Positions 1-64,000 of a stretch of 64,000 nucleotides of DNA are shown piece by piece. The notes beneath the pieces were generated by a model, which did not search any database, was not told where the DNA came from, and saw only the letters and a list, made by a program, of their open reading frames with translations. Made by a program: the position numbers and the translations under genes. Numbering within the stretch: the first letter of the stretch is position 1; each line of letters begins with the position of its first letter. The stretch comes from Marinoscillum pacificum (lineage in GTDB: Bacteria > Bacteroidota > Bacteroidia > Cytophagales > Cyclobacteriaceae). The stretch spans positions 62,001 through 126,000 of the forward strand of contig NZ_JAMZMJ010000008.1 of assembly GCF_024714495.1 (NCBI RefSeq), in the 5' to 3' direction.

Positions 1-1
1 T

Positions 2-121
2 TCCAATGGAGTTAAATGCAAAAATCCCTGTAATCCCGCACATATGGCATTAAATTTATGGACTTACATGGAATCCGATAGCCAATTACGAAAAAAGATA
101 GAAAATCAGAAGAGGATATGA
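2..121 (+). CDS. C-terminal end of an upstream protein (partial)
   Basis: An open frame runs from the window edge to a TGA at 119-121 and gives about 39 residues ending in a basic, helix-prone tail (RKKIENQKRI). The stop overlaps the ATG of the next gene (ATGA at 118-121), which suggests translational coupling and one operon. The fragment is too short to identify; the Cys-Asn-Pro-Ala-His segment is the only distinctive part. Function is unknown. Confidence 0.5.
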   Translation, partial: SNGVKCKNPCNPAHMALNLWTYMESDSQLRKKIENQKRI

Positions 122-591
122 ATAGTGTTTATGTAAGACTGGTGATTTTTACATTTTTTACAATGAGTTTTCTTGCTCCTACTCTCGCTCAGAGCAAGAA
201 AAAAATGAAGAAAATTGAGAAGGTGATTTCAATGGCTCACACCTATCTAGGAGTTCCTTATAGATATGGTGGAATGGGCAAAAATGGCATTGATTGTTCT
301 GCTTTGATCTACAATTGCTACCGTGTAATCGATGTAGATCTTCCAAGAACTGCTAAAGAACAATCCAAAATAGGTAGCAGCAAAGGCTGGGGCAATTTGC
401 GACCTGGTGATATTGTCTATTTCAAATTCAAAAACAAAGGTGAAAAATGGTACCACAGTGGCATGATCACCTATGTAGGAAAAGACGACATCAAATTCAT
501 TCATGCATCTACCAGTAGAGGCGTTACCATGTCCAGCCTGATGTCTGACTACTATAAAAAGAATGTCAAGAAATTCAGAAGAGTGATTTAA
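118..591 (+). CDS. NlpC/P60 family peptidoglycan hydrolase, secreted
   Basis: This is a 157-residue protein with an N-terminal signal peptide (hydrophobic residues 7-23, cleavage probably after TLAQ), so it should act in the periplasm or outside. The rest is one NlpC/P60 domain. The catalytic Cys60 lies in GIDCSAL, His113 in YHSGM, and His129 in FIHAS completes the usual Cys-His-polar triad. Members of this family cleave peptide stems of peptidoglycan, typically between D-Glu and the diamino acid. There is no SH3 or LysM domain, so it is a minimal enzyme of the Spr/YafL size class. Its ATG overlaps the stop of the preceding gene, and its stop at 591 overlaps the convergent ktrA-like stop by 4 bases. 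The exact substrate is inferred, not seen. Confidence 0.88.
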   Translation: MNSVYVRLVIFTFFTMSFLAPTLAQSKKKMKKIEKVISMAHTYLGVPYRYGGMGKNGIDCSALIYNCYRVIDVDLPRTAKEQSKIGSSKGWGNLRPGDIVYFKFKNKGEKWYHSGMITYVGKDDIKFIHASTSRGVTMSSLMSDYYKKNVKKFRRVI

Positions 592-1289
592 TTATCCAGA
601 TTAAGATCACTCATCATTTTCTTTATGGCTTTCAATGAGCCAAAAAGCACCATTCGATCATTTTCTTTGAAGATAGTACCACCGTGAACAACCCCAGTAA
701 CCTGGTGATTGACCACTTCATGACCTAAGATGTTTTTAGAGATCTTTTGACCAAGAACTGTCACTAAAGAAACTTTATAGGTATCAATAATCTTCAATTC
801 ATTGATCGATTTACCAATAAATGATTCTGGAACTTCCACTTCAGTGATTTCATAAGTATCATCCAAAGCAAATGATTTTATAGAACCCGACACCATCAAT
901 CGATTGGCAAACTGATGTGCAAAATCAGACTCTGGATTAACCACTTCTGTTACTCCCATGGCTTCAAGGATCGTCTGATGCACAGGCGATATCGCACGAC
1001 CAATGATACGGGTCTTACCACAATGCTTTTTCAAGAGTGCTGTGGTTGTAACTGAAGCTCCTACATCTTCACCTATTCCCACCACTACTACATCAGAATC
1101 CGCAAGTGGCAATTCCGTCAACGCAAATTCGTTGGTACTATCCATTACCAACGTATGCGTGAGTTTATCCTGCAAATGATTAACATAGGTTGCATTTGTA
1201 TCAACACCAATTACTTCATGTCCTTCTTCCATTAAGCGCAGCGATAGCGCAGCACCAAAATTTCCGAGACCTATTACAATGCATTTCAT
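588..1289 (-). CDS. Potassium uptake regulatory subunit, TrkA/KtrA family
   Basis: This 233-residue cytoplasmic protein has an N-terminal RCK_N Rossmann domain (GLGNFG at residues 7-12, followed by an acidic residue at the end of the second beta strand in GVDTN). A C-terminal RCK_C domain covers about residues 140-220. It has one RCK pair only, the KtrA size, not the double-length E. coli TrkA. Such proteins form octameric rings that gate a TrkH/KtrB channel in response to ATP/ADP or NAD(H). The gene starts 11 bases after the stop of the trkH/ktrB-like gene on the same strand, which supports a two-gene operon. Symbol ktrA would be reasonable but is not certain. Confidence 0.9.
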   Translation of the reverse strand: MKCIVIGLGNFGAALSLRLMEEGHEVIGVDTNATYVNHLQDKLTHTLVMDSTNEFALTELPLADSDVVVVGIGEDVGASVTTTALLKKHCGKTRIIGRAISPVHQTILEAMGVTEVVNPESDFAHQFANRLMVSGSIKSFALDDTYEITEVEVPESFIGKSINELKIIDTYKVSLVTVLGQKISKNILGHEVVNHQVTGVVHGGTIFKENDRMVLFGSLKAIKKMMSDLNLDN

Positions 1290-1300
1290 ATCAATATTGG

Positions 1301-3070
1301 TTAGTTGATAAATATCTTTTCTTCTGGGTATTGAATCGGTTTGTACTCATACGTATAGAACTGACGGGCAATTCCTGTTAATAAAGTGAGCAATCCTACA
1401 CGACCAACAAACATGGTTACAATTATCACTACTTTACTAGGAACACTCAAGTCTCCTGTGATTCCCATACTCAATCCTACAGTACTAAATGCAGAGAAGC
1501 ATTCAAATGCGATTGGCAAGATTCCCAATTGCTCATCGAATGTGATTAGCAAGAATGTAGACAATCCAATCACAATAAGCGAAAGAGAAATAATAGAGGT
1601 AGACCGTTGTAAAGCTCCCTGATCTATTCGCTTCCAGCCCACACGAATACTTTTAAAGCCAAATGCCTGCTGGAAAATATTCAAGGTGGCCACAGCAAAT
1701 GTGGTTGTTTTAATACCTCCTCCTGTAGATCCTGGCGATGCACCAATCCACATCAACAACATGACTATCATAATACATGAATGAGTCAGTGCTCCAGTAT
1801 TGACAGTATTAAATCCAGCAGTTCTAGTAGTGATAGAACCAAATAAGGCAGTTACAAATTTACCAAACGCACCATGTTCCTTCAGTGTATTATCGTATTC
1901 CAGCACATAAAATAAAATGGCTCCAAATACAATCAGAATCAATGAAGTAACCAGTACAATTTTGGTATTCAAACTTAGCTGTGGGCGTATCTTGTTGTTA
2001 TTGTTATTTCCAAGAACCAGGTCAAACCATCTGAAGATTCGATAGCTAACACTTCTTTTACTGTACTGATACAGATTAATAATTACTCCATATCCAATAC
2101 CTCCGAGTACTATCAAGACACAGATCACCAAATGCAGTGAGTAATTGAACCGAAAACTCTCTTCGTACAATGAATTGCTCAAAGTAGAGAATCCTGCATT
2201 ACAAAAAGCTGAAATGGAATGGAAGAAGGAGAAAAACCATCGATTATCTGAAAATCGAAAATCCTCACCCACTGTATAGTAGATCAAAATGGCTCCCACT
2301 ACCTCCACAAACACTACGAAAACCAGTATTTGAATTAACGTCTTGAAGGTGTTTCCTAAAGTTTCGGCATTGATAAGGTTCTTTAGGTTAAGTCTATTTT
2401 CATAAGAGCCAAATCCTTTGAACAATAAACCAAACATGGAAGTAAAACTCAACATGCCAAGAGCACCACATTGGATCAAAAACAAAATTGCTAATTGACC
2501 TACATGGGAAAAATCTTTACTCGTATCCAATACAGCCAATCCAGTCACACAAACGGCACTTGTTGACGTAAACAACGCATCCACAAATGATATCCCATTT
2601 GTTGTTGAATTTGGCAACATCAAAATAAGTGTGCCAATGAATATCAGCACCAGGAAACTAATGACGAATACCAATGCTGGATGTAGTGTTTGTCTATCCA
2701 ATGTTGCTAATCGACTAGATAAGTCAAACATGGCAACAAGGAACACCAACATCGCAGTAACAAAATTGAGATCCTTGTTCTGAAACAGCACAAATAGCAG
2801 TGTATTCACGATAGAAATTATCGCGAGAATCAGTACAATCCCAAAAACTACGTAGGTTCCTCTTCTCTTAACAGGCTTGTGATATCCTGGAGGTCGCAAC
2901 GTGTTTTTCATAAACACCAGCACTGCCCAACCAAGTATCATATAATAGATATCGGTCACCAGGTGATGCCAATAATTCTCAGGATATCCATAATCAAGAA
3001 TTAAAGCAACCAGTGCGAGAACACTGAGAATAAAAATATGCCAGTCCGGTGTTTTGGTCGATCGATTCAT
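1301..3070 (-). CDS. Potassium uptake channel subunit, TrkH/KtrB family
   Basis: This is a 589-residue polytopic inner-membrane protein. The four pore loops of the TrkH/KtrB superfamily are visible, each around a conserved glycine: VCVTGLAV, CNAGFSTL, RTAGFNTV and STVGLSMG. An N-terminal extension with several extra hydrophobic segments precedes the first pore loop, making it longer than Bacillus KtrB (about 450 residues). It is followed 11 bases later by its RCK-domain partner. The pair should import potassium, possibly coupled to sodium, and so contribute to osmotic adjustment. Ion coupling cannot be read from the sequence. Confidence 0.9.
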   Translation of the reverse strand: MNRSTKTPDWHIFILSVLALVALILDYGYPENYWHHLVTDIYYMILGWAVLVFMKNTLRPPGYHKPVKRRGTYVVFGIVLILAIISIVNTLLFVLFQNKDLNFVTAMLVFLVAMFDLSSRLATLDRQTLHPALVFVISFLVLIFIGTLILMLPNSTTNGISFVDALFTSTSAVCVTGLAVLDTSKDFSHVGQLAILFLIQCGALGMLSFTSMFGLLFKGFGSYENRLNLKNLINAETLGNTFKTLIQILVFVVFVEVVGAILIYYTVGEDFRFSDNRWFFSFFHSISAFCNAGFSTLSNSLYEESFRFNYSLHLVICVLIVLGGIGYGVIINLYQYSKRSVSYRIFRWFDLVLGNNNNNKIRPQLSLNTKIVLVTSLILIVFGAILFYVLEYDNTLKEHGAFGKFVTALFGSITTRTAGFNTVNTGALTHSCIMIVMLLMWIGASPGSTGGGIKTTTFAVATLNIFQQAFGFKSIRVGWKRIDQGALQRSTSIISLSLIVIGLSTFLLITFDEQLGILPIAFECFSAFSTVGLSMGITGDLSVPSKVVIIVTMFVGRVGLLTLLTGIARQFYTYEYKPIQYPEEKIFIN

Positions 3071-3145
3071 TGAGCAATCAATGTAAGCAGCTCAAAGATA
3101 ACTGATCAATCGAGGGATAGTTCATGACGACACCACAAATAAAAA

Positions 3146-3172
3146 AACCACTCAGATTTCTCGAAGTGGTTT
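3146..3172 (-). terminator. Hairpin terminator next to a tRNA-Ala remnant
   Basis: AAACCACT and AAGTGGTTT form an 8-bp stem around an 11-base loop, with a run of T on the minus strand after it (AAAAAAA on the plus strand at 3142-3148). It sits just downstream, on the minus strand, of a broken tRNA-Ala 3' end. The intact tRNA-Ala has its own terminator in the same relative position, so this is probably the terminator of a lost tandem tRNA copy. Confidence 0.6.
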
Positions 3173-3174
3173 CT

Positions 3175-3248
3175 GTGGAGCATATCGGGTGATGACGAGC
3201 CGAAGGCTATCATCATAGTGACAAGCTATGCTTCGTCACTATTCGAAC
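3175..3248 (-). pseudogene. tRNA-Ala 3'-end remnant interrupted by a 52-bp insert
   Basis: Positions 3175-3188 repeat the acceptor and T-arm end of the intact tRNA-Ala gene (3302-3315). The match then breaks for 52 bases (3189-3240) and resumes with ATTCGAAC at 3241-3248, which is the T-loop sequence of the intact gene. The insert contains the inverted repeat AGTGAC / GTCACT and resembles the repeat near 20.63 kb. It cannot be a functional tRNA. Confidence 0.65.
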
Positions 3249-3268
3249 TTGCTTAAAGGATTAATTAG

Positions 3269-3298
3269 AAAAAGCCTGACCGATAAGTCAGGCTTTTA
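3269..3298 (-). terminator. Rho-independent terminator of tRNA-Ala
   Basis: An 11-bp perfect stem (AAAAGCCTGAC with GTCAGGCTTTT) around a 6-base loop lies directly after the 3' end of the minus-strand tRNA-Ala gene and ends in a T run on that strand. Confidence 0.85.
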
Positions 3299-3299
3299 A

Positions 3300-3376
3300 T
3301 GGTGGAGCATATCGGATTCGAACCGATGACCCCTACGCTGCCAGCGTAGTGCTCTAGCCAGCTGAGCTAATGCCCC
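3300..3376 (-). tRNA. tRNA-Ala (anticodon GGC)
   Basis: The minus strand folds as a standard 77-base tRNA. The acceptor stem GGGGCAT pairs with ATGCTCC (one G-T pair). The D-arm is of the AGCTCAGCTGG type, and the anticodon stem CTACG/CGTAG encloses CTGGCAG, giving anticodon GGC. The T-arm contains GGTTCGAATCC. A73 and the CCA end are encoded (3303-3300). A terminator follows at once. Three damaged partial copies of the same gene lie on both sides. Confidence 0.96.
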
Positions 3377-3383
3377 GTAAATC

Positions 3384-3424
3384 TGCTCTAGCCTCCCGAT
3401 AGTTATCGGGAGAGCTAATGCCCC
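3384..3424 (-). pseudogene. tRNA-Ala 5'-end remnant interrupted by an 18-bp palindrome
   Basis: TGCTCTAGCC (3384-3393) and GAGCTAATGCCCC (3412-3424) match the D-arm and acceptor 5' strand of the intact tRNA-Ala. Between them, in place of four tRNA bases, sits an 18-bp inverted repeat (TCCCGATA ... TATCGGGA, 3394-3411). The anticodon half is missing. Confidence 0.65.
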
Positions 3425-3459
3425 ATTTATTCAAATGGATAAATTCTTATCACTATCAT

Positions 3460-3506
3460 AGCGTAGTGCTCTATCCTGCGCGGACCGACCAGCTAAGCTA
3501 ATCCCC
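3460..3506 (-). pseudogene. tRNA-Ala remnant interrupted by a 14-bp GC-rich word
   Basis: AGCGTAGTGCTCTA (3460-3473) and ACCAGCTAAGCTAATCCCC (3488-3506) match the anticodon stem, D-arm and acceptor of the intact tRNA-Ala with two substitutions and one deletion. A 14-base insert containing GCGGACCG (3474-3487) splits them in the D-arm. A similar GCGGACCG core occurs in repeats at 20.62 and 56.73 kb. Confidence 0.6.
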
Positions 3507-3666
3507 GTAACTCTGTGGGTTAGCGAATTTAATCCAAAAATCTAATTCACCAAGGTTTAGCCTAGAATTGAAAATAGTTTAACACATTCGGAAATCTTTG
3601 CAATTCTTTTTTCGTTACGGTTTGATGTAACTTTCGAAAACACCCCGTTTTCACTAATCAATCCTA

Positions 3667-5403
3667 ATGAGTAAATCTAAAGTAACCATAGGCCATGTGT
3701 TTAAAACGATCGTGTGGCCACGTAGAAATATTTTAGCCGTAGGGCTTGTTTTAATCATCATCAGCCGGCTTGCAAGCCTTGTTTTACCAGGCGCAAGTAA
3801 GTATCTGATGGATGATGTTATCCAGAAAGGAGATATGGAAATGCTGAAAACCCTGGTTCTTGCAGTTGCTGGATCCATTGTTATTCAGTCCATCACATCC
3901 TTTTTATTGACCCGAATATTAAGTGTAGAAGCACAACACCTAATCGCCCAACTTAGAGCAAGGGTACAAAAAAAGATCATCTACTTGCCAGTTCGCTTTT
4001 TTGACAATAGCAAAAGTGGAGAGCTTGTTTCGAGAATCATGTCTGATGTAGAAGGCGTGAGAAACCTGGTAGGTACAGGCTTGGTACAATTAGTTGGAGG
4101 ACTGATCACTGCAGTTATTTCATTGGTGTTGCTCATCAACATCAGTCCTATGATGACACTCTATGTATTGGTTCCTGTTACCATTTTCGGAGTGATCTCC
4201 TTAAAAGCATTCGGGTACATCCGTCCAATCTTTAGAGAGCGAGGCAAAATCAATGCTGAAGTAACTGGCCGACTGACAGAGACTCTGAATGGAATCCGTG
4301 TAATCAAAGGATTCAATGCGGAAAAGCAGGAGGTAAAAACTTTTGAAGATGGAGTGGAGCGTTTATATCTCAATGTAAAAAAGAGTTTAACCTCTACAAG
4401 CTTCGTTACTAGCTCGGCAACATTCCTGTTAGGCTTGGCCAGCACGGGAATTATGGGAATCGGAGGCTACATGATCATTGAAGGAGATATTACCATTGGT
4501 GATTTCCTTTCTTTCACATTGTATCTAGGCTTCATGATTGCACCAATTGTGCAGATGAGCAATATTGGCAGTCAACTAACAGAGGCCTTCGCAGGACTGG
4601 ATCGTACAGAAGAAATCATGAATATGGATCCGGAAGATGATGGATCGGTTAGAAATATTCAAATTCCTCAAATCAAAGGAGATGTAAGTTTTCAGAACGT
4701 GAGCTTCGCGTATGAAGAAGAAAACCGAGTGATAAAAAATGTTTCTTTTGAAGCTCCAGCAGGAAGTGTTACCGCATTGGTCGGAACTTCAGGATCAGGT
4801 AAATCCACGATTGCCAGTCTAGCAGCATCATTCTTAAACCCAGATGACGGCACAATTTTCATCGATGGTCAGGACCTATCTAAAGTTTCTTTAGACAGCT
4901 ATCGAAGACAACTCGGTGTAGTACTTCAAGACGACTTTTTATTCGAAGGTACTATTCGAGAAAACATTCTTTTCCCGAAACCAGACGCCACCGAAACTGA
5001 ACTGTTAGAAGCAGTGAAAGCAGCTCATGTGGATGAGTTTACCGATCGATTCGAAAAAGGACTAGATACTACTATTGGAGAGCGTGGAGTTAAACTTTCT
5101 GGTGGCCAGAAGCAGCGCATTGCAATAGCCAGAGCCATACTAGCGGATCCGAGAGTACTCATTTTGGATGAAGCAACTTCCAATCTGGACACAGAAAGTG
5201 AAAGCTATATTCAGGAAAGTTTGGCTCGACTCATGAAAGGTAGAACCTCCTTTGTGATCGCTCACCGGTTAAGCACCATTCGTCAAGCAAACCAAATTTT
5301 GGTTATTGAAAACGGGCAAATTGCAGAGCAAGGAACACATGATGACTTAATTGCAAAGCAAGGAAGGTATTATGATTTGTATACCTATCAAGCAAGAATC
5401 TAA
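3667..5403 (+). CDS. ABC exporter, fused permease and ATPase (MsbA-like)
   Basis: This 578-residue half-transporter belongs to the MsbA/lipid-A exporter type. An N-terminal ABC_membrane domain (about residues 20-310, six helices) is followed by an ATPase domain (about 335-578). Visible ATPase motifs are Walker A GTSGSGKS at about 373, signature LSGGQKQR at about 477, Walker B VLILDEATS at about 497, and the H-loop in IAHRLSTI. The protein should work as an inner-membrane homodimer. Lipid or lipid A is the likely cargo by family, but multidrug export cannot be excluded. It stands alone, with 138 bases to the next gene. Confidence 0.9.
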   Translation: MSKSKVTIGHVFKTIVWPRRNILAVGLVLIIISRLASLVLPGASKYLMDDVIQKGDMEMLKTLVLAVAGSIVIQSITSFLLTRILSVEAQHLIAQLRARVQKKIIYLPVRFFDNSKSGELVSRIMSDVEGVRNLVGTGLVQLVGGLITAVISLVLLINISPMMTLYVLVPVTIFGVISLKAFGYIRPIFRERGKINAEVTGRLTETLNGIRVIKGFNAEKQEVKTFEDGVERLYLNVKKSLTSTSFVTSSATFLLGLASTGIMGIGGYMIIEGDITIGDFLSFTLYLGFMIAPIVQMSNIGSQLTEAFAGLDRTEEIMNMDPEDDGSVRNIQIPQIKGDVSFQNVSFAYEEENRVIKNVSFEAPAGSVTALVGTSGSGKSTIASLAASFLNPDDGTIFIDGQDLSKVSLDSYRRQLGVVLQDDFLFEGTIRENILFPKPDATETELLEAVKAAHVDEFTDRFEKGLDTTIGERGVKLSGGQKQRIAIARAILADPRVLILDEATSNLDTESESYIQESLARLMKGRTSFVIAHRLSTIRQANQILVIENGQIAEQGTHDDLIAKQGRYYDLYTYQARI

Positions 5404-5541
5404 AGGGTTTAGAAAATTCCAAGGATTTTTTGCACTTAGATTTGTATATTTATGATTCCCAAACCAGAAGAGACTGTGACTTTGCTCCCCAACCGAGCAT
5501 AGATTTAGTAGTGTTAAGCAGTATATAGAGAAGAGAATCAA

Positions 5542-6042
5542 ATGATTATAGGTATTGGTGGCGTGAGCCGCGCAGGGAAATCTACGCTAGCAGAAAGACT
5601 AAAAGAGCATTTCGAGAAAAATGGCAAAACAGCAAGCGTCTATTGTCAAGACGAATATGTGAAACCAACCATTTCTTTACCAAAGGTGCAAGGAGTACCA
5701 GATTGGGAGAGGCCAAGTACTATTAAATGGGACAAACTTCTGAAAGATGTTCAGAAGTCAGACACAGATGTTAAAATCATCGAGGGCCTTTTTTCCTTCT
5801 ATCCAGCGTCGCTCAGATCTGAATATGATTTGAAGATTTTTGTAGAAATACAAAAAACAACGTTCCTTAAAAGAAAGCTTGAAGACAATCGATGGGAAGA
5901 AGAACCAGATTGGTATGCAGAGCATGTCTGGAGATCTTTCTTGAAATACGGCCAGATGAAAGGTGACAAACAAGAGTATATTCCCATATCTGGAGAATCT
6001 GAAATTAACTTACAGGAGATTATCAATCTGATACCAGATTAA
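5542..6042 (+). CDS. Small P-loop nucleoside kinase-like protein (uridine/nicotinamide riboside kinase type)
   Basis: This 166-residue cytoplasmic protein starts with a P-loop (GGVSRAGKST, residues 6-15). A YCQDEYVKP segment follows, at the place where uridine and nicotinamide riboside kinases carry the substrate-binding Asp. A lid-like Arg-rich stretch (FLKRKLEDNRWEE) comes near residues 112-124. The length and order fit the NRK/uridine-kinase-like P-loop kinases. The true nucleoside is unknown. Its stop overlaps the stop of the convergent GreA/B-like gene by 4 bases. Confidence 0.7.
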   Translation: MIIGIGGVSRAGKSTLAERLKEHFEKNGKTASVYCQDEYVKPTISLPKVQGVPDWERPSTIKWDKLLKDVQKSDTDVKIIEGLFSFYPASLRSEYDLKIFVEIQKTTFLKRKLEDNRWEEEPDWYAEHVWRSFLKYGQMKGDKQEYIPISGESEINLQEIINLIPD

Positions 6043-6500
6043 GCAACCTCCTCAATTAGATAAACAATTTTATTAAAGGTGACTTGTTCACCTTTTTTTG
6101 TACCCAAAAACATCTTCCCAAGAGGCGAAACAGGAGACAAACAAAAAACATCCACTCCTTCATGTTTGATTTTACCAAGACTCACAGACAGGTAAAACAG
6201 GCCTTTATTGGTTTTGATCACAGATCCAAGTTCTGCTACCTGATCTGTCTGAGCATCTAATTGATCCAACACTTTTTTCTGCTTTAACACCTCATTGAGT
6301 GCATGAGCGACCTTCTCTTTTTCCAGATGCATCATAGCTCTTCCGGTCTCATACTTATCTCCAGCGCTACTTTTCGTTTCTTCATTCGCGGCATCTTGAA
6401 ACCCCTTCAAATTCGTCTGAAGACCAGCAATTTTCTCACCTACAATGCCCAAACACTCCGATAACAACTTCTGTTTCAGCTCTTTCATATCCTGATTCAT
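6039..6500 (-). CDS. GreA/GreB-like C-terminal domain protein
   Basis: This is a 153-residue protein with a helical N-terminal half (about residues 1-95, heptad-like, rich in Lys/Glu). The C-terminal beta-rich domain carries SPLGKMFLGTKKGEQVTF, the core pattern of the GreA/GreB FKBP-like domain (SPxGxALLGxxxGDxV). By family it could bind RNA polymerase and modulate elongation. The two acidic residues at the tip of the Gre coiled coil are not clearly identifiable, so it may be a Gre-like regulator and not a transcript cleavage factor. Homologues in this phylum often carry a misleading '3-oxoacyl-ACP synthase' name; nothing here supports a synthase. Confidence 0.65.
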   Translation of the reverse strand: MNQDMKELKQKLLSECLGIVGEKIAGLQTNLKGFQDAANEETKSSAGDKYETGRAMMHLEKEKVAHALNEVLKQKKVLDQLDAQTDQVAELGSVIKTNKGLFYLSVSLGKIKHEGVDVFCLSPVSPLGKMFLGTKKGEQVTFNKIVYLIEEVA

Positions 6501-6584
6501 CCAGATTACTTCTCAACTCAGTTAAACCGATATGCAACCTAGTGATAGTTTTTGACATCTTTAAAAGGAATAACGCCAATCACC

Positions 6585-8963
6585 ATGCTAAAAAATTTCT
6601 TTAAAACTACTTTTCGTAACCTCTGGAAAAACAAAAGCTACGTCATCATCAACATCCTTGGCCTTAGCCTTTCGCTTGCTTGTTGTATCGTTGCCTACCT
6701 CAATTACAATTTTGCAGCAGATTATGATAGCAATCATTTAAATCAGGATCGCATCTACAAAATACAGGTTGCTAAATCAGTCCAAAATCAGGAAGTTCCT
6801 TATGGAATAACTCCGTTACCACTTGGAGCCGGTCTAGCAGATCAACTGAGCGAAGTGGAGTATAGCACACGCTACACACAAGGAGGAATGATTTTCAAAA
6901 AAGGCAACAATGTGCTAGACGAGGGCATAGGTTTTGGCGAGGAACATTTCTTTGACATCTTCACCTTTCCTTTCAAATACGGAAACAAAGAAGCCTTTAA
7001 AGATCCTGGCCAAATCATTCTATCTCAGGAAACATCAGAAAAACTTTTTGGCCAAATCGACCCAACCGGAGAAATGGTCACCCTTATAAAAGAAGATGGA
7101 TCTCAACTAACCAAACTAGTAGGAGGAGTCCTTGAAGAGATCCCTATGAACTCTAGTGTTCATTTTAGCGGACTCCTTCCTTTTGATGAATACTTTTCAA
7201 TTTATGAGGTGGACCGAAATGATTGGGGCCGGTTTTTAGCTGCGACGTTCATCATGACAAACACCAATCAATATCCAGAAAATGCCATCAAGGCGTTAAA
7301 TGATCAATACATCACTATTCAAAATGAAGCGCGTGATGACTGGAAAGTAGCGACATACACTTTAGAATCACTAAATACACTTGGTGTAAACGGCGAAGAC
7401 CTAAGAGCCAACTGGCTATATCAAGCTCCACCAAAGCCTGCCGTCATCGTACCGTTTATTATGGCTATCTTAATGTTGCTCATTGCTTGTTTCAATTTCA
7501 CTAATACGTCCATTGCGATTTCCAGTAAGCGACTAAAAGAAATAGGAATACGTAAAGTAATGGGCGGAAATAGAAGTCAGCTAATATTTCAATTTCTTGG
7601 TGAGAATATTGTATTGACTTTCATTTCATTGGCCCTATCCACCATCATCGCCATGTATCTGGTTCCAGCATATTCTGCGATGTGGGACTTCATTGATTTG
7701 GAGCTGAATTTCACTGCGAACCCTGAATTATATCTATTCCTGGGTGGTTTGCTGGTATTCACCTCATTGATAGCAGGAGGTTATCCTTCGATTTACATTA
7801 GCGCTTATCAACCGGTAAAAATTCTACGAGGCAATCTTAGCATGGGTGGCACGAGCATTTTTTCAAAGGTGCTTCTCACTTCTCAGTATGTCCTTACTGC
7901 CATTGCGCTGATCGCCAGCTTGGCCTTTTCTCAAAACGCCAAGTATCAAAGTGATTTGGATGTTGGGTTTGAGAAATCAGATGTCATTTTCGTGAGAGTA
8001 CCAAATGAATCCACATATGACCGATTGGCTCAACGAATTGAACAAAACCCTTCTATTGAAAAGATTGCTCAGACTGAAGAACATATTGGTATGTGGAACT
8101 ACAGTCGTACGCTGAAAAATGAAGATCAGGAACTAGAGGCATTTATGCTGGATCTAGGCTTAGATTATCCTGAAGTGATGGAATTGGAAATGGTAGCGGG
8201 AAGATACTTTACCGAAGACCTTTACGAACACGACAAACAAAACTCCATTATTGTCAATGAAAAACTAGTGGAAGAATTCGGATGGGAAGAACCCATTGGA
8301 AAAATGGTAAAGATCGATGATTCTACTAGACTTCAGGTGGTGGGTGTAATGAAGAACTTCTACATGGATGGATTCTGGAACCCTCTAGAACCTTACGGAA
8401 TCAGGCCAGCACATAAGGATCGTACAACTTTTGCAGTGATCAAAGCAGCTCCGGGCACGAGCAAGGCTACCAATAAAATCATTGAAGAGGCATGGTATGA
8501 AATAGAACCCAACAAACCATATCCAGGCAGATATCAAGATGAATATTTGAGAGATGCCGAAGAAGTAAATGGCAATATCATGGTCATGTTTAGTTTCCTC
8601 GGAATTTTGGCATTGGTATTATCTTCAATAGGGCTATTCACTCTTGTTTCACTTAACATCATTAAACGAGTCAAAGAAATTGGCGTGAGAAAAGTGTTGG
8701 GCGCTTCAATCGCTCAAATCATCGCCAAAGTCAACACCCAATTTGTCTGGATTTTGATGATTGCGATCACTTTAGGTGGCGCACTCTCTTACCTGGCAAT
8801 AGATGCACTGATGGGATCCATTTTTGCATATTATAAAACCATGTCCGTGCTGACTCTCTTTGTACCTATTGGAGTTTTATTGCTAGTAGCTGCTGGCACA
8901 TCCATTGGGCGCACATTAAATGCAGCCAGGAAGAATCCGGTGGACTCGCTGAGGTATGAGTAA
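6585..8963 (+). CDS. ABC transporter permease, FtsX/MacB type
   Basis: This is a 792-residue inner-membrane protein. The ATG at 6585 (MLKNFFKTTFRNLWKNK) is preferred over a TTG 33 bases upstream, because this N-terminus is the standard start of the Bacteroidota duplicated permeases. A first helix (about residues 20-42) leads into a MacB-type periplasmic domain. Three FtsX helices follow (about 280-420, with LKEIGIRKVMGG), then a second periplasmic domain and a second FtsX block (about 665-792, with VKEIGVRKVLGA). Such proteins work with a separate LolD/MacB-like ATPase, which is not next to this gene. They act in mechanotransmission or lipoprotein/peptide export. Cargo is unknown. Confidence 0.85.
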   Translation: MLKNFFKTTFRNLWKNKSYVIINILGLSLSLACCIVAYLNYNFAADYDSNHLNQDRIYKIQVAKSVQNQEVPYGITPLPLGAGLADQLSEVEYSTRYTQGGMIFKKGNNVLDEGIGFGEEHFFDIFTFPFKYGNKEAFKDPGQIILSQETSEKLFGQIDPTGEMVTLIKEDGSQLTKLVGGVLEEIPMNSSVHFSGLLPFDEYFSIYEVDRNDWGRFLAATFIMTNTNQYPENAIKALNDQYITIQNEARDDWKVATYTLESLNTLGVNGEDLRANWLYQAPPKPAVIVPFIMAILMLLIACFNFTNTSIAISSKRLKEIGIRKVMGGNRSQLIFQFLGENIVLTFISLALSTIIAMYLVPAYSAMWDFIDLELNFTANPELYLFLGGLLVFTSLIAGGYPSIYISAYQPVKILRGNLSMGGTSIFSKVLLTSQYVLTAIALIASLAFSQNAKYQSDLDVGFEKSDVIFVRVPNESTYDRLAQRIEQNPSIEKIAQTEEHIGMWNYSRTLKNEDQELEAFMLDLGLDYPEVMELEMVAGRYFTEDLYEHDKQNSIIVNEKLVEEFGWEEPIGKMVKIDDSTRLQVVGVMKNFYMDGFWNPLEPYGIRPAHKDRTTFAVIKAAPGTSKATNKIIEEAWYEIEPNKPYPGRYQDEYLRDAEEVNGNIMVMFSFLGILALVLSSIGLFTLVSLNIIKRVKEIGVRKVLGASIAQIIAKVNTQFVWILMIAITLGGALSYLAIDALMGSIFAYYKTMSVLTLFVPIGVLLLVAAGTSIGRTLNAARKNPVDSLRYE

Positions 8964-8992
8964 AAGTTTTCCCATAGCGTAATCAACAGAAG

Positions 8993-9099
8993 TTGTCATT
9001 TCGAGCCTGTCTGTCTACAGACAAGGAAACCAGAAATCTTTCCGTGATATAGGTTAGCCCTATTGAAAAAGAGAGATTTCTCCTTTGTAGAAATGACAG
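8993..9099. repeat. Imperfect inverted-repeat element between converging genes
   Basis: TTGTCATTTC at the left end is mirrored by GAAATGACA at the right end. Inside are GAAATCTTTC and GAGATTTCTC, so the unit folds as a long interrupted hairpin. This layout is typical of dispersed intergenic repeats in Bacteroidota. It sits after the FtsX permease gene and before the aldehyde dehydrogenase stop, and could act as a two-way terminator. Confidence 0.6.
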
Positions 9100-9129
9100 C
9101 AATGGGAAAAGTTAAAAATCTATATCAAA

Positions 9130-10677
9130 TCAAAATTCAAATTTGATTCCTTGTGCTAAAGGAAGCTCAGTTGAATAATTAATTGTATTGGTTTGTCTTC
9201 TCATGTAAGCTTTCCACGCATCAGATCCAGACTCACGTCCACCGCCAGTTTCTTTCTCACCACCAAATGCTCCACCAATCTCAGCTCCTGAAGTACCGAT
9301 GTTTACATTGGCAATACCACAATCTGAACCAGCATGTGATAAGAACAACTCTGACTCACGCATATTGGTCGTCATAATAGCAGAAGAAAGACCTTGAGGA
9401 ACTGCATTTTGCATTTCAATCGCTTCATCCAATGTGCTGTATTTAATTAAATACAAAATTGGAGCGAATGTCTCATGTTGCACCATTTCAAATTCATTCT
9501 TCACTTCGAAGATTGCCGGCTTCACATAGCATCCAGACTCATAGCCTTCACCAGAAAGCACTTCACCTTTGATGATTTCCGTTCCACCTTCAGCTACAAC
9601 TTTACCAAGCGCATCCTCAAACATCTGAACAGCATCTTTATCGATCAATGGACCAACGTGATTGTTTTGATCCAACGGATTACCAATTCGCAATTGGCCG
9701 TAAGCCTTCACTAATCGCTGCTTCACTTCTTCGAACAGACTTTCGTGAATGATCAATCTTCTGGTACTTGTACAACGCTGACCTGCTGTTCCAACTGCAC
9801 CAAACACCGCACCTGGAATCGCTACGTTAAGATCCGCATTCTCGGTAATGATGATCGCGTTGTTACCTCCCAGCTCAAGAATGGTTTTACCCAATCTTCT
9901 ACCAACTGCTTCTCCAACAGATTTACCCATGCGAGTAGAACCCGTAGCAGAGATCAATGGCATACGCTTATCATCAGCCATTTTCTTACCTATGGTTGCG
10001 TCACCAATAATGAGGTTACACACACCCGGGTGAACACCGTTTTTATCAAAAATGCCCTGAACGATTTTCTGACATCCTATAGCTGACAAAGGAACTTTCT
10101 CAGATGGCTTCCAAACACATACATCACCACAAACCCATGCGATAGCAGCATTCCATGCCCAAACAGCCACTGGGAAGTTAAAAGCAGAAATGATTCCTAC
10201 AATCCCAATTGGATGCCATTGTTCGTACATTCTGTGAGCAGGACGCTCCGAGTGCATAGTCAAACCATAAAGCTGACGCGATAGACCCACTGCAAAATCA
10301 CAGATATCGATCATTTCCTGCACTTCACCAAGACCTTCCTGAAGCGACTTACCCATTTCGTAAGACACTAATGCCCCAAGATCATCTTTGTGCTTTCTAA
10401 GCTCCTCACCGATTTGACGTACGATTTCTCCTCTTTGCGGAGCTGGCTTCAATCTCCAGGTTTTGTATGCCTCTTTAGCAGCTTTGATTACTTTTTCATA
10501 AGCATCTTCGTCTGCCAAAGTCACCTCTGCAATCGCTTTTCCATCAGCTGGTGAAAATGAAGTAATCTTCTGTCCTCGAGTTGGCAACCATTTGGTTCCT
10601 ATCGCAGCACCGGGGTTTGATGCCTCTACACCGAGATTCTTCAGAATCACACTAATTTCTTTTGTTGAACTTGCCAT
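9130..10677 (-). CDS. Aldehyde dehydrogenase, ALDH7 (antiquitin / aminoadipate-semialdehyde) type
   Basis: This is a 515-residue NAD(P)-dependent dehydrogenase, counted from the ATG at 10677 (MASSTKEI). The frame is open upstream to 10734, but that extension is not conserved in style. The catalytic Cys lies in GTAGQRCTSTRR and the general base Glu in LELGGNNAI. The C-terminal GGEKETGGGRESGSDAWK block is characteristic of ALDH7. ALDH7 enzymes oxidise alpha-aminoadipate semialdehyde in lysine breakdown, and betaine or lipid aldehydes under stress. No lysine-pathway partner is adjacent, so the substrate is left open. Confidence 0.9.
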   Translation of the reverse strand: MASSTKEISVILKNLGVEASNPGAAIGTKWLPTRGQKITSFSPADGKAIAEVTLADEDAYEKVIKAAKEAYKTWRLKPAPQRGEIVRQIGEELRKHKDDLGALVSYEMGKSLQEGLGEVQEMIDICDFAVGLSRQLYGLTMHSERPAHRMYEQWHPIGIVGIISAFNFPVAVWAWNAAIAWVCGDVCVWKPSEKVPLSAIGCQKIVQGIFDKNGVHPGVCNLIIGDATIGKKMADDKRMPLISATGSTRMGKSVGEAVGRRLGKTILELGGNNAIIITENADLNVAIPGAVFGAVGTAGQRCTSTRRLIIHESLFEEVKQRLVKAYGQLRIGNPLDQNNHVGPLIDKDAVQMFEDALGKVVAEGGTEIIKGEVLSGEGYESGCYVKPAIFEVKNEFEMVQHETFAPILYLIKYSTLDEAIEMQNAVPQGLSSAIMTTNMRESELFLSHAGSDCGIANVNIGTSGAEIGGAFGGEKETGGGRESGSDAWKAYMRRQTNTINYSTELPLAQGIKFEF

Positions 10678-10745
10678 ATTCAAGTATTGGTTATTTTGTT
10701 GTTTCGAGGTGGCAAAGCTAAAAAAATATCCCACCTAAAAGCATA

Positions 10746-10783
10746 AAAAATGCCACTCCGGCAAATAATTCCGAAGTGGCACT
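10746..10783 (-). terminator. Terminator downstream of the DegP-like gene
   Basis: AGTGCCACTTCGGAAT and the mirrored CCGGAGTGGCATTTTTT form a 9-bp-plus stem followed by T6 on the minus strand, 20-60 bases after the stop of the protease gene. It should separate it from the aldehyde dehydrogenase gene. Confidence 0.75.
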
Positions 10784-10805
10784 AAAACTACTCTAACCTA
10801 ACTAA

Positions 10806-12320
10806 TCACCAACCTAAGCCGTAATATGCTTTTTCTCCGCTCGGATAAATTCCTTCTATCAACACTCCTTCTCCCCTTGCTGCATCCAACGATGCTGTAA
10901 GGTCATCGACGGTTCGGATTGGTCGTCTATCTATTTTAGTAATAATGAAGCCCTCTTCTATTCCAGCTTCCTTAAACTTACCATTGTCCAAATCTCTAAC
11001 CTGAACTCCGTTATCCAATTTTAACTTTTGCTTCATGGTATCAGAAACAGGCTCTACCTTAGCTCCGCTTACCTCATAAGCTCCTTTTTCAGATGCTGAA
11101 CTTGCCGTAACTACTTCAGTAGTCATAAACTGATTCTTCAAAGTAGCTTTTACCGTTTCCGTTTTTCCATCTCTGATATAAGTCACATCGATTTGATCAC
11201 CTGGTCTATTCAGTGCCACCTGCTCTTGCAACTGAGCTACATTAGAAACCTTCTTACCATCAATAGCGATGATGACATCTTTCTCTTTCAATCCTGCATC
11301 TGCAGCCGAAGTACCTTCATTCACTCTAGCTACGAATACTCCCTTCAGCACATTCAGATTTTCGGCATCAGCCAACTCAGCCGTTACATCACGAATTTGA
11401 ATTCCAAGAAGTGGACGCTGTACAGCACCAAAATCCTTCAAGTCATAGATCACCTTTTTCACCAAAGTGGCTGGAACTGCAAATGAATACCCTGCGAACG
11501 CTCCTGTAGGAGAAGCAATTGCTGTATTGATTCCCACAAGCTGACCTTTCAGGTTAACCAATGCTCCACCTGAGTTCCCAGGGTTAACCGCAGCATCTGT
11601 TTGAATAAACGCTTCAATTCTGGTATTGCTTCCACCTCTTGCCAAAATATTGATGTTACGCGCTTTTGCACTTACAATACCTGCAGTTACGGTAGATCTA
11701 AACTCGAATGGATTACCAATTGCCAATACCCATTCGCCGATCTGAATATTCTCTGAATCTCCAAAACTCACATAAGGCAGCTGTTCTTCATCTATTTTAA
11801 TCAAAGCCAAATCCGTATCAGGATCAGTTCCTATCAAAGTTGCCTTGTATGTTCTGTTATCATTGAGCATCACCTCAATATCAGAAGCTCCTTCTACCAC
11901 GTGATTATTGGTTGCGATGTATCCATCTTCCGAAATGATCACACCCGAACCAGCTCCCTGACGCGGAGATCGCTCACCTCGTTCATATCGATCGCCGAAA
12001 TATTCTTTAAAGAATTCATCCATCGGGTTTCTAGATGCATAATCTCTAGCTGCTCCAGAGTACTCCGTTTTGATATGAACTACTCCAGGAGTTGCTTGCT
12101 TGGCAGCAAATACAAAGTTCAATCCTTCTGGCACCACATAATCTGTGGTATCAAACACATAATTATTAGTCAAACTAACCGGACTAGATCCGTTCACAGG
12201 AGTTACCTGTGGCACACGCTGTGGCTCTATTACCAATGAATAGCCTCCAATAGCTATAACCGCTCCCAGGAACGAGGAGAGCACCATAGCAAAATACACG
12301 TTTCTCTTACTCATATTCAT
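10806..12320 (-). CDS. DegP/HtrA-family periplasmic serine protease
   Basis: This 504-residue protein has an N-terminal hydrophobic signal or anchor (about residues 9-28). A trypsin-like domain carries His in NNHVVEG, Asp in DTDLALIK and the nucleophile Ser in GNSGGALV. Two PDZ domains follow (about 305-390 and 415-500). The architecture equals DegP/DegQ (Do family), which degrades or refolds misfolded envelope proteins. A second ATG two codons in (12314) has better spacing to an upstream AAGGAA and may be the real start. It has its own terminator and lies next to a small heat-shock gene, consistent with a protein quality-control neighbourhood. Confidence 0.92.
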   Translation of the reverse strand: MNMSKRNVYFAMVLSSFLGAVIAIGGYSLVIEPQRVPQVTPVNGSSPVSLTNNYVFDTTDYVVPEGLNFVFAAKQATPGVVHIKTEYSGAARDYASRNPMDEFFKEYFGDRYERGERSPRQGAGSGVIISEDGYIATNNHVVEGASDIEVMLNDNRTYKATLIGTDPDTDLALIKIDEEQLPYVSFGDSENIQIGEWVLAIGNPFEFRSTVTAGIVSAKARNINILARGGSNTRIEAFIQTDAAVNPGNSGGALVNLKGQLVGINTAIASPTGAFAGYSFAVPATLVKKVIYDLKDFGAVQRPLLGIQIRDVTAELADAENLNVLKGVFVARVNEGTSAADAGLKEKDVIIAIDGKKVSNVAQLQEQVALNRPGDQIDVTYIRDGKTETVKATLKNQFMTTEVVTASSASEKGAYEVSGAKVEPVSDTMKQKLKLDNGVQVRDLDNGKFKEAGIEEGFIITKIDRRPIRTVDDLTASLDAARGEGVLIEGIYPSGEKAYYGLGW

Positions 12321-12432
12321 TTCCTTGTCTTGTCAAAAAAGTCGTACTAATTATACTCAATTCTTTCACTCATTGTTCTACCAAAAACGGACCAAGTGCC
12401 CTATGAGTGCTATACCTTAACAATTCTTAACA

Positions 12433-12463
12433 AAAAACCCCAGCCAATAGTCTGACCAGGGTT
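12433..12463 (-). terminator. Probable terminator of the hsp20 gene
   Basis: On the minus strand AACCCTGG and CTGGGGTT form a stem with a long loop, followed by T6. It lies 25-55 bases after the hsp20 stop. The stem is short and contains mismatches. Confidence 0.5.
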
Positions 12464-12487
12464 TCCAACTTCACATCGCTCACCTAA

Positions 12488-12919
12488 TTACTTTATAGTA
12501 ATGGTTTTTTTAGTTTCCTTTTTCTCGTCTTTAGGAATCACGATGTTCAAAATGCCGTCCTGATAAGAAGCGTCAATTTTTTCAAGATTCACATTGTCTG
12601 GCAGATAGAATGATCTACTGAACGTACCGTAGAAACTCTCAACGCTATGATAGTTTTTCTCATTCTTTTCGTTTTTGAATTTTCTTTCGCCGCTTACAGT
12701 GAGACGATCGTCATTTACATCAATTTTGATATCGTCTTTATTTACCCCAGCTAAATGAAATTGCAACTCAAATTCGTTTTCAGTTTCAGCGATATCTACT
12801 TTAGGTGAGAAGCTTGAAGCTCTTTTACCTCCAAAGAAATCATCGTCAAAAAACTTGTCAACGAAGCTGCTAAATGTTGCTGGTCTGTAACTGTTTGGGT
12901 TGTACTTTATAAGTGCCAT
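12488..12919 (-). CDS. Small heat-shock protein, Hsp20/alpha-crystallin family
   Basis: This is a 143-residue cytoplasmic holdase. The alpha-crystallin domain covers about residues 38-140 and includes VDIAETENEFELQF and a VSGERK segment. The C-terminal IVIPK holds the I/V-x-I/V motif that docks into neighbouring subunits, followed by a Lys-rich tail (KKETKKTITIK). The N-terminal arm contains FFDDDFFGG, common in Bacteroidota Hsp20. It binds unfolding proteins without ATP. It is transcribed alone and ends in its own terminator. Confidence 0.93.
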   Translation of the reverse strand: MALIKYNPNSYRPATFSSFVDKFFDDDFFGGKRASSFSPKVDIAETENEFELQFHLAGVNKDDIKIDVNDDRLTVSGERKFKNEKNEKNYHSVESFYGTFSRSFYLPDNVNLEKIDASYQDGILNIVIPKDEKKETKKTITIK

Positions 12920-12958
12920 TGTTTTAATGTTTTAGTTATTGTTGAAAATCTTTTAAAT

Positions 12959-12994
12959 CAAATACACTAGGCAATAGACGAATTCTGTGCCAAG
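12959..12994 (-). promoter_or_regulatory. Possible Bacteroidota-type promoter for hsp20
   Basis: On the minus strand TTGG (12993-12990) is followed after 23 bases by TGTATTTG (12966-12959), seven of eight matches to the Bacteroidota -7 box TAnnTTTG. The distance to the hsp20 ATG is about 40 bases. This is pattern matching only. Confidence 0.3.
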
Positions 12995-13209
12995 CCAAAA
13001 AATTCAAGATTTCATGCCATTATGTCTGCTTTTATGCGATTCAGGGAAAATAAACATGTCATTTTGTCTGCAACCGATGTAAAAAACGTCAGTTTGATAA
13101 AAAGTGAAAAAAATTTAGCGCTAGGCATTGCAGATTATCAAACAGAAAATTAAGTTTGCAATCCTTTTGAGAGACACATAGAAAAGTGACTCAAAAAAAG
13201 ACCCTAAAT

Positions 13210-13283
13210 TCCTCAGTAGCTCAGTTGGTTAGAGCATCTGACTGTTAATCAGAGGGTCGCTGGTTCGAGCCCAGCCTGAGGAG
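13210..13283 (+). tRNA. tRNA-Asn (anticodon GTT)
   Basis: This is a 74-base tRNA. The acceptor stem TCCTCAG pairs with CTGAGGA (13276-13282), the discriminator is G at 13283, and the D-arm is AGCTCAGTTGG. The anticodon stem TCTGA/TCAGA encloses CTGTTAA, giving GTT. The T-arm is CTGGTTCGAGCCCAG. CCA is not encoded. A strong terminator follows. DNA beyond it is decayed and includes a mobile-element relic, fitting use of this tRNA as an insertion hot spot. Confidence 0.96.
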
Positions 13284-13292
13284 CTGAAAATC

Positions 13293-13328
13293 AAGGAGTT
13301 ACATTGTTATAAATGTAACTCCTTTTTT
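13293..13328 (+). terminator. Rho-independent terminator of tRNA-Asn
   Basis: AAGGAGTTACATT and AATGTAACTCCTT form a 13-bp perfect stem around GTTATA, followed by a T run, 10 bases after the tRNA. Confidence 0.9.
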
Positions 13329-13485
13329 ATTGGGTACACCATTGGATACACATTTCCAATTTACTAAATCACCAGCTAACTAGCAGAATTACAGCAACTT
13401 ACATATTTTTCCTTTTTCTACTAATTCCTACCATTTTTCACCCAAAACCACCCAAAGCAGGAAGTTAATTTTCACACCTGTTGAA

Positions 13486-13553
13486 TATTGCAAACTATTG
13501 ATAAACAAGTTTACTTATGGAAAATCCTTTTACCTCCAATGAAGCCCATTAAA
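13486..13553 (+). pseudogene. Relic of an excisionase-like gene start
   Basis: AATATTGCAAAC at about 13486 and ATGGAAAATCCTTTT at 13518 recur with nearly the same spacing at about 29732 and 29765, where they precede and begin an excisionase-like gene. Here the frame reads MENPFTSNEAH and then stops at 13553. It looks like the 5' end of a lost copy of the same mobile-element gene, left next to tRNA-Asn. Confidence 0.5.
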
Positions 13554-14352
13554 TTCTATTACTAATTCATGAGAGCAGAAGTTAATTCTTCAAGTTAAAT
13601 GCATTACGTACGTGAACACTACCATCCTGGCATTCATCCTATGACAAACATAAAAGAACAGACCTTTTGAGCCTGTCCTAGTTCTCAACTAAATATAACT
13701 GCTTCTATCAATTAATAATGGGGTTTTTATGACCGGGAAAATCACAGAGTTTTGCACAAATAGTCATGTAGGAATTTTCTCATAACCACCTTGGATATGG
13801 TGGAAACCATTTTGAACCAAATATTGGCAGTTACGACATACCCGGCATGAGCGGGTATAACCATGGCCTGACCAGCCTACAGAGTATAGAATATTGTCAT
13901 CGATAGACACATTAGCAACCCTATCAATAATCTGAATGAACGTATCAAAAGGTGTTATCTTTTCTGTGATCGTTTCTCCTGAATCAAAGGGTAAAGCACC
14001 AATACTCCCTGTAGTTTTCTTGATGATTGTTTTTATTACTATAGATTTAAGAACATATTCATTGAACCCCAATTCGATCCATGCTTTACAGCTTCGGGCT
14101 TATCTCTATTCATTAGTTAGTATTAATCTCTCCCAATATTTTGGATTGATTTTACTTTAGCAATTGCCAATGGACTTGTTAAAACAAGTTTTACAGATAA
14201 CCACCAAGAATAGAGCCCCTTTGATCTCAAAGAAGCTCATGCCTGATTGCTACAGGAATTATGTAAACTAATGCCCAAATAAGACTACATGATTATGAGA
14301 CTCACCATAAGGTGAACATCAAATGAAATTTTCGCTCCAGCACTCGACTAGA
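13554..14352. other. Non-coding, decayed DNA after tRNA-Asn
   Basis: About 800 bases contain no gene I can support. One minus-strand frame (13764-14072, 102 codons) is open but has no recognisable family, odd composition and several cysteines near its end. It may be a fragment of a lost gene. The position after a tRNA and the relic at 13.5 kb suggest the scar of an excised or degraded island. Confidence 0.45.
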
Positions 14353-14583
14353 TCATTCCGTTGTACTGTCTTCAGGAATGATTTTGTTAATTTGATAAAT
14401 GACTTCCGCGCGATTAAGGTCTAAACGAGTCTGCATTCTTTTTAGCAAATCCTCTTCTTTACCCTTTTCTAATATTAAGTCTTCATCGGTAAGGCTTGGG
14501 AATTTCGTTTTTAGTTGGTTTGATTGCTCCTTCCAGTTGCCTAATATTTTGTAAGGTACGAAGGTATAGGTCATCTTTTCCAT
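14353..14583 (-). CDS. CsbD-like small stress protein
   Basis: This 76-residue protein matches the CsbD pattern. NWKEQSNQLKTKFPSLTDEDL corresponds to the usual 'NW...G.LK.KF..LTDDDL', and EGKEEDLLKRMQTRLDLNRAEV corresponds to 'EGKEDELLGRLQ.K.G.SREEV'. CsbD proteins are small and soluble, of unknown mechanism, and are induced by general stress in Bacillus and Bacteroidota. The gene stands at the start of a block of other stress-type small proteins (24-25.5 kb). Start codon is either of the first two Met codons. Confidence 0.7.
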   Translation of the reverse strand: MEKMTYTFVPYKILGNWKEQSNQLKTKFPSLTDEDLILEKGKEEDLLKRMQTRLDLNRAEVIYQINKIIPEDSTTE

Positions 14584-14788
14584 AGGCTCTTTTATTTACG
14601 GCATTGCACCTATGTAAAGATGGGTGGAATTATTGCCTTACATGTTACAAGATGACTGTTCAAATTTACAAGAATCACAGATTATTCTTTTTTATAAAAT
14701 CCCCCATAACTAACTGTTAACCAAAACAATAAGCTGTACCTTGTGGCGCTTCTGCAGTTACTTCATGCTGTGGTGAAAATGCAACCCT

Positions 14789-16255
14789 ATGAGAGTTTCT
14801 GTTAATCGAAAACACTTCCAGTTTTTACCCGATTCCAGTAGAGTGATTGCCCGATTTTTTATGAATGGGGATGTCCGCACCATACATTTGATACAGCGGA
14901 TTCAGGCAATGCAAGAACATAACGTCCACCACATGCTGGAACACACACTACGTGAGTTTGCCAACCGTCATCGAAACATATCCCGCATTTTTTTCAAACA
15001 CTGTCAATACATTGAAGACATCATTGAACATATGGGAATTGACTACTCTCAGCTTTCCGATGAGCGTAAAATGCTGATCGGCTCTTATCTAACAATGGAG
15101 TACTCCATAGAATCTGCTGCCTTTTTTAACCCTTCTTTGATTGCCGACTCTGATCAGAGGCATCTGGACAATGGAGAAAAACGGGTCATCTTCTCCTTTC
15201 GAGCTACTGGGGAAGGGCATATTTCATCTTTAGTTTTCAGACGAGGAATACTAGACCAGCACAATGACCTCCGGATTATGCCTATCGGTGACCATGTAGA
15301 CATGGCAGATGTGATCCACAAGCGGCTTTACAACAAGGAACGCTTTATCAAGAAACTAAGTGAAATGCGTATTCCTGAAAAATACTTTGAATTAATCATG
15401 CAAGACCTTCCAGAAGACTTTGAATACTTTGCCTTAAAGAAAAATGTGAACAGGGTGTTGGATGAACCTGGCATCAGTGGAGCAAGAAAGATGGCACTTG
15501 AGGAAATCACCTGGCTGGCAGATTCGTTTTACGACATCCAATTTCAGCGAGATTCGGATATTTCTGAAAGAGTTTTGTTCCCTATTTCTGATTCTGAAAG
15601 CAAAGGGATAGAAGACGCACGGTTTGTGCGTTTTAGAGAAGATGATGGCTCTGAAAAAATCTACGCCACATACACTGCGTACAATGGACACACCATTTTG
15701 CCAAAACTTCTGTCTACAGAAGACTTCTACACCTTCAGGGTGATGCCGCTACACGGCAAAGGAGCTCAAAATAAAAACCTGGCTTTGTTTCCTCAAAAAA
15801 TCAAAGGGAAATATGCCATGCTGGCCAGAATAGATGGAGTGAATAACTACCTGATGTACTCTGACCGCAACACCGTCTGGAATAACCCAAAAATCATTCA
15901 GGAACCAAAGTATCCCTGGGAATTTACCCAAATAGGTAATTGCGGCTCGCCCATCTGGACAAAGGAGGGCTGGCTGATCATATCTCATGGAGTGGGTCCT
16001 ATGCGGCGCTATTGCCTGGGTGCATCTCTTTTTGATTTGGAGGATCCCTCAAAGGAAATTGGACGACTGGACGAGCCTTTGCTTGTGCCAAGGGAAGAAG
16101 AGCGGGAAGGATATGTGCCCAATGTAGTCTATTCCTGTGGCGCTATGATTCATAATGACAGCCTGATCCTACCTTACGCCGTTTCCGATTATTCATCTAC
16201 TTACGGAGTTGTAAACCTTGAGGAACTTTTCCATGCATTAAAGTACCCCAATTGA
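14789..16255 (+). CDS. Glycoside hydrolase/phosphorylase family 130 protein
   Basis: This is a 488-residue protein. The C-terminal two thirds (about residues 130-480) has the five-bladed propeller pattern of GH130: GIEDARFVRF, the repeated 'TYTAYNG', NKNLALFPQKIKGKYAMLAR, a WEFTQIGNCGSPIWT segment and a final DSLILPYAVSD. GH130 enzymes phosphorolyse or hydrolyse beta-mannosides. An N-terminal helical extension (about 1-125) is as in the longer Bacteroidota subgroup. Two GT4 glycosyltransferase genes converge on it from the other strand. The trio suggests making and recycling a mannose-containing glycan; linkage cannot be read from sequence. Confidence 0.82.
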   Translation: MRVSVNRKHFQFLPDSSRVIARFFMNGDVRTIHLIQRIQAMQEHNVHHMLEHTLREFANRHRNISRIFFKHCQYIEDIIEHMGIDYSQLSDERKMLIGSYLTMEYSIESAAFFNPSLIADSDQRHLDNGEKRVIFSFRATGEGHISSLVFRRGILDQHNDLRIMPIGDHVDMADVIHKRLYNKERFIKKLSEMRIPEKYFELIMQDLPEDFEYFALKKNVNRVLDEPGISGARKMALEEITWLADSFYDIQFQRDSDISERVLFPISDSESKGIEDARFVRFREDDGSEKIYATYTAYNGHTILPKLLSTEDFYTFRVMPLHGKGAQNKNLALFPQKIKGKYAMLARIDGVNNYLMYSDRNTVWNNPKIIQEPKYPWEFTQIGNCGSPIWTKEGWLIISHGVGPMRRYCLGASLFDLEDPSKEIGRLDEPLLVPREEEREGYVPNVVYSCGAMIHNDSLILPYAVSDYSSTYGVVNLEELFHALKYPN

Positions 16256-16281
16256 TTTACAAAAAACCATCAAGAGGCACA

Positions 16282-17295
16282 CTACCTCGACTTCAATATT
16301 TTTCGATATATGCTGATATAGTCATCAATCATTCGGTCCTGATGAAAGTTTTTTATAGCATGATGATGGCAATTTTCAGGAAGGATGTCAGATAACCTTT
16401 GAATAGCCTGAACAGCCTCAGCTACATCATTTACCAAGTATCCCGTTTTTCCATCTACAATAAGTTCACCCATACTGCCTTTATTAAAGGCAATTACAGG
16501 AGTTCCTGACATCATGGCTTCTATTACACTCAATCCAAAAGGCTCTTCGAACCCAATAGGGTGTAGTAAGGCTGCTGCATTGGCCAATAGTTTATTCCTA
16601 ATTACCGATCCGGCATTTCCCGCATAAAGCACCTCCCCACTATCTATATGAGGCTTGATTTTATCATTGAAATATTCCTCATCTTGTATCAGTCCAGCTA
16701 TTTTCAGCGATAAGCCTGCCTCTTTGGCGATTTTTATAGCCAGATGTGTCCCCTTGTCCGGATGTATTCGTCCAAACGATAGCAGGTAATTTTCTTTCTT
16801 ACTACTGTAGGTGTATTCTTCTGGATTAATGCCATGATGGATACAACCCTGATAAGACAGTTCCCGGTGTTGATCTGATTTAGATATGGAAATATAGGAA
16901 GTGGTCTTATTGTATTTTTTGTAAACAGGCAAAATATCCGAAGACGAAAAACCATGAATGGTAGTCACCATTGGAGTCTCTATGAGCCGAGAATAAGTCA
17001 AAGGAAGAAAATCGAAATGATTGTGAATGATATCAAATTCTTGAGCTCTCTCCATCATATGACTGATATGCAGACATTCCCATACCTTGGCATTTGACGC
17101 AGAACTCTCTCCCAGTGGAATTTTGCAGACAGAACCTAGTTTAGCCTGAGTCTGAGAATCAGATGTAGCAAATAAAGTAACATCCATTCCACGCTCCACC
17201 AGACCTTCTGTCAGCACAGAGGCCACAAGCTCCCAAGGACCATATTTTTTAGGGGGTGTTCTCCAGGAAATAGGTGAAAGTATAGCTATTTTCAT
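16282..17295 (-). CDS. Glycosyltransferase family 4 protein
   Basis: This is a 337-residue GT-B fold retaining glycosyltransferase. The N-terminal domain begins MKIAILSPISWRTPPKKYGPWE, a glycine-rich donor-side entry typical of GT4. The C-terminal domain has SFGRIHPDKG (start of the nucleotide-sugar domain) and EPFGLSVIEAMMSGTPVIAF, which is the EX7E motif. No signal or membrane segment is seen. It lies 27 bases from the GH130 stop on the opposite strand and about 100 bases downstream of the larger GT4 gene. Donor (GDP-mannose or UDP-sugar) and acceptor are unknown. Confidence 0.88.
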   Translation of the reverse strand: MKIAILSPISWRTPPKKYGPWELVASVLTEGLVERGMDVTLFATSDSQTQAKLGSVCKIPLGESSASNAKVWECLHISHMMERAQEFDIIHNHFDFLPLTYSRLIETPMVTTIHGFSSSDILPVYKKYNKTTSYISISKSDQHRELSYQGCIHHGINPEEYTYSSKKENYLLSFGRIHPDKGTHLAIKIAKEAGLSLKIAGLIQDEEYFNDKIKPHIDSGEVLYAGNAGSVIRNKLLANAAALLHPIGFEEPFGLSVIEAMMSGTPVIAFNKGSMGELIVDGKTGYLVNDVAEAVQAIQRLSDILPENCHHHAIKNFHQDRMIDDYISIYRKILKSR

Positions 17296-17394
17296 ATGTA
17301 TTGTGTCATTATATTAATCCAGTACTGAAATGCGCTGGAAAGTTCGAATCAATTATTTTTCGAGCGGCTGGATCGTCCTTGAAGAGTGCTCACC

Positions 17395-19626
17395 TCAAGA
17401 TTCGGTTTGGTAAAATTCTTCATAGGCCTTTTGGACAGTGAGGTGTGATATAAGGTATGCTAGAGAACTTTCTGCTCCTTGATTTCGATTGACCCCATAG
17501 TTTTCAAATCCATCACAGCATCCTTTGGTTTCAAAGTCATACAGACTCATGCGGAGATCATTGTCACCCAAAAACCACATAAAAGCGGTAAAGAGCTTGT
17601 TGAGGTATTCTTTGTCTTTCGTCAGGTGGAATACCTGATGATACATGAGCACCATTGCCAAAGCATCAATTGGCTGCTGAGCATATCGAGACCTTTTACC
17701 CTCCTGCTTATACCACTCCTTATTGCCAATAATAGATAGGTAGCCATCTTTCATGGTCACTCCAGTTAAAAAATGCATACTTTCCATTGCTGTCTGAGTG
17801 ATCTCTTCATCGTTGAGGATCTCTGCAGCATGCAGCATCGCTAGTGGCAAGATGCCATTGTCATAAGCAAGTAACGCTTCATACCAGTGCCATTTTTCTG
17901 TCCTATGCTCTTTGTATTGCTTGTTCAGTTTTTGGGCAAGGTTTCTGAGACGCTCAGTCATTTGATCATCACCTGGATTGCTTAGCAGGTAATGACAGAT
18001 CCCTATGATGGTATTCGCAATACTTCGAATGGATCTGAGTTTTTCAAAATTGGGAGCTGCTTCAAAAAAGACCAATTTTCCCGTCTGATAATAGGCATCA
18101 TTTGGAGGATTTCCTAGGAGGTAACCCAATGCCCAGATAGTCCGGCCGAAAGAATCTTCAGACCCTACATCATCCAGAAAATGACGACTGAAGCTAAGGA
18201 AATTGCCAAATAACCCGTTTTTTCGCTGCATGTAGTGAATGTAACTCAGATAAACAGGCATCATATCAAAGGCTAATGCATCTTTTTTCTGTTTATAGGC
18301 CATCAAAGCCACCAGGAGTGCTCGTGCATTGTCATCCAGACAATAGCCTTCCTTCAGGTTAGGGATGCCAAATTTTGCATGCTGAATGATCCCCGTATCG
18401 TCTGTCAATCTTTTAATATGGGTCAATAAAAAAGGAGGCAAGAGTAACAGGTCGATTTTACTGTCCTTTTTTACTGTCACATGATCTTGTTCACGCTGTA
18501 CTGAGAATGCCAAAGACAAATATTTCTGTCCTGTTTTGGACCAGGTCATTTGCCTGCCATGTTGCAGCGCTCGCTTTTTCAAACTCTGCAATTTACCCGG
18601 ATGGCTTAGCGTTTCATTTAACAAGTCTGAAAGTTCTTCTGATTGGTTGAAACCAAAAAGCAGGCCCCGGTCGTCAGCCAATAATTCCGTAGCATGCCAA
18701 TAGGGAGTGGAGACAACTGCGCACCCTGCACCCATGGCATACGAGAGCGTACCACTGGTAATCTGCGCTTCATTGGTATAAGGGGTGATATAAATATCAC
18801 AGGCTGCCAAGTACTTGAATAGCTCAGTTTGCTCAACAAATTCATTGAGAAAAGAGACATGCTGAGACAGGTCTAATTTTTTGACCAATAGTTGCAAATA
18901 AGAGCGGTATTCTTCCCCAGAGTGCCGCGAGACATTAGGATGTGTCTTGCCCAGAACCAGATAGAGCACATCAGGATGTTCTTTGATGACAGCAGGCAGC
19001 GATTGAATAACAGTCTCAATACCCTTATTCCTCCCTAGAAAACCAAAAGTCAACAGAACTTTCTTGTCCCTGAGTTTAAATTCTTTTCGAGCCTGGTTGT
19101 AGTCAAAATGTATGTCAGGCACCCCATGCTCGATAAACGTAATTTTGGTCTCCGGCACATCATATATTCCTACCAGGAATTCGATGGCCTTGTGACTCAT
19201 TACCACCACCTGATGTGCCATGTTACATATTTCTTTCAGAATGGCCTTTTCGTTATAAGAGGGCACCTTTAAGACCGTATGTAGGGTGACTATTACGGGA
19301 ATCTTCAACCGATGAAGCAACGGAAGAAGGTATACACCTCCCTGACCACCAAAAACACCAAACTCATGCTGTATCACACAAACATCCGCACCACTGAGAT
19401 TAATGAAATTGGCTGCCTCCAGATAATCGGTTTGCTGCTCCTGATCTATGCTTAATTTGACCTCCGGCGGATAGGTATAATTGAAATGATGATCATTAAT
19501 AGCCACTACATAACTTTCCTCAATGGCATCATTTCTGGCATCTTGCATTGAGAATACCAGATTTTTAGTAAAAGTACCTATACCACATTCTCTTGGTGGG
19601 TATGTGCCAATGTAGGCTATCTTCAT
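17395..19626 (-). CDS. GT4 glycosyltransferase fused to a C-terminal helical (alpha/alpha-barrel-like) domain
   Basis: This is a 743-residue protein. Residues 1-375 are a GT4 glycosyltransferase (MKIAYIGTYPPRECGIGTFT at the start; LLTFGFLGRNKG at the nucleotide-binding domain). Residues about 390-740 form a second domain rich in paired helices with DDNARALLVAL, a WHWYEALLAYDNGILPLAML segment and a YGVNRNQGAESSLAYL end. These resemble (alpha/alpha)-barrel sugar-processing domains. I cannot assign an activity to it. The fusion next to a GH130 gene suggests coupled glycan synthesis and trimming. Cytoplasmic; no signal peptide. Confidence 0.82.
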   Translation of the reverse strand: MKIAYIGTYPPRECGIGTFTKNLVFSMQDARNDAIEESYVVAINDHHFNYTYPPEVKLSIDQEQQTDYLEAANFINLSGADVCVIQHEFGVFGGQGGVYLLPLLHRLKIPVIVTLHTVLKVPSYNEKAILKEICNMAHQVVVMSHKAIEFLVGIYDVPETKITFIEHGVPDIHFDYNQARKEFKLRDKKVLLTFGFLGRNKGIETVIQSLPAVIKEHPDVLYLVLGKTHPNVSRHSGEEYRSYLQLLVKKLDLSQHVSFLNEFVEQTELFKYLAACDIYITPYTNEAQITSGTLSYAMGAGCAVVSTPYWHATELLADDRGLLFGFNQSEELSDLLNETLSHPGKLQSLKKRALQHGRQMTWSKTGQKYLSLAFSVQREQDHVTVKKDSKIDLLLLPPFLLTHIKRLTDDTGIIQHAKFGIPNLKEGYCLDDNARALLVALMAYKQKKDALAFDMMPVYLSYIHYMQRKNGLFGNFLSFSRHFLDDVGSEDSFGRTIWALGYLLGNPPNDAYYQTGKLVFFEAAPNFEKLRSIRSIANTIIGICHYLLSNPGDDQMTERLRNLAQKLNKQYKEHRTEKWHWYEALLAYDNGILPLAMLHAAEILNDEEITQTAMESMHFLTGVTMKDGYLSIIGNKEWYKQEGKRSRYAQQPIDALAMVLMYHQVFHLTKDKEYLNKLFTAFMWFLGDNDLRMSLYDFETKGCCDGFENYGVNRNQGAESSLAYLISHLTVQKAYEEFYQTES

Positions 19627-19660
19627 AAGCTTGGAGTCAGTGTAATATTATCAATGATTT

Positions 19661-19852
19661 TTACGGCCTTTTTTTGTGGGTCGGATTGGCGCTAGCGACA
19701 AGATCCGTTTCAGCATGTAATTGCTCTATATTTCTGGGATGATTATGCACTCTACAGCGATAACCACTCCCAGTAAATTCTCTAACTATTAACTTCACAG
19801 ACGGAATTGCCGATGCATAAACCACATCTCCCGGCTTGAATAAATTTTCCAT
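19661..19852 (-). CDS. Small beta-rich protein, paralogue 1 of a tandem pair
   Basis: This is a 63-residue protein counted from the ATG at 19852. An upstream in-frame ATG at 19891 would overlap the neighbouring gene and is not favoured. It shares the pattern GDVVYA-x5-P-x3-L-x-VR...Y-x-CRV with the next gene upstream. This compact SH3/KOW-like layout resembles DUF2158/YodC-type small proteins. Function is unknown. It lies 35 bases after the large GT4 start, on the same strand. Confidence 0.55.
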   Translation of the reverse strand: MENLFKPGDVVYASAIPSVKLIVREFTGSGYRCRVHNHPRNIEQLHAETDLVASANPTHKKRP

Positions 19853-19865
19853 AATTTGCTCGTAT

Positions 19866-20078
19866 TTAGGATGGTCTATTAGCCATCTCATCAGTTCGTG
19901 GGTGAGTCACCAGTTCTCTTTCATAATAAACCAGTTCCGGCTTATCAGGATCATCTTTAACCCTGCAGTAATAAACTCGGTCTATGTACCTCCTTACCGT
20001 AAGCTCTAATGTAGGGTTAACTTTTGCGTAGACTACATCTCCGGCTTGGTAGCTGTTTGGTTTTAGTTCCGTTCTCAT
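19866..20078 (-). CDS. Small beta-rich protein, paralogue 2 of a tandem pair
   Basis: This is a 70-residue protein with GDVVYAKVNPTLELTVRRY and YYCRVKDDP, matching its downstream neighbour over about 45 residues. A 13-base gap separates the two, so they look like a tandem duplication in one transcript. The short barrel-like pattern suggests binding of nucleic acid or another ligand, but no activity is known. Confidence 0.55.
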   Translation of the reverse strand: MRTELKPNSYQAGDVVYAKVNPTLELTVRRYIDRVYYCRVKDDPDKPELVYYERELVTHPRTDEMANRPS

Positions 20079-20216
20079 AGCTGAATACTTTGATTTTAAC
20101 CTTCATCATGGATGAGGTTTTGAGGGTGGAATTTCGCATGAATAGGCTGTGGAAGCATTACATATCAACCAATGCTTCTTACATAAATCACGGTTTGAAA
20201 ATGGGCAACATCATTA

Positions 20217-20459
20217 TCATCTTGATGGCCGCACCCGCAGCAGCAGCAATATTAAAAAACCAGCCACTATCAATACTAACGCAATGAAGGTGGCCTGATG
20301 AAAGGGATTTAGCAGTGAAAGAGTTTGATTACTTTCACTAATGCTATCAAATGTGAGTGATTTTAACCCAACAAAAATCAGAATTAACCCCCCTAAAGTC
20401 ATCAAAAAGGACCCAAATGATTTGATCGTGTTAGCCAAGGCAATACTCACTGTTTTCAT
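20217..20459 (-). CDS. Small membrane protein with two helices
   Basis: This is an 80-residue protein from the ATG at 20459 (MKTVSIAL); the frame extends 7 codons further without a better start. It has hydrophobic segments at about 18-36 and 56-75 and a short basic tail (RVRPSR). I do not recognise a family. It belongs to the same strand as the surrounding stress-type genes but is separated from both neighbours by more than 100 bases. Confidence 0.45.
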   Translation of the reverse strand: MKTVSIALANTIKSFGSFLMTLGGLILIFVGLKSLTFDSISESNQTLSLLNPFHQATFIALVLIVAGFLILLLLRVRPSR

Positions 20460-20600
20460 AGCTGGTTGTATAGAAAGCACACTAGTAACATAATTCTGAT
20501 AATGAATCTATTAAACCCGGATTATTCAATAGAAAAATAAAAGGAGGTAAGCCAAATATTCTATTGAATAATGACGAAATAATTCTTTACTATAGAATTA

Positions 20601-20690
20601 TTTGTCAGGGTTACCGCTGCGGCGGACCGTCCTGACAAAGCGAAGCTTTCGTCAGCCCTTTGGGTAAATTATGCTTAATGCATAATTTGG
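20601..20690. repeat. Composite hairpin repeat with GC-rich loop
   Basis: TTTGTCAGG (20601-20609) and CCTGACAAA (20631-20639) are perfect arms. Between them lies a GC-rich loop containing GCGGCGGACCGT (20619-20630), the same 12 bases as in a hairpin loop at 56726. Two further hairpins follow: AAAGC/GCTTT at about 20640, and AAATTATGC/GCATAATTT at about 20666-20688. Confidence 0.6.
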
Positions 20691-20774
20691 GTTAAAACCA
20701 GGAAAACACTCTTATTTCCCCTAGTAAGACTTAACGAGTTATCTCCTCTTTTCTTTTAGAAAACCAATACACGT

Positions 20775-20963
20775 TTAACTCACACAATTTTTATTCAGAA
20801 AGGCGATTAACATTTTAATCTCCTCTATGGTAAGCTGGAATGATTTCATCTTCTGATCCTGGTGATCAATGAAAGATATGCCTAGGTTGGCACCCGGCTC
20901 AAAAGCAAGAGTTGAACCATTTACGGTCATTCTTAAACCAGTTGATGTTTTCACAAAATTCAT
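20775..20963 (-). CDS. Small conserved-looking hypothetical protein
   Basis: This is a 62-residue protein from the ATG at 20963 (MNFVKTST). A GTG one codon earlier is the alternative. It reads as an N-terminal beta region and a C-terminal helix (LTIEEIKMLIAFLNKN). It starts 2 bases after the stop of the transglutaminase gene, so it is almost certainly co-transcribed with it. No family is recognised. Confidence 0.5.
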   Translation of the reverse strand: MNFVKTSTGLRMTVNGSTLAFEPGANLGISFIDHQDQKMKSFQLTIEEIKMLIAFLNKNCVS

Positions 20964-20965
20964 CA

Positions 20966-21841
20966 CTAGGGATTCAGACCCATCAATTCTTTCTGTAGCA
21001 CTTGTATTGACACGAAGGTGTTCAATGTACTGGATGCTTCTCCTCTAAAAGACCCTGTCACGGGCATTGCATCTTTGTAGCTTGCGCAAGAGCATAGTGG
21101 TATGTAACGATCTCCGGCAATTGACCCATTGCTGGGATCGAAAGCAATCCATCCTGCCCCTGGCAGGTACACCTCCAGCCACGCATGAAGATCATATTTA
21201 GCGCTTCCAGATTCAATAAAAAAGTAGCCACTCACAAACTTTGTGGCTATACCCATCGCCCTCAATAACTGTATTTGCATCCATGCCAAATCCCTACAAG
21301 ACCCACTTTTGATATCAAAAGTATGATTTGCATTATGCGGCTCGCCTTCTTCACGATACACTAATTTAAAATCCTGATGTATCTGATGTGTAAGATTATT
21401 TATGAAACTGAGTGTTTTATAATCAGATCCAATCATGATATTTTGACCATACTCTTCTAATTCATCCATTACCACTTCTCCAGTTAGAGAAGGTGACAAA
21501 GTCACGATGAGTTTATCAGAATAACTAAAAGGCAAGTCCAGATATGATTGAGGAAATAGGATGAAGTCAAATGGATTATTATCCTCAATCGTCACTATAG
21601 ATTTAGCCTTAATTCTAAGCTCGTTACAAGAGCCCTGAAACCAGCCAAATTGTATTAAGTTTTTCTCACAATCATTTTGCGTTGAAATACTTAAGGGTTT
21701 TGGAGAGACATCCAGATCAAAACTTTGCAAACTATTATTAGGAGTTATCCCAGGCTGCAACCTAAAGTAGTGTGGCTCGAGGCAAACCTCTTGACTAAAT
21801 GTATACAACGTGTCATGGACAATTTGTAATTTCATTTCCAT
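20966..21841 (-). CDS. Transglutaminase-like cysteine protease family protein
   Basis: This is a 291-residue protein. Residues 1-85 form the bacterial transglutaminase-like N-terminal beta domain (starting KLQIVHDTLYTF, with LEPHYFRLQP). Residues about 130-255 are the transglutaminase core, with catalytic Cys in GSCRDLAW, His in YDLHAWLEVY and Asp in FDPSNG. Family members act as peptidases or amidases and only rarely crosslink. No signal peptide is seen, so it is probably cytoplasmic. The small gene at 20963 follows directly. Confidence 0.87.
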   Translation of the reverse strand: MEMKLQIVHDTLYTFSQEVCLEPHYFRLQPGITPNNSLQSFDLDVSPKPLSISTQNDCEKNLIQFGWFQGSCNELRIKAKSIVTIEDNNPFDFILFPQSYLDLPFSYSDKLIVTLSPSLTGEVVMDELEEYGQNIMIGSDYKTLSFINNLTHQIHQDFKLVYREEGEPHNANHTFDIKSGSCRDLAWMQIQLLRAMGIATKFVSGYFFIESGSAKYDLHAWLEVYLPGAGWIAFDPSNGSIAGDRYIPLCSCASYKDAMPVTGSFRGEASSTLNTFVSIQVLQKELMGLNP

Positions 21842-21881
21842 AGATTTTTTATTGAGTTTCCACCCTACTCGAAGCTGGTTT

Positions 21882-22013
21882 TCAGGAGAGATTAGATTTT
21901 TCTAATTTATTTTTCTCAGTTTTTTTAGCAGCTTTGGCAGCTCTTTTTTCTTTCAATGTTTTTGTGGGAGCGGTCTTATCTGACTTGGCTTTGCCATTTT
22001 TTTCTTTTGACAT
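21882..22013 (-). CDS. Very small lysine/alanine-rich basic protein
   Basis: This is a 43-residue frame with ATG at 22013 and TGA at 21882. It reads MSKEKNGKAKSDKTAPTKT and then a KEKRAAKAAKKTEK helix. Short basic proteins with the core TAPxKTLKEKRAAK are, as I remember it, recurrent in Bacteroidota genomes, with unknown function and probable RNA or ribosome contact. The codon pattern (third-position variation, Lys AAA preference) fits a real gene. Confidence 0.5.
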   Translation of the reverse strand: MSKEKNGKAKSDKTAPTKTLKEKRAAKAAKKTEKNKLEKSNLS

Positions 22014-22120
22014 AATTTGCTTGAATAAGTTTAATTCAAAGCTCGATATCTGTCAGTTGATAACCCTTACATAATGGATGCTATCAATTGCACAAATCAC
22101 AGGTTTGGAGGTGCATTTAC

Positions 22121-23313
22121 TTAAGTTGACTGTTTCACTATTTTTCTCATCAGAAAAATCCAGAGAGGACTAATGATGAGGGTAAGGGATATAACAGAAA
22201 TAATTAGTTGGTAGCTATATTCAGATATCAGTTCAGTGATAAAGGCTGTGGCACCCAGTATGAAACTAAACTCCCCAATTTGGGCTAAAAGAGCTCCGGT
22301 ATAAAAGCTATCTCTCCACGTTTCACCCAGAAACCGCACAATCAAGGAATTAATCAGGGTATTGGTGAACAAAACGGATAGAACAAGCAACAATATTGTA
22401 CTCAGATTTTCCATTAAAAATACCAGGTCTATTAACATCCCAACTGAGACAAAGAACAAAGCAACGAATACAATCCGAAAGGAATGCAAACTCGTCTTAA
22501 CCCAATTGGTTTCTTTGGCAGAAGAAACAATTACGCCAGCCACAAATGCACCTAATGCAGATGATAGACTCAGGAAAGCAGTAAGCAAAGAAAAACCAAA
22601 ACAGAAGGTAAAGGCGATGAAAACTTGTATTTCGTGATCTTTCCGAATACGTTCTGCAAATGGCAAATGAATCTTTTTTTTGTCAGCACCCACAACGTAA
22701 TTCCAAGGATCAAACATCCGCCAATTATTTGCTTAATCATTTCGAGCGTGTCTGGCCTAGCCCCCGATACGTAGTTGATAATGATGAGCATAGGTACCAC
22801 TAAAATGTCTTGAATTAGAAGAATTCCAATAACATTTTGACCCACTTTTGAATGAATAAGGTTCTGATTCTCGAGGTAATTGAAAACAATAGCCGAGCTA
22901 CTCAGACTAATCACAAAGCCAATAACCACTATGCGGTTAATAGGCCAATTGAGGTAATATCCAACCAGCCCTACTACTCCCACACTTACCATGATTTGTA
23001 CAATGGTACCAATTAACGATATCCGCCAATTGGCAAGTAATTTAGGAAGGGATATTTCCATCCCAACGAAGAAGAGCAGAAGTACCAACCCAAAAGACCC
23101 CATATCGGAGATCAGGACTTCATCTATCACGAAGCGGAAACCATGTGGCCCCATTAGTATACCTACCAAAATGTAAGCAATGACGTATGGTTGTCTGAGT
23201 AATTTGAAAATAATACTGATCAGGACAATACCAATAGACAACACCACCAGAATGGAGAGAACAGGATCAATCTGAATGGATAAATGTACTGTATGGCCAA
23301 TCAAAATGTTCAA
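22121..23313 (-). pseudogene. Cation:proton antiporter (KefB/CPA2-like), split by a frameshift
   Basis: Two overlapping frames together give one CPA2-type Na+/H+ exchanger domain of about 395 residues. Frame one (from ATG 23313) runs through helices 1-7, including GPHGFRF, SLSSSAIVF and GILLIQDILVVPML. At an A8 run near 22675 it loses the protein, which continues in the -1 frame (KKKIHLPFAERIRKDHEIQVF) with ALGAFVAGVIVSS and AQIGEFSFILG, the standard CPA2 C-terminal helices, down to 22121. One extra A would restore a single frame. Explanations are homopolymer sequencing error, phase variation, programmed -1 slippage on A-AAA-AAA, or true inactivation. No RCK domain is attached. Confidence 0.8.
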
Positions 23314-23383
23314 TAAAGTGATCGATTTATTATGGATATAAGAATAACTCCCCGACCATTCAGGGACACTATATTAACTCAAC

Positions 23384-24286
23384 TTATAATCCCTGGGTGG
23401 CTAATTTAGAGAAATTGTCAGTCTGAGATTTAGCCCTGACAGGAAGCACTCCGGCCAAATCTCCTATCACATTCACGAGATCCGCTCCTGCTGGCACCAC
23501 AATCTTCGTATTATTTTCAAGTGCAACTTCCATTGCTTCTAACTTGCGTAACAATTGAGCATTGCCAATGAAATACTTATCCGCTGCTTCATTAACCAGT
23601 TTGATCGCTTCTGCTTCTCCTTCAGCTTTCAGTATCTTGGCGCGTTTGGAGCCTTCTGCTTCTTTGATTTTAGCTCGTTTTATTCCATCCGCTACTGTTT
23701 CGGCTGCAGTAGCAGAATCTACAGCGGCAATTTTTTCATTCTCTGCTTTCACCACTTTGTTCATGGTCTCCTGTACATCTGTTGGCGGGTCTATTTCCTT
23801 CAACTCTGTACGAATGATCTCAATTCCCCAGCTGGCCGTTTCTTTGTGAAGCGTCTCATGAAGTTCTTTATTTATTCTACCCCGTTCGCTATTGGCAGAC
23901 TTCAAGGTGAGTGTGCCAATAATGTTTCTCAGAGTTGTTCTTGCCAAGTTGACAATCTGCCAACTGTAGTCATTGACATCATAGGTAGATCCTTTTACAC
24001 TTTTTTCATCGGACTTCACTCTGAAGTACACCTGAGCATCCACCCGTGCGTTCAGATTGTCGTTGGTAATGATTTCCTGTGGCTCTGCATCGATCATTTG
24101 TTCAGTGATATTGACTCGAAACATACGATCGACTATTGGTATGATCCAATGGAAACCTGGTTGTGCAAGTTTGTGATATTTTCCAAGTCTCTCAATTAAA
24201 CCTTTGTGGGTAGGTCTGACAATTTTGATGCCCCAAAAGAAGAAGATCAGGATGGGAATGATATAAAAAGCAACAGTTAGAATCAT
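23384..24286 (-). CDS. SPFH/Band 7 domain membrane protein (stomatin/paraslipin-like)
   Basis: This is a 300-residue protein. One N-terminal helix (about residues 3-20) anchors it. The SPFH domain (about 22-190) begins VRPTHKGLIERLGKYHKLAQPG and includes the PPTDVQETMNKVVKAE junction. A long charged helix (about 185-260) and a C-terminal hydrophobic-poor tail follow. It forms large oligomeric membrane rings that scaffold microdomains or support protease quality control. The NfeD partner often found beside paraslipin genes is not adjacent. It sits 70 bases after the antiporter start on the same strand. Confidence 0.9.
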   Translation of the reverse strand: MILTVAFYIIPILIFFFWGIKIVRPTHKGLIERLGKYHKLAQPGFHWIIPIVDRMFRVNITEQMIDAEPQEIITNDNLNARVDAQVYFRVKSDEKSVKGSTYDVNDYSWQIVNLARTTLRNIIGTLTLKSANSERGRINKELHETLHKETASWGIEIIRTELKEIDPPTDVQETMNKVVKAENEKIAAVDSATAAETVADGIKRAKIKEAEGSKRAKILKAEGEAEAIKLVNEAADKYFIGNAQLLRKLEAMEVALENNTKIVVPAGADLVNVIGDLAGVLPVRAKSQTDNFSKLATQGL

Positions 24287-24392
24287 AGTTATTATTGTAG
24301 AAGTGTACTATTGGGACTAATGAATTGGTCAACTTTTATAAACCATGACGGACACTAAAACAAAACATGCCTGGAGAGATTTATAAATGCGT

Positions 24393-24614
24393 CTATTTTA
24401 CTGCTTTAACCTCTTTATCTAATTCCTTCAATGATTCAGAGGTGCCATTAGAAATAAGTGTGAGTTTGTCAAGAATCTGGCTCAGGTATTCATCTCCCTT
24501 GTCAATTATTTGCTTGCGAAAGGTCTTGCCTTTTTGGGAAGTAAATCCTAACCCTATCAGAATGCCTCCTGACATTCCTACCAGTACTCCGATGATTACA
24601 TTTCTATTTTTCAT
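24393..24614 (-). CDS. YtxH-like small membrane protein
   Basis: This is a 73-residue protein with a glycine-rich membrane segment (VIIGVLVGMSGGILIGLGF, about residues 6-24). SQKGKTFRKQI follows, then an amphipathic helix. The layout is that of the YtxH/gas-vesicle-like family, which is linked to general stress in Firmicutes and common in Bacteroidota. Mechanism is unknown. Confidence 0.7.
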   Translation of the reverse strand: MKNRNVIIGVLVGMSGGILIGLGFTSQKGKTFRKQIIDKGDEYLSQILDKLTLISNGTSESLKELDKEVKAVK

Positions 24615-24726
24615 ATTGATATGGATTTAATTGCTTTCCTTTCAGAAAGCAGAAGTGAGAGTAGTTTAAGTCTTTCTTTTAAAGTGTTAGATATATCATG
24701 TTTCTAAAGATTGACTTGTTTGGGCA

Positions 24727-25038
24727 CTAAAAATATTTATTCACAAATAGCATGATGAAAAGAATAATGAGAACGATGGTGCTACCGATGGATAGATACA
24801 AACCTCCACCAATTCTTTGAAGTCGAACTTTTATTGATTTGATTTCTTCCCTTTGATCAGAGGTCATTTTCATTTTGATGCTCATTTTGATTGTATGAAG
24901 TCGTTGTTTCAACGTGATGGTCTCCATTTCCTCATTATCCGTTGACGGTTCATCCTGAGCCTGGAAGTTTACCAGATAAAGTGGTGAGGGTATCAGCGAC
25001 AATAGTTGTATCGTACTTATCAGTCTACATTTCTTCAT
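24727..25038 (-). CDS. Small secreted or membrane protein with C-terminal anchor
   Basis: This is a 103-residue protein from the ATG at 25038 (MKKCRL). An N-terminal signal-like segment ends near NFQAQDEP. A helical, charged middle follows (MKMTSDQREEIKSIKVRL), then a C-terminal helix (about residues 78-100, IGSTIVLIILFIMLFV). It lies 20 bases after the stop of the coiled-coil lipoprotein gene and is probably in one operon with it. No family is recognised. Confidence 0.5.
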   Translation of the reverse strand: MKKCRLISTIQLLSLIPSPLYLVNFQAQDEPSTDNEEMETITLKQRLHTIKMSIKMKMTSDQREEIKSIKVRLQRIGGGLYLSIGSTIVLIILFIMLFVNKYF

Positions 25039-25058
25039 ACCAGTCAATCCTTTTCGGA

Positions 25059-25502
25059 TTAGTTTTCCGTATTGTCCAGGTTCAAATCCTTGAAAGATTT
25101 TCCCAGTTCATCCAACTCCTTACTGAATTCCATTTTGAAGGCATCCCATTGTTCCTTATCAATGGCTTTAAAGTCGTTCAGACGTTTTTTCAAGTCCGCG
25201 TTTTTTTGTTCCAATTCAGCTACTCTTAGCGCATAAGCTTCTTTAGTTTCTTTCTTAACTTTAGCTACGCGGGCTTCAAATTCAACAATACTTCTTTGAT
25301 TGGCCGCAATTTTATCATCAGTCTCCTTCTTGTAGGTTTCCATATCAGCCAGATAGTCCTGATTGGCTTTTACCAGATCTTCATCAGCATCTATTACTGC
25401 ATTTTGTGCTTTCTCCAGCTTTTGTGCGGAACTGTCACAACTAACAGTTATCACCGCTCCTATGATGACAAAAGCTGCGATGTATAGGGTTGAGTTTCTC
25501 AT
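25059..25502 (-). CDS. Coiled-coil lipoprotein, stress-response type
   Basis: This is a 147-residue protein. It has a signal peptide and a lipobox-like end (VITVSC, Cys22), so it is probably a lipoprotein. The rest is almost entirely heptad-patterned helix (about residues 28-135, EKAQNAVIDADEDLVKANQDY and onward), rich in Lys/Glu/Ala. The layout resembles the sll1863-type stress proteins found next to YtxH and CsbD genes. It is likely a periplasmic structural or sensing protein. Function is not known. Confidence 0.6.
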   Translation of the reverse strand: MRNSTLYIAAFVIIGAVITVSCDSSAQKLEKAQNAVIDADEDLVKANQDYLADMETYKKETDDKIAANQRSIVEFEARVAKVKKETKEAYALRVAELEQKNADLKKRLNDFKAIDKEQWDAFKMEFSKELDELGKSFKDLNLDNTEN

Positions 25503-25670
25503 CTTTTTTTCACAAAGGTGAGTGGTTTTACTTCAGTTACAGTTACACTTTTAGACTTTAGTCTTACATGAATCGCTTATTGATATAATACGCCAGACTA
25601 TTATTCCATCAACCACCTGATTCATGACTGATTCTCCAAATAAAAATACTATTCCATGAATTCGAATTCA

Positions 25671-26231
25671 TTATAAGTTCTCCAGATTGATCTTACGTTT
25701 TTCTTTGAGATGCTTGTAGAAAGTAGGAGATAAACCTGTGACCTTTTTGAACTGATTAGACAAATGCGCCACGCTGCTGTAGTGCAGTTTATAAGATATC
25801 TCGGTTAAGTTAAGTTCATCATATAGCATCAGTTCCTTTACCTTTTCAATCTTGTGCAAGATGATGAACTGCTGTATAGTCGTACCTTTTACCTCCGAAA
25901 AAATATTGGATAAGTATGTGTAGTCATATCCAAGCTTTTCACTGATGTAGTCGGAGTAATTTACATTGGGCAACTCATCTGAGTAATGGATCATTTCTAT
26001 GATCAGATTCTTAATGCGTTCAATAAGTATCGTTCGCTTATCATCAAGTAGTTCTAACCCTGACTTGAGTAGGTTTGCCTTTAGCTGATCATGTTGTTTA
26101 GAACTTATATTTTCCAGGATTTCTACCATCCCAAGGTCCAAGACCGTGTGATGCAATCCCAGCCTTTCAAGCTCTTGTTTGACCATGAGTTTGCATCGTA
26201 GACTAACCATGTATTTAATGTAGAGCTTCAT
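25671..26231 (-). CDS. AraC-family transcriptional regulator (short form)
   Basis: This is a 186-residue protein. The C-terminal ~100 residues are an AraC/XylS double helix-turn-helix (LGYDYTYLSNIFSEVKG ... LNLTEISYKLHYSSVAHLSNQFKKVTGLSPTFYK). The N-terminal part is short and helical with no cupin, so the input signal is unclear. The next genes on both sides are stress-type proteins on the same strand and a divergent desaturase, so it is a candidate local regulator of this block. The site it binds is not visible. Confidence 0.85.
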   Translation of the reverse strand: MKLYIKYMVSLRCKLMVKQELERLGLHHTVLDLGMVEILENISSKQHDQLKANLLKSGLELLDDKRTILIERIKNLIIEMIHYSDELPNVNYSDYISEKLGYDYTYLSNIFSEVKGTTIQQFIILHKIEKVKELMLYDELNLTEISYKLHYSSVAHLSNQFKKVTGLSPTFYKHLKEKRKINLENL

Positions 26232-26479
26232 GAGAACAAGGTAGTTCTAATTTTGGCCGAACAGGTCCGTTTAGTCATTCTTTTATACAAGATTTGTTTA
26301 TAGTTAACAATGACTTATTTGCATTTGGTTCGGCTTATTTTTAGAGTATGTAATTGCATGCTATTTGTTCATCCAAAATAGATACAAGTATCTTTTAAAA
26401 AGATGTAACGAATCAGGATCCTGGTAGAGCGAGCTTTGTTGTCAGAAAACAATCGCACGTGATCAACTAAAACGATAAG

Positions 26480-27586
26480 ATGAGTAATACTGCACCAATA
26501 ACGTTTAATCCTGACAGACGAGACTTCACCACCACCATGAACAAACGGGTTAATGCCTATTTTAAGGACCGTCAACTTGGTCGTCATGCCAATACTGAAA
26601 TGGTGATTAAGTCGATGGTGATGTTGGCCCTATATTTTGGGCCTTTGGCGTTTATCCTGACTGGGGTGATTACGGGAGTATTTACTACTCTCGCTTTGGT
26701 AGTGGTGATGGGATTTGGCCTGGCAGGTATCGGCTTATCTGTTATGCATGATGGGAATCATGGTGCTTATTCTAGCAAACGATGGATCAATACTTTAATT
26801 GGCTATTCACTGAACCTTATTGGAGCTAATTCCTTCAACTGGAAAATACAACACAATGTGCTGCACCATACACATACCAATATCTATGGAGTCGATGAAG
26901 ACGTCAGTTCACATGGTATTTTGAGGTTTACGCCTCATTCCGAGTGGAGATGGTTTCATAAATATCAGTTTGTGTATGCGTGGTTTTTGTATGGATTAAT
27001 GACCCTTTCCTGGATGTTTTACAAAGACTTTCACCAGCTTTATTTGTATCATCACCAAGGGCTGATCAAAGGCCGTACGAACCCAAAACGAGAATGGGTC
27101 ATCCTGATATCGACCAAAATCATTTATCTCAGCTATATTTTGCTGCTTCCAATACTGCTGACACCCTGGAGCTGGTGGCAGGTATTGCTGGGAATTGTCA
27201 TCATGCATTACATCACCGGATTCCTGTTAGCCATTGTCTTTCAGCCTGCACACGTCATTATGGGGTCGGAATTTCCAACACCTGACAATCAGGGCAGCCC
27301 ACGAGATATTCGGGCAATACACCAGTTGCGAACTACCACCAACTTTGCGAATAAAAGTCGGTGGTTTACCTGGATGGTAGGTGGATTAAACTTTCAGATA
27401 GAACATCACTTGTATCCATCCATTTGTCACGTTCATTATCGAAAGATCGCGCCGATCGTACAAGCCACGGCTCATGATTTCAATTTACCTTACAAAACTG
27501 TTCCTTCTTTTCTTAGGGCTTTGAAAGGGCATACGCAACTCCTTAAGCAATTAGGCAAACGTACTAAACTAACTTCCCAGACATGA
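26480..27586 (+). CDS. Membrane fatty-acid desaturase (acyl-lipid/acyl-CoA, front-end type)
   Basis: This is a 368-residue inner-membrane di-iron enzyme. Three histidine boxes are present: HDGNH (residues 90-94), HNVLHHTHTN (125-134) and QIEHHLYPSICH (about 307-318). The Q in the third box (QxxHH) is typical of front-end (Delta5/Delta6-type) desaturases. There is no fused cytochrome b5. Its stop overlaps the ATG of the pyrophosphatase gene (ATGA at 27583-27586), a coupled pair. A paralogue lies at 44671. Likely role: increase membrane fluidity under cold or stress. Confidence 0.9.
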   Translation: MSNTAPITFNPDRRDFTTTMNKRVNAYFKDRQLGRHANTEMVIKSMVMLALYFGPLAFILTGVITGVFTTLALVVVMGFGLAGIGLSVMHDGNHGAYSSKRWINTLIGYSLNLIGANSFNWKIQHNVLHHTHTNIYGVDEDVSSHGILRFTPHSEWRWFHKYQFVYAWFLYGLMTLSWMFYKDFHQLYLYHHQGLIKGRTNPKREWVILISTKIIYLSYILLLPILLTPWSWWQVLLGIVIMHYITGFLLAIVFQPAHVIMGSEFPTPDNQGSPRDIRAIHQLRTTTNFANKSRWFTWMVGGLNFQIEHHLYPSICHVHYRKIAPIVQATAHDFNLPYKTVPSFLRALKGHTQLLKQLGKRTKLTSQT

Positions 27587-28125
27587 ACAATCCCTGGCAT
27601 GAAGTTTCCTATGGGAATCAATCACCTGAGATCGTCAACGCCATTATCGAAATCGCCAAAGGGAGCAAAGGTAAATTTGAGATGGATAAGAAAACCGGTC
27701 TTCTCAAGTTGGATCGGGTTTTATTCTCTGCTGTTCACTATCCAGCCAATTATGGATTCATACCTCAGACCTATTGCGAAGATGGTGATGCATTGGACAT
27801 TTTAGTACTTACCTCCGTGGAGTTGCCACCATTATGCCTGATCGAAGCAAGAGTCATCGGCGTAATGCGTATGCATGATCAGGGACTTGCGGATGATAAA
27901 ATCATTGGGATTGCTCTTCATGACATTGGGTTTGAACACATCAAACAGCTGGAAGATTTACCACCACATACGATGATGGAGGTACGTCGTTTTTTTGAAG
28001 ATTATAAGAAGTTGGAAAAGAAGGAAGTGTTAGTGAAAACGATATTGGGCAAAACCCAGGCTTATGAAATTGTGGAGGAAGGCATTAAACACTACAAGGA
28101 AAACTATGAGCATTTAATACAATAG
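27583..28125 (+). CDS. ppa: Inorganic pyrophosphatase, soluble family I
   Basis: This is a 180-residue cytoplasmic enzyme that hydrolyses pyrophosphate to phosphate. The metal-binding signature appears as EDGDALDILVL near residue 65 (family pattern D-x-D-P-x-D, with Ala for Pro). A YPANYGFIPQTY segment precedes it and the KIIGIALHD block follows. The start overlaps the desaturase stop. Removing pyrophosphate released during fatty-acid activation would be a reason for the coupling, but this is inference. Confidence 0.92.
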   Translation: MNNPWHEVSYGNQSPEIVNAIIEIAKGSKGKFEMDKKTGLLKLDRVLFSAVHYPANYGFIPQTYCEDGDALDILVLTSVELPPLCLIEARVIGVMRMHDQGLADDKIIGIALHDIGFEHIKQLEDLPPHTMMEVRRFFEDYKKLEKKEVLVKTILGKTQAYEIVEEGIKHYKENYEHLIQ

Positions 28126-28348
28126 ACAATACCAGAACTTCCTGATAAACTACAAACAGTGTCATCCGATATCACATTTTATGTATCTGTAAGAAAGAGA
28201 CTTCTAACGAGACAATTGATTTTGAAATTTCCTATCATTAATATGGTTCAGAACTGGGTTCACACGCTCAATCTTGAAGATTTCTATCCATATATCAACA
28301 AGTGATTCTGGAGACTTATAGAAGTAAAAGTCATTTTGTCTAGAGTTT

Positions 28349-29248
28349 TTACATCGTGTAAAATGATTGTGGGGAGGAAGAATCCTCGTTTTCAATGTTC
28401 TGATTGAGGAGATCCAAAATATCTTTCTCAATATTTTCAGCAATCTTGGTCATTGGAGTGTCTGTGGGTATGTTTTCAAAAGGATCCTGCATTCTAAAGG
28501 CCGCTTTCTCCAAGAAAAAAAACACTGTAGACACAATCACCAAAATAAAAAACTCTAGTGCAAAGTGTTGTAATTTGAAGGCCACCGACAGGGACAAGAA
28601 TATCACAAACAAATAGATAGAAGTATGTAGTCCATATCGGTATATCGGTGGGAATACCGTGTTTTTGATGCGCTCACATTTACCCATTGATTCTGTAAGC
28701 CTGGTAATCGTTTCCTCTATTTTAATTTGAGAAAATTTATCAAGCTCTCCATCATCGTGCAATTGTTTGACAGCATGTGATTGAATTGAAAGAATACCTA
28801 ATGGAACATTGTGATATTTCTTAATGAATTCATAGTCTTTCACTTGCATCTTTTTCTTAATCAGTTCAGTAACGCTTTGTTTTCTTAAGACCATCCCTAA
28901 ACAATAATTCCATGTTATTTGGCGCTTAGCGATACTTTCAATCTCAGGATGAACATCCCTCACGTACATTTGCAACTGCAATATCAGCGTTCTTGAATCA
29001 TTGACAATACTCCCCCATATTTTTCTTGCCTCCCACCATCTATCATACGATTGATTGATCATGTAAGACAACAAAATGGATATCGCAACTCCTAATGTAC
29101 TGGATATGCTGATTGGAATATCAGACAGAAATGAACGAAAATAAATCGGAAGTATTCCTGTAATACATGCAATCAGTACCACATAGAACAAGGGTATTTT
29201 AAGTTCATTGAATAGATATAAAATCGGGATTTTACTTTTGACAATCAT
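28349..29248 (-). CDS. Bestrophin-family (UPF0187) membrane protein
   Basis: This is a 299-residue protein with four hydrophobic helices (about residues 22-45, 48-65, 210-232 and 235-255). The bestrophin signature SYMINQSYDRWWEARKIWGSIVNDSR (residues 60-85) is present, with ENIPTDTPMTKIAENIE near the C-terminus. Bacterial bestrophins form pentameric ion channels; KpBest passes sodium, others anions. It is transcribed towards the ppa gene and stands alone. Confidence 0.9.
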   Translation of the reverse strand: MIVKSKIPILYLFNELKIPLFYVVLIACITGILPIYFRSFLSDIPISISSTLGVAISILLSYMINQSYDRWWEARKIWGSIVNDSRTLILQLQMYVRDVHPEIESIAKRQITWNYCLGMVLRKQSVTELIKKKMQVKDYEFIKKYHNVPLGILSIQSHAVKQLHDDGELDKFSQIKIEETITRLTESMGKCERIKNTVFPPIYRYGLHTSIYLFVIFLSLSVAFKLQHFALEFFILVIVSTVFFFLEKAAFRMQDPFENIPTDTPMTKIAENIEKDILDLLNQNIENEDSSSPQSFYTM

Positions 29249-29764
29249 AACAGAGATTTTTTAAATTGTATAATGATATTCAATGAACTTCTTTTGATAA
29301 ATGAGATGCTACTGGTTTTCTGATACAAGCCAGGTCAACATGATCGTATTCGCGCTAAAGCTAATCCTAGGGTTTGTAAGCGAGAGAAGTAAATTTCCTG
29401 GGCCACTTTTGGATTCTATAAACTCGACCCAAGTGAAGATGGTCTATCACCTATTTGTTCTGAACGAAAACACAAAAGGTAAACGTTGTAAATGCTTTAC
29501 ACCTAAAGTCACCGATCTGGATATTACAAAAGACCTTATAATAAATGACAAGAACTATTTATAGAGGTGTTTTTTCTGGCTGGGGGATCCAAGTTAATCT
29601 TGGAAAGTACTTTTATCTCGATTAACCTTACCGTGTTCCCTCCATTAAACCTATTCTTTCTTTTTTTGCTTCTTTTTTCCATCAATAGCTCAAACTTTCT
29701 CAAACCAGACACCTGCAAAATCAAATCTATAAATATTGCAAACAGAACCTTAAAATGTTTGCTA
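29249..29764. other. Intergenic stretch at the left edge of an accessory island
   Basis: About 515 bases separate the bestrophin gene from the first island gene. A plus-strand frame of 87 codons (29301-29564) has no recognisable family and is not called. The excisionase-like frame is open upstream of its ATG, but that extension lacks protein-like composition. No tRNA or clear attachment repeat was found. Confidence 0.4.
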
Positions 29765-30079
29765 ATGGAAAATCCTTTTGACGAAATCAACCAACGATTG
29801 GTAAAGATCGAGAACCTCATTCTCGCGAATAACAAAACTAATTCTACCTCCTCAATTCCTGAAACAGAACCTTTCATTGATGTCAAAGAGGCCTCTGAGT
29901 TTCTAGGTGAAGCTATTCCCACTATTTATGGGCGAACGTCCCGACTTGATATCCCATTCTATAAGCGAGGCAAGAAGCTTTATTTCAAAAAATCGGAATT
30001 AACAGAATGGGTTGAGGAAGGAAAAAGCAAGACAAAGGATGCCCTGAGGCAAGAACTAAAGATTGTATCTCGTAAATGA
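29765..30079 (+). CDS. Helix-turn-helix, excisionase/MerR-like DNA-binding protein
   Basis: This is a 104-residue protein from the ATG at 29765 (MENPFDEINQRL). A short N-terminal helix is followed by a winged helix-turn-helix of the excisionase family (about residues 38-85: FIDVKEASEFLGEAIPTIYGRTSRLDIPFYKRGKKLYFKKSEL), with the typical ending WVEEGKSK. Such proteins bend DNA during excision or act as small regulators in mobile elements. Its 5' end recurs as a relic after tRNA-Asn at 13.5 kb. Confidence 0.78.
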   Translation: MENPFDEINQRLVKIENLILANNKTNSTSSIPETEPFIDVKEASEFLGEAIPTIYGRTSRLDIPFYKRGKKLYFKKSELTEWVEEGKSKTKDALRQELKIVSRK

Positions 30080-30306
30080 GTTTATATCTATATGAATCCT
30101 GAAGCTGGGAACACTAGGATTATTTGGAGTCATTTACAGCTAAATGAAAGATAGAGTCCCAAACCCCACCAGAAAACTTACCAAGGTTACCAAATGATTA
30201 TGTTTCAACCTTTTTGAAACTCATTAAACACCAAATAGAACAGATAAAAATAGCTGGTTGAAAACTGCTACTTCATTTCTTAATCTTACCAAAAACACTT
30301 ACCACA

Positions 30307-30504
30307 ATGGAAGAATTCATAGCTACTCCAATGAGCCTCTCAGAGCTTGCAACTGCATATGACGTAAGCACCAAGATCATGAACAAATGGCTTGATCCTC
30401 ACCGAAAAGAAATAGGTAAGCGCATAGGACTTCTATATACGCCTAAGCAGGTCCACAAAATTTATGAATGTCTTGGATACCCTCCTTACCTGGACATCAA
30501 ATGA
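30307..30504 (+). CDS. Small helix-turn-helix-like protein
   Basis: This is a 65-residue protein. SLSELATAYDVSTKIMNKWLDPHRKEIGKR reads like a helix-turn-helix of the terminase-small-subunit or transposon type, followed by a second helix. The stop overlaps the ATG of the next gene (ATGA at 30501-30504), so both are translated together. Likely a regulator or DNA-packaging-type protein of the island; not proven. Confidence 0.55.
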   Translation: MEEFIATPMSLSELATAYDVSTKIMNKWLDPHRKEIGKRIGLLYTPKQVHKIYECLGYPPYLDIK

Positions 30505-31004
30505 AGAAATTTCAACAGGTTACCGAACGCTTCGAAAAAGCTGTAACAAAGCTCCAGGAAAACCTGCAATACCTGGCAGATCAAGATAAGGTCAGCGACC
30601 GATTCCTGAATATCCAAAACAAGATCATCAAGACCCTTATTGATTACCAACATGAGGTGATGAGGACTTTGAAGGCGTATGATCAACTGGCCGTAAAACT
30701 TTCACTAAAGGGATCAGCAGATTATCAACAATTACTGAATGACAAACAGAGTCTGGAGGCGATCTGTATCATTCATGGCATCATAGATTTTACTTCATGG
30801 ATGAACAAGGGCAAATCTTACCTCATACAAGAGGCTATTTATCACTATCAGCATAGCGAAGTACAGTTCTCACATTCTATCATGGAGATGATCAGGAATA
30901 TGGATCCGCATGATCGCGAGCAGCTCTGGAGCCTCTTCAACAAACAAGCTCACCTACGCTGGGAAAAAGCACTATCTGAAATGAAAATGAAGACCTATGC
31001 TTGA
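30501..31004 (+). CDS. Helical protein of unknown function (island)
   Basis: This is a 167-residue, almost entirely helical protein from the ATG at 30501 (MKKFQQVTERF), coupled to the preceding stop. Charged heptads cover residues 1-75 (VTERFEKAVTKLQENLQYL), then a less charged C-terminal helix bundle ending WEKALSEMKMKTYA. Its stop overlaps the start of the VapE-like gene by 8 bases, placing it in the replication module of the island. No family is recognised. Confidence 0.6.
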   Translation: MKKFQQVTERFEKAVTKLQENLQYLADQDKVSDRFLNIQNKIIKTLIDYQHEVMRTLKAYDQLAVKLSLKGSADYQQLLNDKQSLEAICIIHGIIDFTSWMNKGKSYLIQEAIYHYQHSEVQFSHSIMEMIRNMDPHDREQLWSLFNKQAHLRWEKALSEMKMKTYA

Positions 31005-32250
31005 ACATCAGGAAATCAATAAGCAATCCAGCGAAAAAAAGAAAAAACACCACATTCTGGAAGTAAAGGATTATCTGGATCTCAAGTATGAGTTCAGAAG
31101 AAATGATCTTACACTGGAGGTGGAATATCGCCCAGTGGATGAAGAACGCTTTCAGGTACTAGATGAAGCCCGGATAAATTCCATTTGGATTGAACTTCAA
31201 GTAGATGGTTTCAAAGTGTCGGATGCTGTTCTTATCAAGATATTGAACTCTCACCTGGTAAGCAATCACCATCCTTTAAAGGCTTACTTTGAAACACTAC
31301 CAGATCATGATGGGGTTGATCACATTACAAAATTGGCCGAAAGTGTGCAGATCGATGAAGCTTCAGTTGAGAAGGTGCAGCTGCAGCAGCTCTGGAAACC
31401 TTACCTCCAAAAATGGTTAGTGGGAAGTGTCGCCACTGTTTTAGGACAAGGAACTAACCAACTCTGTCTGATTCTAGCAGGTGGCCAAGGAATCGGAAAA
31501 ACTACCTGGTTAAATAGATTATGTCCAAAAGGACTGGAGGACTTTCTCGTCTGCTCCCATATTAATCCATCACTGACCGATAACAACACCGCCAATTACC
31601 TGGCTGAGAAGTGGTTTGTTAATATTGACGACCAGCTGGAGACCATCTTTGGCAAAGACTTTAACAGCATGAAAGCCATTATTACGGCTCCCTTTGTAAC
31701 CAATCGGAAAACCTGGCATAAGTTTAGCCGGAAGCGTGATCGGGTTTGCAGTTTCATGGGGAGTGTGAACAACACCCAATTCCTTACAGACAATGAAAAT
31801 AGGCGGTATTTGGTTTTTAAGGTCAATGGAATTCACTTCGATCACCAAGTGAACATGACCAAAGTATGGGCTCAGGCAATGCATCTATTAAAACAAGGCT
31901 TTCCATATTGGTTCCAGCAGGAAGAGATGCGGATACTCAATGTAATGAACAACCTTTTCCGGCAAAGCTCTCCTGAAGAAGACTGGTTGATACGCTTGTA
32001 TGAGCCCACTACACCAGACAATCCTCTAGCCACCTTCCTGATGCCCTCCGAAATTCTTAGCAAACTCAATGCCTTCTCTAATATGAAGCTCTCAATCCGG
32101 AAGCTGAATATGGCTATGGAAAAACTAGGGTTTAACAACAAAGTATCCAAGAGGATTCATGGTCAGCCCAGGTACGTCCATCCTGTAATCGAGCATCTCT
32201 CTAACTCTGAAATGCAATACCAGCACAGTATTCGCAACGGAGACTCGTAG
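30997..32250 (+). CDS. VapE-like P-loop ATPase (phage/plasmid helicase-primase type)
   Basis: This is a 417-residue protein. A Walker A motif GGQGIGKTTW lies at about residues 162-171, then KWFVNIDDQLETIF (Walker B-like, about 205-218). RDRVCSFMGSVNNTQFLTDNENRRYLVFKV (sensor region and Arg finger, about 245-275) follows. This order is that of the virulence-associated E family, related to superfamily 3 helicases, which replicate integrative elements and satellites. No primase active site is visible in the N-terminal 150 residues, so it may rely on a host primase. It overlaps the preceding gene and ends a four-gene unit. Confidence 0.85.
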   Translation: MLEHQEINKQSSEKKKKHHILEVKDYLDLKYEFRRNDLTLEVEYRPVDEERFQVLDEARINSIWIELQVDGFKVSDAVLIKILNSHLVSNHHPLKAYFETLPDHDGVDHITKLAESVQIDEASVEKVQLQQLWKPYLQKWLVGSVATVLGQGTNQLCLILAGGQGIGKTTWLNRLCPKGLEDFLVCSHINPSLTDNNTANYLAEKWFVNIDDQLETIFGKDFNSMKAIITAPFVTNRKTWHKFSRKRDRVCSFMGSVNNTQFLTDNENRRYLVFKVNGIHFDHQVNMTKVWAQAMHLLKQGFPYWFQQEEMRILNVMNNLFRQSSPEEDWLIRLYEPTTPDNPLATFLMPSEILSKLNAFSNMKLSIRKLNMAMEKLGFNNKVSKRIHGQPRYVHPVIEHLSNSEMQYQHSIRNGDS

Positions 32251-32716
32251 TTGTAAACTCCCCCACTTTACTACCTCTACTTCCTTTTTCTCATCAAAGT
32301 ACTCGAACCAGACATTTCCTGTAAGTGTCTGGTTACTGGTGTTTTACATGATAGGGACAGTGTAATTTGAAGACTCTACTATATTCTTTACTACTCAACT
32401 ACATTACACTTTATAAATCTGTAAATCAATTACTTAGACGTAGTAGCAAGTGTAGTAATACCGTAGTAAAAGTAGTTACTGTAGTAGCGTAGTAAGCATC
32501 GATCATAAAATATCAAACCATGAACCATCCATGGAGTATCCATGGGGATGGTATGGGGTTGACTTTAGGAATCTATAGCCCACTTTTCTCCGACATGGAG
32601 TTTGTTAACATTCACTTTTCACCAAGTTCTGCCAATAGTAGCCCGAACACTCCAAAAGCAGGAAGGCACATTTTCGGGTAGTGACATCTTGCCAGTGATA
32701 AAAATGCTTTTATATA
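32251..32716 (+). promoter_or_regulatory. Non-coding spacer with many GTAGTA-type repeats
   Basis: About 465 bases without a supportable gene lie between the VapE-like ATPase and the next cassette. From about 32383 to 32495 the trinucleotide pattern TAGTA/TACTA recurs more than ten times at irregular spacing. An inverted repeat (CCAGACA ... TGTCTGG, about 32310-32334) lies upstream. The position right after a replication-type ATPase fits an origin or a regulator-binding region. A further open frame at 32602-32826 overlaps the next gene and is not called. Confidence 0.4.
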
Positions 32717-33487
32717 ATGGCAAGACAGAAAGGTATAATGAAATTAGAAGGAACCATCGGGGATGTTTCCTTTTACAAGACCTCCGATGGCTACCTGGCC
32801 AGAGAAAAGGGAGGTGTGGACGCTGACAGGATCAAGAATGATCCAGCCTTTGCTCGTACTCGAGAGAACATCACAGAGTTTGGTAAGGCTGGAAGAGCAG
32901 GAAGGGTTCTGAGAACTGCTTTCAGACTCTTGCTGCAGAATGCAGCGGACAAGAAAGTCACCAGCCGATTAACTAAGGAAATGATCCGTGTAATCCAGGC
33001 TGACTCTACCAACGAACGTGGAAAACGAATAGTTACAGCGGGAAATCAACTACTGCTCAATGGCTTTGATTTTAACATCAATAGCAAATTAAGCGCTACG
33101 TTCTTTACTCCATATGTTCCAGCAATTGATCGAGCTGCAGGCACACTGAGCATCAATATCCCTGAGTTTGTTCCAGGCAATACCATTGTTGGTCCGCAAG
33201 GAGCCACGCATGTGAAAATTGTCTCTGCAGGAGCGGCGATCAATTATGAGGAGGAAACCTTTGAGGTAACTGTAACCAAATCCAATGATCTGGCTTTAGG
33301 ATCTCAGTTGGAGGAAGCTATTGAACTGAGCAATGCAGTTGCTGGGAATAATGCACTAAGTATGTATCTGGTTATGGGATTAGAGTTTACCCAATCTGTA
33401 AATGGAGAGATGTACCCATTGAAAAATGGTGGATTCAATCCACTTTCATTGGTGGCCATTGATCAGCCTGCATTAGAAGAAGGATAG
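32717..33487 (+). CDS. 256-residue island protein of unknown function (MARQKG type)
   Basis: The N-terminus is basic and distinctive (MARQKGIMKLEGTIGDVSFYK, then SDGYLAREKGGVD). A helical part follows (about residues 40-105, FGKAGRAGRVLRTAFRLLLQNAADK), and the rest is beta-rich (about 110-245). No signal peptide or membrane helix is present. I remember similar openings in other Bacteroidota proteins annotated only as hypothetical. It starts a tight five-gene cassette ending at 34694. A structural (shell or virion-like) or DNA-bound role is possible; no function can be assigned. Confidence 0.7.
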   Translation: MARQKGIMKLEGTIGDVSFYKTSDGYLAREKGGVDADRIKNDPAFARTRENITEFGKAGRAGRVLRTAFRLLLQNAADKKVTSRLTKEMIRVIQADSTNERGKRIVTAGNQLLLNGFDFNINSKLSATFFTPYVPAIDRAAGTLSINIPEFVPGNTIVGPQGATHVKIVSAGAAINYEEETFEVTVTKSNDLALGSQLEEAIELSNAVAGNNALSMYLVMGLEFTQSVNGEMYPLKNGGFNPLSLVAIDQPALEEG

Positions 33488-33495
33488 ACTAATTT

Positions 33496-33903
33496 ATGGA
33501 ATTAGTACTCACCCGTAAGTATTTCCCAAAAGGAACCAATGGCCGACTGACGTTTAATGGCAGCATTATTTGCTACACTATAGAACTTCCCTGGTGGAAT
33601 AATCAGCGAAATATATCCTGCATTCCAGAGGGCAGGTATCTAATTGCTAAGCGTCATACGGAAGAAAGAGGATTTCATTTGATCGTGAAAGATGTGCCAG
33701 GAAGAGATGGTATTTTATTTCATCCGGCCAATAATGCATTGAAAGAACTGGAAGGCTGCATAGCTCCAGTTAGCCTACTTACCGGACCAGGTCGTGGAGA
33801 TTCATCCAAGAAAGCCTGTGAAGTCTTGAATAGTCATGTATTCAGTGCCAAACACTTGCGGGAAGATGTATTTCTCAAAATTATCAGCGATGGAAAACAT
33901 TGA
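33496..33903 (+). CDS. DUF5675-like protein
   Basis: This is a 135-residue protein. The core IPEGRYLIAKRH ... VPGRDGILFHPANN ... EGCIAP follows the DUF5675 layout, with His76 and Cys88. The spacing of HxxN and GC resembles the HG/SxGC arrangement of L,D-transpeptidase-like (YkuD) enzymes, so a cell-wall or peptide-bond activity is conceivable. No signal peptide. It starts 8 bases after the preceding stop and overlaps the following gene, so it is co-translated with membrane proteins of the cassette. Confidence 0.7.
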   Translation: MELVLTRKYFPKGTNGRLTFNGSIICYTIELPWWNNQRNISCIPEGRYLIAKRHTEERGFHLIVKDVPGRDGILFHPANNALKELEGCIAPVSLLTGPGRGDSSKKACEVLNSHVFSAKHLREDVFLKIISDGKH

Positions 33904-34135
33904 ATTGACGATGCTTTTCGGAGGCGTGATGTCTCTACTACTTGGCGTAGTGGTTTACTTTCTTAAGCAGCTTTTGTCTGATTTTAAGAAGGTAGAGCAG
34001 GACCTGACACAGGTAAAGAATACGACAGAGATCATTCGAGCTGAATTTAAAGGCATGAATGACCTTTTGAATCAAAGGATCAACTTTCTGGAAAAACGGG
34101 TTGATCGGCTGGAAAATCAAACTTTTAATGATTAA
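33890..34135 (+). CDS. Small single-helix membrane protein with coiled coil
   Basis: This is an 81-residue protein from the ATG at 33890 (MENIELTM), 14 bases inside the end of the DUF5675 gene. A longer start at 33836 is unlikely. One membrane helix (about residues 6-28, LFGGVMSLLLGVVVYFL) is followed by a coiled coil (about 30-78, ending NFLEKRVDRLENQ). The shape is that of phage holin/spanin-like or tail-anchoring proteins. No family is recognised. Confidence 0.6.
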   Translation: MENIELTMLFGGVMSLLLGVVVYFLKQLLSDFKKVEQDLTQVKNTTEIIRAEFKGMNDLLNQRINFLEKRVDRLENQTFND

Positions 34136-34137
34136 AA

Positions 34138-34410
34138 ATGACAAAGTCTGTTAACGATCTGAATTTGGTAGAGCGTGCAAAGGCGCCTACACCCAAATTT
34201 TTCAGGGTACTCCGAAATGTCGGATTGACCCTTGCTGCTGTCAGTGGAGCCGTTCTCGCAGCTCCAGTGACACTACCCGCAGCTCTAATAACTGCAGCTA
34301 CCTATATAGGCGTTGCTGGAGGAGTGCTCACAGCTGTGAGTCAAGTAACTGTGGATGAAGAAGAGTTTGCTCTTCAGGAAGCCGCAGGAAAATCGATTTT
34401 TAAATCTTAA
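34138..34410 (+). CDS. Small two-helix membrane protein, holin-like
   Basis: This is a 90-residue protein with a soluble start (VNDLNLVERAKAPTPKFF). Two alanine/glycine/valine-rich helices follow (about residues 28-46 and 50-68, separated by a turn), with an acidic C-terminus (VDEEEFALQEAAGKS). Size and topology fit class II holins. It begins 2 bases after the preceding stop. Pore function is inferred from shape and neighbours only. Confidence 0.6.
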   Translation: MTKSVNDLNLVERAKAPTPKFFRVLRNVGLTLAAVSGAVLAAPVTLPAALITAATYIGVAGGVLTAVSQVTVDEEEFALQEAAGKSIFKS

Positions 34411-34421
34411 CTATAATAACT

Positions 34422-34694
34422 ATGAAGAATTTTTTAGTATGCTATGACTTGTTTGGGAATAAGAACTACGAAAAATTAAATCACCGAATAGAGCAATACC
34501 CGGTCGCTCAAAAAGTGATGAATACAACTTTCCTCATCAAAACAGAGGAAGATGAGGAAGCATCCAATGTATTGGAGAACCTAAGACAATGCGTGGAAGC
34601 TGACGACAGGATCCTGGTGATTCAGGTAAAAGGAGATTCTGCTCAGTTCAATTCACTAACTAGTGATTCCGGATTGAGCGTATTGATTAAGTGA
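34422..34694 (+). CDS. Cas2/SinR-like small protein
   Basis: This is a 90-residue protein. It begins MKNFLVCYDLFGNKNYEKL and continues TTFLIKTEEDEEASNVLENL and DDRILVIQVKGDSAQF. This matches the ferredoxin-like pattern of the 'SinR family' small proteins related to Cas2/VapD: a YDL start, a helix, an edge strand with T-x-F-L-I-K-T, and a DD-x-hhh-hh end. No CRISPR array or cas1 is present. It is the last gene of the cassette, and a strong terminator follows. Nuclease activity is uncertain. Confidence 0.65.
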   Translation: MKNFLVCYDLFGNKNYEKLNHRIEQYPVAQKVMNTTFLIKTEEDEEASNVLENLRQCVEADDRILVIQVKGDSAQFNSLTSDSGLSVLIK

Positions 34695-34713
34695 GCCATA
34701 TTTTTTTTGTTTA

Positions 34714-34742
34714 GGACAGGGCACCAGGTGCCCTGTTTTTTT
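34714..34742 (+). terminator. Rho-independent terminator of the island cassette
   Basis: ACAGGGCACC and GGTGCCCTGT form a 10-bp perfect stem around one base, followed by T7. It lies 20 bases after the Cas2/SinR-like stop. On the other strand it is preceded by A-rich sequence and could also stop the convergent small genes. Confidence 0.9.
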
Positions 34743-34839
34743 ATGTCTCCAGAGTTTTTAAGGTTTTTTGAATGATGACCATTTTAAGCTGTTCGAATAA
34801 CTGTAGTTGTTTTGTGATTACTTTGGTTTTGGCCTCCAT
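34741..34839 (-). CDS. Tiny helical protein downstream of the DUF6943-like gene
   Basis: This is a 32-residue frame from the ATG at 34839 (MEAKTKVITKQL) to TAA at 34741. The same frame is open for about 18 more codons back to the stop of the upstream gene, so a longer product from a non-ATG start is possible. The composition is strongly helical and charged. Its place between a called gene and a terminator supports expression, but this is weak. Confidence 0.3.
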   Translation of the reverse strand: MEAKTKVITKQLQLFEQLKMVIIQKTLKTLET

Positions 34840-34882
34840 GTCCTGAAGTAATTTCAAGCTAGAAGTGAGTTCGGCAGCACAA

Positions 34883-35173
34883 TCAGGGATAGTGCTTATC
34901 TACAATCTGCAAACCTACACGCAAGTCATTAATTCGAAGAAACGGAATGACTGATCCAACCAGGTCCTTTTTGAAATATCCAGATTTCCACAAAGCAAAA
35001 CAAAGCCAATAGAACAGTTGGCGATTCTCTTCGAACTCAGTACAAACCAGATAACAATTAGGGCAAGGTTTGTCAAGTGGTTTTCCAGCATTCAGGCCTT
35101 TCGATAATACATAAAAATGAGGAGTTGTTGGATTTTCCTTTCCGGAGAAAGTGGATACACGGTATCTAAACAT
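34883..35173 (-). CDS. DUF6943-like small protein
   Basis: This is a 96-residue protein with SKGLNAGKPLDKPCPNCYLV, LFYWLCFALWKSGYF and VGSVIPFLRINDL. From memory this combination is the mark of the Bacteroidota DUF6943 family, usually in mobile elements. The CPNC pair could bind a metal or form a disulfide. It converges on the Cas2/SinR-like gene and closes the island on the right. Function is unknown. Confidence 0.6.
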   Translation of the reverse strand: MFRYRVSTFSGKENPTTPHFYVLSKGLNAGKPLDKPCPNCYLVCTEFEENRQLFYWLCFALWKSGYFKKDLVGSVIPFLRINDLRVGLQIVDKHYP

Positions 35174-35209
35174 GGTTTGAGCATTTAAAAGTTATGCTCA
35201 GTCCAGTTG

Positions 35210-35620
35210 GTCACCGCCTGCGGCGCTTGCCTAGCCGGCCGCATATTCCAAAAGAAAAAAAAGAGAAAAAAAGAAAGCTCAGCTATTAGGTGGCACCTTG
35301 GTCTCAGCAAGGAGGAACGGAATAAGTCTTATGCAGGAAATTCCTTGATGCGACCAGTTGGTAGTTTCCAAAAAATGCAGAAACTTTTACAATTAAGAAA
35401 TTCTAATAGTTAACCAATCTGTGCCACCTAACTTGACTTCCTTTTTTGAATTATTCGGTCATTCCTTAGTTTTTAGGGAGGTTTTTCCAAAAGAAAAAAG
35501 ACTAGGCGTCCCCGACTAGCCGTCCGCAAGAGAAAAAAGAAAGCTTTTTTCTCAGCAGGCGATGGCAGGCCAGGCAAGGAGTAACGGAATAAAAGAAAGC
35601 GTTGCGGGATGGGAGTGTTT
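35210..35620. repeat. Two copies of a purine-rich dispersed repeat with GC-rich inserts
   Basis: TTCCAAAAGAAAAAA ... AAGAAAGCT ... CTCAGCA ... AAGGAGgAACGGAATAA occurs at about 35246-35330 and again at about 35485-35605. The second copy carries extra GC-rich pieces absent from the first, including CTAGCCGTCCGCA at 35516-35528. A related word, CTAGCCGGCCGCA, lies directly before the first copy (35231-35243). No gene is supported here. Confidence 0.6.
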
Positions 35621-35680
35621 ATGCCGTAGTTCTTTAGCCAGACTCCAATTGCTTGTTTCCGGTTAACTACTCTTTATAAA

Positions 35681-36141
35681 CTATGTTGCCAAATCTGCAA
35701 TTGAGAAATTATTAAATCCTACCTGTTGTGATAAAGTAACCAATTGTCCACGATGATAGGTGGAGTGGTTAATAAAGTGCAGAAATGTTTGCCAAAAGAT
35801 CATTTTTCCTTCTCTTCCGTTTGGATAAATAAACCTGATGTGGTCTTCATAGTTCTCTTGAGGAAAGTTTTCGATAAAGCTTTTTATATCAACGTATGTT
35901 TTCTTCCATATCTGGATCACGTCTACCTTGGTCCCATTAAAATCAGAAGATAAATAGATAGGGTTATGAACGTTTGTCCAAAAGTCAAACCAAATCTATT
36001 TTTTGCACTGACTTGGTGTATTGAGGTTTTTTAATGCTATTGAAACTGCTTATAATGGTCTGATTCCATTGGTCATCATGGATTTGATCTAACCATTCCA
36101 TGGCAAGATTCTTAGCCAAATGAATAAAAATTTTTTTACGT
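35681..36141 (-). pseudogene. Broken DinB-family gene
   Basis: The C-terminal part (IWFDFWTNVHNP through FLHFINHSTYHRGQLVTL and beyond) is a good DinB-like helical bundle end, including the metal-binding HxxxH. It is open only from about 35999. The N-terminal part (IHLAKNLAMEWLDQI ... IISSFNSIKK) lies directly upstream in another frame. A frame change and a TAG stop at an A6 run near 36000 separate them. No single intact product is possible from this sequence. Confidence 0.7.
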
Positions 36142-36188
36142 TTAAAATTCAACGTAAAGGTAGAATGTTAGCACCCACTCAATTATAG

Positions 36189-37052
36189 CTAATCACTCAA
36201 AAGCTGTTTGGAAACGGTCATCCTTTGTTTTTGGAAATGTTTTGGACTTAACCCATAGATTCTTTTGAAGGACTGAGAAAAGCTAGAGTGATTTTCATAT
36301 CCTACTTTGTAGAAAATTTCACTCGGGTTTTCGTTTTGCAATAACATTGATGCTGCGATTTGCATTTTCCTCTGCAGGAAATATTTGCTAGGAGTAGTTT
36401 TGTAGAGCTTGACGAATTTTCTTTTAAAAGTGGAAATGCTCGTATGGCATAAAAAGGCCAACTCGTTCAAGGTAAGATTATTTGTGATATTTTCTTCAAC
36501 GGCTTTTTTTATTTCCATTTCTGAATATTCTTCCTGCATTTTTGATTTGAAAGACATCATTTGCTGAGGGTTTTTCTCCAAGAGATACAGCATCAATTCT
36601 TCAAACTTTATTTGTAGTAAAAGGGGCAAGATATCAGATGGTTTCCGCTGAATTATTCTAAGTGAAGAAATGTAGTTCATGATAAAGTCATCCTTAGGAA
36701 ATACAAGGAAAGGCTTTTCTTGGGACGTTATTGGAGATACGCTATCAATAAGGGTTTGATAATTAAGAAAGAAGTTTAGTAGATGCTGATTATCGAAGAA
36801 GAAAAGAGTACTCCGGTATTCTTTATCTATTGCTAGTTTTTCTGTCATTAAACAATTGTTTGATGATAGAATGACAAAGTGGGTATCTCTAACAATTGTG
36901 CTAGCACTTGCATAATGTAAAACCTTCTCACCTTTTTCTAAAAAGTTGATGAAGTTACTTGGAGGTACGAATTTGTTTCTTTGAGCTGGCTTTACAGAGA
37001 CATAACTTCTTATACTTAAAGCGTTCAGGTCATTTTCGTTTATTCTTTGCAC
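36189..37052 (-). CDS. AraC-family transcriptional regulator (AraC_E-like N-terminus)
   Basis: This is a 287-residue protein. The C-terminal double helix-turn-helix spans about residues 185-280 (LTLNELAFLCHTSISTFKRKFVKLYKTTPSKYF ... IFYKVGYENHSSFSQSFKRIYGLSPKHF). The N-terminal half is a cupin-like sensor with FVILSSNNCLM. Unlike the two AraC genes at 37.1 and 40.4 kb it is not a close paralogue of them. It probably regulates the oxidoreductase genes nearby or an unlinked target. Confidence 0.88.
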   Translation of the reverse strand: MQRINENDLNALSIRSYVSVKPAQRNKFVPPSNFINFLEKGEKVLHYASASTIVRDTHFVILSSNNCLMTEKLAIDKEYRSTLFFFDNQHLLNFFLNYQTLIDSVSPITSQEKPFLVFPKDDFIMNYISSLRIIQRKPSDILPLLLQIKFEELMLYLLEKNPQQMMSFKSKMQEEYSEMEIKKAVEENITNNLTLNELAFLCHTSISTFKRKFVKLYKTTPSKYFLQRKMQIAASMLLQNENPSEIFYKVGYENHSSFSQSFKRIYGLSPKHFQKQRMTVSKQLLSD

Positions 37053-37137
37053 TTTCTTCAGTGTTATTCACGTACTGATACGTTTAATCTGGTAATGGTA
37101 CGACCTTATGAATAAAGGGCCTCATGAGTGAGAAAAT

Positions 37138-38052
37138 TTAGTTAAAGGATCGTTTAAACTCCAAAGGAGATATGTTCGTTTTTGATTTGAAGAACTTACT
37201 AAATGACTGTGGATGCTCAAAACCCAATAAGTATGCAACTTCACTTATTGATAAATTGGTCGTTGATAGCCTTTCCTTTGCTTTGGTAATGAGTTTGCTC
37301 TGTATGTGTTGTTGTGTAGTTTGCCCTGTTAACGTTTTCAGCATACTACTCAGGTAGTTAGGCGAGACATTGAGCCTACTGGCCATGTATTGAACTGTTG
37401 GTAAACCTTGATCTCTTATTGCATCAGTTTGTAACCAATCAGCCATGACTTCTTCAAATTTTTCGAGCAGCTGATGGCTACTCTTTTTTCGTGTGACGAA
37501 CTGCCGTTCATAGAATCTTTTGGCATAAATGAGCAGCATTTCTATTTGTGCGATGATGAGTTCCTGGCTGAATTTGTCAATATTAGATTGGTATTCACTT
37601 TCTATTTTCTGCAATAACTCTACGATAACAGTTTCCTCTTTATCTGAAAGGAATAGTGCTTCATTGACCGAATAGTGAAAGAACTCATAGTCATTGATCT
37701 TTTTAGCGAGATTGGTGTTCCATAGAAAGTCAGGATGGATGAGCAATAACCACCCAGTGGGCTCCACTACAACATTGTGATTGATTTCTATTTTTAAAAA
37801 TTGTAACGGGGAGACAAAGGTTAGTACTCCTGAGTCAAAGTCATACTGCTGTTGGCCGTAATTAAACTTGGCATTGACATTTCGCTTCAATCCAATCGAA
37901 TAAAAATTCTGGATCCATTTCAACTCTTCTGTATCTACCGGGTAAGCTACTCTGCTATAGTCTATCAGACTAATCATCGGGTGCTCGGGAGGAGGTAGTT
38001 TACAAAATGAATGAAATTCAGAAAGTGAATTGAATCGAAATGTCTCTTCCAT
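37138..38052 (-). CDS. AraC-family regulator, paralogue A
   Basis: This is a 304-residue protein: N-terminal cupin-type sensor (about residues 30-130, FNYGQQQYDFDSGVLTFVSPLQ) and C-terminal AraC domain (about 215-303). The latter has YMASRLNVSPNYLSSMLKTLTGQTTQQHI and ISEVAYLLGFEHPQSFSKFFKSKT. It is highly similar end to end to the gene at 40428, and its C-terminus to a fragment at 47735. It sits upstream in strand order from a broken DinB gene and downstream of an Atu4866-type gene (20-base gap). Confidence 0.9.
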   Translation of the reverse strand: MEETFRFNSLSEFHSFCKLPPPEHPMISLIDYSRVAYPVDTEELKWIQNFYSIGLKRNVNAKFNYGQQQYDFDSGVLTFVSPLQFLKIEINHNVVVEPTGWLLLIHPDFLWNTNLAKKINDYEFFHYSVNEALFLSDKEETVIVELLQKIESEYQSNIDKFSQELIIAQIEMLLIYAKRFYERQFVTRKKSSHQLLEKFEEVMADWLQTDAIRDQGLPTVQYMASRLNVSPNYLSSMLKTLTGQTTQQHIQSKLITKAKERLSTTNLSISEVAYLLGFEHPQSFSKFFKSKTNISPLEFKRSFN

Positions 38053-38071
38053 TTAATGATAATTTACTTGA

Positions 38072-38332
38072 TTATAATTCTTTGTACAAAACCATACCCG
38101 CATGATAGAGCACTCCTTCTTTGAATTCTCCATCAGCTGTAAAGCCTGTATCGTCTTTGTAATCGATGTGGTTGCCTGTTACCTGATAGCTACCATGGTA
38201 GGCACTTTTACGGCTACCACGTGCTTCATCATATCTGTTATTTGGGAGTAGTTCATGACGAATGTAACCGTCTTCTGTTACCCACATTCCCAGATATTCT
38301 TTGGTTAGTTCTATTGTTTTTTCTGGTTTCAT
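38072..38332 (-). CDS. Atu4866-domain small protein
   Basis: This is an 86-residue protein with GMWVTEDGYIRHELLPNNRYDEARGSRKSAYHGSY, GNHIDYKDDTGFTADGEF and VLYHAGMVLY, the full pattern of the Atu4866 family, a compact lipocalin-like beta barrel. It is usually found beside AraC regulators and SDR enzymes, as here. It is probably co-transcribed with the following AraC gene. Ligand and role are unknown. Confidence 0.85.
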   Translation of the reverse strand: MKPEKTIELTKEYLGMWVTEDGYIRHELLPNNRYDEARGSRKSAYHGSYQVTGNHIDYKDDTGFTADGEFKEGVLYHAGMVLYKEL

Positions 38333-38400
38333 TATTTACTTCTTTTTGGAAAGAAACTGTCGCTTCTCTTTCTTAAAAGTTTTAGTCTTAAGTAAGAAAT

Positions 38401-38429
38401 AAGGCTGGAAACATGCCTTTTCCAGCCTT
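38401..38429 (-). terminator. Terminator after the first SDR gene
   Basis: AAGGCTGGAAA and TTTCCAGCCTT form an 11-bp stem 10 bases after the SDR stop on the minus strand. The T tract after it is short, so activity is likely but not certain. Confidence 0.65.
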
Positions 38430-38438
38430 CTGAATAAA

Positions 38439-39353
38439 CTAAACGGCCCCTGTTTTTACTTCTAACAGGTGTGAATAGTTCATAATTCGAAATACTCGTT
38501 CTGTTAGCGTTTCTCTAACAGCATTTCCGGGTTCTGCGAGGTAATCTGAGTAGTCCACTGTACTCCGCATTGGTTTTTCACCAACAGGCAGCTTCAAGAT
38601 TTCAGCGATTTTATCAGCTACACCCTGAATGGGTGCTTCACCAAATCGAAAAAGGTTTCTCAATCCTGGCTCGTAGTTATCATAATCTTTCTGCAACCTA
38701 TCGTATTGTTTCAGTATTTCTTTATCACCAGGGAATTCAGCTGTTTCAAAGTGAGAGGTGCCCTCCATGAAAACTCCGGGCATAATGATGCAAGTTTCTA
38801 TGCCAAACTGACCCACTTCGTAAGCGGTGTTTTCTGCTAATGCATCAAATGCGGCTTTGCCCATTACATAAGGTGTCATAAACGGTGCTGTCAGGTTTGT
38901 GATCCCACTACCCACATAAATAAGTGTTCCCTTTTTCTGCTTGCGCATGTAAGGAAGTGCAGCCCTGTTTAGTCGGTGAGCTCCAACGGCATTCGTATTT
39001 AATGAACTCAACAATTGTTCAGGAGTGTAGCCCTCTGCAAACCCGATGAAAAGGTGTGCGGCATTCTGAACGATCACATCAATGTAACCTTCTCTAACAA
39101 CAATCTTATCAACTGCTGTCTGGCAAGATTCTTCCAGATGGATGTCTAAGTCTACAATTTCAACTGATTTTCCATGACCTTCTACATAGCTTCGTAATTT
39201 TGACGACTTATGTGTATTCCTTCCGTTTGGATCTCGAATACCAGCATAAACTTTATAGCCTTCCAGAGCAAGGGTTTGTGCGGTGTGTAAACCCATCCCT
39301 GATCCCGCACCAGTTATTAGTACTGTTTTTCTATTTGTTTCCATTTTTTCCAA
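38439..39353 (-). CDS. Short-chain dehydrogenase/reductase (SDR)
   Basis: This is a 304-residue classical SDR. The cofactor motif TGAGSGMG (near residue 15) is followed by an Arg in the second strand (GIRDP), which suggests NADP. NAAH replaces the usual NNAG, Ser lies in YVGSGITN, and the catalytic YxxxK is YVMGKAAFD. It ends with a longer C-terminal tail (about 60 residues) than minimal SDRs. It starts 3 bases after the stop of the next SDR gene, forming a pair. Substrate is unknown. Confidence 0.88.
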   Translation of the reverse strand: MEKMETNRKTVLITGAGSGMGLHTAQTLALEGYKVYAGIRDPNGRNTHKSSKLRSYVEGHGKSVEIVDLDIHLEESCQTAVDKIVVREGYIDVIVQNAAHLFIGFAEGYTPEQLLSSLNTNAVGAHRLNRAALPYMRKQKKGTLIYVGSGITNLTAPFMTPYVMGKAAFDALAENTAYEVGQFGIETCIIMPGVFMEGTSHFETAEFPGDKEILKQYDRLQKDYDNYEPGLRNLFRFGEAPIQGVADKIAEILKLPVGEKPMRSTVDYSDYLAEPGNAVRETLTERVFRIMNYSHLLEVKTGAV

Positions 39354-39356
39354 GTT

Positions 39357-40208
39357 TTAATTAGTTGATTCTACTTCTGTAGCCGTACCTATTTGTTCGT
39401 TTTTGGCCAATTCTGCCTGAATGAGTTCCATTTTTAACCCGGCATAGTGGTAAGCATCCTTTCCGAGAAACAAATGACCAGGAGGCGTTTGCTGTTGACA
39501 TATCTTAATCAATGCGTCAGCTGCCTTTTCAGGATCATTTGGTTGGTTGCCATCGATTTGTCCTAAATGAGCTTGTTCTAGTTCTCGGGCTGATTCATAG
39601 GCCTCAATGGGCTTTTCAGGTGTCTTTACAGATCCTTTCGATAAGAAATTCGTTCTGAAGTATCCAGGATAAACCAAGGTAACATTTACGTTAAATGCCT
39701 TCATTTCTTCAGCTAATGCTTCTGTAAACCCTGCAACAGCAAATTTGGTAGAGCAGTATATCCCAAACCCAGGAAAGTTCCCTACATATCCGCCTATGGA
39801 GGATATGTTGAAAATGTGACCAGACTTTTGCTTTCTCAAATGAGATGTGACATTTCGAATGACATTCAGATATCCGAAGACATTTACATCATAACTGTTT
39901 TTGACCTCCTGGTCGCTTAGTTCTTCCAATGTCCCGATCTGACCAAAGCCAGCATTGTTTACGACGACATCAATCACTCCAAAGTGATCAATTGTTTGGA
40001 TTATTGCTTCTTTGACGTCTTTGTCATTGGTCACATCCATCTCCAAGGGTAGAAAGGTCTCGGATGCATTGCCCAGCTCCTGTATTAGAGCATTTAAACT
40101 TCTAGAGGTCCCTGCTACGTAATAGCCGTTTTCGATTAATTTCTTTGCCAGCGCAAGACCGAGCCCTCTGGAAGCACCGGTGATAAACCATACTTTTTTA
40201 GTCTTCAT
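39357..40208 (-). CDS. Short-chain dehydrogenase/reductase (SDR)
   Basis: This is a 283-residue classical SDR, counted from the ATG at 40208 (MKTKKVWFITG). The cofactor motif is TGASRGLG. NNAGFG marks the central strand, Ser lies in FNISSIGG and the active site is YCSTKFAVAG (YxxxK). It is the first gene of a two-gene unit with the SDR at 38439. An AraC regulator (40428) lies upstream on the same strand, 220 bases away. Substrate is unknown. Confidence 0.9.
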   Translation of the reverse strand: MKTKKVWFITGASRGLGLALAKKLIENGYYVAGTSRSLNALIQELGNASETFLPLEMDVTNDKDVKEAIIQTIDHFGVIDVVVNNAGFGQIGTLEELSDQEVKNSYDVNVFGYLNVIRNVTSHLRKQKSGHIFNISSIGGYVGNFPGFGIYCSTKFAVAGFTEALAEEMKAFNVNVTLVYPGYFRTNFLSKGSVKTPEKPIEAYESARELEQAHLGQIDGNQPNDPEKAADALIKICQQQTPPGHLFLGKDAYHYAGLKMELIQAELAKNEQIGTATEVESTN

Positions 40209-40427
40209 TTTTTTTGATTTCGTTTTTCTAAATGCAAGACAAAGATGAAGACCGTACAAACGTTGGACTTTGCTCGATCTACGGATGTTGTAGCCGAAAC
40301 AACTATTCTTATATTAGAGAATAGAAAAAATGATAATTGGGGGCATCCAAAGCATAAATGCCGTTTGAGCATAGACTGCTTAGGTTTTTCAACTTAGAAA
40401 ATATGCCCTTCTTGATCGATTATTCGT

Positions 40428-41339
40428 TCAGTTAAAGGATTGCCTGAATTCAGAAGGAGTCAAGTCAGTTTTACTCTTAAATAATTTACTAAAAGATTGT
40501 AGGTGTTCAAAGCCTAATTCATAGGCGATTTCACTCACTGATAGATCAGTGGTTGACAGTCTTTCCTTTGCTACATCAATTATTTTATCTTGTATAAAAT
40601 GTTTGGTGCTTTTTCCTGTTAAATTTTTGAGCAAGCGACTCAAATAATTAGCGGATAGATTCAATTCATTAGCAAAATACTGAACTGTTGGTATTGGCTT
40701 TTCTATTACATGTTCTTTTCTATAATAAGCCACTAGTAATTCCTCAAATTGGTTTAAGATCGTGTGATTTGTGATTTTTCGTGTAGTAAATTGACGCTGA
40801 TAAAAACGTTCTGAATAGGTCAATAATAACATTAACAGCGCAATGATCACCTCTTGACTAAAATGATCAATACTTGCCTGATATTCTTGTGCAATACTTT
40901 CCATAACACCAACAATCATTTTTTCCTCTCTGTCAGACAAATGCAGTGCTTCATTGATTTTGTATTCAAAATACTCATAGTCCTTTATCTTTTTGGAAAG
41001 GGGAGTGCCCCAAAGGAAATCGGGATGTACCAGTAATAGCCATCCTTTATGTTTTAATTCCTCATCAGCTCTGAATTCAAAAGAAAGCACTTGTTTTGGT
41101 GACATAAAATGCAATACCCCTTCATCAAAATCATATGCTTGCTGTCCATATTTTAATTTGGCATTAAAATCCTTCTTTAAAGCGATGGAGTAGAAGTCAT
41201 TGGTGATAGTTGTGGGACTGGCCTGATGATGCTTGATATCCTCAAATTTCACTAGACTAATAAGTGGATGTAGGGGTTTCTGCAAATCCATAACCTTATG
41301 GTATTCGGTTATGGATTTTATGTGATATGGTTTTGACAT
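40428..41339 (-). CDS. AraC-family regulator, paralogue B
   Basis: This is a 303-residue protein colinear with the gene at 37138 (for example KYGQQAYDFDEGVLHFMSPKQ and FLWGTPLSKKIKDYEYFEYKINEAL in the sensor half; YFANELNLSANYLSRLLKNLTGKSTKHFI and ISEIAYELGFEHLQSFSKLFKSKTDL in the DNA-binding half). It is the likely regulator of the SDR pair downstream or of the NmrA-like gene 16 bases upstream. The pair of paralogues suggests duplication of a regulator plus oxidoreductase unit. Confidence 0.9.
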   Translation of the reverse strand: MSKPYHIKSITEYHKVMDLQKPLHPLISLVKFEDIKHHQASPTTITNDFYSIALKKDFNAKLKYGQQAYDFDEGVLHFMSPKQVLSFEFRADEELKHKGWLLLVHPDFLWGTPLSKKIKDYEYFEYKINEALHLSDREEKMIVGVMESIAQEYQASIDHFSQEVIIALLMLLLTYSERFYQRQFTTRKITNHTILNQFEELLVAYYRKEHVIEKPIPTVQYFANELNLSANYLSRLLKNLTGKSTKHFIQDKIIDVAKERLSTTDLSVSEIAYELGFEHLQSFSKLFKSKTDLTPSEFRQSFN

Positions 41340-41355
41340 AGTACGAAATTAGATT

Positions 41356-42219
41356 TTATAATCCAAAAAGTGTTTTTAACCCTTCCTGTAGTGTAGTTGG
41401 TTTGCGTCCAAGCTTAGCTTCTAAATCATTCGTTATTTCATCTTCCTGTCCGTTTTTTATATCCGTATTGAATTCAACCACTTTTTGAAGCATACTTTGC
41501 GATATTCCTGTTGGTCTCATTCTTTCTTGAAAGGTAGAAATATCTACTGGATGGTATTTTACTTCTTTTCCAGATAGTATTGTCAATGCCTCGGCAACAT
41601 CATAAAAGGAATAAGCTTCGGAGTTTGTGAATTTGTATGTTTTGTTTTCACAAATCTCATTTGATAGCACGTTAGCTATTGCTTCACCCATTTCTTTTCT
41701 TAGAGCAAAAGCTACCTTTCCATCCCCAGCAGGTTGGAAAATACCGCTTTCAAACACTTTTTTGCCAACAAAAATTGGAAGTACATCCATATACAAGGTG
41801 TTTCTAAAAATGGTATAGTTTAATCCACTTGCTTTGATATAATCTTCTGTGAGGAAGTGTTCTTCCATCAGATCGTGAGCGAGCGTTTCCCTATTTCGCA
41901 TTGCTCTACTCGTATAAGCAATATTTGCAACTCTTGATTTTTTAGCAATATCAATGACATTTCTGTGCTGCTGCATTCTGTCACCCTGGTCGCCTGCAGA
42001 AATTAAAAGAACGGTATCTACCTTCTTCATTGCACTTTCAAGAGAGGATACATTATCATAATCACCTGGAAAAACATTTATTCCTTTTGCCTTTATTTCT
42101 GGTATTTTTTCTTCTTCTCGAACCAGGGCCGAAATATTTTTAGCAGGAATATTTTTTACTAATGTTTCAATGACCGCACTACCCAGATTTCCGGTGGCAC
42201 CTGTTACTAGTATTTGCAT
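41356..42219 (-). CDS. NmrA-like NAD(P)-binding oxidoreductase
   Basis: This is a 287-residue atypical SDR. ILVTGATGNLGSAVIE (residues 3-18) is the dinucleotide-binding start. VLLISAGDQGDRMQQHRNVIDIAKKS and NYTIFRNTLYMDVLP follow, as in NmrA/QorB-type proteins (NADPH-dependent quinone reductase or redox sensor). The classical YxxxK is absent. It stands directly upstream of AraC paralogue B in the same direction, so both may be one transcript. Confidence 0.85.
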   Translation of the reverse strand: MQILVTGATGNLGSAVIETLVKNIPAKNISALVREEEKIPEIKAKGINVFPGDYDNVSSLESAMKKVDTVLLISAGDQGDRMQQHRNVIDIAKKSRVANIAYTSRAMRNRETLAHDLMEEHFLTEDYIKASGLNYTIFRNTLYMDVLPIFVGKKVFESGIFQPAGDGKVAFALRKEMGEAIANVLSNEICENKTYKFTNSEAYSFYDVAEALTILSGKEVKYHPVDISTFQERMRPTGISQSMLQKVVEFNTDIKNGQEDEITNDLEAKLGRKPTTLQEGLKTLFGL

Positions 42220-42359
42220 AATGATCTGTTTTTTGATTTATGCAAAGCTCTCTAGTGTTTAGCCCGAAATTTTAGTCGAATCTTGCATTGTTGTAATCGT
42301 TTCTGGCTTTTTCCAATTATATAAAGCAATTGTTAAGTAAGATGTGATAAGTTAAAGAA

Positions 42360-42840
42360 CATCCATCAGGTAAAGGAGCCCTCAGCTAGCGTAAGCATCG
42401 CGGGCCTTAGCGGGCGCCACCGCCAGCCTGCCAGAAGATAATGATCCGCCAGTTGGCGGAAAATGGCTGGGAGTGCGTACAGCTTTGGTTCGAGTGTTGG
42501 GAAAGTGCTGCTGTACGGTACTGGTGGTGGCCGCAGGCCCGCACAAACTATGGGCAGTGGCTGGGCTGGGAGCTGGTTATTTATTTCAGCTACGAACGAG
42601 TTATTGAATAAGAATGAGAAACATCCCCCTACCCCCTTCAAAGGGGGAAATGACCTGCTCCTAGAACAGAGAGAACTGCCGTGATGGCCAGACAGAAGGC
42701 AAAGCAGAGGGTGTGACATACTCCCCTTCGACTTGGCTCAGGGCAGGCGGGGATCTTTAGGCAGACAGTGTTCCGCCAGCTGGCGGATCTCTGGCTAGTA
42801 TGGCGCAAGCTCTGCCGCTCTGGCTGGGCAGCACTCCGCT
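42360..42840. repeat. GC-rich intergenic repeat cluster
   Basis: About 480 bases contain several repeat pieces: the palindrome TCCGCCAGyTGGCGGA twice (42445-42460 and 42772-42787), a CCCCCT/AGGGGG hairpin at about 42616-42640 and a CTTCGAC...CTCAGGGCAGG piece at about 42727. The base composition is much richer in G+C than the neighbours. Open frames across it are by-products of the repeats. Confidence 0.65.
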
Positions 42841-42866
42841 TTACCTGCGTGAATCCGCTAATTTGA

Positions 42867-43736
42867 TTAACCTAAATAGGATTTAAGAAGTGCACCTCCA
42901 CTTGGGTTGTGCTGAAGCTTGCGAATAGCGCACTCTTTAATCTGACGCACACGTTCTCTTGTCAGATCAAATCGCTCTCCAATATCATTTAGTGTCATGC
43001 TTGGCTCATCATTGAGACCGTAAAAAAGAATTAATACCTGTGATTCACGGAATGTCAGTACCTTAAAAGCACTGCGAATATCTGTCTTTAACGAATTTTC
43101 CATGGAATTTTCCTCAGGATTATGCCCTTGTGGGTCAACCATTACATCTAAGAGATTTACAGCTTCATCAGCCATAAAAGGAGCATCTAGAGAAGAAGTT
43201 TTAGCCCCCATCTGTTTAATATCCGTAATTTGATCATCGGGTAGATCCATCACTTCAGCCAATTCCCCATCTGTTGGTTCTCGTTCAAGCCTTTGCTCTA
43301 AGAGTGCTAAAGAATTGATCAGTTTATTGTAACTATTCACTCTGTTTAAAGGCTGTCTCACTGTTCTAGAGTTTTGAGAAATCGCTGATACCATCGATTG
43401 ACGTATCCACCATACAGCATAGGAAATGAACTTAAACCCTCTGGTTTCATCAAACCGAGTAGCTGCCTTTATTAGACCAATGTTTCCCTCACTGATCAAA
43501 TCAAGAAGCGTAATATTTGGAAAGCCACGATCATATTGCTTTGCTACGGAAACAACAAACCTTAAATTGGCTTTGGTCAATTTTTCCAGCGCTTGTTCAT
43601 CTCCTTCTCGTATACGCTGCGTCAGCCGAACTTCTTCTTCAGCAGAAATCAGCTGCACTTTGTCAATCTCCTGAAAATACCGCTCTAATGAATGCGTTCT
43701 TTTCGTTATTTGAACAAGTATTTTAAGTTGTTTCAT
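42867..43736 (-). CDS. Sigma-70 family RNA polymerase sigma factor (RpoD/RpoS-like paralogue)
   Basis: This is a 289-residue sigma factor with regions 1.2 (SLERYFQEIDKVQLISAEEE), 2.1-2.4 (ANLRFVVSVAKQYDRGFPNITLLDLISEGNIGLIKA and FKFISYAVWWIRQSM), 3 and 4. Region 4 reads LTFRESQVLILFYGLNDEPSMTLNDIGERFDLTRERVRQIKECAIRKL. It has the size of the Bacteroidota primary sigma factor, but the DRGFPNITLLD and IKQMGAKTSS parts differ from the usual housekeeping consensus. It therefore looks like a secondary paralogue. It lies back to back with a cold-shock gene, suggesting an alternative sigma factor for cold or stress. Confidence 0.88.
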   Translation of the reverse strand: MKQLKILVQITKRTHSLERYFQEIDKVQLISAEEEVRLTQRIREGDEQALEKLTKANLRFVVSVAKQYDRGFPNITLLDLISEGNIGLIKAATRFDETRGFKFISYAVWWIRQSMVSAISQNSRTVRQPLNRVNSYNKLINSLALLEQRLEREPTDGELAEVMDLPDDQITDIKQMGAKTSSLDAPFMADEAVNLLDVMVDPQGHNPEENSMENSLKTDIRSAFKVLTFRESQVLILFYGLNDEPSMTLNDIGERFDLTRERVRQIKECAIRKLQHNPSGGALLKSYLG

Positions 43737-43840
43737 TGCTTGGTGTAGTTAGAGAAAAATCAAGGGTGAAAGGCACTTGAATAACTCTGGTTTGGATGAA
43801 CAGTATCCAAATTATTACGTTTCTTGGCGAAACCTATTTA

Positions 43841-43875
43841 CATTAAAAAACCATCACTTAGGATGGTTTTTTAAT
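43841..43875. terminator. Terminator after the cold-shock gene
   Basis: TTAAAAAACCATC and GATGGTTTTTTAA form a 13-bp stem around a short loop, with A and T tracts on both sides, so it can work in either direction. It lies 9 bases after the minus-strand cold-shock stop and separates it from the sigma-factor gene. Confidence 0.85.
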
Positions 43876-43883
43876 GTGTGATT

Positions 43884-44078
43884 TTAGTTTACAACTTTTA
43901 CGTTGACAGCATTCATTCCTTTTTTTCCTCTTTCCAGGTCATAGGTTACTTTATCATTTTCACGGATGTCATCAATCAGTCCTGATTCATGAACAAACAC
44001 ATCTTCTCTTGACTCTGTGGGACTAATAAATCCAAAACCCTTGGAATTATTGAAAAACTTTACAGTTCCTTCTTGCAT
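43884..44078 (-). CDS. Cold-shock domain protein (CspA family)
   Basis: This is a 64-residue single OB-fold protein. RNP1 is KGFGFI and RNP2 VFVHESG; it starts MQEGTVKFFN. Members bind single-stranded RNA/DNA and melt structures at low temperature. It is one of two in the window; the other (47162) lies in the divergent operon. Both share the EGTVKFFN start and the RG(K/N)xG...VKV end. Confidence 0.95.
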   Translation of the reverse strand: MQEGTVKFFNNSKGFGFISPTESREDVFVHESGLIDDIRENDKVTYDLERGKKGMNAVNVKVVN

Positions 44079-44670
44079 TATATAATGATTAATTAATTAC
44101 GTGTTACCAAGCTGCAGAAATCACTATGAAGTTTCATCATCTTCCAGTGGGTGCTCCATGAAGGCATTTCAAATGATCGGCCTAGATTGTACTCTTTATT
44201 CGGGGCTTTCAATGAACCCAACTGAAAGAGCGATTAGCTTAGTCGAGAGAGGTGCTTATTGATGGGAATCAAATAAAAAATTTATTCAATTCTTTGGCTC
44301 AAAATGAGAATAAGAATTTGTCTAATTCTAAATACAGCGTAGCAAAGCTAGTTCTTAATTTTTGGATATTCCTATTCCTCTCAGGATTTAAACTGGATTC
44401 TAGTGATTATCAGCAAGAAACCATAAAAAACATGTAGATGACAGAATCTATTGAGATAATAGGTATTGTCAATTTAATTGTCGTCCTTTGGCACATCAAG
44501 TTCAGAGACTTCTCAAGTCAAATCCTTACAACGTTTCCCTTTTGCATTTTCTGGCTGCATTATTCATTGAGAGAAAATCTCTCGATATTCTTTTGTTTCA
44601 GAACCAGTAAATCAAGTTTAAATGATTAGTTACTGCTTCCAAACAGAAACTAACTTTTAACTTATCATAC
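44079..44670. other. Long intergenic region between divergent cold-response genes
   Basis: About 590 bases lie between the cold-shock gene and the desaturase operon. Two short open frames (44252-44437 and 44438-44629) follow each other without protein-like features and are not called. Cold-shock genes commonly have long structured leaders, so the part next to the desaturase start could be one. I found no strong hairpin or promoter match. Confidence 0.4.
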
Positions 44671-45774
44671 TTGATAAATTGCCAATTCTCATCCGAGATC
44701 AATTCAGCGTTCGCTAAAACATTACAATCACGGGTCAATTCCTATTTTAAAGACAACCACATCAGCAAAGGAGCCAACACAGAAATGGTAATGAAAACCA
44801 TCTCTGCACTGAGTATTTACCTGTTGCCATTTGTTGCTTTATTCGTATTTCAAATCTCCTCACTCCCATTGCTATTTCTACTTTGGGCCATTATGGGGTT
44901 TGGTAAGGCGTTTATAGGCATGTCAGTAATGCATGACAGTCTGCATGGATCATTTTCAAACAAACAATCTACCAACCGACTCGTGGCACTATGCACTTGG
45001 CTTCTTGGAGTGGATCCACGAAACTGGAAAATCCAACACAATGTACTTCATCATAGCTTTACCAATATAGAACACGCTGACGAAGACATAGAACCCAGGT
45101 TCATCTTTCGGTTTTCACCACATCAGCCCAGGTTATCTATTCAAAAATACCAACATCTTTATGCTTTATTCTTTTATGGGTTAGGCACACTGATTTGGGT
45201 AACAGTCAAAGACTTTGCCAAAGCTGTAAAATACAAAAATGAGGGTTTTATTAAGTCGGGCAAAGATTTCAATCTCCACATCACCCAAATCATCATACGA
45301 AAAGCTGTTTATTTTTCTCTTTTTCTTGTTCTTCCATCCATATGGTTGGCTTACCCGTTTTGGATGGTAGCTCTGATGTTCCTGACCATGCACTTTGTGG
45401 CTGGAAATATACTGACATTTACCTTCCAGTGCGCGCACGTGATGGATTCATCAGAGTTTATCAATTCACCAGATGGTCATATACCTGAGAATAGACTGGC
45501 TCATCAACTGAAAACCACCGCCAACTTTGGAACTAATAGCAGACTCTTATTTTGGTTTACCGGAGGTCTTAATCATCAGATAGAGCACCACCTGTTTCCT
45601 CATATTTGCCACATTCATTACCGTAAAATTTCCGGCATAGTAGCAGCCACCGCCAGCGAGTACAACCTGCCCTATCATACACAGCCTACATTAGCTACTG
45701 CTGTCTATCAACATTTATACATGCTCAAAGAACTCGGTTCAGAGCCTACAAAAACGAAAAAATCATATGCATAA
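44671..45774 (+). CDS. Membrane fatty-acid desaturase, second copy
   Basis: This is a 367-residue di-iron desaturase paralogous to the gene at 26480 (matching KTLQSRVNSYFKDNHISKGANTEMV to its TTMNKRVNAYFKDRQLGRHANTEMV). Boxes are HDSLH (88-92), HNVLHH (about 123-128) and QIEHH (about 306-310). The first codon seems to be TTG at 44671, because the first ATG comes 38 codons later and would remove the conserved N-terminus. It overlaps the helicase gene by 8 bases. Role: membrane fluidity, here with RNA-remodelling genes. Confidence 0.85.
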   Translation: MINCQFSSEINSAFAKTLQSRVNSYFKDNHISKGANTEMVMKTISALSIYLLPFVALFVFQISSLPLLFLLWAIMGFGKAFIGMSVMHDSLHGSFSNKQSTNRLVALCTWLLGVDPRNWKIQHNVLHHSFTNIEHADEDIEPRFIFRFSPHQPRLSIQKYQHLYALFFYGLGTLIWVTVKDFAKAVKYKNEGFIKSGKDFNLHITQIIIRKAVYFSLFLVLPSIWLAYPFWMVALMFLTMHFVAGNILTFTFQCAHVMDSSEFINSPDGHIPENRLAHQLKTTANFGTNSRLLFWFTGGLNHQIEHHLFPHICHIHYRKISGIVAATASEYNLPYHTQPTLATAVYQHLYMLKELGSEPTKTKKSYA

Positions 45775-46942
45775 TATATCATACAGTCGCAGAAAGCGAA
45801 CAAGAAAACAAACAACCACTAAATCTGTCAATAAAACGATAGACGTCAATCAATACATTCATACTAGTGAACAAAGTCCTGAAACGGCTACAGTTTATCA
45901 AAATAAATATACGTTTACAGAGTTCCCTTTGCATCAAAAGCTGCAAGCTATGATCGCTCAGAAAGGTTATTCAAGACCTTCTGAAATTCAAGACAAATCC
46001 ATCATACCGATACTTCAAGGCGAAGATATAATTGGGATAGCAGGTACAGGTACTGGAAAAACAGCTGCTTTTCTGATTCCACTCATCCAACAGCTACTTG
46101 AAAACAAGCGTCATAATCATGCTTTGATCATTGCACCTACCAGAGAACTAGCCACCCAAATCAACGAAGAGTTCGCCTCGCTATCCAAGGGACTTGGTCT
46201 TTACTCTACAGTATTAATCGGTGGCACCTCCGTATTTCAGACATTGAATACGCTGAAAAGAACCAACCATGTAATCATTGGCACTCCAGGCAGGCTACAA
46301 GATATGAATGCACAGGGTGCAATAGACTATAGTCAGTTCAAAGTATTGGTATTGGATGAGTTTGATCGAATGCTAGACATGGGTTTCTCCAGAGAAGTTC
46401 AAAAGATCAATAATCAGATGACAAGCAAAGAACAGTCCCTACTCTTTTCTGCTACGTTGGATCCTGCGCAAGAACATCTAATCCATGAAATTACCAATAA
46501 GCCTATTGTGGTAAAATCAGCCACATCCACGCACAGGTCCTCGTCTATCGATCAACAGGTGGTTTATACAGAAGGTAAGGATAAGTTTCAGGTGCTGAAA
46601 AGCATTCTCAACCAGCCAATAGATGCTAAAACAATCCTTTTTTGTGAAACTAAAAGACACGCAAATCAATTATTAAAGAAGCTAATCAACGACTCCTATG
46701 CTGCCGACGCTATCCATGGTAACAAGTCACAAAATAGACGTGATCAAACACTTAGCAGCTTCAAGACAGGGAAGATAAACATTCTGATCGCTACGGATGT
46801 GATCGCTCGTGGCATTGATATCAGTGATGTAGAATTAGTCATCAATTATCAAACTCCTCGAAACTACGCTGATTATGTCCACAGAATAGGTAGAACAGGA
46901 AGGGCAGGTAAAACAGGAAGAGCAATTACGCTAATCGATTAA
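45767..46942 (+). CDS. DEAD-box RNA helicase (motif II reads DEFD)
   Basis: This is a 391-residue helicase core. The Q motif is RPSEIQ (70-75) and motif I AGTGTGKT (92-99). PTRELA (124-129) and GTPGRL (172-177) follow; motif II is DEFD at 197-200 and motif III SAT (228-230). Motifs V and VI are ATDVIARGID and HRIGRTGRAG. A basic N-terminal tail (SRRKRTRKQTTTK) is present, and there is no long C-terminal extension. It unwinds RNA, probably structured mRNA or rRNA at low temperature. It is coupled to the desaturase stop. Motif II has Phe in place of Ala, an unusual but tolerated change. Confidence 0.9.
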   Translation: MHNISYSRRKRTRKQTTTKSVNKTIDVNQYIHTSEQSPETATVYQNKYTFTEFPLHQKLQAMIAQKGYSRPSEIQDKSIIPILQGEDIIGIAGTGTGKTAAFLIPLIQQLLENKRHNHALIIAPTRELATQINEEFASLSKGLGLYSTVLIGGTSVFQTLNTLKRTNHVIIGTPGRLQDMNAQGAIDYSQFKVLVLDEFDRMLDMGFSREVQKINNQMTSKEQSLLFSATLDPAQEHLIHEITNKPIVVKSATSTHRSSSIDQQVVYTEGKDKFQVLKSILNQPIDAKTILFCETKRHANQLLKKLINDSYAADAIHGNKSQNRRDQTLSSFKTGKINILIATDVIARGIDISDVELVINYQTPRNYADYVHRIGRTGRAGKTGRAITLID

Positions 46943-46958
46943 TCAAATAAGATATCGT

Positions 46959-47159
46959 ATGGCAAAGTCACAGAACAAATTCATGAAAAAACAACGCGCT
47001 ATTGGCAAGAACAAAAAGCGTGAAGAAAAACTCCAAAGGAAACGAGATCATAAAGCCACTAAGTCTAGTGGGAAGCTGGAAGACATGATCGCTTATATAG
47101 ACTTTAATGGCAATATTCAGAGCACACCGGGTATTGAACAAAATTTAATAACACAATAA
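46959..47159 (+). CDS. Small basic protein of the cold-shock operon
   Basis: This is a 66-residue protein with a lysine/arginine-rich helix (residues 4-40, FMKKQRAIGKNKKREEKLQRKRDHK). A conserved-looking end follows (LEDMIAYIDFNGNIQSTP). Similar proteins with the 'AYVDxxGNIxxTPP' tail are, from memory, found next to Csp genes in Bacteroidota. It may bind RNA. It starts 16 bases after the helicase stop and ends 2 bases before the Csp start. Confidence 0.75.
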   Translation: MAKSQNKFMKKQRAIGKNKKREEKLQRKRDHKATKSSGKLEDMIAYIDFNGNIQSTPGIEQNLITQ

Positions 47160-47161
47160 AA

Positions 47162-47353
47162 ATGGAAAAAGGAACAGTAAAATTCTTTAATGAGGATAAA
47201 GGGTTTGGATTCATCACACATGATGAGAGCAACAAAGAATTATTTGTGCATAAATCAAATACCAAAGAGATCCTTTTTGAAAATGACAAAGTGGAATTTG
47301 TTATTGAGAATGGAAACAGAGGAGAATACGCGGCCAAAGTAAAGATTATCTAA
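47162..47353 (+). CDS. Cold-shock domain protein (CspA family), second copy
   Basis: This is a 63-residue OB-fold protein with RNP1 KGFGFI and RNP2 LFVHKS, the final gene of the four-gene unit of desaturase, helicase, basic protein and Csp. Spacing of 2 bases to the previous stop supports one transcript. It is more acidic in the middle than the copy at 43884. Confidence 0.95.
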   Translation: MEKGTVKFFNEDKGFGFITHDESNKELFVHKSNTKEILFENDKVEFVIENGNRGEYAAKVKII

Positions 47354-47378
47354 TTGTATTGATATTCGGTTACTGAGA

Positions 47379-47406
47379 GGTTCAAGCTAATGCTTGAGCC
47401 TTTTTT
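47379..47406 (+). terminator. Terminator of the cold-response operon
   Basis: GGTTCAAGC and GCTTGAGCC pair (with one G-T) around TAAT, followed by T6, 25 bases after the Csp stop. Confidence 0.85.
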
Positions 47407-47734
47407 GTTTGTGGCATTCGCATCCACATAAATAACTGGCATTGATCACAGAAGATCACAGTTTGGGCTACCTGATTTTAGGTATTAATATTAATACGGC
47501 AACACGACGTTACTGCATGATTTTTTTTGAGAGGGATAATAGTCAATATTTGTAGTTTAAGAAGATCAGCTCTCAGCCCTTCCTTATGCTGGTATAACAT
47601 CCTGCATTCTTTATTTGAAGATCACCTATACTCGCTTTTTGTTTGCTGGCTGGAGTCTACAGCGCTACTTGCTCCAGTGATTTTGATTAATTTATCTTCA
47701 ATAATTTCCATGATTTAATCTTAAACTAGATCAT
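47407..47734. other. Intergenic stretch without recognised features
   Basis: This is 328 bases between the cold operon terminator and the AraC remnant. A 63-codon frame at 47527-47718 has no family resemblance and is not called. Confidence 0.4.
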
Positions 47735-48142
47735 TTAATTCAACGATCTATATTGGCTTGGTGACTTACCCGTTTTGGATTTGAATAATTTTGAGAAATG
47801 CGAAGGGTATTCAAATCCAAGATCATAAGCAATTTCACTTACAGATTTTGAGGTTCCTAAAAGCATAGTTTTAGCCTTATCCACAAGTGCTAAATGAATA
47901 TGTTCCTGTGAGTTTTTCCCCGTTTGATTTTTGAGAACATCCGTGAGGTAGTTGGGTGAAAGGTTCAATTGATCGGCGAAGTAAGTGACACTTGGCAAAC
48001 CGCTTTCAATCAGGCTATTTTCGTTGATGTATTCTCTCAACAAGCTATCGAATCGTTCGATTATGCCAGAGTTCACCTTTTTCCGAGTAATAAACTGTCT
48101 TTGATAAAAACGTTTGCTGTAGTAAAAGAACCAGTCAAGATT
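47735..48142 (-). pseudogene. AraC-family gene remnant, C-terminal part only
   Basis: An open frame from 48142 down to the stop at 47735 encodes about 135 residues that match the C-terminal third of the AraC paralogues at 37138 and 40428 (FYQRQFITRKK; YFADQLNLSPNYLTDVLKNQTGKNSQEHI; SEIAYDLGFEYPSHFSKLFKSKTGK). Upstream in the same frame is a TAA, and the sensor half is missing. A GTG at 48076 could start a 113-residue DNA-binding fragment, so a truncated active regulator is not impossible. Confidence 0.75.
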
Positions 48143-48415
48143 TTATTGTCAAACTGAACAAACGTATTTATGAATCCATCCAGCTGATTCATAAATACTC
48201 ATGTCTTCTGCATCAAAAACCTCTCTTCAAAGACAACTTGAATTTATTCGTGATATTGAAATAATCCCGATATATCAAACCAAAATTCACTTCTATCAAC
48301 TGATTATCAATTTATTAGGCAGAACTTTATTTACAGTTAATGGCATTGCATTAACAATACCTTGACAAGGTCATTCACTGCTCGGATTAATGACCACCAT
48401 ATAAGTAAGACAGCT

Positions 48416-48835
48416 ATGAAACTTAATAGTGAGGTTACATCCCAAGTAATTACAGGTTTGCTAGTGTTGCTTTTTGTCTATACGGCAGTAAGTAAAATAG
48501 CAGATTGGGAGGCTTTTGAATACCAAATATCTAAGCAGCCTTTACCCGAGTGGTTTAATGATCTATTGGTTTGGGCCTTACCAATAGCTGAATTAACAAC
48601 ATCCCTCCTCTTATTACTAAGAGCAACGCGAAAGATTGGATTGCTTATATCATTTGTCTTAATGATGAGCTTCACAGTATATGTAGGTCTGGCTGTGCTT
48701 AATGTTTTTGGAGAGGTTCCGTGTTCCTGTGGAGGTGTATTGCAGAGCCTAAGTTGGGAAGCGCACTTGGTTTTTAATGTGGTGTTTTTAGGGATTGCTA
48801 CAACGGGGTTGTGGATTGTTAGGAGTGACCAGTAA
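48416..48835 (+). CDS. MauE/DoxX-like redox-associated membrane protein
   Basis: This is a 139-residue protein from the ATG at 48416 (MKLNSEVTSQVI); a start 18 codons upstream lacks support. Four hydrophobic helices are seen (about residues 7-25, 45-65, 72-95 and 115-133). VPCSCGGV after helix 3 holds a CxC pair of the MauE/DoxX family, which shuttles electrons or disulfides across the inner membrane. The next gene on the strand is a DUF6520-like peptide with two cysteines. Confidence 0.8.
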   Translation: MKLNSEVTSQVITGLLVLLFVYTAVSKIADWEAFEYQISKQPLPEWFNDLLVWALPIAELTTSLLLLLRATRKIGLLISFVLMMSFTVYVGLAVLNVFGEVPCSCGGVLQSLSWEAHLVFNVVFLGIATTGLWIVRSDQ

Positions 48836-49120
48836 TCGGTAGATCGGTTATTAGCTGATAGTCTTTAGACCATAGTCGATAGTGATTAGTAATCGGCAAA
48901 CTAGTTATAAGTTATCGTGGAGATGAATTAGAAATGGTTGTAGGAATGCCAGATGGTACTTGGGTGTGGCTACATAATACTGAGAATCTGCCACTTGGTA
49001 CTCTCAACAGGAGGGTGACTAGTATTCAGTAGGGCAGTGTGTTTGTAGATCGGTAATCAGTGGGGCAGTGATCAGTGAAACGGTAATCGGTAGGTCGGTA
49101 CCTGTTTGAAGGTAGATCCC
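48836..49120. repeat. Degenerate short repeats (GGTnATCAGT/ATCGGT type)
   Basis: The words ATCGGT, TAATCGGTAG, GATCAGTG and GGCAGTG recur many times over about 270 bases (for example around 48836-48895 and 49045-49100). The same words fill 57069-57165 on the far side of the SusCD cluster. No gene is present. Confidence 0.65.
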
Positions 49121-49267
49121 TCCTTTGTCGGGATGACAAGCTCAGGATAACTTATCGAAATGATGAATAAACAAGAAGCGGAGATCTCGAGGAGAACTCC
49201 GCTTCAGGTATGGTCATCTACCTAAGTGATGACGCATAATTCATTAATAAATTCTAATTCTAAAATT

Positions 49268-49555
49268 ATGAAAAAGTTCGTTAAAAAGCTGCCTATGGTA
49301 GCGTTTGTATTTGCTCTAGTAGCAGCGTTTGCATTCAATATGCCAGAAGATGAGGCTGTTACTACACATTGGTTTGAGCTGGATGATGCAGGCAACATTG
49401 GAGATCCAATAAACCCAATGGTTGTTTGCCTCGGCAGTTCACAAAATTGTGCTGTTGGCTTATCTGATGATCAAGTTGACTCTGGAACTGGGGAACCTCT
49501 TTATGACTCTATTGATGAGTATGATGAGGAACCACAAGTCGCAAAGAGAAGTTAA
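49268..49555 (+). CDS. DUF6520-like exported small protein with two cysteines
   Basis: This is a 95-residue protein from the ATG at 49268 (MKKFVKKLPMVAF). A positively charged start and an alanine-rich helix (residues 8-23) look like a signal peptide or anchor. The mature part contains Cys54 and Cys61 (VVCLGSSQNCAVG) and an acidic tail (DSIDEYDEEPQ). The order 'signal, Trp-Phe/Tyr segment, C-x6-C, Ala-Val/Ile' matches my memory of DUF6520. Together with MauE and a TlpA-like protein it suggests a disulfide-containing exported peptide. Function is unknown. Confidence 0.65.
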   Translation: MKKFVKKLPMVAFVFALVAAFAFNMPEDEAVTTHWFELDDAGNIGDPINPMVVCLGSSQNCAVGLSDDQVDSGTGEPLYDSIDEYDEEPQVAKRS

Positions 49556-49562
49556 TCTATTT

Positions 49563-49591
49563 GAAGCCGGGGAGAACCCGGCTTCTTTTTT
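49563..49591. terminator. Two-way terminator between the DUF6520-like and susD genes
   Basis: GAAGCCGGG and CCCGGCTTC form a 9-bp GC-rich stem with a GAGAA loop, followed by T6. It lies 8 bases after the plus-strand stop and 13 bases before the minus-strand susD stop, so it can serve both. Confidence 0.88.
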
Positions 49592-49603
49592 CTAGCCTAT
49601 TTT

Positions 49604-50959
49604 TTAGCGAGGGTTTTGCTGCATCCCTGAAAGAGCAATCACATCATCGGGGATTGGAAATACATACTTGTTGCTTTCAGGACTGAGTGTATAATTGGTC
49701 CCCTGAACTGTTCTTTCAAGTGTGACGGCCCACTCGGGCTCTTGATTTAACCTTTTTAAATCTGACCAGCGAATCCCCCTAAAGAGCAATGATTTTCTAC
49801 GCTCCAGTAGGATAATCTCCAGTAATTCACGCTCTTCTAAAGCAGAAACGGGTGTATATTTCCCTTCTACCCACCGTGTCTGCAAAAGCTGATTTAATGT
49901 ATTTGTGGACTCATTTAGTTGCCCAAGTCTCACTTCACTTTCAGCCTTTATCAAATAGATTTCGTCAATGGCGATACCATTGAACTGCTGAACTGAACCG
50001 TCATAAGTTCCTTTGAAAGCAATCTTGTCCCCATTCTGCCAGAAAAACAGTTTCTTTCTCAAGTCGAATTCATCGTATGAACCGTAGACCTCATCCGTTA
50101 TACCCAGACTGTTGAAAACTTCGAAAAATGGATAGGTTGTGCTTTGGAAAACAACCTCTTCGTTCATTTGAGTAAAAGGATAAGTGGCTGTAGTATCTAA
50201 TTCATTGTATTCAATTAGTTGGTTTTGTAGCTCAAGTGTGGCACTGGCATACATCAATGCCTCCTCATACCTACCCATTTGTAAGAACACCTTTGCCAGA
50301 AGTCCATTGGCTGCAGCCTGTCCTGGCCTGGTTTTGACTATCGGTGTCTGAGGAAGTAACTCCAATGATTCTCTAGTGTCCCTGATGATCTGATCATACG
50401 TTTTCTGAACTGAAGATCTTGTGGAAGGGAGGTTCACATCAGATTCTAGACGCAGAGCAATTCCTAAGTCTGTTTCTGCTGTTGTAGCATTGTATTGTTT
50501 GGTATAAAGCTGCGCTAACTGATAAAACATCCAACTTCTGTAATACAGCGCACTGCCTCTAATATTGTTCCAATCCTGTTGTTGCTGATTAGACGGGGCA
50601 ATGTTCTCAAGCCCTTCCAGTGCAATGTTGGCCAGCAGTATTGCTTTGTAAGGATTGTTGTAACTGTAACTGGTATTACCCTGGTAGACATCTTCGTTCC
50701 AGATGTACGCATTTTTTTCTTCTGCATAGCTTAAGGAATTCCAGTCTTCATCGTCTAAGTAGAAATTGTCTGCACTAATGATCCCGAGCATAGGTGTGCA
50801 AGCAAAGTTCAGTTCCGGACTATTGTCTAGTAATGCCCGAAGATCAGCGAGTGATTGAGGTACTACTATTGATTTGTCTTGTTTAATGTCCAGCCATTCT
50901 TCTGCGCATGAGGTCATGGTGAAGAGTAGTATTATATATGTGAATTTTATTGATTTCAT
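49604..50959 (-). CDS. SusD/RagB-family outer-membrane lipoprotein
   Basis: This is a 451-residue protein from the ATG at 50959 (MKSIKFTYI); the longer frame to 51016 runs through a repeat and is rejected. A lipoprotein signal ends in MTSC (Cys18). The body has tetratricopeptide-like helices with YYRSWMFYQLAQLYTKQY and AANGLLAKVFLQMGRYEEAL. The C-terminal ILLERRKSLLFRGIRWSDLKRL is the SusD/RagB signature. It forms the lid that captures ligand for the SusC barrel encoded 83 bases upstream. Ligand (glycan or peptide) is not shown. Confidence 0.92.
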   Translation of the reverse strand: MKSIKFTYIILLFTMTSCAEEWLDIKQDKSIVVPQSLADLRALLDNSPELNFACTPMLGIISADNFYLDDEDWNSLSYAEEKNAYIWNEDVYQGNTSYSYNNPYKAILLANIALEGLENIAPSNQQQQDWNNIRGSALYYRSWMFYQLAQLYTKQYNATTAETDLGIALRLESDVNLPSTRSSVQKTYDQIIRDTRESLELLPQTPIVKTRPGQAAANGLLAKVFLQMGRYEEALMYASATLELQNQLIEYNELDTTATYPFTQMNEEVVFQSTTYPFFEVFNSLGITDEVYGSYDEFDLRKKLFFWQNGDKIAFKGTYDGSVQQFNGIAIDEIYLIKAESEVRLGQLNESTNTLNQLLQTRWVEGKYTPVSALEERELLEIILLERRKSLLFRGIRWSDLKRLNQEPEWAVTLERTVQGTNYTLSPESNKYVFPIPDDVIALSGMQQNPR

Positions 50960-51041
50960 GTTTTTGGTGTTTGTTAAAGAGTATTTACCCCCTCCGCCTT
51001 TCAGGCACCTCCCCAAGGGAAGAAAAGTCTAGCGAGGAGAA

Positions 51042-54000
51042 CTAAAATGTAGCATTGAGGCCGATGGAATAGGTTCTTGGTGTTCGGTACGAAGCATTGG
51101 GGTAATCGGGATCGAGACCGGACTTACTTGCTTGCCACAGGATGCCCAGATTGCGCGCATAGGCAAATACTCTTAGCTCCTTCAATGGTAACCATGGTGA
51201 TGCATTCTGAGAAAAGGTGTATCCAATATTGATGTCCTCCAGGCGGATATGATCCCCTTTTTCAATCATCAGTTCTGATCCCGTGTAAACAAAATCCCGG
51301 TAAGCATTTGCTTGCTCTGGCATGGAAGGAACATTGGTATGTGCTTCATCACCTGGCTGTTGCCATCTATCCAAAAAGTCTCTATGCATTGCCTGATCAT
51401 CAAAAAGGTTATCATAATTGAGTCCACTTTTTCTAAAATAGTAGTTGGCCTTCCAGCTGATATTGACACTTAGTGCCCACTCTTTCCAGCTCATGTTATT
51501 TCTGACTGCACCGTAAAGTGGTGCCACGTTCACTCCATGGTATATAAGGTCTTTAAAGGTTAGGTTTTGAGTATACTCCCGGTATTCTTTTACCAGTTCA
51601 CCATTCATTTCCACTAAAGGATCACCTGTCTCCGGATCAAGGCCCCACCAGGGAACGCTGTACAGTCCATCAATGGATTTTCCCTGCTGAGGAAGCATGG
51701 AACGGTTCTGCGCCGTACCGGCCCTGATCATGCTGTATGTAGTGGATTCATCGTAGTAGTTGAGAATCTTATTGGAGGCAAAGCTGAAAATTACATTCGT
51801 GTTCCATTGAAAATCCTGATCGATATTTATGGACTTGAGTTGAACATCCATGCCTCTTGTCATGGTTTCGGCATAATTGACCTTGTTTGACAAGTTTGAG
51901 CCCAACATTGCTCCGGTTGTGGGATCCAGAGGTACCTCACCAATAATGTCTTTTCCATGTTTTTTAAAGTATTCAATGGTGCCTGAGAGTCGTTGATTCT
52001 TGAATTCAAAATCCACACCAAAATTGGTTATGGCTACTTTTTCCCACCGGAGTTGTGGATTGCCTGGAGTACGAAGGTATAGTATTGGCAAGTTGGTGTA
52101 CCAATCGGTGGAGTATGCTGCCGTAGGGTAAGCAGTGACTGATTTGTTGATGTTGCCATTGTACCCATACGTGGCCCTCAGACGAAGGTATGGAAGGACT
52201 GACACGTCGTAAAATGGTTCGTCAGATAGATCCCAGCTTATGCCAGTCGACCATAAAGGAATTCCTTTCTGATTGGTCTTCACACCAAATAAATTAGAGG
52301 CATCATACCTGGCACTGGCCGATAGCCGATAGCGGAGATTGAAGGTGTAGGACGCATTGCCAAAGTAGGACAAATATCTATCTGTTAAGTCATTGATTGT
52401 ATTGGCAGGACGTGGCAAATAAGAAGTTCCTCTTGGATAAACAGGGTACCTCGTAGTATAGTCCAGTTGTGAGTTGAAAGTCAAAACTTTATCATCATAT
52501 CCAAATAGTTGCAGCCCATTTCCAGAAGCATGTACCTGCCTGATCTCTGCACCAGCAAGGCCTTGAATGGAGTGACGGTTGATGGTTTGATCATAATTGA
52601 GTTGAATTCTACCAGAGTGGGATAGCTGCTGATCAAAGCGTTCGGTCAATATGTCCCCTAGAGGAAAGATGCGAGAACCATCAGCCTGTGTGAAACGGTT
52701 CACACGATCCCTTATGTAGTAACTATCCTGATCCTGCAAAGATCGCGCGTGTGAACTGGTCTGCTGATACTGATATTTTGCCTCTAGTTTCAAATTATCT
52801 ATCATCCGATAGCTCAACCCGGCATCCACGCGTTGGCTTGTTGATTTAGTTTTTGAATTGGTCAAGCTTATCTCCTGCAATGGCCTGTACTGCCAATCCA
52901 GTAGGCCATTTTCAGTCATTTCTTCTGTGTAGGTTGTACGAAGAGTATTTACAACAGGAAGCCAGTTGCCATTCTGATCAGCAAACCGGTTATAAGGTAA
53001 TTCTGTGCCAGGGCTACCCCATCGAAGCCCGTTATTGTTTTGCTGTTGATTGGAAATATTAATTCCTAAGCTGATTTGAAAGGATTCAGAAGGGGAATAC
53101 GTATTGTTTGAAACCAGGGTGATGCGCTGAAGGTCGTTCCCCTCAACGTTGGTCATGTTTTTATCATATCCTGCTGATACATAGTGCTGAGTCTTGTCAC
53201 CACCACCACGGATATTGAATGCATGTTGCTGGAGAAAGCTTTTGCGATAGAAGTACTTCTCTGCCTGATCGCGAACATCATACTGACCGAGCTGTGTCAA
53301 TGCTTCGTCCAGCTCTTCGGATGTTATCTGACCATCCCTTTCTTTGATTAGTAGTTCTACCACTGGTGAAAGAGCTGGTTTTGAGGAGCTGTTTTCATCA
53401 CTATTATAAAATCCCCTACTAAAAAGCTCCTTTTCAAGACCGATGAACTCCTGTGAGGGAATGAATTCAGGAGAATAATTAAGGTCAGGACGATCTCCCA
53501 CCGTAACATTGGAGCTGAAGGATATTGTTAGCGGCTGGTTTTTCTTCCCTTGCTTGAGTGTAATTACAATAACTCCGTTGGCAGCACGAGCTCCCCAGAT
53601 TGATGCTGCAGCGGCATCTCTCAAGACAGTAATGCTTTCTACGTCATTCGGGTTGATGTTGTTGATATTTCCTTCATACGGAAAGTTGTCAACGACAATC
53701 AAGGGACTGTTGTCTGACTCGATGCTGTTTACTCCTCTGATTCGCAGGTTGCGCTGATCCATTCCTGTATCATCACCTGCTCCCCTCTTATCGAAAAGCA
53801 AACCGGGTGTTACACTTTCCAGTCTGGAAATGATGTCCGTGCTGGTCGATCTTTTGATCAGCTCCTGATCAACGAAGGCAAAGGAACCGGTGGCACGCTC
53901 AGGAGGTAGCTGCTGGTAACCTGTGGAGTAAATCTCTACAGCATTTAATTGCTGGAGATCTTCTTCCATGACCAAATCAATGGTGGTTTGTCGTGCTATT

Positions 54001-54404
54001 GGTACTTCTACTGTTTTGTATCCAATAAATGAGAGGATCAGGATTGCATTTTCTGAGGAAACAGTAATTCTATAGTTGCCTTCCATGTCGGTAATGACAC
54101 CATTGGAAGTGCCTTTTTCTACGATGTTGACGCCCGGAATGGGGGAGCCTTCAGGATCTGTAATGGTGCCCGTTATTTGAACCCCCTCTATATCTCCGAA
54201 TCGTCGGACCGCCCCTTGAAAATGGGGAGAAGATTCTGCAATTGGATTTAGTAAATCCTCTTTGTTGAGATAACTATTATCTATTATAACTTCCCATAAA
54301 ATAGGAGAGTGCAATTCGGATCGGACACTTGCATAAACTGGGCGAATACTATTTGCCAATAGCAAAGTGATACTTAACGTTAATAATGGTAAAAAGTGTT
54401 TCAT
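51042..54404 (-). CDS. SusC/RagA-family TonB-linked outer-membrane transporter
   Basis: This is an 1120-residue protein. A signal peptide (residues 1-25) is followed by a short region, then a carboxypeptidase-regulatory-like domain (about 77-150, GTITDPEGSPIPGVNIVEKGT). The plug (about 160-290; LRIRGVNS, SPLIVVDNFPYEG, VLRDAAAASIWGARAANGVI) and a 22-strand barrel complete it. Residues 60-75 (SSPHFQGAVRRFGDIEG) are encoded by DNA that looks like an intergenic repeat (54190-54240). No full secretin/TonB N-terminal domain is present. It imports ligand captured by SusD, powered by TonB. Confidence 0.93.
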   Translation of the reverse strand: MKHFLPLLTLSITLLLANSIRPVYASVRSELHSPILWEVIIDNSYLNKEDLLNPIAESSPHFQGAVRRFGDIEGVQITGTITDPEGSPIPGVNIVEKGTSNGVITDMEGNYRITVSSENAILILSFIGYKTVEVPIARQTTIDLVMEEDLQQLNAVEIYSTGYQQLPPERATGSFAFVDQELIKRSTSTDIISRLESVTPGLLFDKRGAGDDTGMDQRNLRIRGVNSIESDNSPLIVVDNFPYEGNINNINPNDVESITVLRDAAAASIWGARAANGVIVITLKQGKKNQPLTISFSSNVTVGDRPDLNYSPEFIPSQEFIGLEKELFSRGFYNSDENSSSKPALSPVVELLIKERDGQITSEELDEALTQLGQYDVRDQAEKYFYRKSFLQQHAFNIRGGGDKTQHYVSAGYDKNMTNVEGNDLQRITLVSNNTYSPSESFQISLGINISNQQQNNNGLRWGSPGTELPYNRFADQNGNWLPVVNTLRTTYTEEMTENGLLDWQYRPLQEISLTNSKTKSTSQRVDAGLSYRMIDNLKLEAKYQYQQTSSHARSLQDQDSYYIRDRVNRFTQADGSRIFPLGDILTERFDQQLSHSGRIQLNYDQTINRHSIQGLAGAEIRQVHASGNGLQLFGYDDKVLTFNSQLDYTTRYPVYPRGTSYLPRPANTINDLTDRYLSYFGNASYTFNLRYRLSASARYDASNLFGVKTNQKGIPLWSTGISWDLSDEPFYDVSVLPYLRLRATYGYNGNINKSVTAYPTAAYSTDWYTNLPILYLRTPGNPQLRWEKVAITNFGVDFEFKNQRLSGTIEYFKKHGKDIIGEVPLDPTTGAMLGSNLSNKVNYAETMTRGMDVQLKSINIDQDFQWNTNVIFSFASNKILNYYDESTTYSMIRAGTAQNRSMLPQQGKSIDGLYSVPWWGLDPETGDPLVEMNGELVKEYREYTQNLTFKDLIYHGVNVAPLYGAVRNNMSWKEWALSVNISWKANYYFRKSGLNYDNLFDDQAMHRDFLDRWQQPGDEAHTNVPSMPEQANAYRDFVYTGSELMIEKGDHIRLEDINIGYTFSQNASPWLPLKELRVFAYARNLGILWQASKSGLDPDYPNASYRTPRTYSIGLNATF
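54190..54240. repeat. Intergenic-type repeat inside the susC reading frame
   Basis: CGGACCGCCCCTTGAAAATGGGGAGA occurs here inside the coding sequence. A nearly identical unit (CGAACCGCCCCTTGAATATGGGGAGA) lies outside it at about 54476-54501. It forms a CCCC/GGGG hairpin. In frame it encodes part of the linker before the carboxypeptidase-like domain. Confidence 0.6.
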
Positions 54405-54424
54405 AGGTATATTGGTTTTAGGTT

Positions 54425-54505
54425 TTTGAGTTGGTGTGTTGAACCCCCTCTGCCTTACGGCATCTTCGGACCGCCGAACCGCCCCTTGAATATGGGGAGA
54501 GCGGA
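54425..54505. repeat. Hairpin repeat upstream of susC
   Basis: It contains CCCCCTCTGCC, CGGACCGCCGAACCGCCCC and ATGGGGAGAG, a member of the CCCCT/AGGGG class that also appears at 42616, 50988, 56305 and 56505. It lies between the TlpA-like gene and susC. Confidence 0.6.
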
Positions 54506-54530
54506 TTCGGGAAAGTTTCTAGTCGATGGT

Positions 54531-55862
54531 TCATAGATTTGCTAGTTTGTGGGAAGTTTCTCTGAGGACGACTACTTCGATTTCGTGATCCTGCTCCACG
54601 AATTGGAGCCCATAGTCAGCAAGTCCCTGGTTTACTGTTTTTAAATCTTTGAGCCCCCCTTTAATCTCCAGATCTATGTTGCCTGTAAATCCAGTAGCAT
54701 TGATTATCGGCATGCCTAATTCATCATGCTGGTATGCTATTTGGCGAATTAGGATCTTAATTGGCTTGTTGATGATTTTGTAATGTGAACTGTTATTGGT
54801 TAATGATGGTGAGTCACCACCAGATCGGTACCTGACTTGATAGTCAGTATTTACCAGTGTGAGACATTTAACCTTTCTTTTTTCGAGAGCTCCTGTGATT
54901 CCCATATAATCAGCAAAAAAATAGTTAAGGTCTTGTGTCATTTTAGTTCGCAAAATCGATTGTTGGATTTCAGTACCTTGCGAACAGGTATAACCATAGC
55001 AAAATGTGTATCTGTCACGCCATAAAAGCAACATGCTATCCAACTGGTAATGTCCTGTAATTTGACCTTCCGGTCCTTTGATTAACCGACTTAAAGAATC
55101 ACTAGCTTCAGAGATCACATAAGCATAATGAGGAGAGGAAGGCCTATTGAATGCATATCGGTACAACTCTCTTATGTCTGAATTGAATAAGGTGAATTGT
55201 CGTTGCTCTATTCTGGTACCTGAACCATAGTTGATAGGCGGAGTAATTTCGGATTGATAATATGGACTGATGCCATTCTGTGTGAGTGATTTTGAGAAGT
55301 CAATGAAGTCATCATTTTTAAAGGTGGTTTTGACTGAATTACCAGCTAATAGTTTACTTATATTGACTTCATTGGCATATTCCCAATTAGTAATTGCTTC
55401 AATCCTTTTGTTTTTGATCCATACCTGATGAGGGACGGTGAGGTAGGGGAATAGCTGACTAAGCGTAGTGTCTTCAGTAATAATTGGTAACGACCAACCT
55501 AAATTCGAAGAGAGTGACCTTACCAGTGAATCTCTTTGTTTTGTAATCAGTAATATGGTCAGGTCGTCATTGAATGTTTGCTGCAGTCGCTGAAGGTGAG
55601 GAATAGACTCACGGCTTACACTACAGTGGGTATCGATGAACTCCAGGATAATCAGCTTGTCACTTGAGGTCTTTAGCGTTTCTCTATTGTCTAGTGCGTT
55701 GATGCTGATGGTGGTACTCATAGCTGGCATTTGGTCACCTACGGTGAGTGGTTTTAATTCTGTCACAGATATTCCATCCTGGCAGGATTGGAAACCTACT
55801 GTGACCAGTATGATGATGCTGAATATGGAGAATGTGATGATGATTGGTATGAGGTTTTTCAT
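54531..55862 (-). CDS. TlpA-like thioredoxin-fold protein with CxxS active site
   Basis: This is a 443-residue protein from the ATG at 55862 (MKNLIPIIITF). An N-terminal membrane or lipoprotein signal (Cys27 in FQSC) is followed by a thioredoxin-like domain (about residues 40-165: IILEFIDTHCSVSRESIPHLQRL; LLITKQRDSL; TVPHQVWI with the cis-Pro). The usual CxxC is CSVS (Cys80, Ser83). The C-terminal ~250 residues form a second domain of unknown role with a FCYGYTC pair of cysteines. A CxxS site can form mixed disulfides but not a complete dithiol cycle. It is transcribed with susC and susD, upstream of both. Confidence 0.8.
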   Translation of the reverse strand: MKNLIPIIITFSIFSIIILVTVGFQSCQDGISVTELKPLTVGDQMPAMSTTISINALDNRETLKTSSDKLIILEFIDTHCSVSRESIPHLQRLQQTFNDDLTILLITKQRDSLVRSLSSNLGWSLPIITEDTTLSQLFPYLTVPHQVWIKNKRIEAITNWEYANEVNISKLLAGNSVKTTFKNDDFIDFSKSLTQNGISPYYQSEITPPINYGSGTRIEQRQFTLFNSDIRELYRYAFNRPSSPHYAYVISEASDSLSRLIKGPEGQITGHYQLDSMLLLWRDRYTFCYGYTCSQGTEIQQSILRTKMTQDLNYFFADYMGITGALEKRKVKCLTLVNTDYQVRYRSGGDSPSLTNNSSHYKIINKPIKILIRQIAYQHDELGMPIINATGFTGNIDLEIKGGLKDLKTVNQGLADYGLQFVEQDHEIEVVVLRETSHKLANL

Positions 55863-55936
55863 GTGTTTGGTAGTTGGTATTCTGTTTTTGTCGCTACTGC
55901 TAAAGCTTTGTGATACTAATAGAGCAATCTTCCTTT

Positions 55937-56210
55937 CCACTTTTTCTTGACCTAGCCGGTCGCACAAAAAGTGGAGCAAAAGTCAAGAACTAGCCGTTCG
56001 CACTGTGAAATCAACTGCGGTATACCCAACTCCTCCGCTGGAAATGTTTAAATCGCACCGGCGACCCGGTCACTTCGTTCAAACACTAAACCTTTCTTAA
56101 CCGCTTCATAGTTGGTTCTACTAATCGCATTGATTTCAAGGCCGATCCTTAATATCCTAATTTCTTAAGGGCGGTCCTTTTTTAGTCTTTAACGCTGGCA
56201 ATACTTTATT
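55937..56210. repeat. Dispersed repeat with GC-rich words, copy 1
   Basis: CCACTTTTT (55937) and AAAAAGTGG (55965) are hairpin arms; the loop carries CTAGCCGGTCGCA (55952-55964). A related word, CTAGCCGTTCGCA, follows at 55990-56002, then CGCACCGGCGACCCGGT at 56054-56070. TTTCAAGGCCGATCCTTA and GGGCGGTCCTTTTTT lie further on. The last pieces match the copy at 56.8-57.0 kb. Confidence 0.65.
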
Positions 56211-56299
56211 TCATTAAGTTCCTTTTGGGTGTGTTTCTGGTGGGGGATTTATGTCTTGATTTTTTCATATTGTTATTGTCTTATGTTATACATGTGAAT

Positions 56300-56540
56300 T
56301 GGATGTACTACCCCCAGCCCCTAAAGGGGTGCCACTGGCCGTGCGCCACCGAAACGTCGGACCGTTGCCGTGCACCACTAGTCGTGCACCAATTGAATTT
56401 TGTTATCAATAGAGACAGATTCAAGACCTCCTCCGTCTTTTCGTACCTCAAGACACCTCCTCCTAGTTTAGGAGGAGGATAAGTACACTCCCCGCCTTAC
56501 TTTTACCCCTAACCCCTAAAGGGGAATTTGATTAGAGGTA
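56300..56540. repeat. Cluster of CCCCT/AGGGG and CCTCC/GGAGG hairpins
   Basis: CAGCCCCTAAAGGGGTGCC at about 56318, CCTCCTCCTAGTTTAGGAGGAGG at about 56455-56478 and AACCCCTAAAGGGGAA at about 56509-56527 are successive palindromes. A GTCGGACCGT word is at about 56354. A frame of 85 codons across it is a repeat by-product. Confidence 0.65.
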
Positions 56541-56699
56541 AAATTTAGGCATGGCTCTCCCTGTCTGCTTTTGGACCTTATGTGGTTCACCGCTGATCAC
56601 AAGGTCTTTAGCTGATTGATGGTTCACCTCACTCCTCTCCTACCGATTCATGATGAATGAGATGTGTCAGGGATTTGGGGATGTGTATGAAGAGGGCTT

Positions 56700-57000
56700 T
56701 TCTGTTACTTTCTGTCTTGACCGCAGCGGCGGACCGTACAGAAAGTAACCAAAGAAGTCAAGGCTGTGAATTCATGCCGGAAATTCAGATTTATTCGTGC
56801 AATTGAATCCAAATCGCACCGGCGACCCGGTCCCTGCGGTCAGACAGTGGATTCAACCATAATTATCAAGAATCTGAATTTCAGAGCGGCATTTATTCAA
56901 GGCCGATCCTACGCCCATTCTATAGATCAATTGATTTCAAGGTCAGTCCCTTTTCAAAATATCTTCAAGGCATGTCCTTTTTTAATATCAGACTGGGTTT
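56700..57000. repeat. Dispersed repeat with GC-rich words, copy 2
   Basis: GTTACTTTCTGT (56704-56715) and ACAGAAAGTAAC (56738-56749) are perfect 12-bp arms. Their loop begins CTTGACC and contains GCGGCGGACCGT (56726-56737). CGCACCGGCGACCCGGT follows at 56815-56831, then ATTCAAGGCCGATCCT and TTTCAAGGTCAGTCC, as in the copy 750 bases to the left. Confidence 0.65.
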
Positions 57001-57068
57001 TTGGGTTTGAGAGGGAAGAGGATTTCTTTGGTAGTGAGTACTGAGTACATTGTATAGGGTATATAGTA

Positions 57069-57165
57069 CAGGGTAGTCAGTAATCGGTAACCAGTTGGCC
57101 GGTGACCAGTAGATCGGTGATCAGTGTGCCAGTGAACGGTGATTAGTGACTGGAGTTCTCTTCCG
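57069..57165. repeat. Degenerate ATCGGT/GGTGATCAGT repeats
   Basis: At least eight units of the type (A/C)GGT(A/G)A(T/C)CAGT follow each other, the same words as at 48836-49120. They directly precede the presumed intron fragment. Confidence 0.65.
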
Positions 57166-57184
57166 AAATTAAGGAATGAATGAA

Positions 57185-57530
57185 GTGCACAATGCAAGTT
57201 GCCCTTCGAGAGCCTCAGGACGCCATTGACCAAGCTCACGGCGAAGTGGCGCCCCTGATGTAACAGGGTGCTGAAGCTAAGATCTGGTCTAAGCTGTGTG
57301 AGTGAGCGATATGTGGGCACTTTCCTATGCATGGTGTTATATGGAAAGTCTCCAAAGGATAAGCCAGGGACCGGCCAGAAAAAAGGATGGCGTGGAACCT
57401 AACTTACCGTCTTAGAGGTACTGGTATACCTGGACACGAATAAGCAGGCCCACGCCAAAGGCGTGAGCACCTCACTTATTATCTCGTGTCTAATGAAATT
57501 TACCAGTTTTCTAAGACGAGACAACTAAGT
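57185..57530 (+). mobile_element. Probable 5' fragment of a group II intron
   Basis: The 5' end GTGCA is one base off the group II consensus GTGYG. Motifs I remember from domain I of bacterial group II introns follow in order: AATGCAAGTTGCC, TGTAACAGGGTGCTGAAGC, GTGAGCGATATGTGG, AAAAAAGGATGGCGTGGAACC and TTAGAGGTACTGGTA. The last part (57402-57530) folds as a long interrupted hairpin: ACTTA/TAAGT, CGTCTTAG/CTAAGACG, ACTGGTA/TACCAGT, GACACGA/TCGTGTC and CACGCC/GGCGTG. No reverse transcriptase frame and no domain V-like hairpin are found downstream, so it would be a non-mobile remnant. Confidence 0.55.
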
Positions 57531-57726
57531 GCGAATGCTTTGAATTTCTTTAAGATTCGCAAATTAACAATAACCCAGAACGAATTCTATACTCAGTTGT
57601 GGCTTTAACTCGTTCTTTGTATAAAGATATGAAAAAACTTTAGAACAGGACAAATGTGTCCTAATAATTTTAAAGTATTTGCCCAATCTTAGCTTCGTGG
57701 CTAATTATAGGGATCAATCTTTCTTA

Positions 57727-57963
57727 ATGAAAATAGGTCAAAGAATTGACGAGATTCGAATAGAAAAGAAACTGACACATGAAATGTTGGCAAAAAGGAT
57801 GGGAGTCACAGAAACACGCCAAGTTGGTAGGGTGATTAATGCCGTGAGTAATTTCAGTGCGAGTGAGTTATCAAGATTTGCAAATGCTCTAGGGGTCCAC
57901 CCTAGGGAATTACTGGATTTTCATTTCGAAATTAATGAACAGCATAGTTCTAATAACTACTAG
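57727..57963 (+). CDS. Small XRE-type helix-turn-helix regulator
   Basis: This is a 78-residue protein from the ATG at 57727 (MKIGQRIDEIRI); the frame extends 16 codons upstream without a better start. The Cro/CI helix-turn-helix covers residues 5-62 (IRIEKKLTHEMLAKRMGVTETRQVGRVINAVSNFSASELSRFANALGVHPRELLDF). It faces the McrBC genes from the other side. It may control them like a restriction controller protein, but could also be unrelated. Confidence 0.75.
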   Translation: MKIGQRIDEIRIEKKLTHEMLAKRMGVTETRQVGRVINAVSNFSASELSRFANALGVHPRELLDFHFEINEQHSSNNY

Positions 57964-58141
57964 CCACATTCCACCCTCTCTTTTTAAGCCAGAAGCACCT
58001 TCTCAAACGAAAGTTATGATGGAGACGAATAAAGACATTATATGGAGATCATAAATCAGTGTGTCAATACACTTGTTTTTATGGGAAATTCAGATTTCAC
58101 TAACTTCAAATTCATGATGAAAAATTGAGGGGATTTGCTTC

Positions 58142-59470
58142 TTAATTTGAAATTTGACTTGTCAACTTACTAAAAGAATATCGTAGTTTCTTGTATAGTG
58201 GATTATCAATAGTTTCAGGTCCATCTAGTGACCAAAAAGGGATATCAATTAGGCTTATATTTATTTTATCATCAGGATTTGTTTCTCTCGGAACAACAAA
58301 CGTAAAATCATCATGCAGCTGACTGCTAGAATTAGGGTAAATCAATAAAACATTTTGTACACCACGTCTGTATGCGTAACTAATCATTTGGTACATATCA
58401 GATTGCGATACACCTTTTTTATTATCCAGCTCTAAAGAATTCCAACGAGGCTTGTACTTTGTATCGATAATTAGCTTTTTACCGGTTTCACGATTTATGA
58501 GAAGTATATCATGCTGAATATTAAATGTTCTGGGGTTATTGTGAAGGTAAAGGTCTGATTTCTGTATTTGAACCTCATAATCTGATGAAAATTTTTTCTC
58601 TATAAATCGTGCTATAAAGTCTTCAAAAATAATCTCCATGGGAAGTAGTAGACTCCATGTGCTAAGATCATTTTGATCACTTGAATAAGATTGGTTAAGT
58701 AGTATAAATCTGCAAGTATCTAATATGTCGTTGTAAGAATCAAACATCACAGATAGATGGATATTCTCTAAGTCGGCACTAGTAAACCTAATAGAATCCA
58801 CTTCATCTAACAGGTGGTCAATTTCAGATGCAAGGTTTAAATTCTCTGAAATCGAAGTTTTTTGAGCTAATAACTTGGTGCAGTATTTAATGATCCGATT
58901 GATTTTGTTATTGAAAACAAAAGGTTCATGATCACAATCAATTAAGTAGTGTTGACCTATAGATACGGATTTTGCGTACCGGTTGAAATTGATTCGACCT
59001 CTAGGAGAATATAGCTGTTCATTCACTTCTTCATATGACCAATATGGTTCAGAAAGGAGAGTATCGTGAAATTGCTTGAGTATTAAGTAAATCAGGATCT
59101 CAGGAAAATAATCTGAGTCGATACCTGTTAATTTATTCAGGTTGAATGGGAACTTTACTTTCTTGCATATTTGTAGCCAATAAAGCAAATGACGCTGCAT
59201 TAGTGCTTTGTCAATTGACGTAGTGTGTTTGAAAATTTTAGGATAGACTTCAATGAAATCATTGCCAAAGTTGACAAAGCCAACATAGTTTCTCGCACTG
59301 GCGGTCAATCCATCGAAGGAGAAAAAAGGTTGATAATTTGATCCCTCATTTTCATCTGAAATGTCAGACCATAATGCTTTATATTCAGCCCAAATATTTT
59401 TTAAATATTTTTCTAGACCGACTCTGTCGGATATTGAGACATAAGGAGAGTGTTCGAATAATGTGATCAT
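58142..59470 (-). CDS. McrC-like nuclease subunit of a modification-dependent restriction system
   Basis: This is a 442-residue protein from the ATG at 59470, which overlaps the mcrB stop (ATGA); an ATG 24 bases earlier is less likely. The N-terminal part is the McrC beta domain (GLTASARNYVGFVNFGNDFIEVYPKIF). The C-terminal PD-(D/E)xK nuclease has HDILLINRETGKKLIIDTKYKPRW, with the catalytic D-T-K. McrC binds the McrB hexamer, stimulates its GTPase and cuts DNA. Its coupling to McrB is conserved here. Confidence 0.88.
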   Translation of the reverse strand: MITLFEHSPYVSISDRVGLEKYLKNIWAEYKALWSDISDENEGSNYQPFFSFDGLTASARNYVGFVNFGNDFIEVYPKIFKHTTSIDKALMQRHLLYWLQICKKVKFPFNLNKLTGIDSDYFPEILIYLILKQFHDTLLSEPYWSYEEVNEQLYSPRGRINFNRYAKSVSIGQHYLIDCDHEPFVFNNKINRIIKYCTKLLAQKTSISENLNLASEIDHLLDEVDSIRFTSADLENIHLSVMFDSYNDILDTCRFILLNQSYSSDQNDLSTWSLLLPMEIIFEDFIARFIEKKFSSDYEVQIQKSDLYLHNNPRTFNIQHDILLINRETGKKLIIDTKYKPRWNSLELDNKKGVSQSDMYQMISYAYRRGVQNVLLIYPNSSSQLHDDFTFVVPRETNPDDKINISLIDIPFWSLDGPETIDNPLYKKLRYSFSKLTSQISN

Positions 59471-61815
59471 TCTGAGATGGATTGTACTGACCACTTAAAT
59501 CGCTCATAGTCATATGAGACATTCCAACCACTATCTCTAAATATCTCTTCTACCAAATCAGATTTAGAATTGAAATACTCCATGAGCAGTGGTATTACTT
59601 TATTTTTCAGAATATCGGCTGTATCAGTATCTGTCATAAAATATCCATGCCCGATGAGAAAGTCGGCTGACTTTTTATGATCAAAAATTCTCTTATTAAT
59701 GTGTTTAAGTAATTCTGAATCAGTATGTTCTAAGACATCATAATCAGGATAAAATCCAATAAACTGAAATCTTCTTCTTAAGGCAACATCAAGATGAGCA
59801 ATGGATTTATCCGCAGTGTTCATTGTTCCAATGAGATATAAGTTTGGCGGTATACCAAATCCTTTTTCTCCATTTGGCAATGTTATAAGAAGCTCATTAT
59901 CTGCATCTATTCTTTTGTCTTCTTCCAATAAAGTGATCAATTCACCAAAAACTCTCGAAATATTGGCTCTATTGATTTCATCAATAATTAGCACAAAGTT
60001 TTTTTTGATTTCCTGAACCTGGACTTCATTACCCTCTTTTCTTTTTTTGCGAATTAAGTCGGCCAAAGGGTTGTAATAAGGACCTAATCCAGTGGTAAAC
60101 TGACGTGTGCCATTCACTATATCTTCAAGAGTTTTTATACTTAATGTGTGTTCTGATTTACCATTTGGTTTTGTAAATGCAATGCTGTATTCACTTAAAT
60201 CAGTAATACTGTAATGAATACCAGAAGCCATTTCGATTTTTATACTTTCACCTTTTAGGTTTATAGGTTCCATGATTTCAGTGAAAACTTCCGAGAAACT
60301 CCTCCCTTTTTTTGCCGACTTGGAGGAGTTGAAATAATTATCAGAGGCCCTTTTTGCTAGCTGATAAAATATGCCCTTGTATGGAATAAACCTCAATTGA
60401 TCATTCGTGATGTCAGGGCGTATTCCGGCAATGAAATCTTCATACGAATAGTTTTGGTGGAACGTGATAAATTCAACTTGTCCAGACTCTCTCAAGCTTT
60501 TAAATGTATCCTTTCTAGTTTCTTTTTCTACTTCAAGTCCTGTCGCAATTTCAATGGCTTTGTCAATGGTAGTGTAGGTTTTTCCAGTGCCGGGAGGGCC
60601 ATATAGGATTATATTTCGTGGACCAGTATTAGGAAGGTCTGTTGTTTGAGTTTGATTTGAACCTGCAATAAATTCAATCCCAAAATAAGGTCTGAAAAGA
60701 GCGTCATTTACTTCATCAAGTTTGAAAGGTTTAATTTGTGTAATGGTACTATTGCCACTTGGGTAAATCAACTCCTGTTTGTTTCGCAATGAACTAGGAT
60801 TACTATTTATTGCTGATCGGATGTATTCTACCTCTCGATAAATCCAACCGTCTTGATTTGTAATATCTTCAGGTACATAACTCCAAGATCCCTCTTTGAC
60901 TTGAGCAATGGCTATTAATTCATTTCCACCAATGGTAATGTATACATAGTCACCCTCTTCCAGTTCATTTTTAAAAATATCAGCTTGGTTCTTACCTGTG
61001 TGCTCATGAACAACAATCCAGTGATTTTTCTTAAAGCTTTCAATTATTTCTTTACTTGTTTTAGCCTTGAAGTGTCCATGAGAAATTTTGAAAAGTTTGT
61101 GCTCTTTCAAAGGAATAGATAGGAGTTTGCTGGTTTGCGGGCTGTCATTTAGAATCAAGTCTCGGTTGTCCGAAAAAAACTCAATCATCTCTTTAAAATC
61201 AAAATCTTCAGATCCACTTTCTATTGGCCCCTTCAAATATTGTTGATCCTTATGTTTATAAATGCCATACTTTACTTTGCCGTGATAGAAATCGACAAAC
61301 ATTTGAAGTCCGGTTGATTGAGTTTCCTGTCCACGGTTATATATGGCTAGCCATAATCTATCACTACCCTGTTGACGAGCGCCCTGGAAATCCATATAAA
61401 TGGATTTTACTTTTTCCGATACTCCGCTTTTCTCTATTATTTCATGAATGAAACTCTCAATAAACTCTCTAGCAGGGTTGTGTCCATAGAATGTGATGAT
61501 TGGAAAGAAAATGGAGTAATAGTTTTTATAAGACCGGTATTGCCTTTCTTTATCTTTTTTGTGTTTTGAAACAAAGCCATCCAAGGTTTCAACATCCAAT
61601 TCTTTCCCCTGTATTAAATAATCAAGGACTTCTTTTCTTAGATCTACAATTACGCCTGATCTCCCCGTGTAGTACTCATTGACTTTATCTAATTCTTCCT
61701 TGGAAACACTATTTAATTTGGACACCAATGCTTCTTTATTCTCATAAAAGGTGGCCACTTCAGCTGAAATGTCACAAACGAGCTTTATTCCTTGATGTAC
61801 TTCCTGAATAGTCAT
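59467..61815 (-). CDS. McrB-like AAA+ GTPase with DUF3578 and EVE-like N-terminal domains
   Basis: This is a 782-residue protein. The N-terminal ~230 residues are of the MrcB/DUF3578 type (YYSIFFPIITFYGHNPAREF; ARQQGSDRLWLAIYNRG). Residues about 263-345 (HWIVVHEHTGKNQADIF ... YVYITIGGNELIAIAQVKEG) look like an EVE/PUA-type modified-base reader. The AAA+ motor has Walker A GPPGTGKT (about 404-411), Walker B FVLIIDEINRANISRVFGE and the McrB signature MNTADKSIA (about 665-673) followed by RRRF. It should recognise modified DNA and translocate, with McrC cutting. It starts 56 bases after the hsdR stop, suggesting a shared transcript. Confidence 0.9.
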   Translation of the reverse strand: MTIQEVHQGIKLVCDISAEVATFYENKEALVSKLNSVSKEELDKVNEYYTGRSGVIVDLRKEVLDYLIQGKELDVETLDGFVSKHKKDKERQYRSYKNYYSIFFPIITFYGHNPAREFIESFIHEIIEKSGVSEKVKSIYMDFQGARQQGSDRLWLAIYNRGQETQSTGLQMFVDFYHGKVKYGIYKHKDQQYLKGPIESGSEDFDFKEMIEFFSDNRDLILNDSPQTSKLLSIPLKEHKLFKISHGHFKAKTSKEIIESFKKNHWIVVHEHTGKNQADIFKNELEEGDYVYITIGGNELIAIAQVKEGSWSYVPEDITNQDGWIYREVEYIRSAINSNPSSLRNKQELIYPSGNSTITQIKPFKLDEVNDALFRPYFGIEFIAGSNQTQTTDLPNTGPRNIILYGPPGTGKTYTTIDKAIEIATGLEVEKETRKDTFKSLRESGQVEFITFHQNYSYEDFIAGIRPDITNDQLRFIPYKGIFYQLAKRASDNYFNSSKSAKKGRSFSEVFTEIMEPINLKGESIKIEMASGIHYSITDLSEYSIAFTKPNGKSEHTLSIKTLEDIVNGTRQFTTGLGPYYNPLADLIRKKRKEGNEVQVQEIKKNFVLIIDEINRANISRVFGELITLLEEDKRIDADNELLITLPNGEKGFGIPPNLYLIGTMNTADKSIAHLDVALRRRFQFIGFYPDYDVLEHTDSELLKHINKRIFDHKKSADFLIGHGYFMTDTDTADILKNKVIPLLMEYFNSKSDLVEEIFRDSGWNVSYDYERFKWSVQSISE

Positions 61816-61871
61816 TTTTTAATTACTTCTTGAAATCAGATACTTGATAAAAATTTCTAGTTAATAGCTAG

Positions 61872-64000
61872 TTATTGATTGCCTTTGGGCTTCTGTGTGA
61901 TCTTCTCATATATCTCTTTTGCCAGAACACCATAAGCTGCATTCTGAAATTCGACATCCTCCATGTATCTGGAGACTATATCATCATTTTCGGACATGCG
62001 CTGAATCATCAGGTTTTCAATAGCCTTTCTAATACCAAGCTGAAACTTATCCAGAGGATTAGCTTCTGCTGTCTGTATAATCTTTTGATCCTTGGAAGCC
62101 TTTTCACGGATCTGTTCAAAGAACAGGCGGTCTTCCTCAGAGAAGTCAGTACCAAACTTATTGTTGAGTACCTCAATGATCTCTGATAAAGGTTTTTTTG
62201 GTTCTTTCGATTTGCCCGAGCCTACTTCTGTTATTCCCTTTACTCCATAGGGTTCACCTTCTTCCATTACTATTGAGCCACTTGAAACTCGTTCAATGCG
62301 GTAGTAATGGAGGCTGACATCATCTTCAGGTTTGATGATTTCATAATCCCTTTCTCGTGGCAGATGAGGGAGTAGAAACCTGCTAAAACTGTAGAGCATT
62401 TCAAGCTCTGCATCTGCATAAGGAATGATTTGGCTTAAAAACGAGTAAGACTTGACAAATGCAGATACTTTATCTCTGAACAACTTGGCAGGCTCTTCTT
62501 CTAACGTTTTATATCTGTCAACTGCTGGCTGAATATGTTTTTGCATTCTTGCATGATCAGACGGGTTTTGCGTTTCCAGGGCTTTGTAAAATACCTGGGC
62601 AAATGCTTCCACCTCTGACCAATAGTATACCTGCATTGCGTTCAATTCATGCTTCAATGTTTCTAACAGCTGTGGGTCAGTTGTTTCCTGAAGTGAAGTT
62701 TGGTCATAGTAAGGTTTAAAGGCCTTATAAATGTCTTCTGCACTGTTGACAAAATCCAAAACAAAGGGTGTTTCTTTACCTGGACTAATCCGGTTGAGCC
62801 TTGATAGGGTTTGAACAGCCTGAACACCATCCAACCTCTTATCTACATACATGGTATGGAGTAGTGGTTGATCAAACCCCGTTTGGTACTTGTTAGCCAC
62901 CAGTAGAATCTGAAAATCGTCTGTATCGAATTTCTCAGGAAGCTGGCTTTCGCTGATGGGCTTGCCGGTAACTACATCCGTATTCATTTCTGGTTCCGAG
63001 TATTCCAGTCCTGTATCAGGGTCTTGTACTTTACCACTAAATGCTACCATTGGTCTTACATCTTCGTATCCTCGTTGTTCAATATATCGCTGAAAAGCAA
63101 GCATGTACTTTACAGCGTGGAGTCTTGAGCCTGTAACAAGCATAGCCTTAGCTTTCCCATTGATTCGATGTTTGACAGAAGCACGAAAGTGTTCGATGAT
63201 TATCTGAGTTCGTTGTTCCACATTCACTGGATGCAAGGCCATGAATTTTCCTAAAGCCTTTGCTGCTTTTTTCTGGGGAAATTCTGGGTCTTCATCTATT
63301 GCCTTAACAAGCTTGAAAAAAGTATCAAACGTTGTATAATTCTCCAGAACATTTAAAATGAATCCTTCCTGAATGGCTTGGCGCATGGAGTATACATGGA
63401 TGGCTTCATCTTTTCTACCGAATAACTGTAAGGTTTTTCCTTTAGGAGTGGCTGTGAAAGCAAAGAAGCTGATATTCTTCTGCTTACCTCTCGACTCCAT
63501 TACCTGATTCAATCGGTCTTCCCAGTCGGATTCTGCTTCTTCGGATTCTATTGTTGTTCCTGCTCCTAATATTTCTTTAAGTTCTCTGGCCGTTTCTCCT
63601 GTCTGGCTTGAATGGGCTTCATCTACAATGATTGCGTAATTCCGTTTGGCAATTTCTTCTTGCCAGGCTTTTGATGTTGCAATCTGATCTTCAGTAGCTT
63701 TACCGGAACTATCAGCTCCTGCCACTTTGAGCAATCCCTTTAAGACAAAAGGAAACTTTTGTAGTGTGGTGATAACAATTTTAGTCCCGTCAACTAGGGC
63801 TTCTGCCAACTGTTGAGAATTTTGATCTATGGCTTTAACAACACCCTGAGCATGCTCGATTTGATAAATCGCATCCTGTAGTTGTCTATCAAGGACTTTT
63901 CGGTCTGTGATAACCACTACGCAATCAAAAACCTTTTGATCATCATCTGTATGCAGGCTGGCTAAACGATGTGAAAGCCATGAAATACTGTTTGTTTTGC
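61872..64000 (-). CDS. Type I restriction endonuclease subunit R (HsdR), N-terminus beyond the window
   Basis: The frame is open to the window edge. The residues before the first in-frame GTG read KTNSISWLSHRLASLH, the helicase motif I region of HsdR, so the gene continues to the right. Visible parts: VVVITDRKVLDRQLQ (Ia), YAIIVDEAHSSQTG (motif II), FFAFTATPKG (III), LLVANKYQTGFDQP (V) and QTLSRLNRISPGK (VI). A helical C-terminal region that docks on the HsdM2S core ends IYEKITQKPKGNQ. The nuclease domain lies in the missing N-terminus. hsdM and hsdS are not in the window; they may lie to the right. Confidence 0.92.
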   Translation of the reverse strand, partial: KTNSISWLSHRLASLHTDDDQKVFDCVVVITDRKVLDRQLQDAIYQIEHAQGVVKAIDQNSQQLAEALVDGTKIVITTLQKFPFVLKGLLKVAGADSSGKATEDQIATSKAWQEEIAKRNYAIIVDEAHSSQTGETARELKEILGAGTTIESEEAESDWEDRLNQVMESRGKQKNISFFAFTATPKGKTLQLFGRKDEAIHVYSMRQAIQEGFILNVLENYTTFDTFFKLVKAIDEDPEFPQKKAAKALGKFMALHPVNVEQRTQIIIEHFRASVKHRINGKAKAMLVTGSRLHAVKYMLAFQRYIEQRGYEDVRPMVAFSGKVQDPDTGLEYSEPEMNTDVVTGKPISESQLPEKFDTDDFQILLVANKYQTGFDQPLLHTMYVDKRLDGVQAVQTLSRLNRISPGKETPFVLDFVNSAEDIYKAFKPYYDQTSLQETTDPQLLETLKHELNAMQVYYWSEVEAFAQVFYKALETQNPSDHARMQKHIQPAVDRYKTLEEEPAKLFRDKVSAFVKSYSFLSQIIPYADAELEMLYSFSRFLLPHLPRERDYEIIKPEDDVSLHYYRIERVSSGSIVMEEGEPYGVKGITEVGSGKSKEPKKPLSEIIEVLNNKFGTDFSEEDRLFFEQIREKASKDQKIIQTAEANPLDKFQLGIRKAIENLMIQRMSENDDIVSRYMEDVEFQNAAYGVLAKEIYEKITQKPKGNQ

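Follow-up and report, generated by a model that had tools for sequence, protein, structure and literature searches.

A MARQKG-centred family of probably mobile Bacteroidota cassettes with interchangeable cargo and a conserved folded RNA element

The window, by which we mean the whole 64,000-nucleotide stretch of Marinoscillum pacificum DNA that was analysed (contig NZ_JAMZMJ010000008.1, positions 62,001 to 126,000), holds an accessory cassette in two gene units. Unit 1 runs from an HTH_17 protein to a VapE-type ATPase, and unit 2 from the MARQKG protein to a Cas2-like protein. The features of the cassette and of the DNA to its right are as follows.

29765..30079, + strand: HTH_17 (excisionase/MerR-like) protein, 104 aa (Pfam HTH_17, 5.7e-9)
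30307..30504, + strand: orf2, small protein, 65 aa (86% identical in the C13 copy)
30501..31004, + strand: orf3, helical protein, 167 aa (start uncertain, 30468 alternative)
30997..32250, + strand: VapE-type ATPase/helicase, 417 aa, optional module (Pfam VapE-like, 1.4e-29; phrog_1313, 2.6e-41)
32717..33487, + strand: MARQKG protein, 256 aa, family core (family searches; predicted fold)
33496..33903, + strand: DUF5675 protein with His/Cys pair, 135 aa (Pfam DUF5675, 2.8e-29)
33890..34135, + strand: CC, one-segment membrane protein with coiled coil, 81 aa (hydropathy, recurrence)
34138..34410, + strand: 2TM, two-segment holin-like membrane protein, 90 aa (hydropathy, recurrence)
34422..34694, + strand: Cas2-like / phrog_1090 protein, 90 aa (Pfam, PHROGs)
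34713-34739, + strand: terminator-like hairpin with T tail (terminator scan)
34883..35173, - strand: DUF6943, short 96-aa form (Pfam, 3.2e-33, profile positions 1-81 of 131)
35252-35453, + strand: RNA-A, structured RNA, about 200 nt (E 1.5e-16; 89.7 bits)
35528-35683, + strand: partial second RNA-A (33.6 bits, E 5.5e-5; outside the model)
36189..42219, - strand: three AraC-type regulators, two SDR enzymes and one NmrA-like protein (domain matches)
42367-42851, + strand: RNA-B, structured element, about 490 nt (structure analysis)
42857/42858, no strand: junction, right of which identity to C11 and G180 begins

An ORF check of the window confirmed all nine predicted reading frames in place, so the nine-gene accessory cassette of the preliminary description stands, as does its make-up of VapE ATPase, DUF5675, small membrane proteins and Cas2-like protein. 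Its right-hand limit does not. The cassette had been ended at 34742; DUF6943, RNA-A, the partial second RNA-A and RNA-B extend it or mark its far end, and the preliminary description had missed DUF6943, RNA-A, RNA-B, the behaviour of the cargo and the 42857/42858 junction.

That junction is sharp. The DNA on its right side has 92.3% identity to C11 and 78.1% to genome G180; the DNA on its left side is shared with neither. RNA-B, which has no Rfam match at E ≤ 1, adjoins it. The regulator and enzyme genes at 36189..42219 may be cargo or else resident DNA, and the C11 counterpart also has an AraC-like gene left of the junction.

The same genome holds a second full copy of the cassette (locus L006, contig C13), which makes the cassette more than chance. 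The HTH_17 proteins of the two copies are 43% identical. Between the copies dN lies well below dS in seven of ten genes (orf2 and VapE have saturated dS, and the CC genes are too nearly identical to be informative); for DUF6943 the values are 0.018 and 0.197. No tRNA gene was found at either copy, in L006 or in L175 (the window locus again, and not independent); the only tRNA genes in the window lie at 3300 and 13210. Within the stretches searched, no exact-match att repeats were found for the window and C13 copies. For the gene on the left flank of the cassette, relatives in the genus reach 37% at most, and for want of an orthologue an empty-site comparison through that flank gave nothing. 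Among the nine cassette proteins, Pfam, PHROGs and NCBIfam recognised no capsid, terminase or tail gene and no integrase, only excisionase-type HTH matches; this agrees with the earlier reading, which identified no integrase, capsid or terminase in 29765-34742.

Our analysis establishes the MARQKG family, the architecture of its elements and its association with RNA-A. The family is large and has no Pfam model; the window protein gave no Pfam match at E ≤ 1. There are at least 539 relatives, and conserved gene order was examined in the best 80 loci. Of 196 genomes from the host's family, 75 carry MARQKG, in some of them at 13 listed places, and one plasmid record matches it. The 91 places counted below are the strongest of the matches listed (E down to 1.6e-37), weaker ones being excluded. 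In the predicted model, MARQKG combines a flexible conserved N-terminus with an Ig-like sandwich. A defined fold had been sought for this protein; the fold search does return the Ig-like sandwich, as a weak and generic match. By eye the N-termini of MARQKG and DUF6266 are alike, and we rejected this as shown homology at an hhalign probability of 0.5%.

MARQKG, DUF5675 and the small membrane proteins form a recurrent block, the core operon, and gene order is conserved in the 80 loci, the best of at least 539 relatives. Conserved order in unrelated sites, which the preliminary description had named as support for unit 2, is indeed seen at many unrelated places. DUF5675 directly follows MARQKG at 64 of the 91 places (the DUF5675 matches in this count are a selection, many further ones lying in longer frames), and MARQKG is alone or without an adjoining DUF5675 at 27. 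The window protein is DUF5675-like and has a His/Cys pair, as first described; the pair (HPANNALKELEGCI) is kept in the full-length relatives examined. We take DUF5675 to be a possible L,D-transpeptidase-type wall enzyme. Its Pfam match to Tlde1 (E 0.073) is far below the cut-off. Hydropathy gives one membrane-like segment for CC and two for 2TM, bearing out the proposed single-helix coiled-coil and two-helix holin-like proteins. The terminator placed after unit 2 is likewise present, as the hairpin with T tail; three terminator-like sites lie in 34600-35800, against 1.2 expected. The Cas2-like protein had been counted as a standard member of unit 2, and among the stretches mapped is listed only in the window, the C13 copy and L175. 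It scores under the curated cut-offs of both Pfam Cas2 (7.1e-5; 23.4 bits, just below 23.8) and the NCBIfam Cas2 model (18.6 against 24.5), and no cas1 occurs among its scanned neighbours; membership of CRISPR-Cas2 was rejected on these grounds.

Unit 1 is an optional add-on to the MARQKG core, because DUF5675 adjoins MARQKG at 64 of 91 places and VapE is near it at only four. All 31 VapE matches were checked for nearness, and VapE lies within 8 kb of MARQKG at those four places and is absent from the other 87. The HTH protein and VapE ATPase occur together in the window, the C13 copy, L157 and L158 (two genomes), and in L159 orf3-VapE is found with a recombinase and without MARQKG. The preliminary description had joined VapE and unit 2 in a single system; these counts and L159 separate them. 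Phage satellites carry VapE-type replication modules, and the HTH protein and VapE ATPase of the window, the C13 copy and two genomes resemble them. The MARQKG places differ from satellites, however, in that 87 of 91 are without VapE and no helper-related or capsid gene was recognised.

Seven relatives (L149, L156, L161, L166, L043, L096 and L109, with L166 the same locus as L042) share the order tRNA gene, tyrosine recombinase, h67, MARQKG, where h67 is a divergent 67-aa protein, a small regulator, between recombinase and MARQKG. In all seven the tRNA gene beside the recombinase is intact. In 48 of 74 loci a motif like a tRNA 3' end occurs no more than 420 bp past h67, for motifs chosen post hoc and without a background count. 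Exact matching gave no convincing att repeats in the stretches of eight relatives, and a regex search for tRNA fragments at both ends found no stretch with two. Variable genes, several of defence type, lie between the MARQKG operon and the DUF6943 gene; the cargo of relatives, sampled as 13 of 38 cargo ORFs of at least 100 aa against Pfam and 10 against PADLOC, includes NLR-like and other defence genes. Islands inserted at tRNA genes with a tyrosine recombinase, including phage-defence elements, are similar in the general description given in PMC12595487: here too a tyrosine recombinase stands by an intact tRNA gene (seven relatives), the defence cargo varies and no transfer genes were seen. 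The MARQKG family differs in its fixed core operon and RNA-A, the direct-repeat ends of such islands were not found here, and the window copy has no recombinase.

The window DUF6943 protein lacks the family's C-terminal helix. We used 39 of 43 DUF6943 matches, and the four weakest, which were set aside, have no MARQKG place and no orphan RNA in their vicinity; DUF6943 with RNA-A also pairs with DUF6266. Ranks 1, 2, 4 and 5 of the PDB matches of the DUF6943 model are HsdS, the type I restriction specificity subunit (E 0.016-0.14, all above 1e-3). DUF6943 has only one of the two halves, and the locus maps place no restriction genes beside DUF6943.

Each of the 36 pairs of RNA-A with MARQKG has RNA-A downstream on the MARQKG strand, and in each of the 33 pairs with DUF6943 it lies upstream in divergent orientation; nine of the 50 stretches found by RNA-A regex have no listed MARQKG. 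The window RNA-A is one of the 20 model sequences, and its score, like those of C13, L041/L157 and other members of the model, is partly so by construction. The base pairs of RNA-A covary. The tested 20-sequence structure was hand-drawn after reading the alignment, which favours fit, with shuffles and slides as a partial control, and an automatic consensus fold of the same 20 diverse sequences yielded no pairs. Independently of the hand-drawn structure, a consensus fold of 42 sequences gave -36.3 for the + strand versus -23.2 for the - strand, and the G-U pairs fall on the + strand. Taken alone, the window RNA-A exceeds its shuffles in folding by a moderate margin only (z -1.72, with 14 of 200 shuffles doing as well). 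RNA-A has a large exchangeable apical part and T-rich tails on both strands, and forms tandem copies in several stretches; its neighbour genes and the recombinases nearby differ greatly from one context to the next. This conserved element has no match in Rfam at gathering scores, a search of its stretches at E ≤ 5 giving low matches only; Rfam on the window, L111, L104 and L050 found two tRNAs and nothing else. Separately, RNA-A was seen beside genes resembling, by eye, RHS or colicin-type toxin parts. The names RHS, colicin, DUF932, SSB, HipA and mercuric reductase are presumptive throughout, read from sequence or domains and not from a family match so named.

An integron-type arrangement, with integron integrase and attC-type sites, may be considered for RNA-A, which is hairpin-like, stands at the ends of cassettes and in some contexts has a recombinase close by. 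HMP_4078 is a candidate structured RNA of Bacteroidetes near integrase and D5 domains (PMC8040213); by that description, the sole basis of comparison, it is like RNA-A a palindromic structured RNA near integrases in Bacteroidetes. The two differ in length: HMP_4078 has 109 bp, RNA-A about 150-290 nt.

Several other readings of unit 2 have to be weighed. The cassette might be a degenerate or minimal prophage or satellite, with MARQKG as capsid or virion protein and DUF5675 and 2TM as endolysin and holin. VapE and the phage-type gene content agree with this, as do the order of membrane protein and wall enzyme and the recombinase and divergent small regulator by a tRNA gene in relatives. We nevertheless think it unlikely: one tblastn search of 50,697 phage records found no MARQKG, a single scan by pattern over 2.9 million viral contigs gave 93 matching stretches and no relative among them, and the nine scanned proteins include neither capsid nor terminase. 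Moreover, MARQKG matched no viral fold at E ≤ 1e-3, and was rejected as a capsid for that reason. Also improbable is a role of unit 2 in effector secretion or contact killing, with DUF5675 as the effector that attacks the wall, MARQKG as its carrier, and export or immunity provided by the small membrane proteins. The Tlde1 match that hints at it is weak and far under cut-off; RNA-A does lie by RHS- or colicin-like toxin parts as well (judged by eye), but the operon is conserved, lacks a variable toxin/immunity pair and has the variable genes outside it. Very unlikely, finally, is an anti-phage immunity role for unit 2 itself. Defence-type cargo accompanies it in relatives, yet the defence genes sit in the cargo and not in the core, and PADLOC found nothing strong in unit 2: the Cas2-like protein matched Cas2-type models only, at best with 3.8e-5, and the others scored above 1e-3.

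For RNA-A, we give real but minority weight to a folded single-strand DNA site, or a mere strong terminator, that marks cassette ends and is not RNA. The T-rich tails on both strands, the tandem copies, the large exchangeable apical part and the wide differences in neighbours and recombinases between contexts would all suit such a site, whereas the + strand preference of the consensus fold and of the G-U pairs, and the fixed strand relative to MARQKG and DUF6943, argue for RNA. Tentatively, we also entertain a broader idea: RNA-A, its apical hairpin being exchangeable, may be a new structured-RNA class or a recombination site that folds as a single strand, and a tag common to several unrelated Bacteroidota mobile elements beside interchangeable cargo (here MARQKG operons, DUF6943/DUF6266 pairs, RHS-like toxin parts and DUF932/SSB-like genes). 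The largest family of such elements would then have MARQKG as its signature protein, and would have gone unnoticed on account of its scarcity in viral and plasmid collections.

The cassette belongs to a little-described family of mobile Bacteroidota cassettes with interchangeable cargo, usually followed by a conserved folded RNA. We favour, with some confidence, the view that it is the core of a cargo-carrying integrative Bacteroidota element whose MARQKG operon is a putative release-type late module. An integrative element is favoured by the second copy in the genome, the spread over 75 of 196 genomes, the order kept in 80 loci (the best of at least 539), the sharp right junction, the tRNA-recombinase-h67-MARQKG order and the lack of phage or viral matches in the collections searched; against it stand the missing att repeats, the window cassette without a recombinase and the 27 of 91 places where MARQKG has no DUF5675. 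In such an integrative element a recombinase (in cis in seven relatives, in trans or lost for the window copy) would insert and excise the DNA, and VapE would be an optional replication module. DUF5675, a possible wall enzyme, and the holin-like proteins would open the envelope late, with MARQKG working alongside them in release or transfer; this putative lysis or release role of unit 2 is read from domain types and gene order. RNA-A would end the operon as a non-coding RNA, with a possible role in its control or as a recognition tag.

If this is true, a mobile element family is present in over a third of the sampled genomes of one Bacteroidota family, yet has been missed by the phage and viral collections searched. 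MARQKG elements would also be common in Flavobacterium, carrying defence and resistance genes. RNA-A would be a marker for finding such elements, and it raises a testable question: whether it acts in regulation, as a tag for packaging or recognition, or as a site of recombination.

The cassette reported at 29765-34742 extends further right, and the features needed here are:

32717-33487, + strand, MARQKG, the 256-residue protein that opens unit 2
34883-35173, - strand, DUF6943 gene
35252-35453, + strand, RNA-A, a structured RNA (partial second copy, 35528-35683)
42367-42851, + strand, RNA-B, a structured element

An ORF check placed all nine ORFs where the preliminary description had put them, and its descriptions are consistent with profile matches; the Cas2-like protein falls marginally below the Pfam cut-off and matches phrog_1090 (2.5e-13). 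The complete cassette occurs once more in this genome, on contig C13 (L006). Divergence between the two copies is a mosaic: DNA identity is ~75-85% over the VapE and MARQKG stretch and >90% from DUF5675 through DUF6943, with dN < dS in every differing gene where both are estimable. Immediately left of the cassette, a weak RNA-A model match (29412-29678, - strand; 26 bits, E 0.0027) may be a left-end relic or T-rich low-complexity DNA.

MARQKG is present in 75 of the 196 genomes sampled from the host's family; relatives among the matches listed come from Reichenbachiella, Ekhidna, Fulvivirga, Marivirga, many Flavobacterium and some MAGs. No match below 0.1 was obtained for any of 13 members in a Pfam search. 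The family was absent from 50,697 phage records (tblastn) and from viral contigs (single pattern scan), and occurred in one plasmid record, from Marivirga. The predicted structure (pLDDT 83.6) has helices at 36-94 and a beta sandwich at 134-249; residues 1-32 have pLDDT below 50, with the odd exception, yet are among the most conserved. The model's top PDB match, ApaG (E 1.1e-3, TM 0.23 on the query), is generic.

The host genome carries MARQKG in five places: the two full cassettes, two lone genes (52-53% identical) and one distant relative (31%). The lone genes, on C17 (L007) and C11 (L008), lie within 90%-similar repeat-rich stretches in which a model search found no RNA-A. The distant relative on C28 (L005/L009; 263 aa) adjoins a 336-aa protein; matches like its own (24-175) recur across many of the 196 genomes, and it may be a resident gene.

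The order of unit 2 recurs elsewhere. We clustered 85 stretches (80 loci, the best of at least 539 relatives, plus the window and four own-genome stretches) and found a divergent 67-aa protein, h67, in 71, DUF5675 in 71, DUF6943 in 57, the two-helix membrane protein (2TM) in 55 and a 58-aa protein, c58, in 39. The order is h67-MARQKG-DUF5675-2TM-c58, often followed by opposite-strand genes and DUF6943. Across the 91 best MARQKG places in the 196 genomes, DUF5675 directly follows MARQKG in 64, DUF6943 lies within 6 kb on the opposite strand in 16, and VapE is found within 8 kb in 4. Seven relatives have a recombinase-tRNA setting. Among the minimal forms, L156 packs recombinase, h67, MARQKG, c58 and RNA-A into 2.7 kb behind a tRNA-Ser gene.

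Cargo varies. In relatives' loci the c58-to-DUF6943 interval holds 38 ORFs of at least 100 aa; those scanned include NACHT and nSTAND3 proteins that carry Mrr-type domains, a NERD protein of the Viperin-associated type (1.2e-142), the candidate defence protein PDC-S73 (4.7e-262), an ABC-3C protein partnered by PDC-M68B, a flavin oxidoreductase bearing a heavy-metal domain, and a CoiA_N protein. Cargo ORFs of L064 and others had no match in domain or defence scans. The window has nothing in this slot, which there runs from the Cas2-like gene to DUF6943. The h67-MARQKG interval is a second cargo slot; in L074, L076, L077 and L120 it holds a two-gene insert that we take to be HipA-like.

DUF6943 also occurs apart from MARQKG, with none inside 8 kb at 23 of 39 places, several of them paired with DUF6266 (L137-L140; L218). 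Such pairs with a divergent RNA-A and no MARQKG (L137-L140, L125, L218) are a sister cassette type. The DUF6943 model (pLDDT 91.8) matches HsdS subunits at ranks 1, 2, 4 and 5, none below 1e-3. The literature searched yielded no paper on DUF6943 or DUF6266; DUF5675 surfaced in two phage papers. On Bacteroidota islands and structured RNAs, the same literature brought up nothing that could be recognised as this element; PMC12595487 treats tRNA-inserted islands in general, and PMC8040213 a candidate structured RNA of Bacteroidetes, HMP_4078.

RNA-A is a strongly conserved folded stretch past DUF6943, or directly behind c58 in minimal forms. The consensus fold of 42 Flavobacterium-type sequences scores -36.3 on the MARQKG strand versus -23.2 on the opposite one, and several pairs covary (one column pair: GC 18, AT 12, TA 6, CG 4). 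Our own two-helix model, assessed on 20 diverse sequences, gave 77.8% paired cells (65.6% shuffled), 44 double changes (17) and covariation of 0.337 (0.162). None of 500 shuffles reached any of these values, and all three drop when the model is slid 1-3 columns. The apical part ranges from near nothing to >100 nt.

A covariance model places RNA-A at 68 sites in 43 of the 196 genomes: MARQKG lies no more than 12 kb away at 36 of these, DUF6943 alone accompanies 13, and 19 have neither. In 36/36 pairs MARQKG shares the strand of RNA-A and lies upstream of it; DUF6943 is on the opposite strand, on the 5' side, in 33/33 (tandem RNAs counted twice). Strong matches in the host genome are confined to the two cassettes, to which the partial window copy is to be added. 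Of the 19 orphans, 18 fall within the stretches inspected; the neighbours of the orphans are by eye RHS-like, colicin-like, DUF932/SSB-like, DUF6266 or HTH genes. One stretch, L209, contains a direct duplication of 7.3 kb, 99.8% identical, with one RNA-A per copy; its tandem unit measures 8.1 kb. In L202, L203, L205, L208 and L209 (same-family genomes), RNA-A has genes resembling RHS-core/toxin-tip fragments on one side and tyrosine recombinases of 290 aa on the other, an arrangement suggestive of toxin-tip exchange driven by a recombinase.

RNA-B has a single other own-genome copy, on C13, 104 bases behind RNA-A, and same-strand relatives in L149, L150 and L218, all within the same genus. It folds (z = -3.85; four sequences share 116 consensus pairs, of which 10 show double changes) and ends sharply. 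Starting at 42858, the window is 92.3% identical to C11 of the host genome (4563 columns) and 78.1% identical to another genome, G180. C11 and G180 align to each other across the junction and the window does not, so foreign or rearranged DNA terminates at 42857. The 4.5-kb own-genome duplication at 92% (window 42858-47406; C11, L231 9050-13599) carries desaturase genes and a sigma-70 factor. Those at 36189-42219 may be cargo or resident DNA; C11 also has an AraC-like gene left of the junction.

By analogy with established families, VapE would replicate the element and the recombinase would integrate it. More tentatively, RNA-A may be a regulator or tag, and MARQKG, DUF5675 and the membrane proteins may serve late release or transfer, a role to which, on its own, we give well under an even chance. 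Taken as a whole, the reading of the cassette as the core of an integrative, cargo-carrying element is the one towards which we lean.
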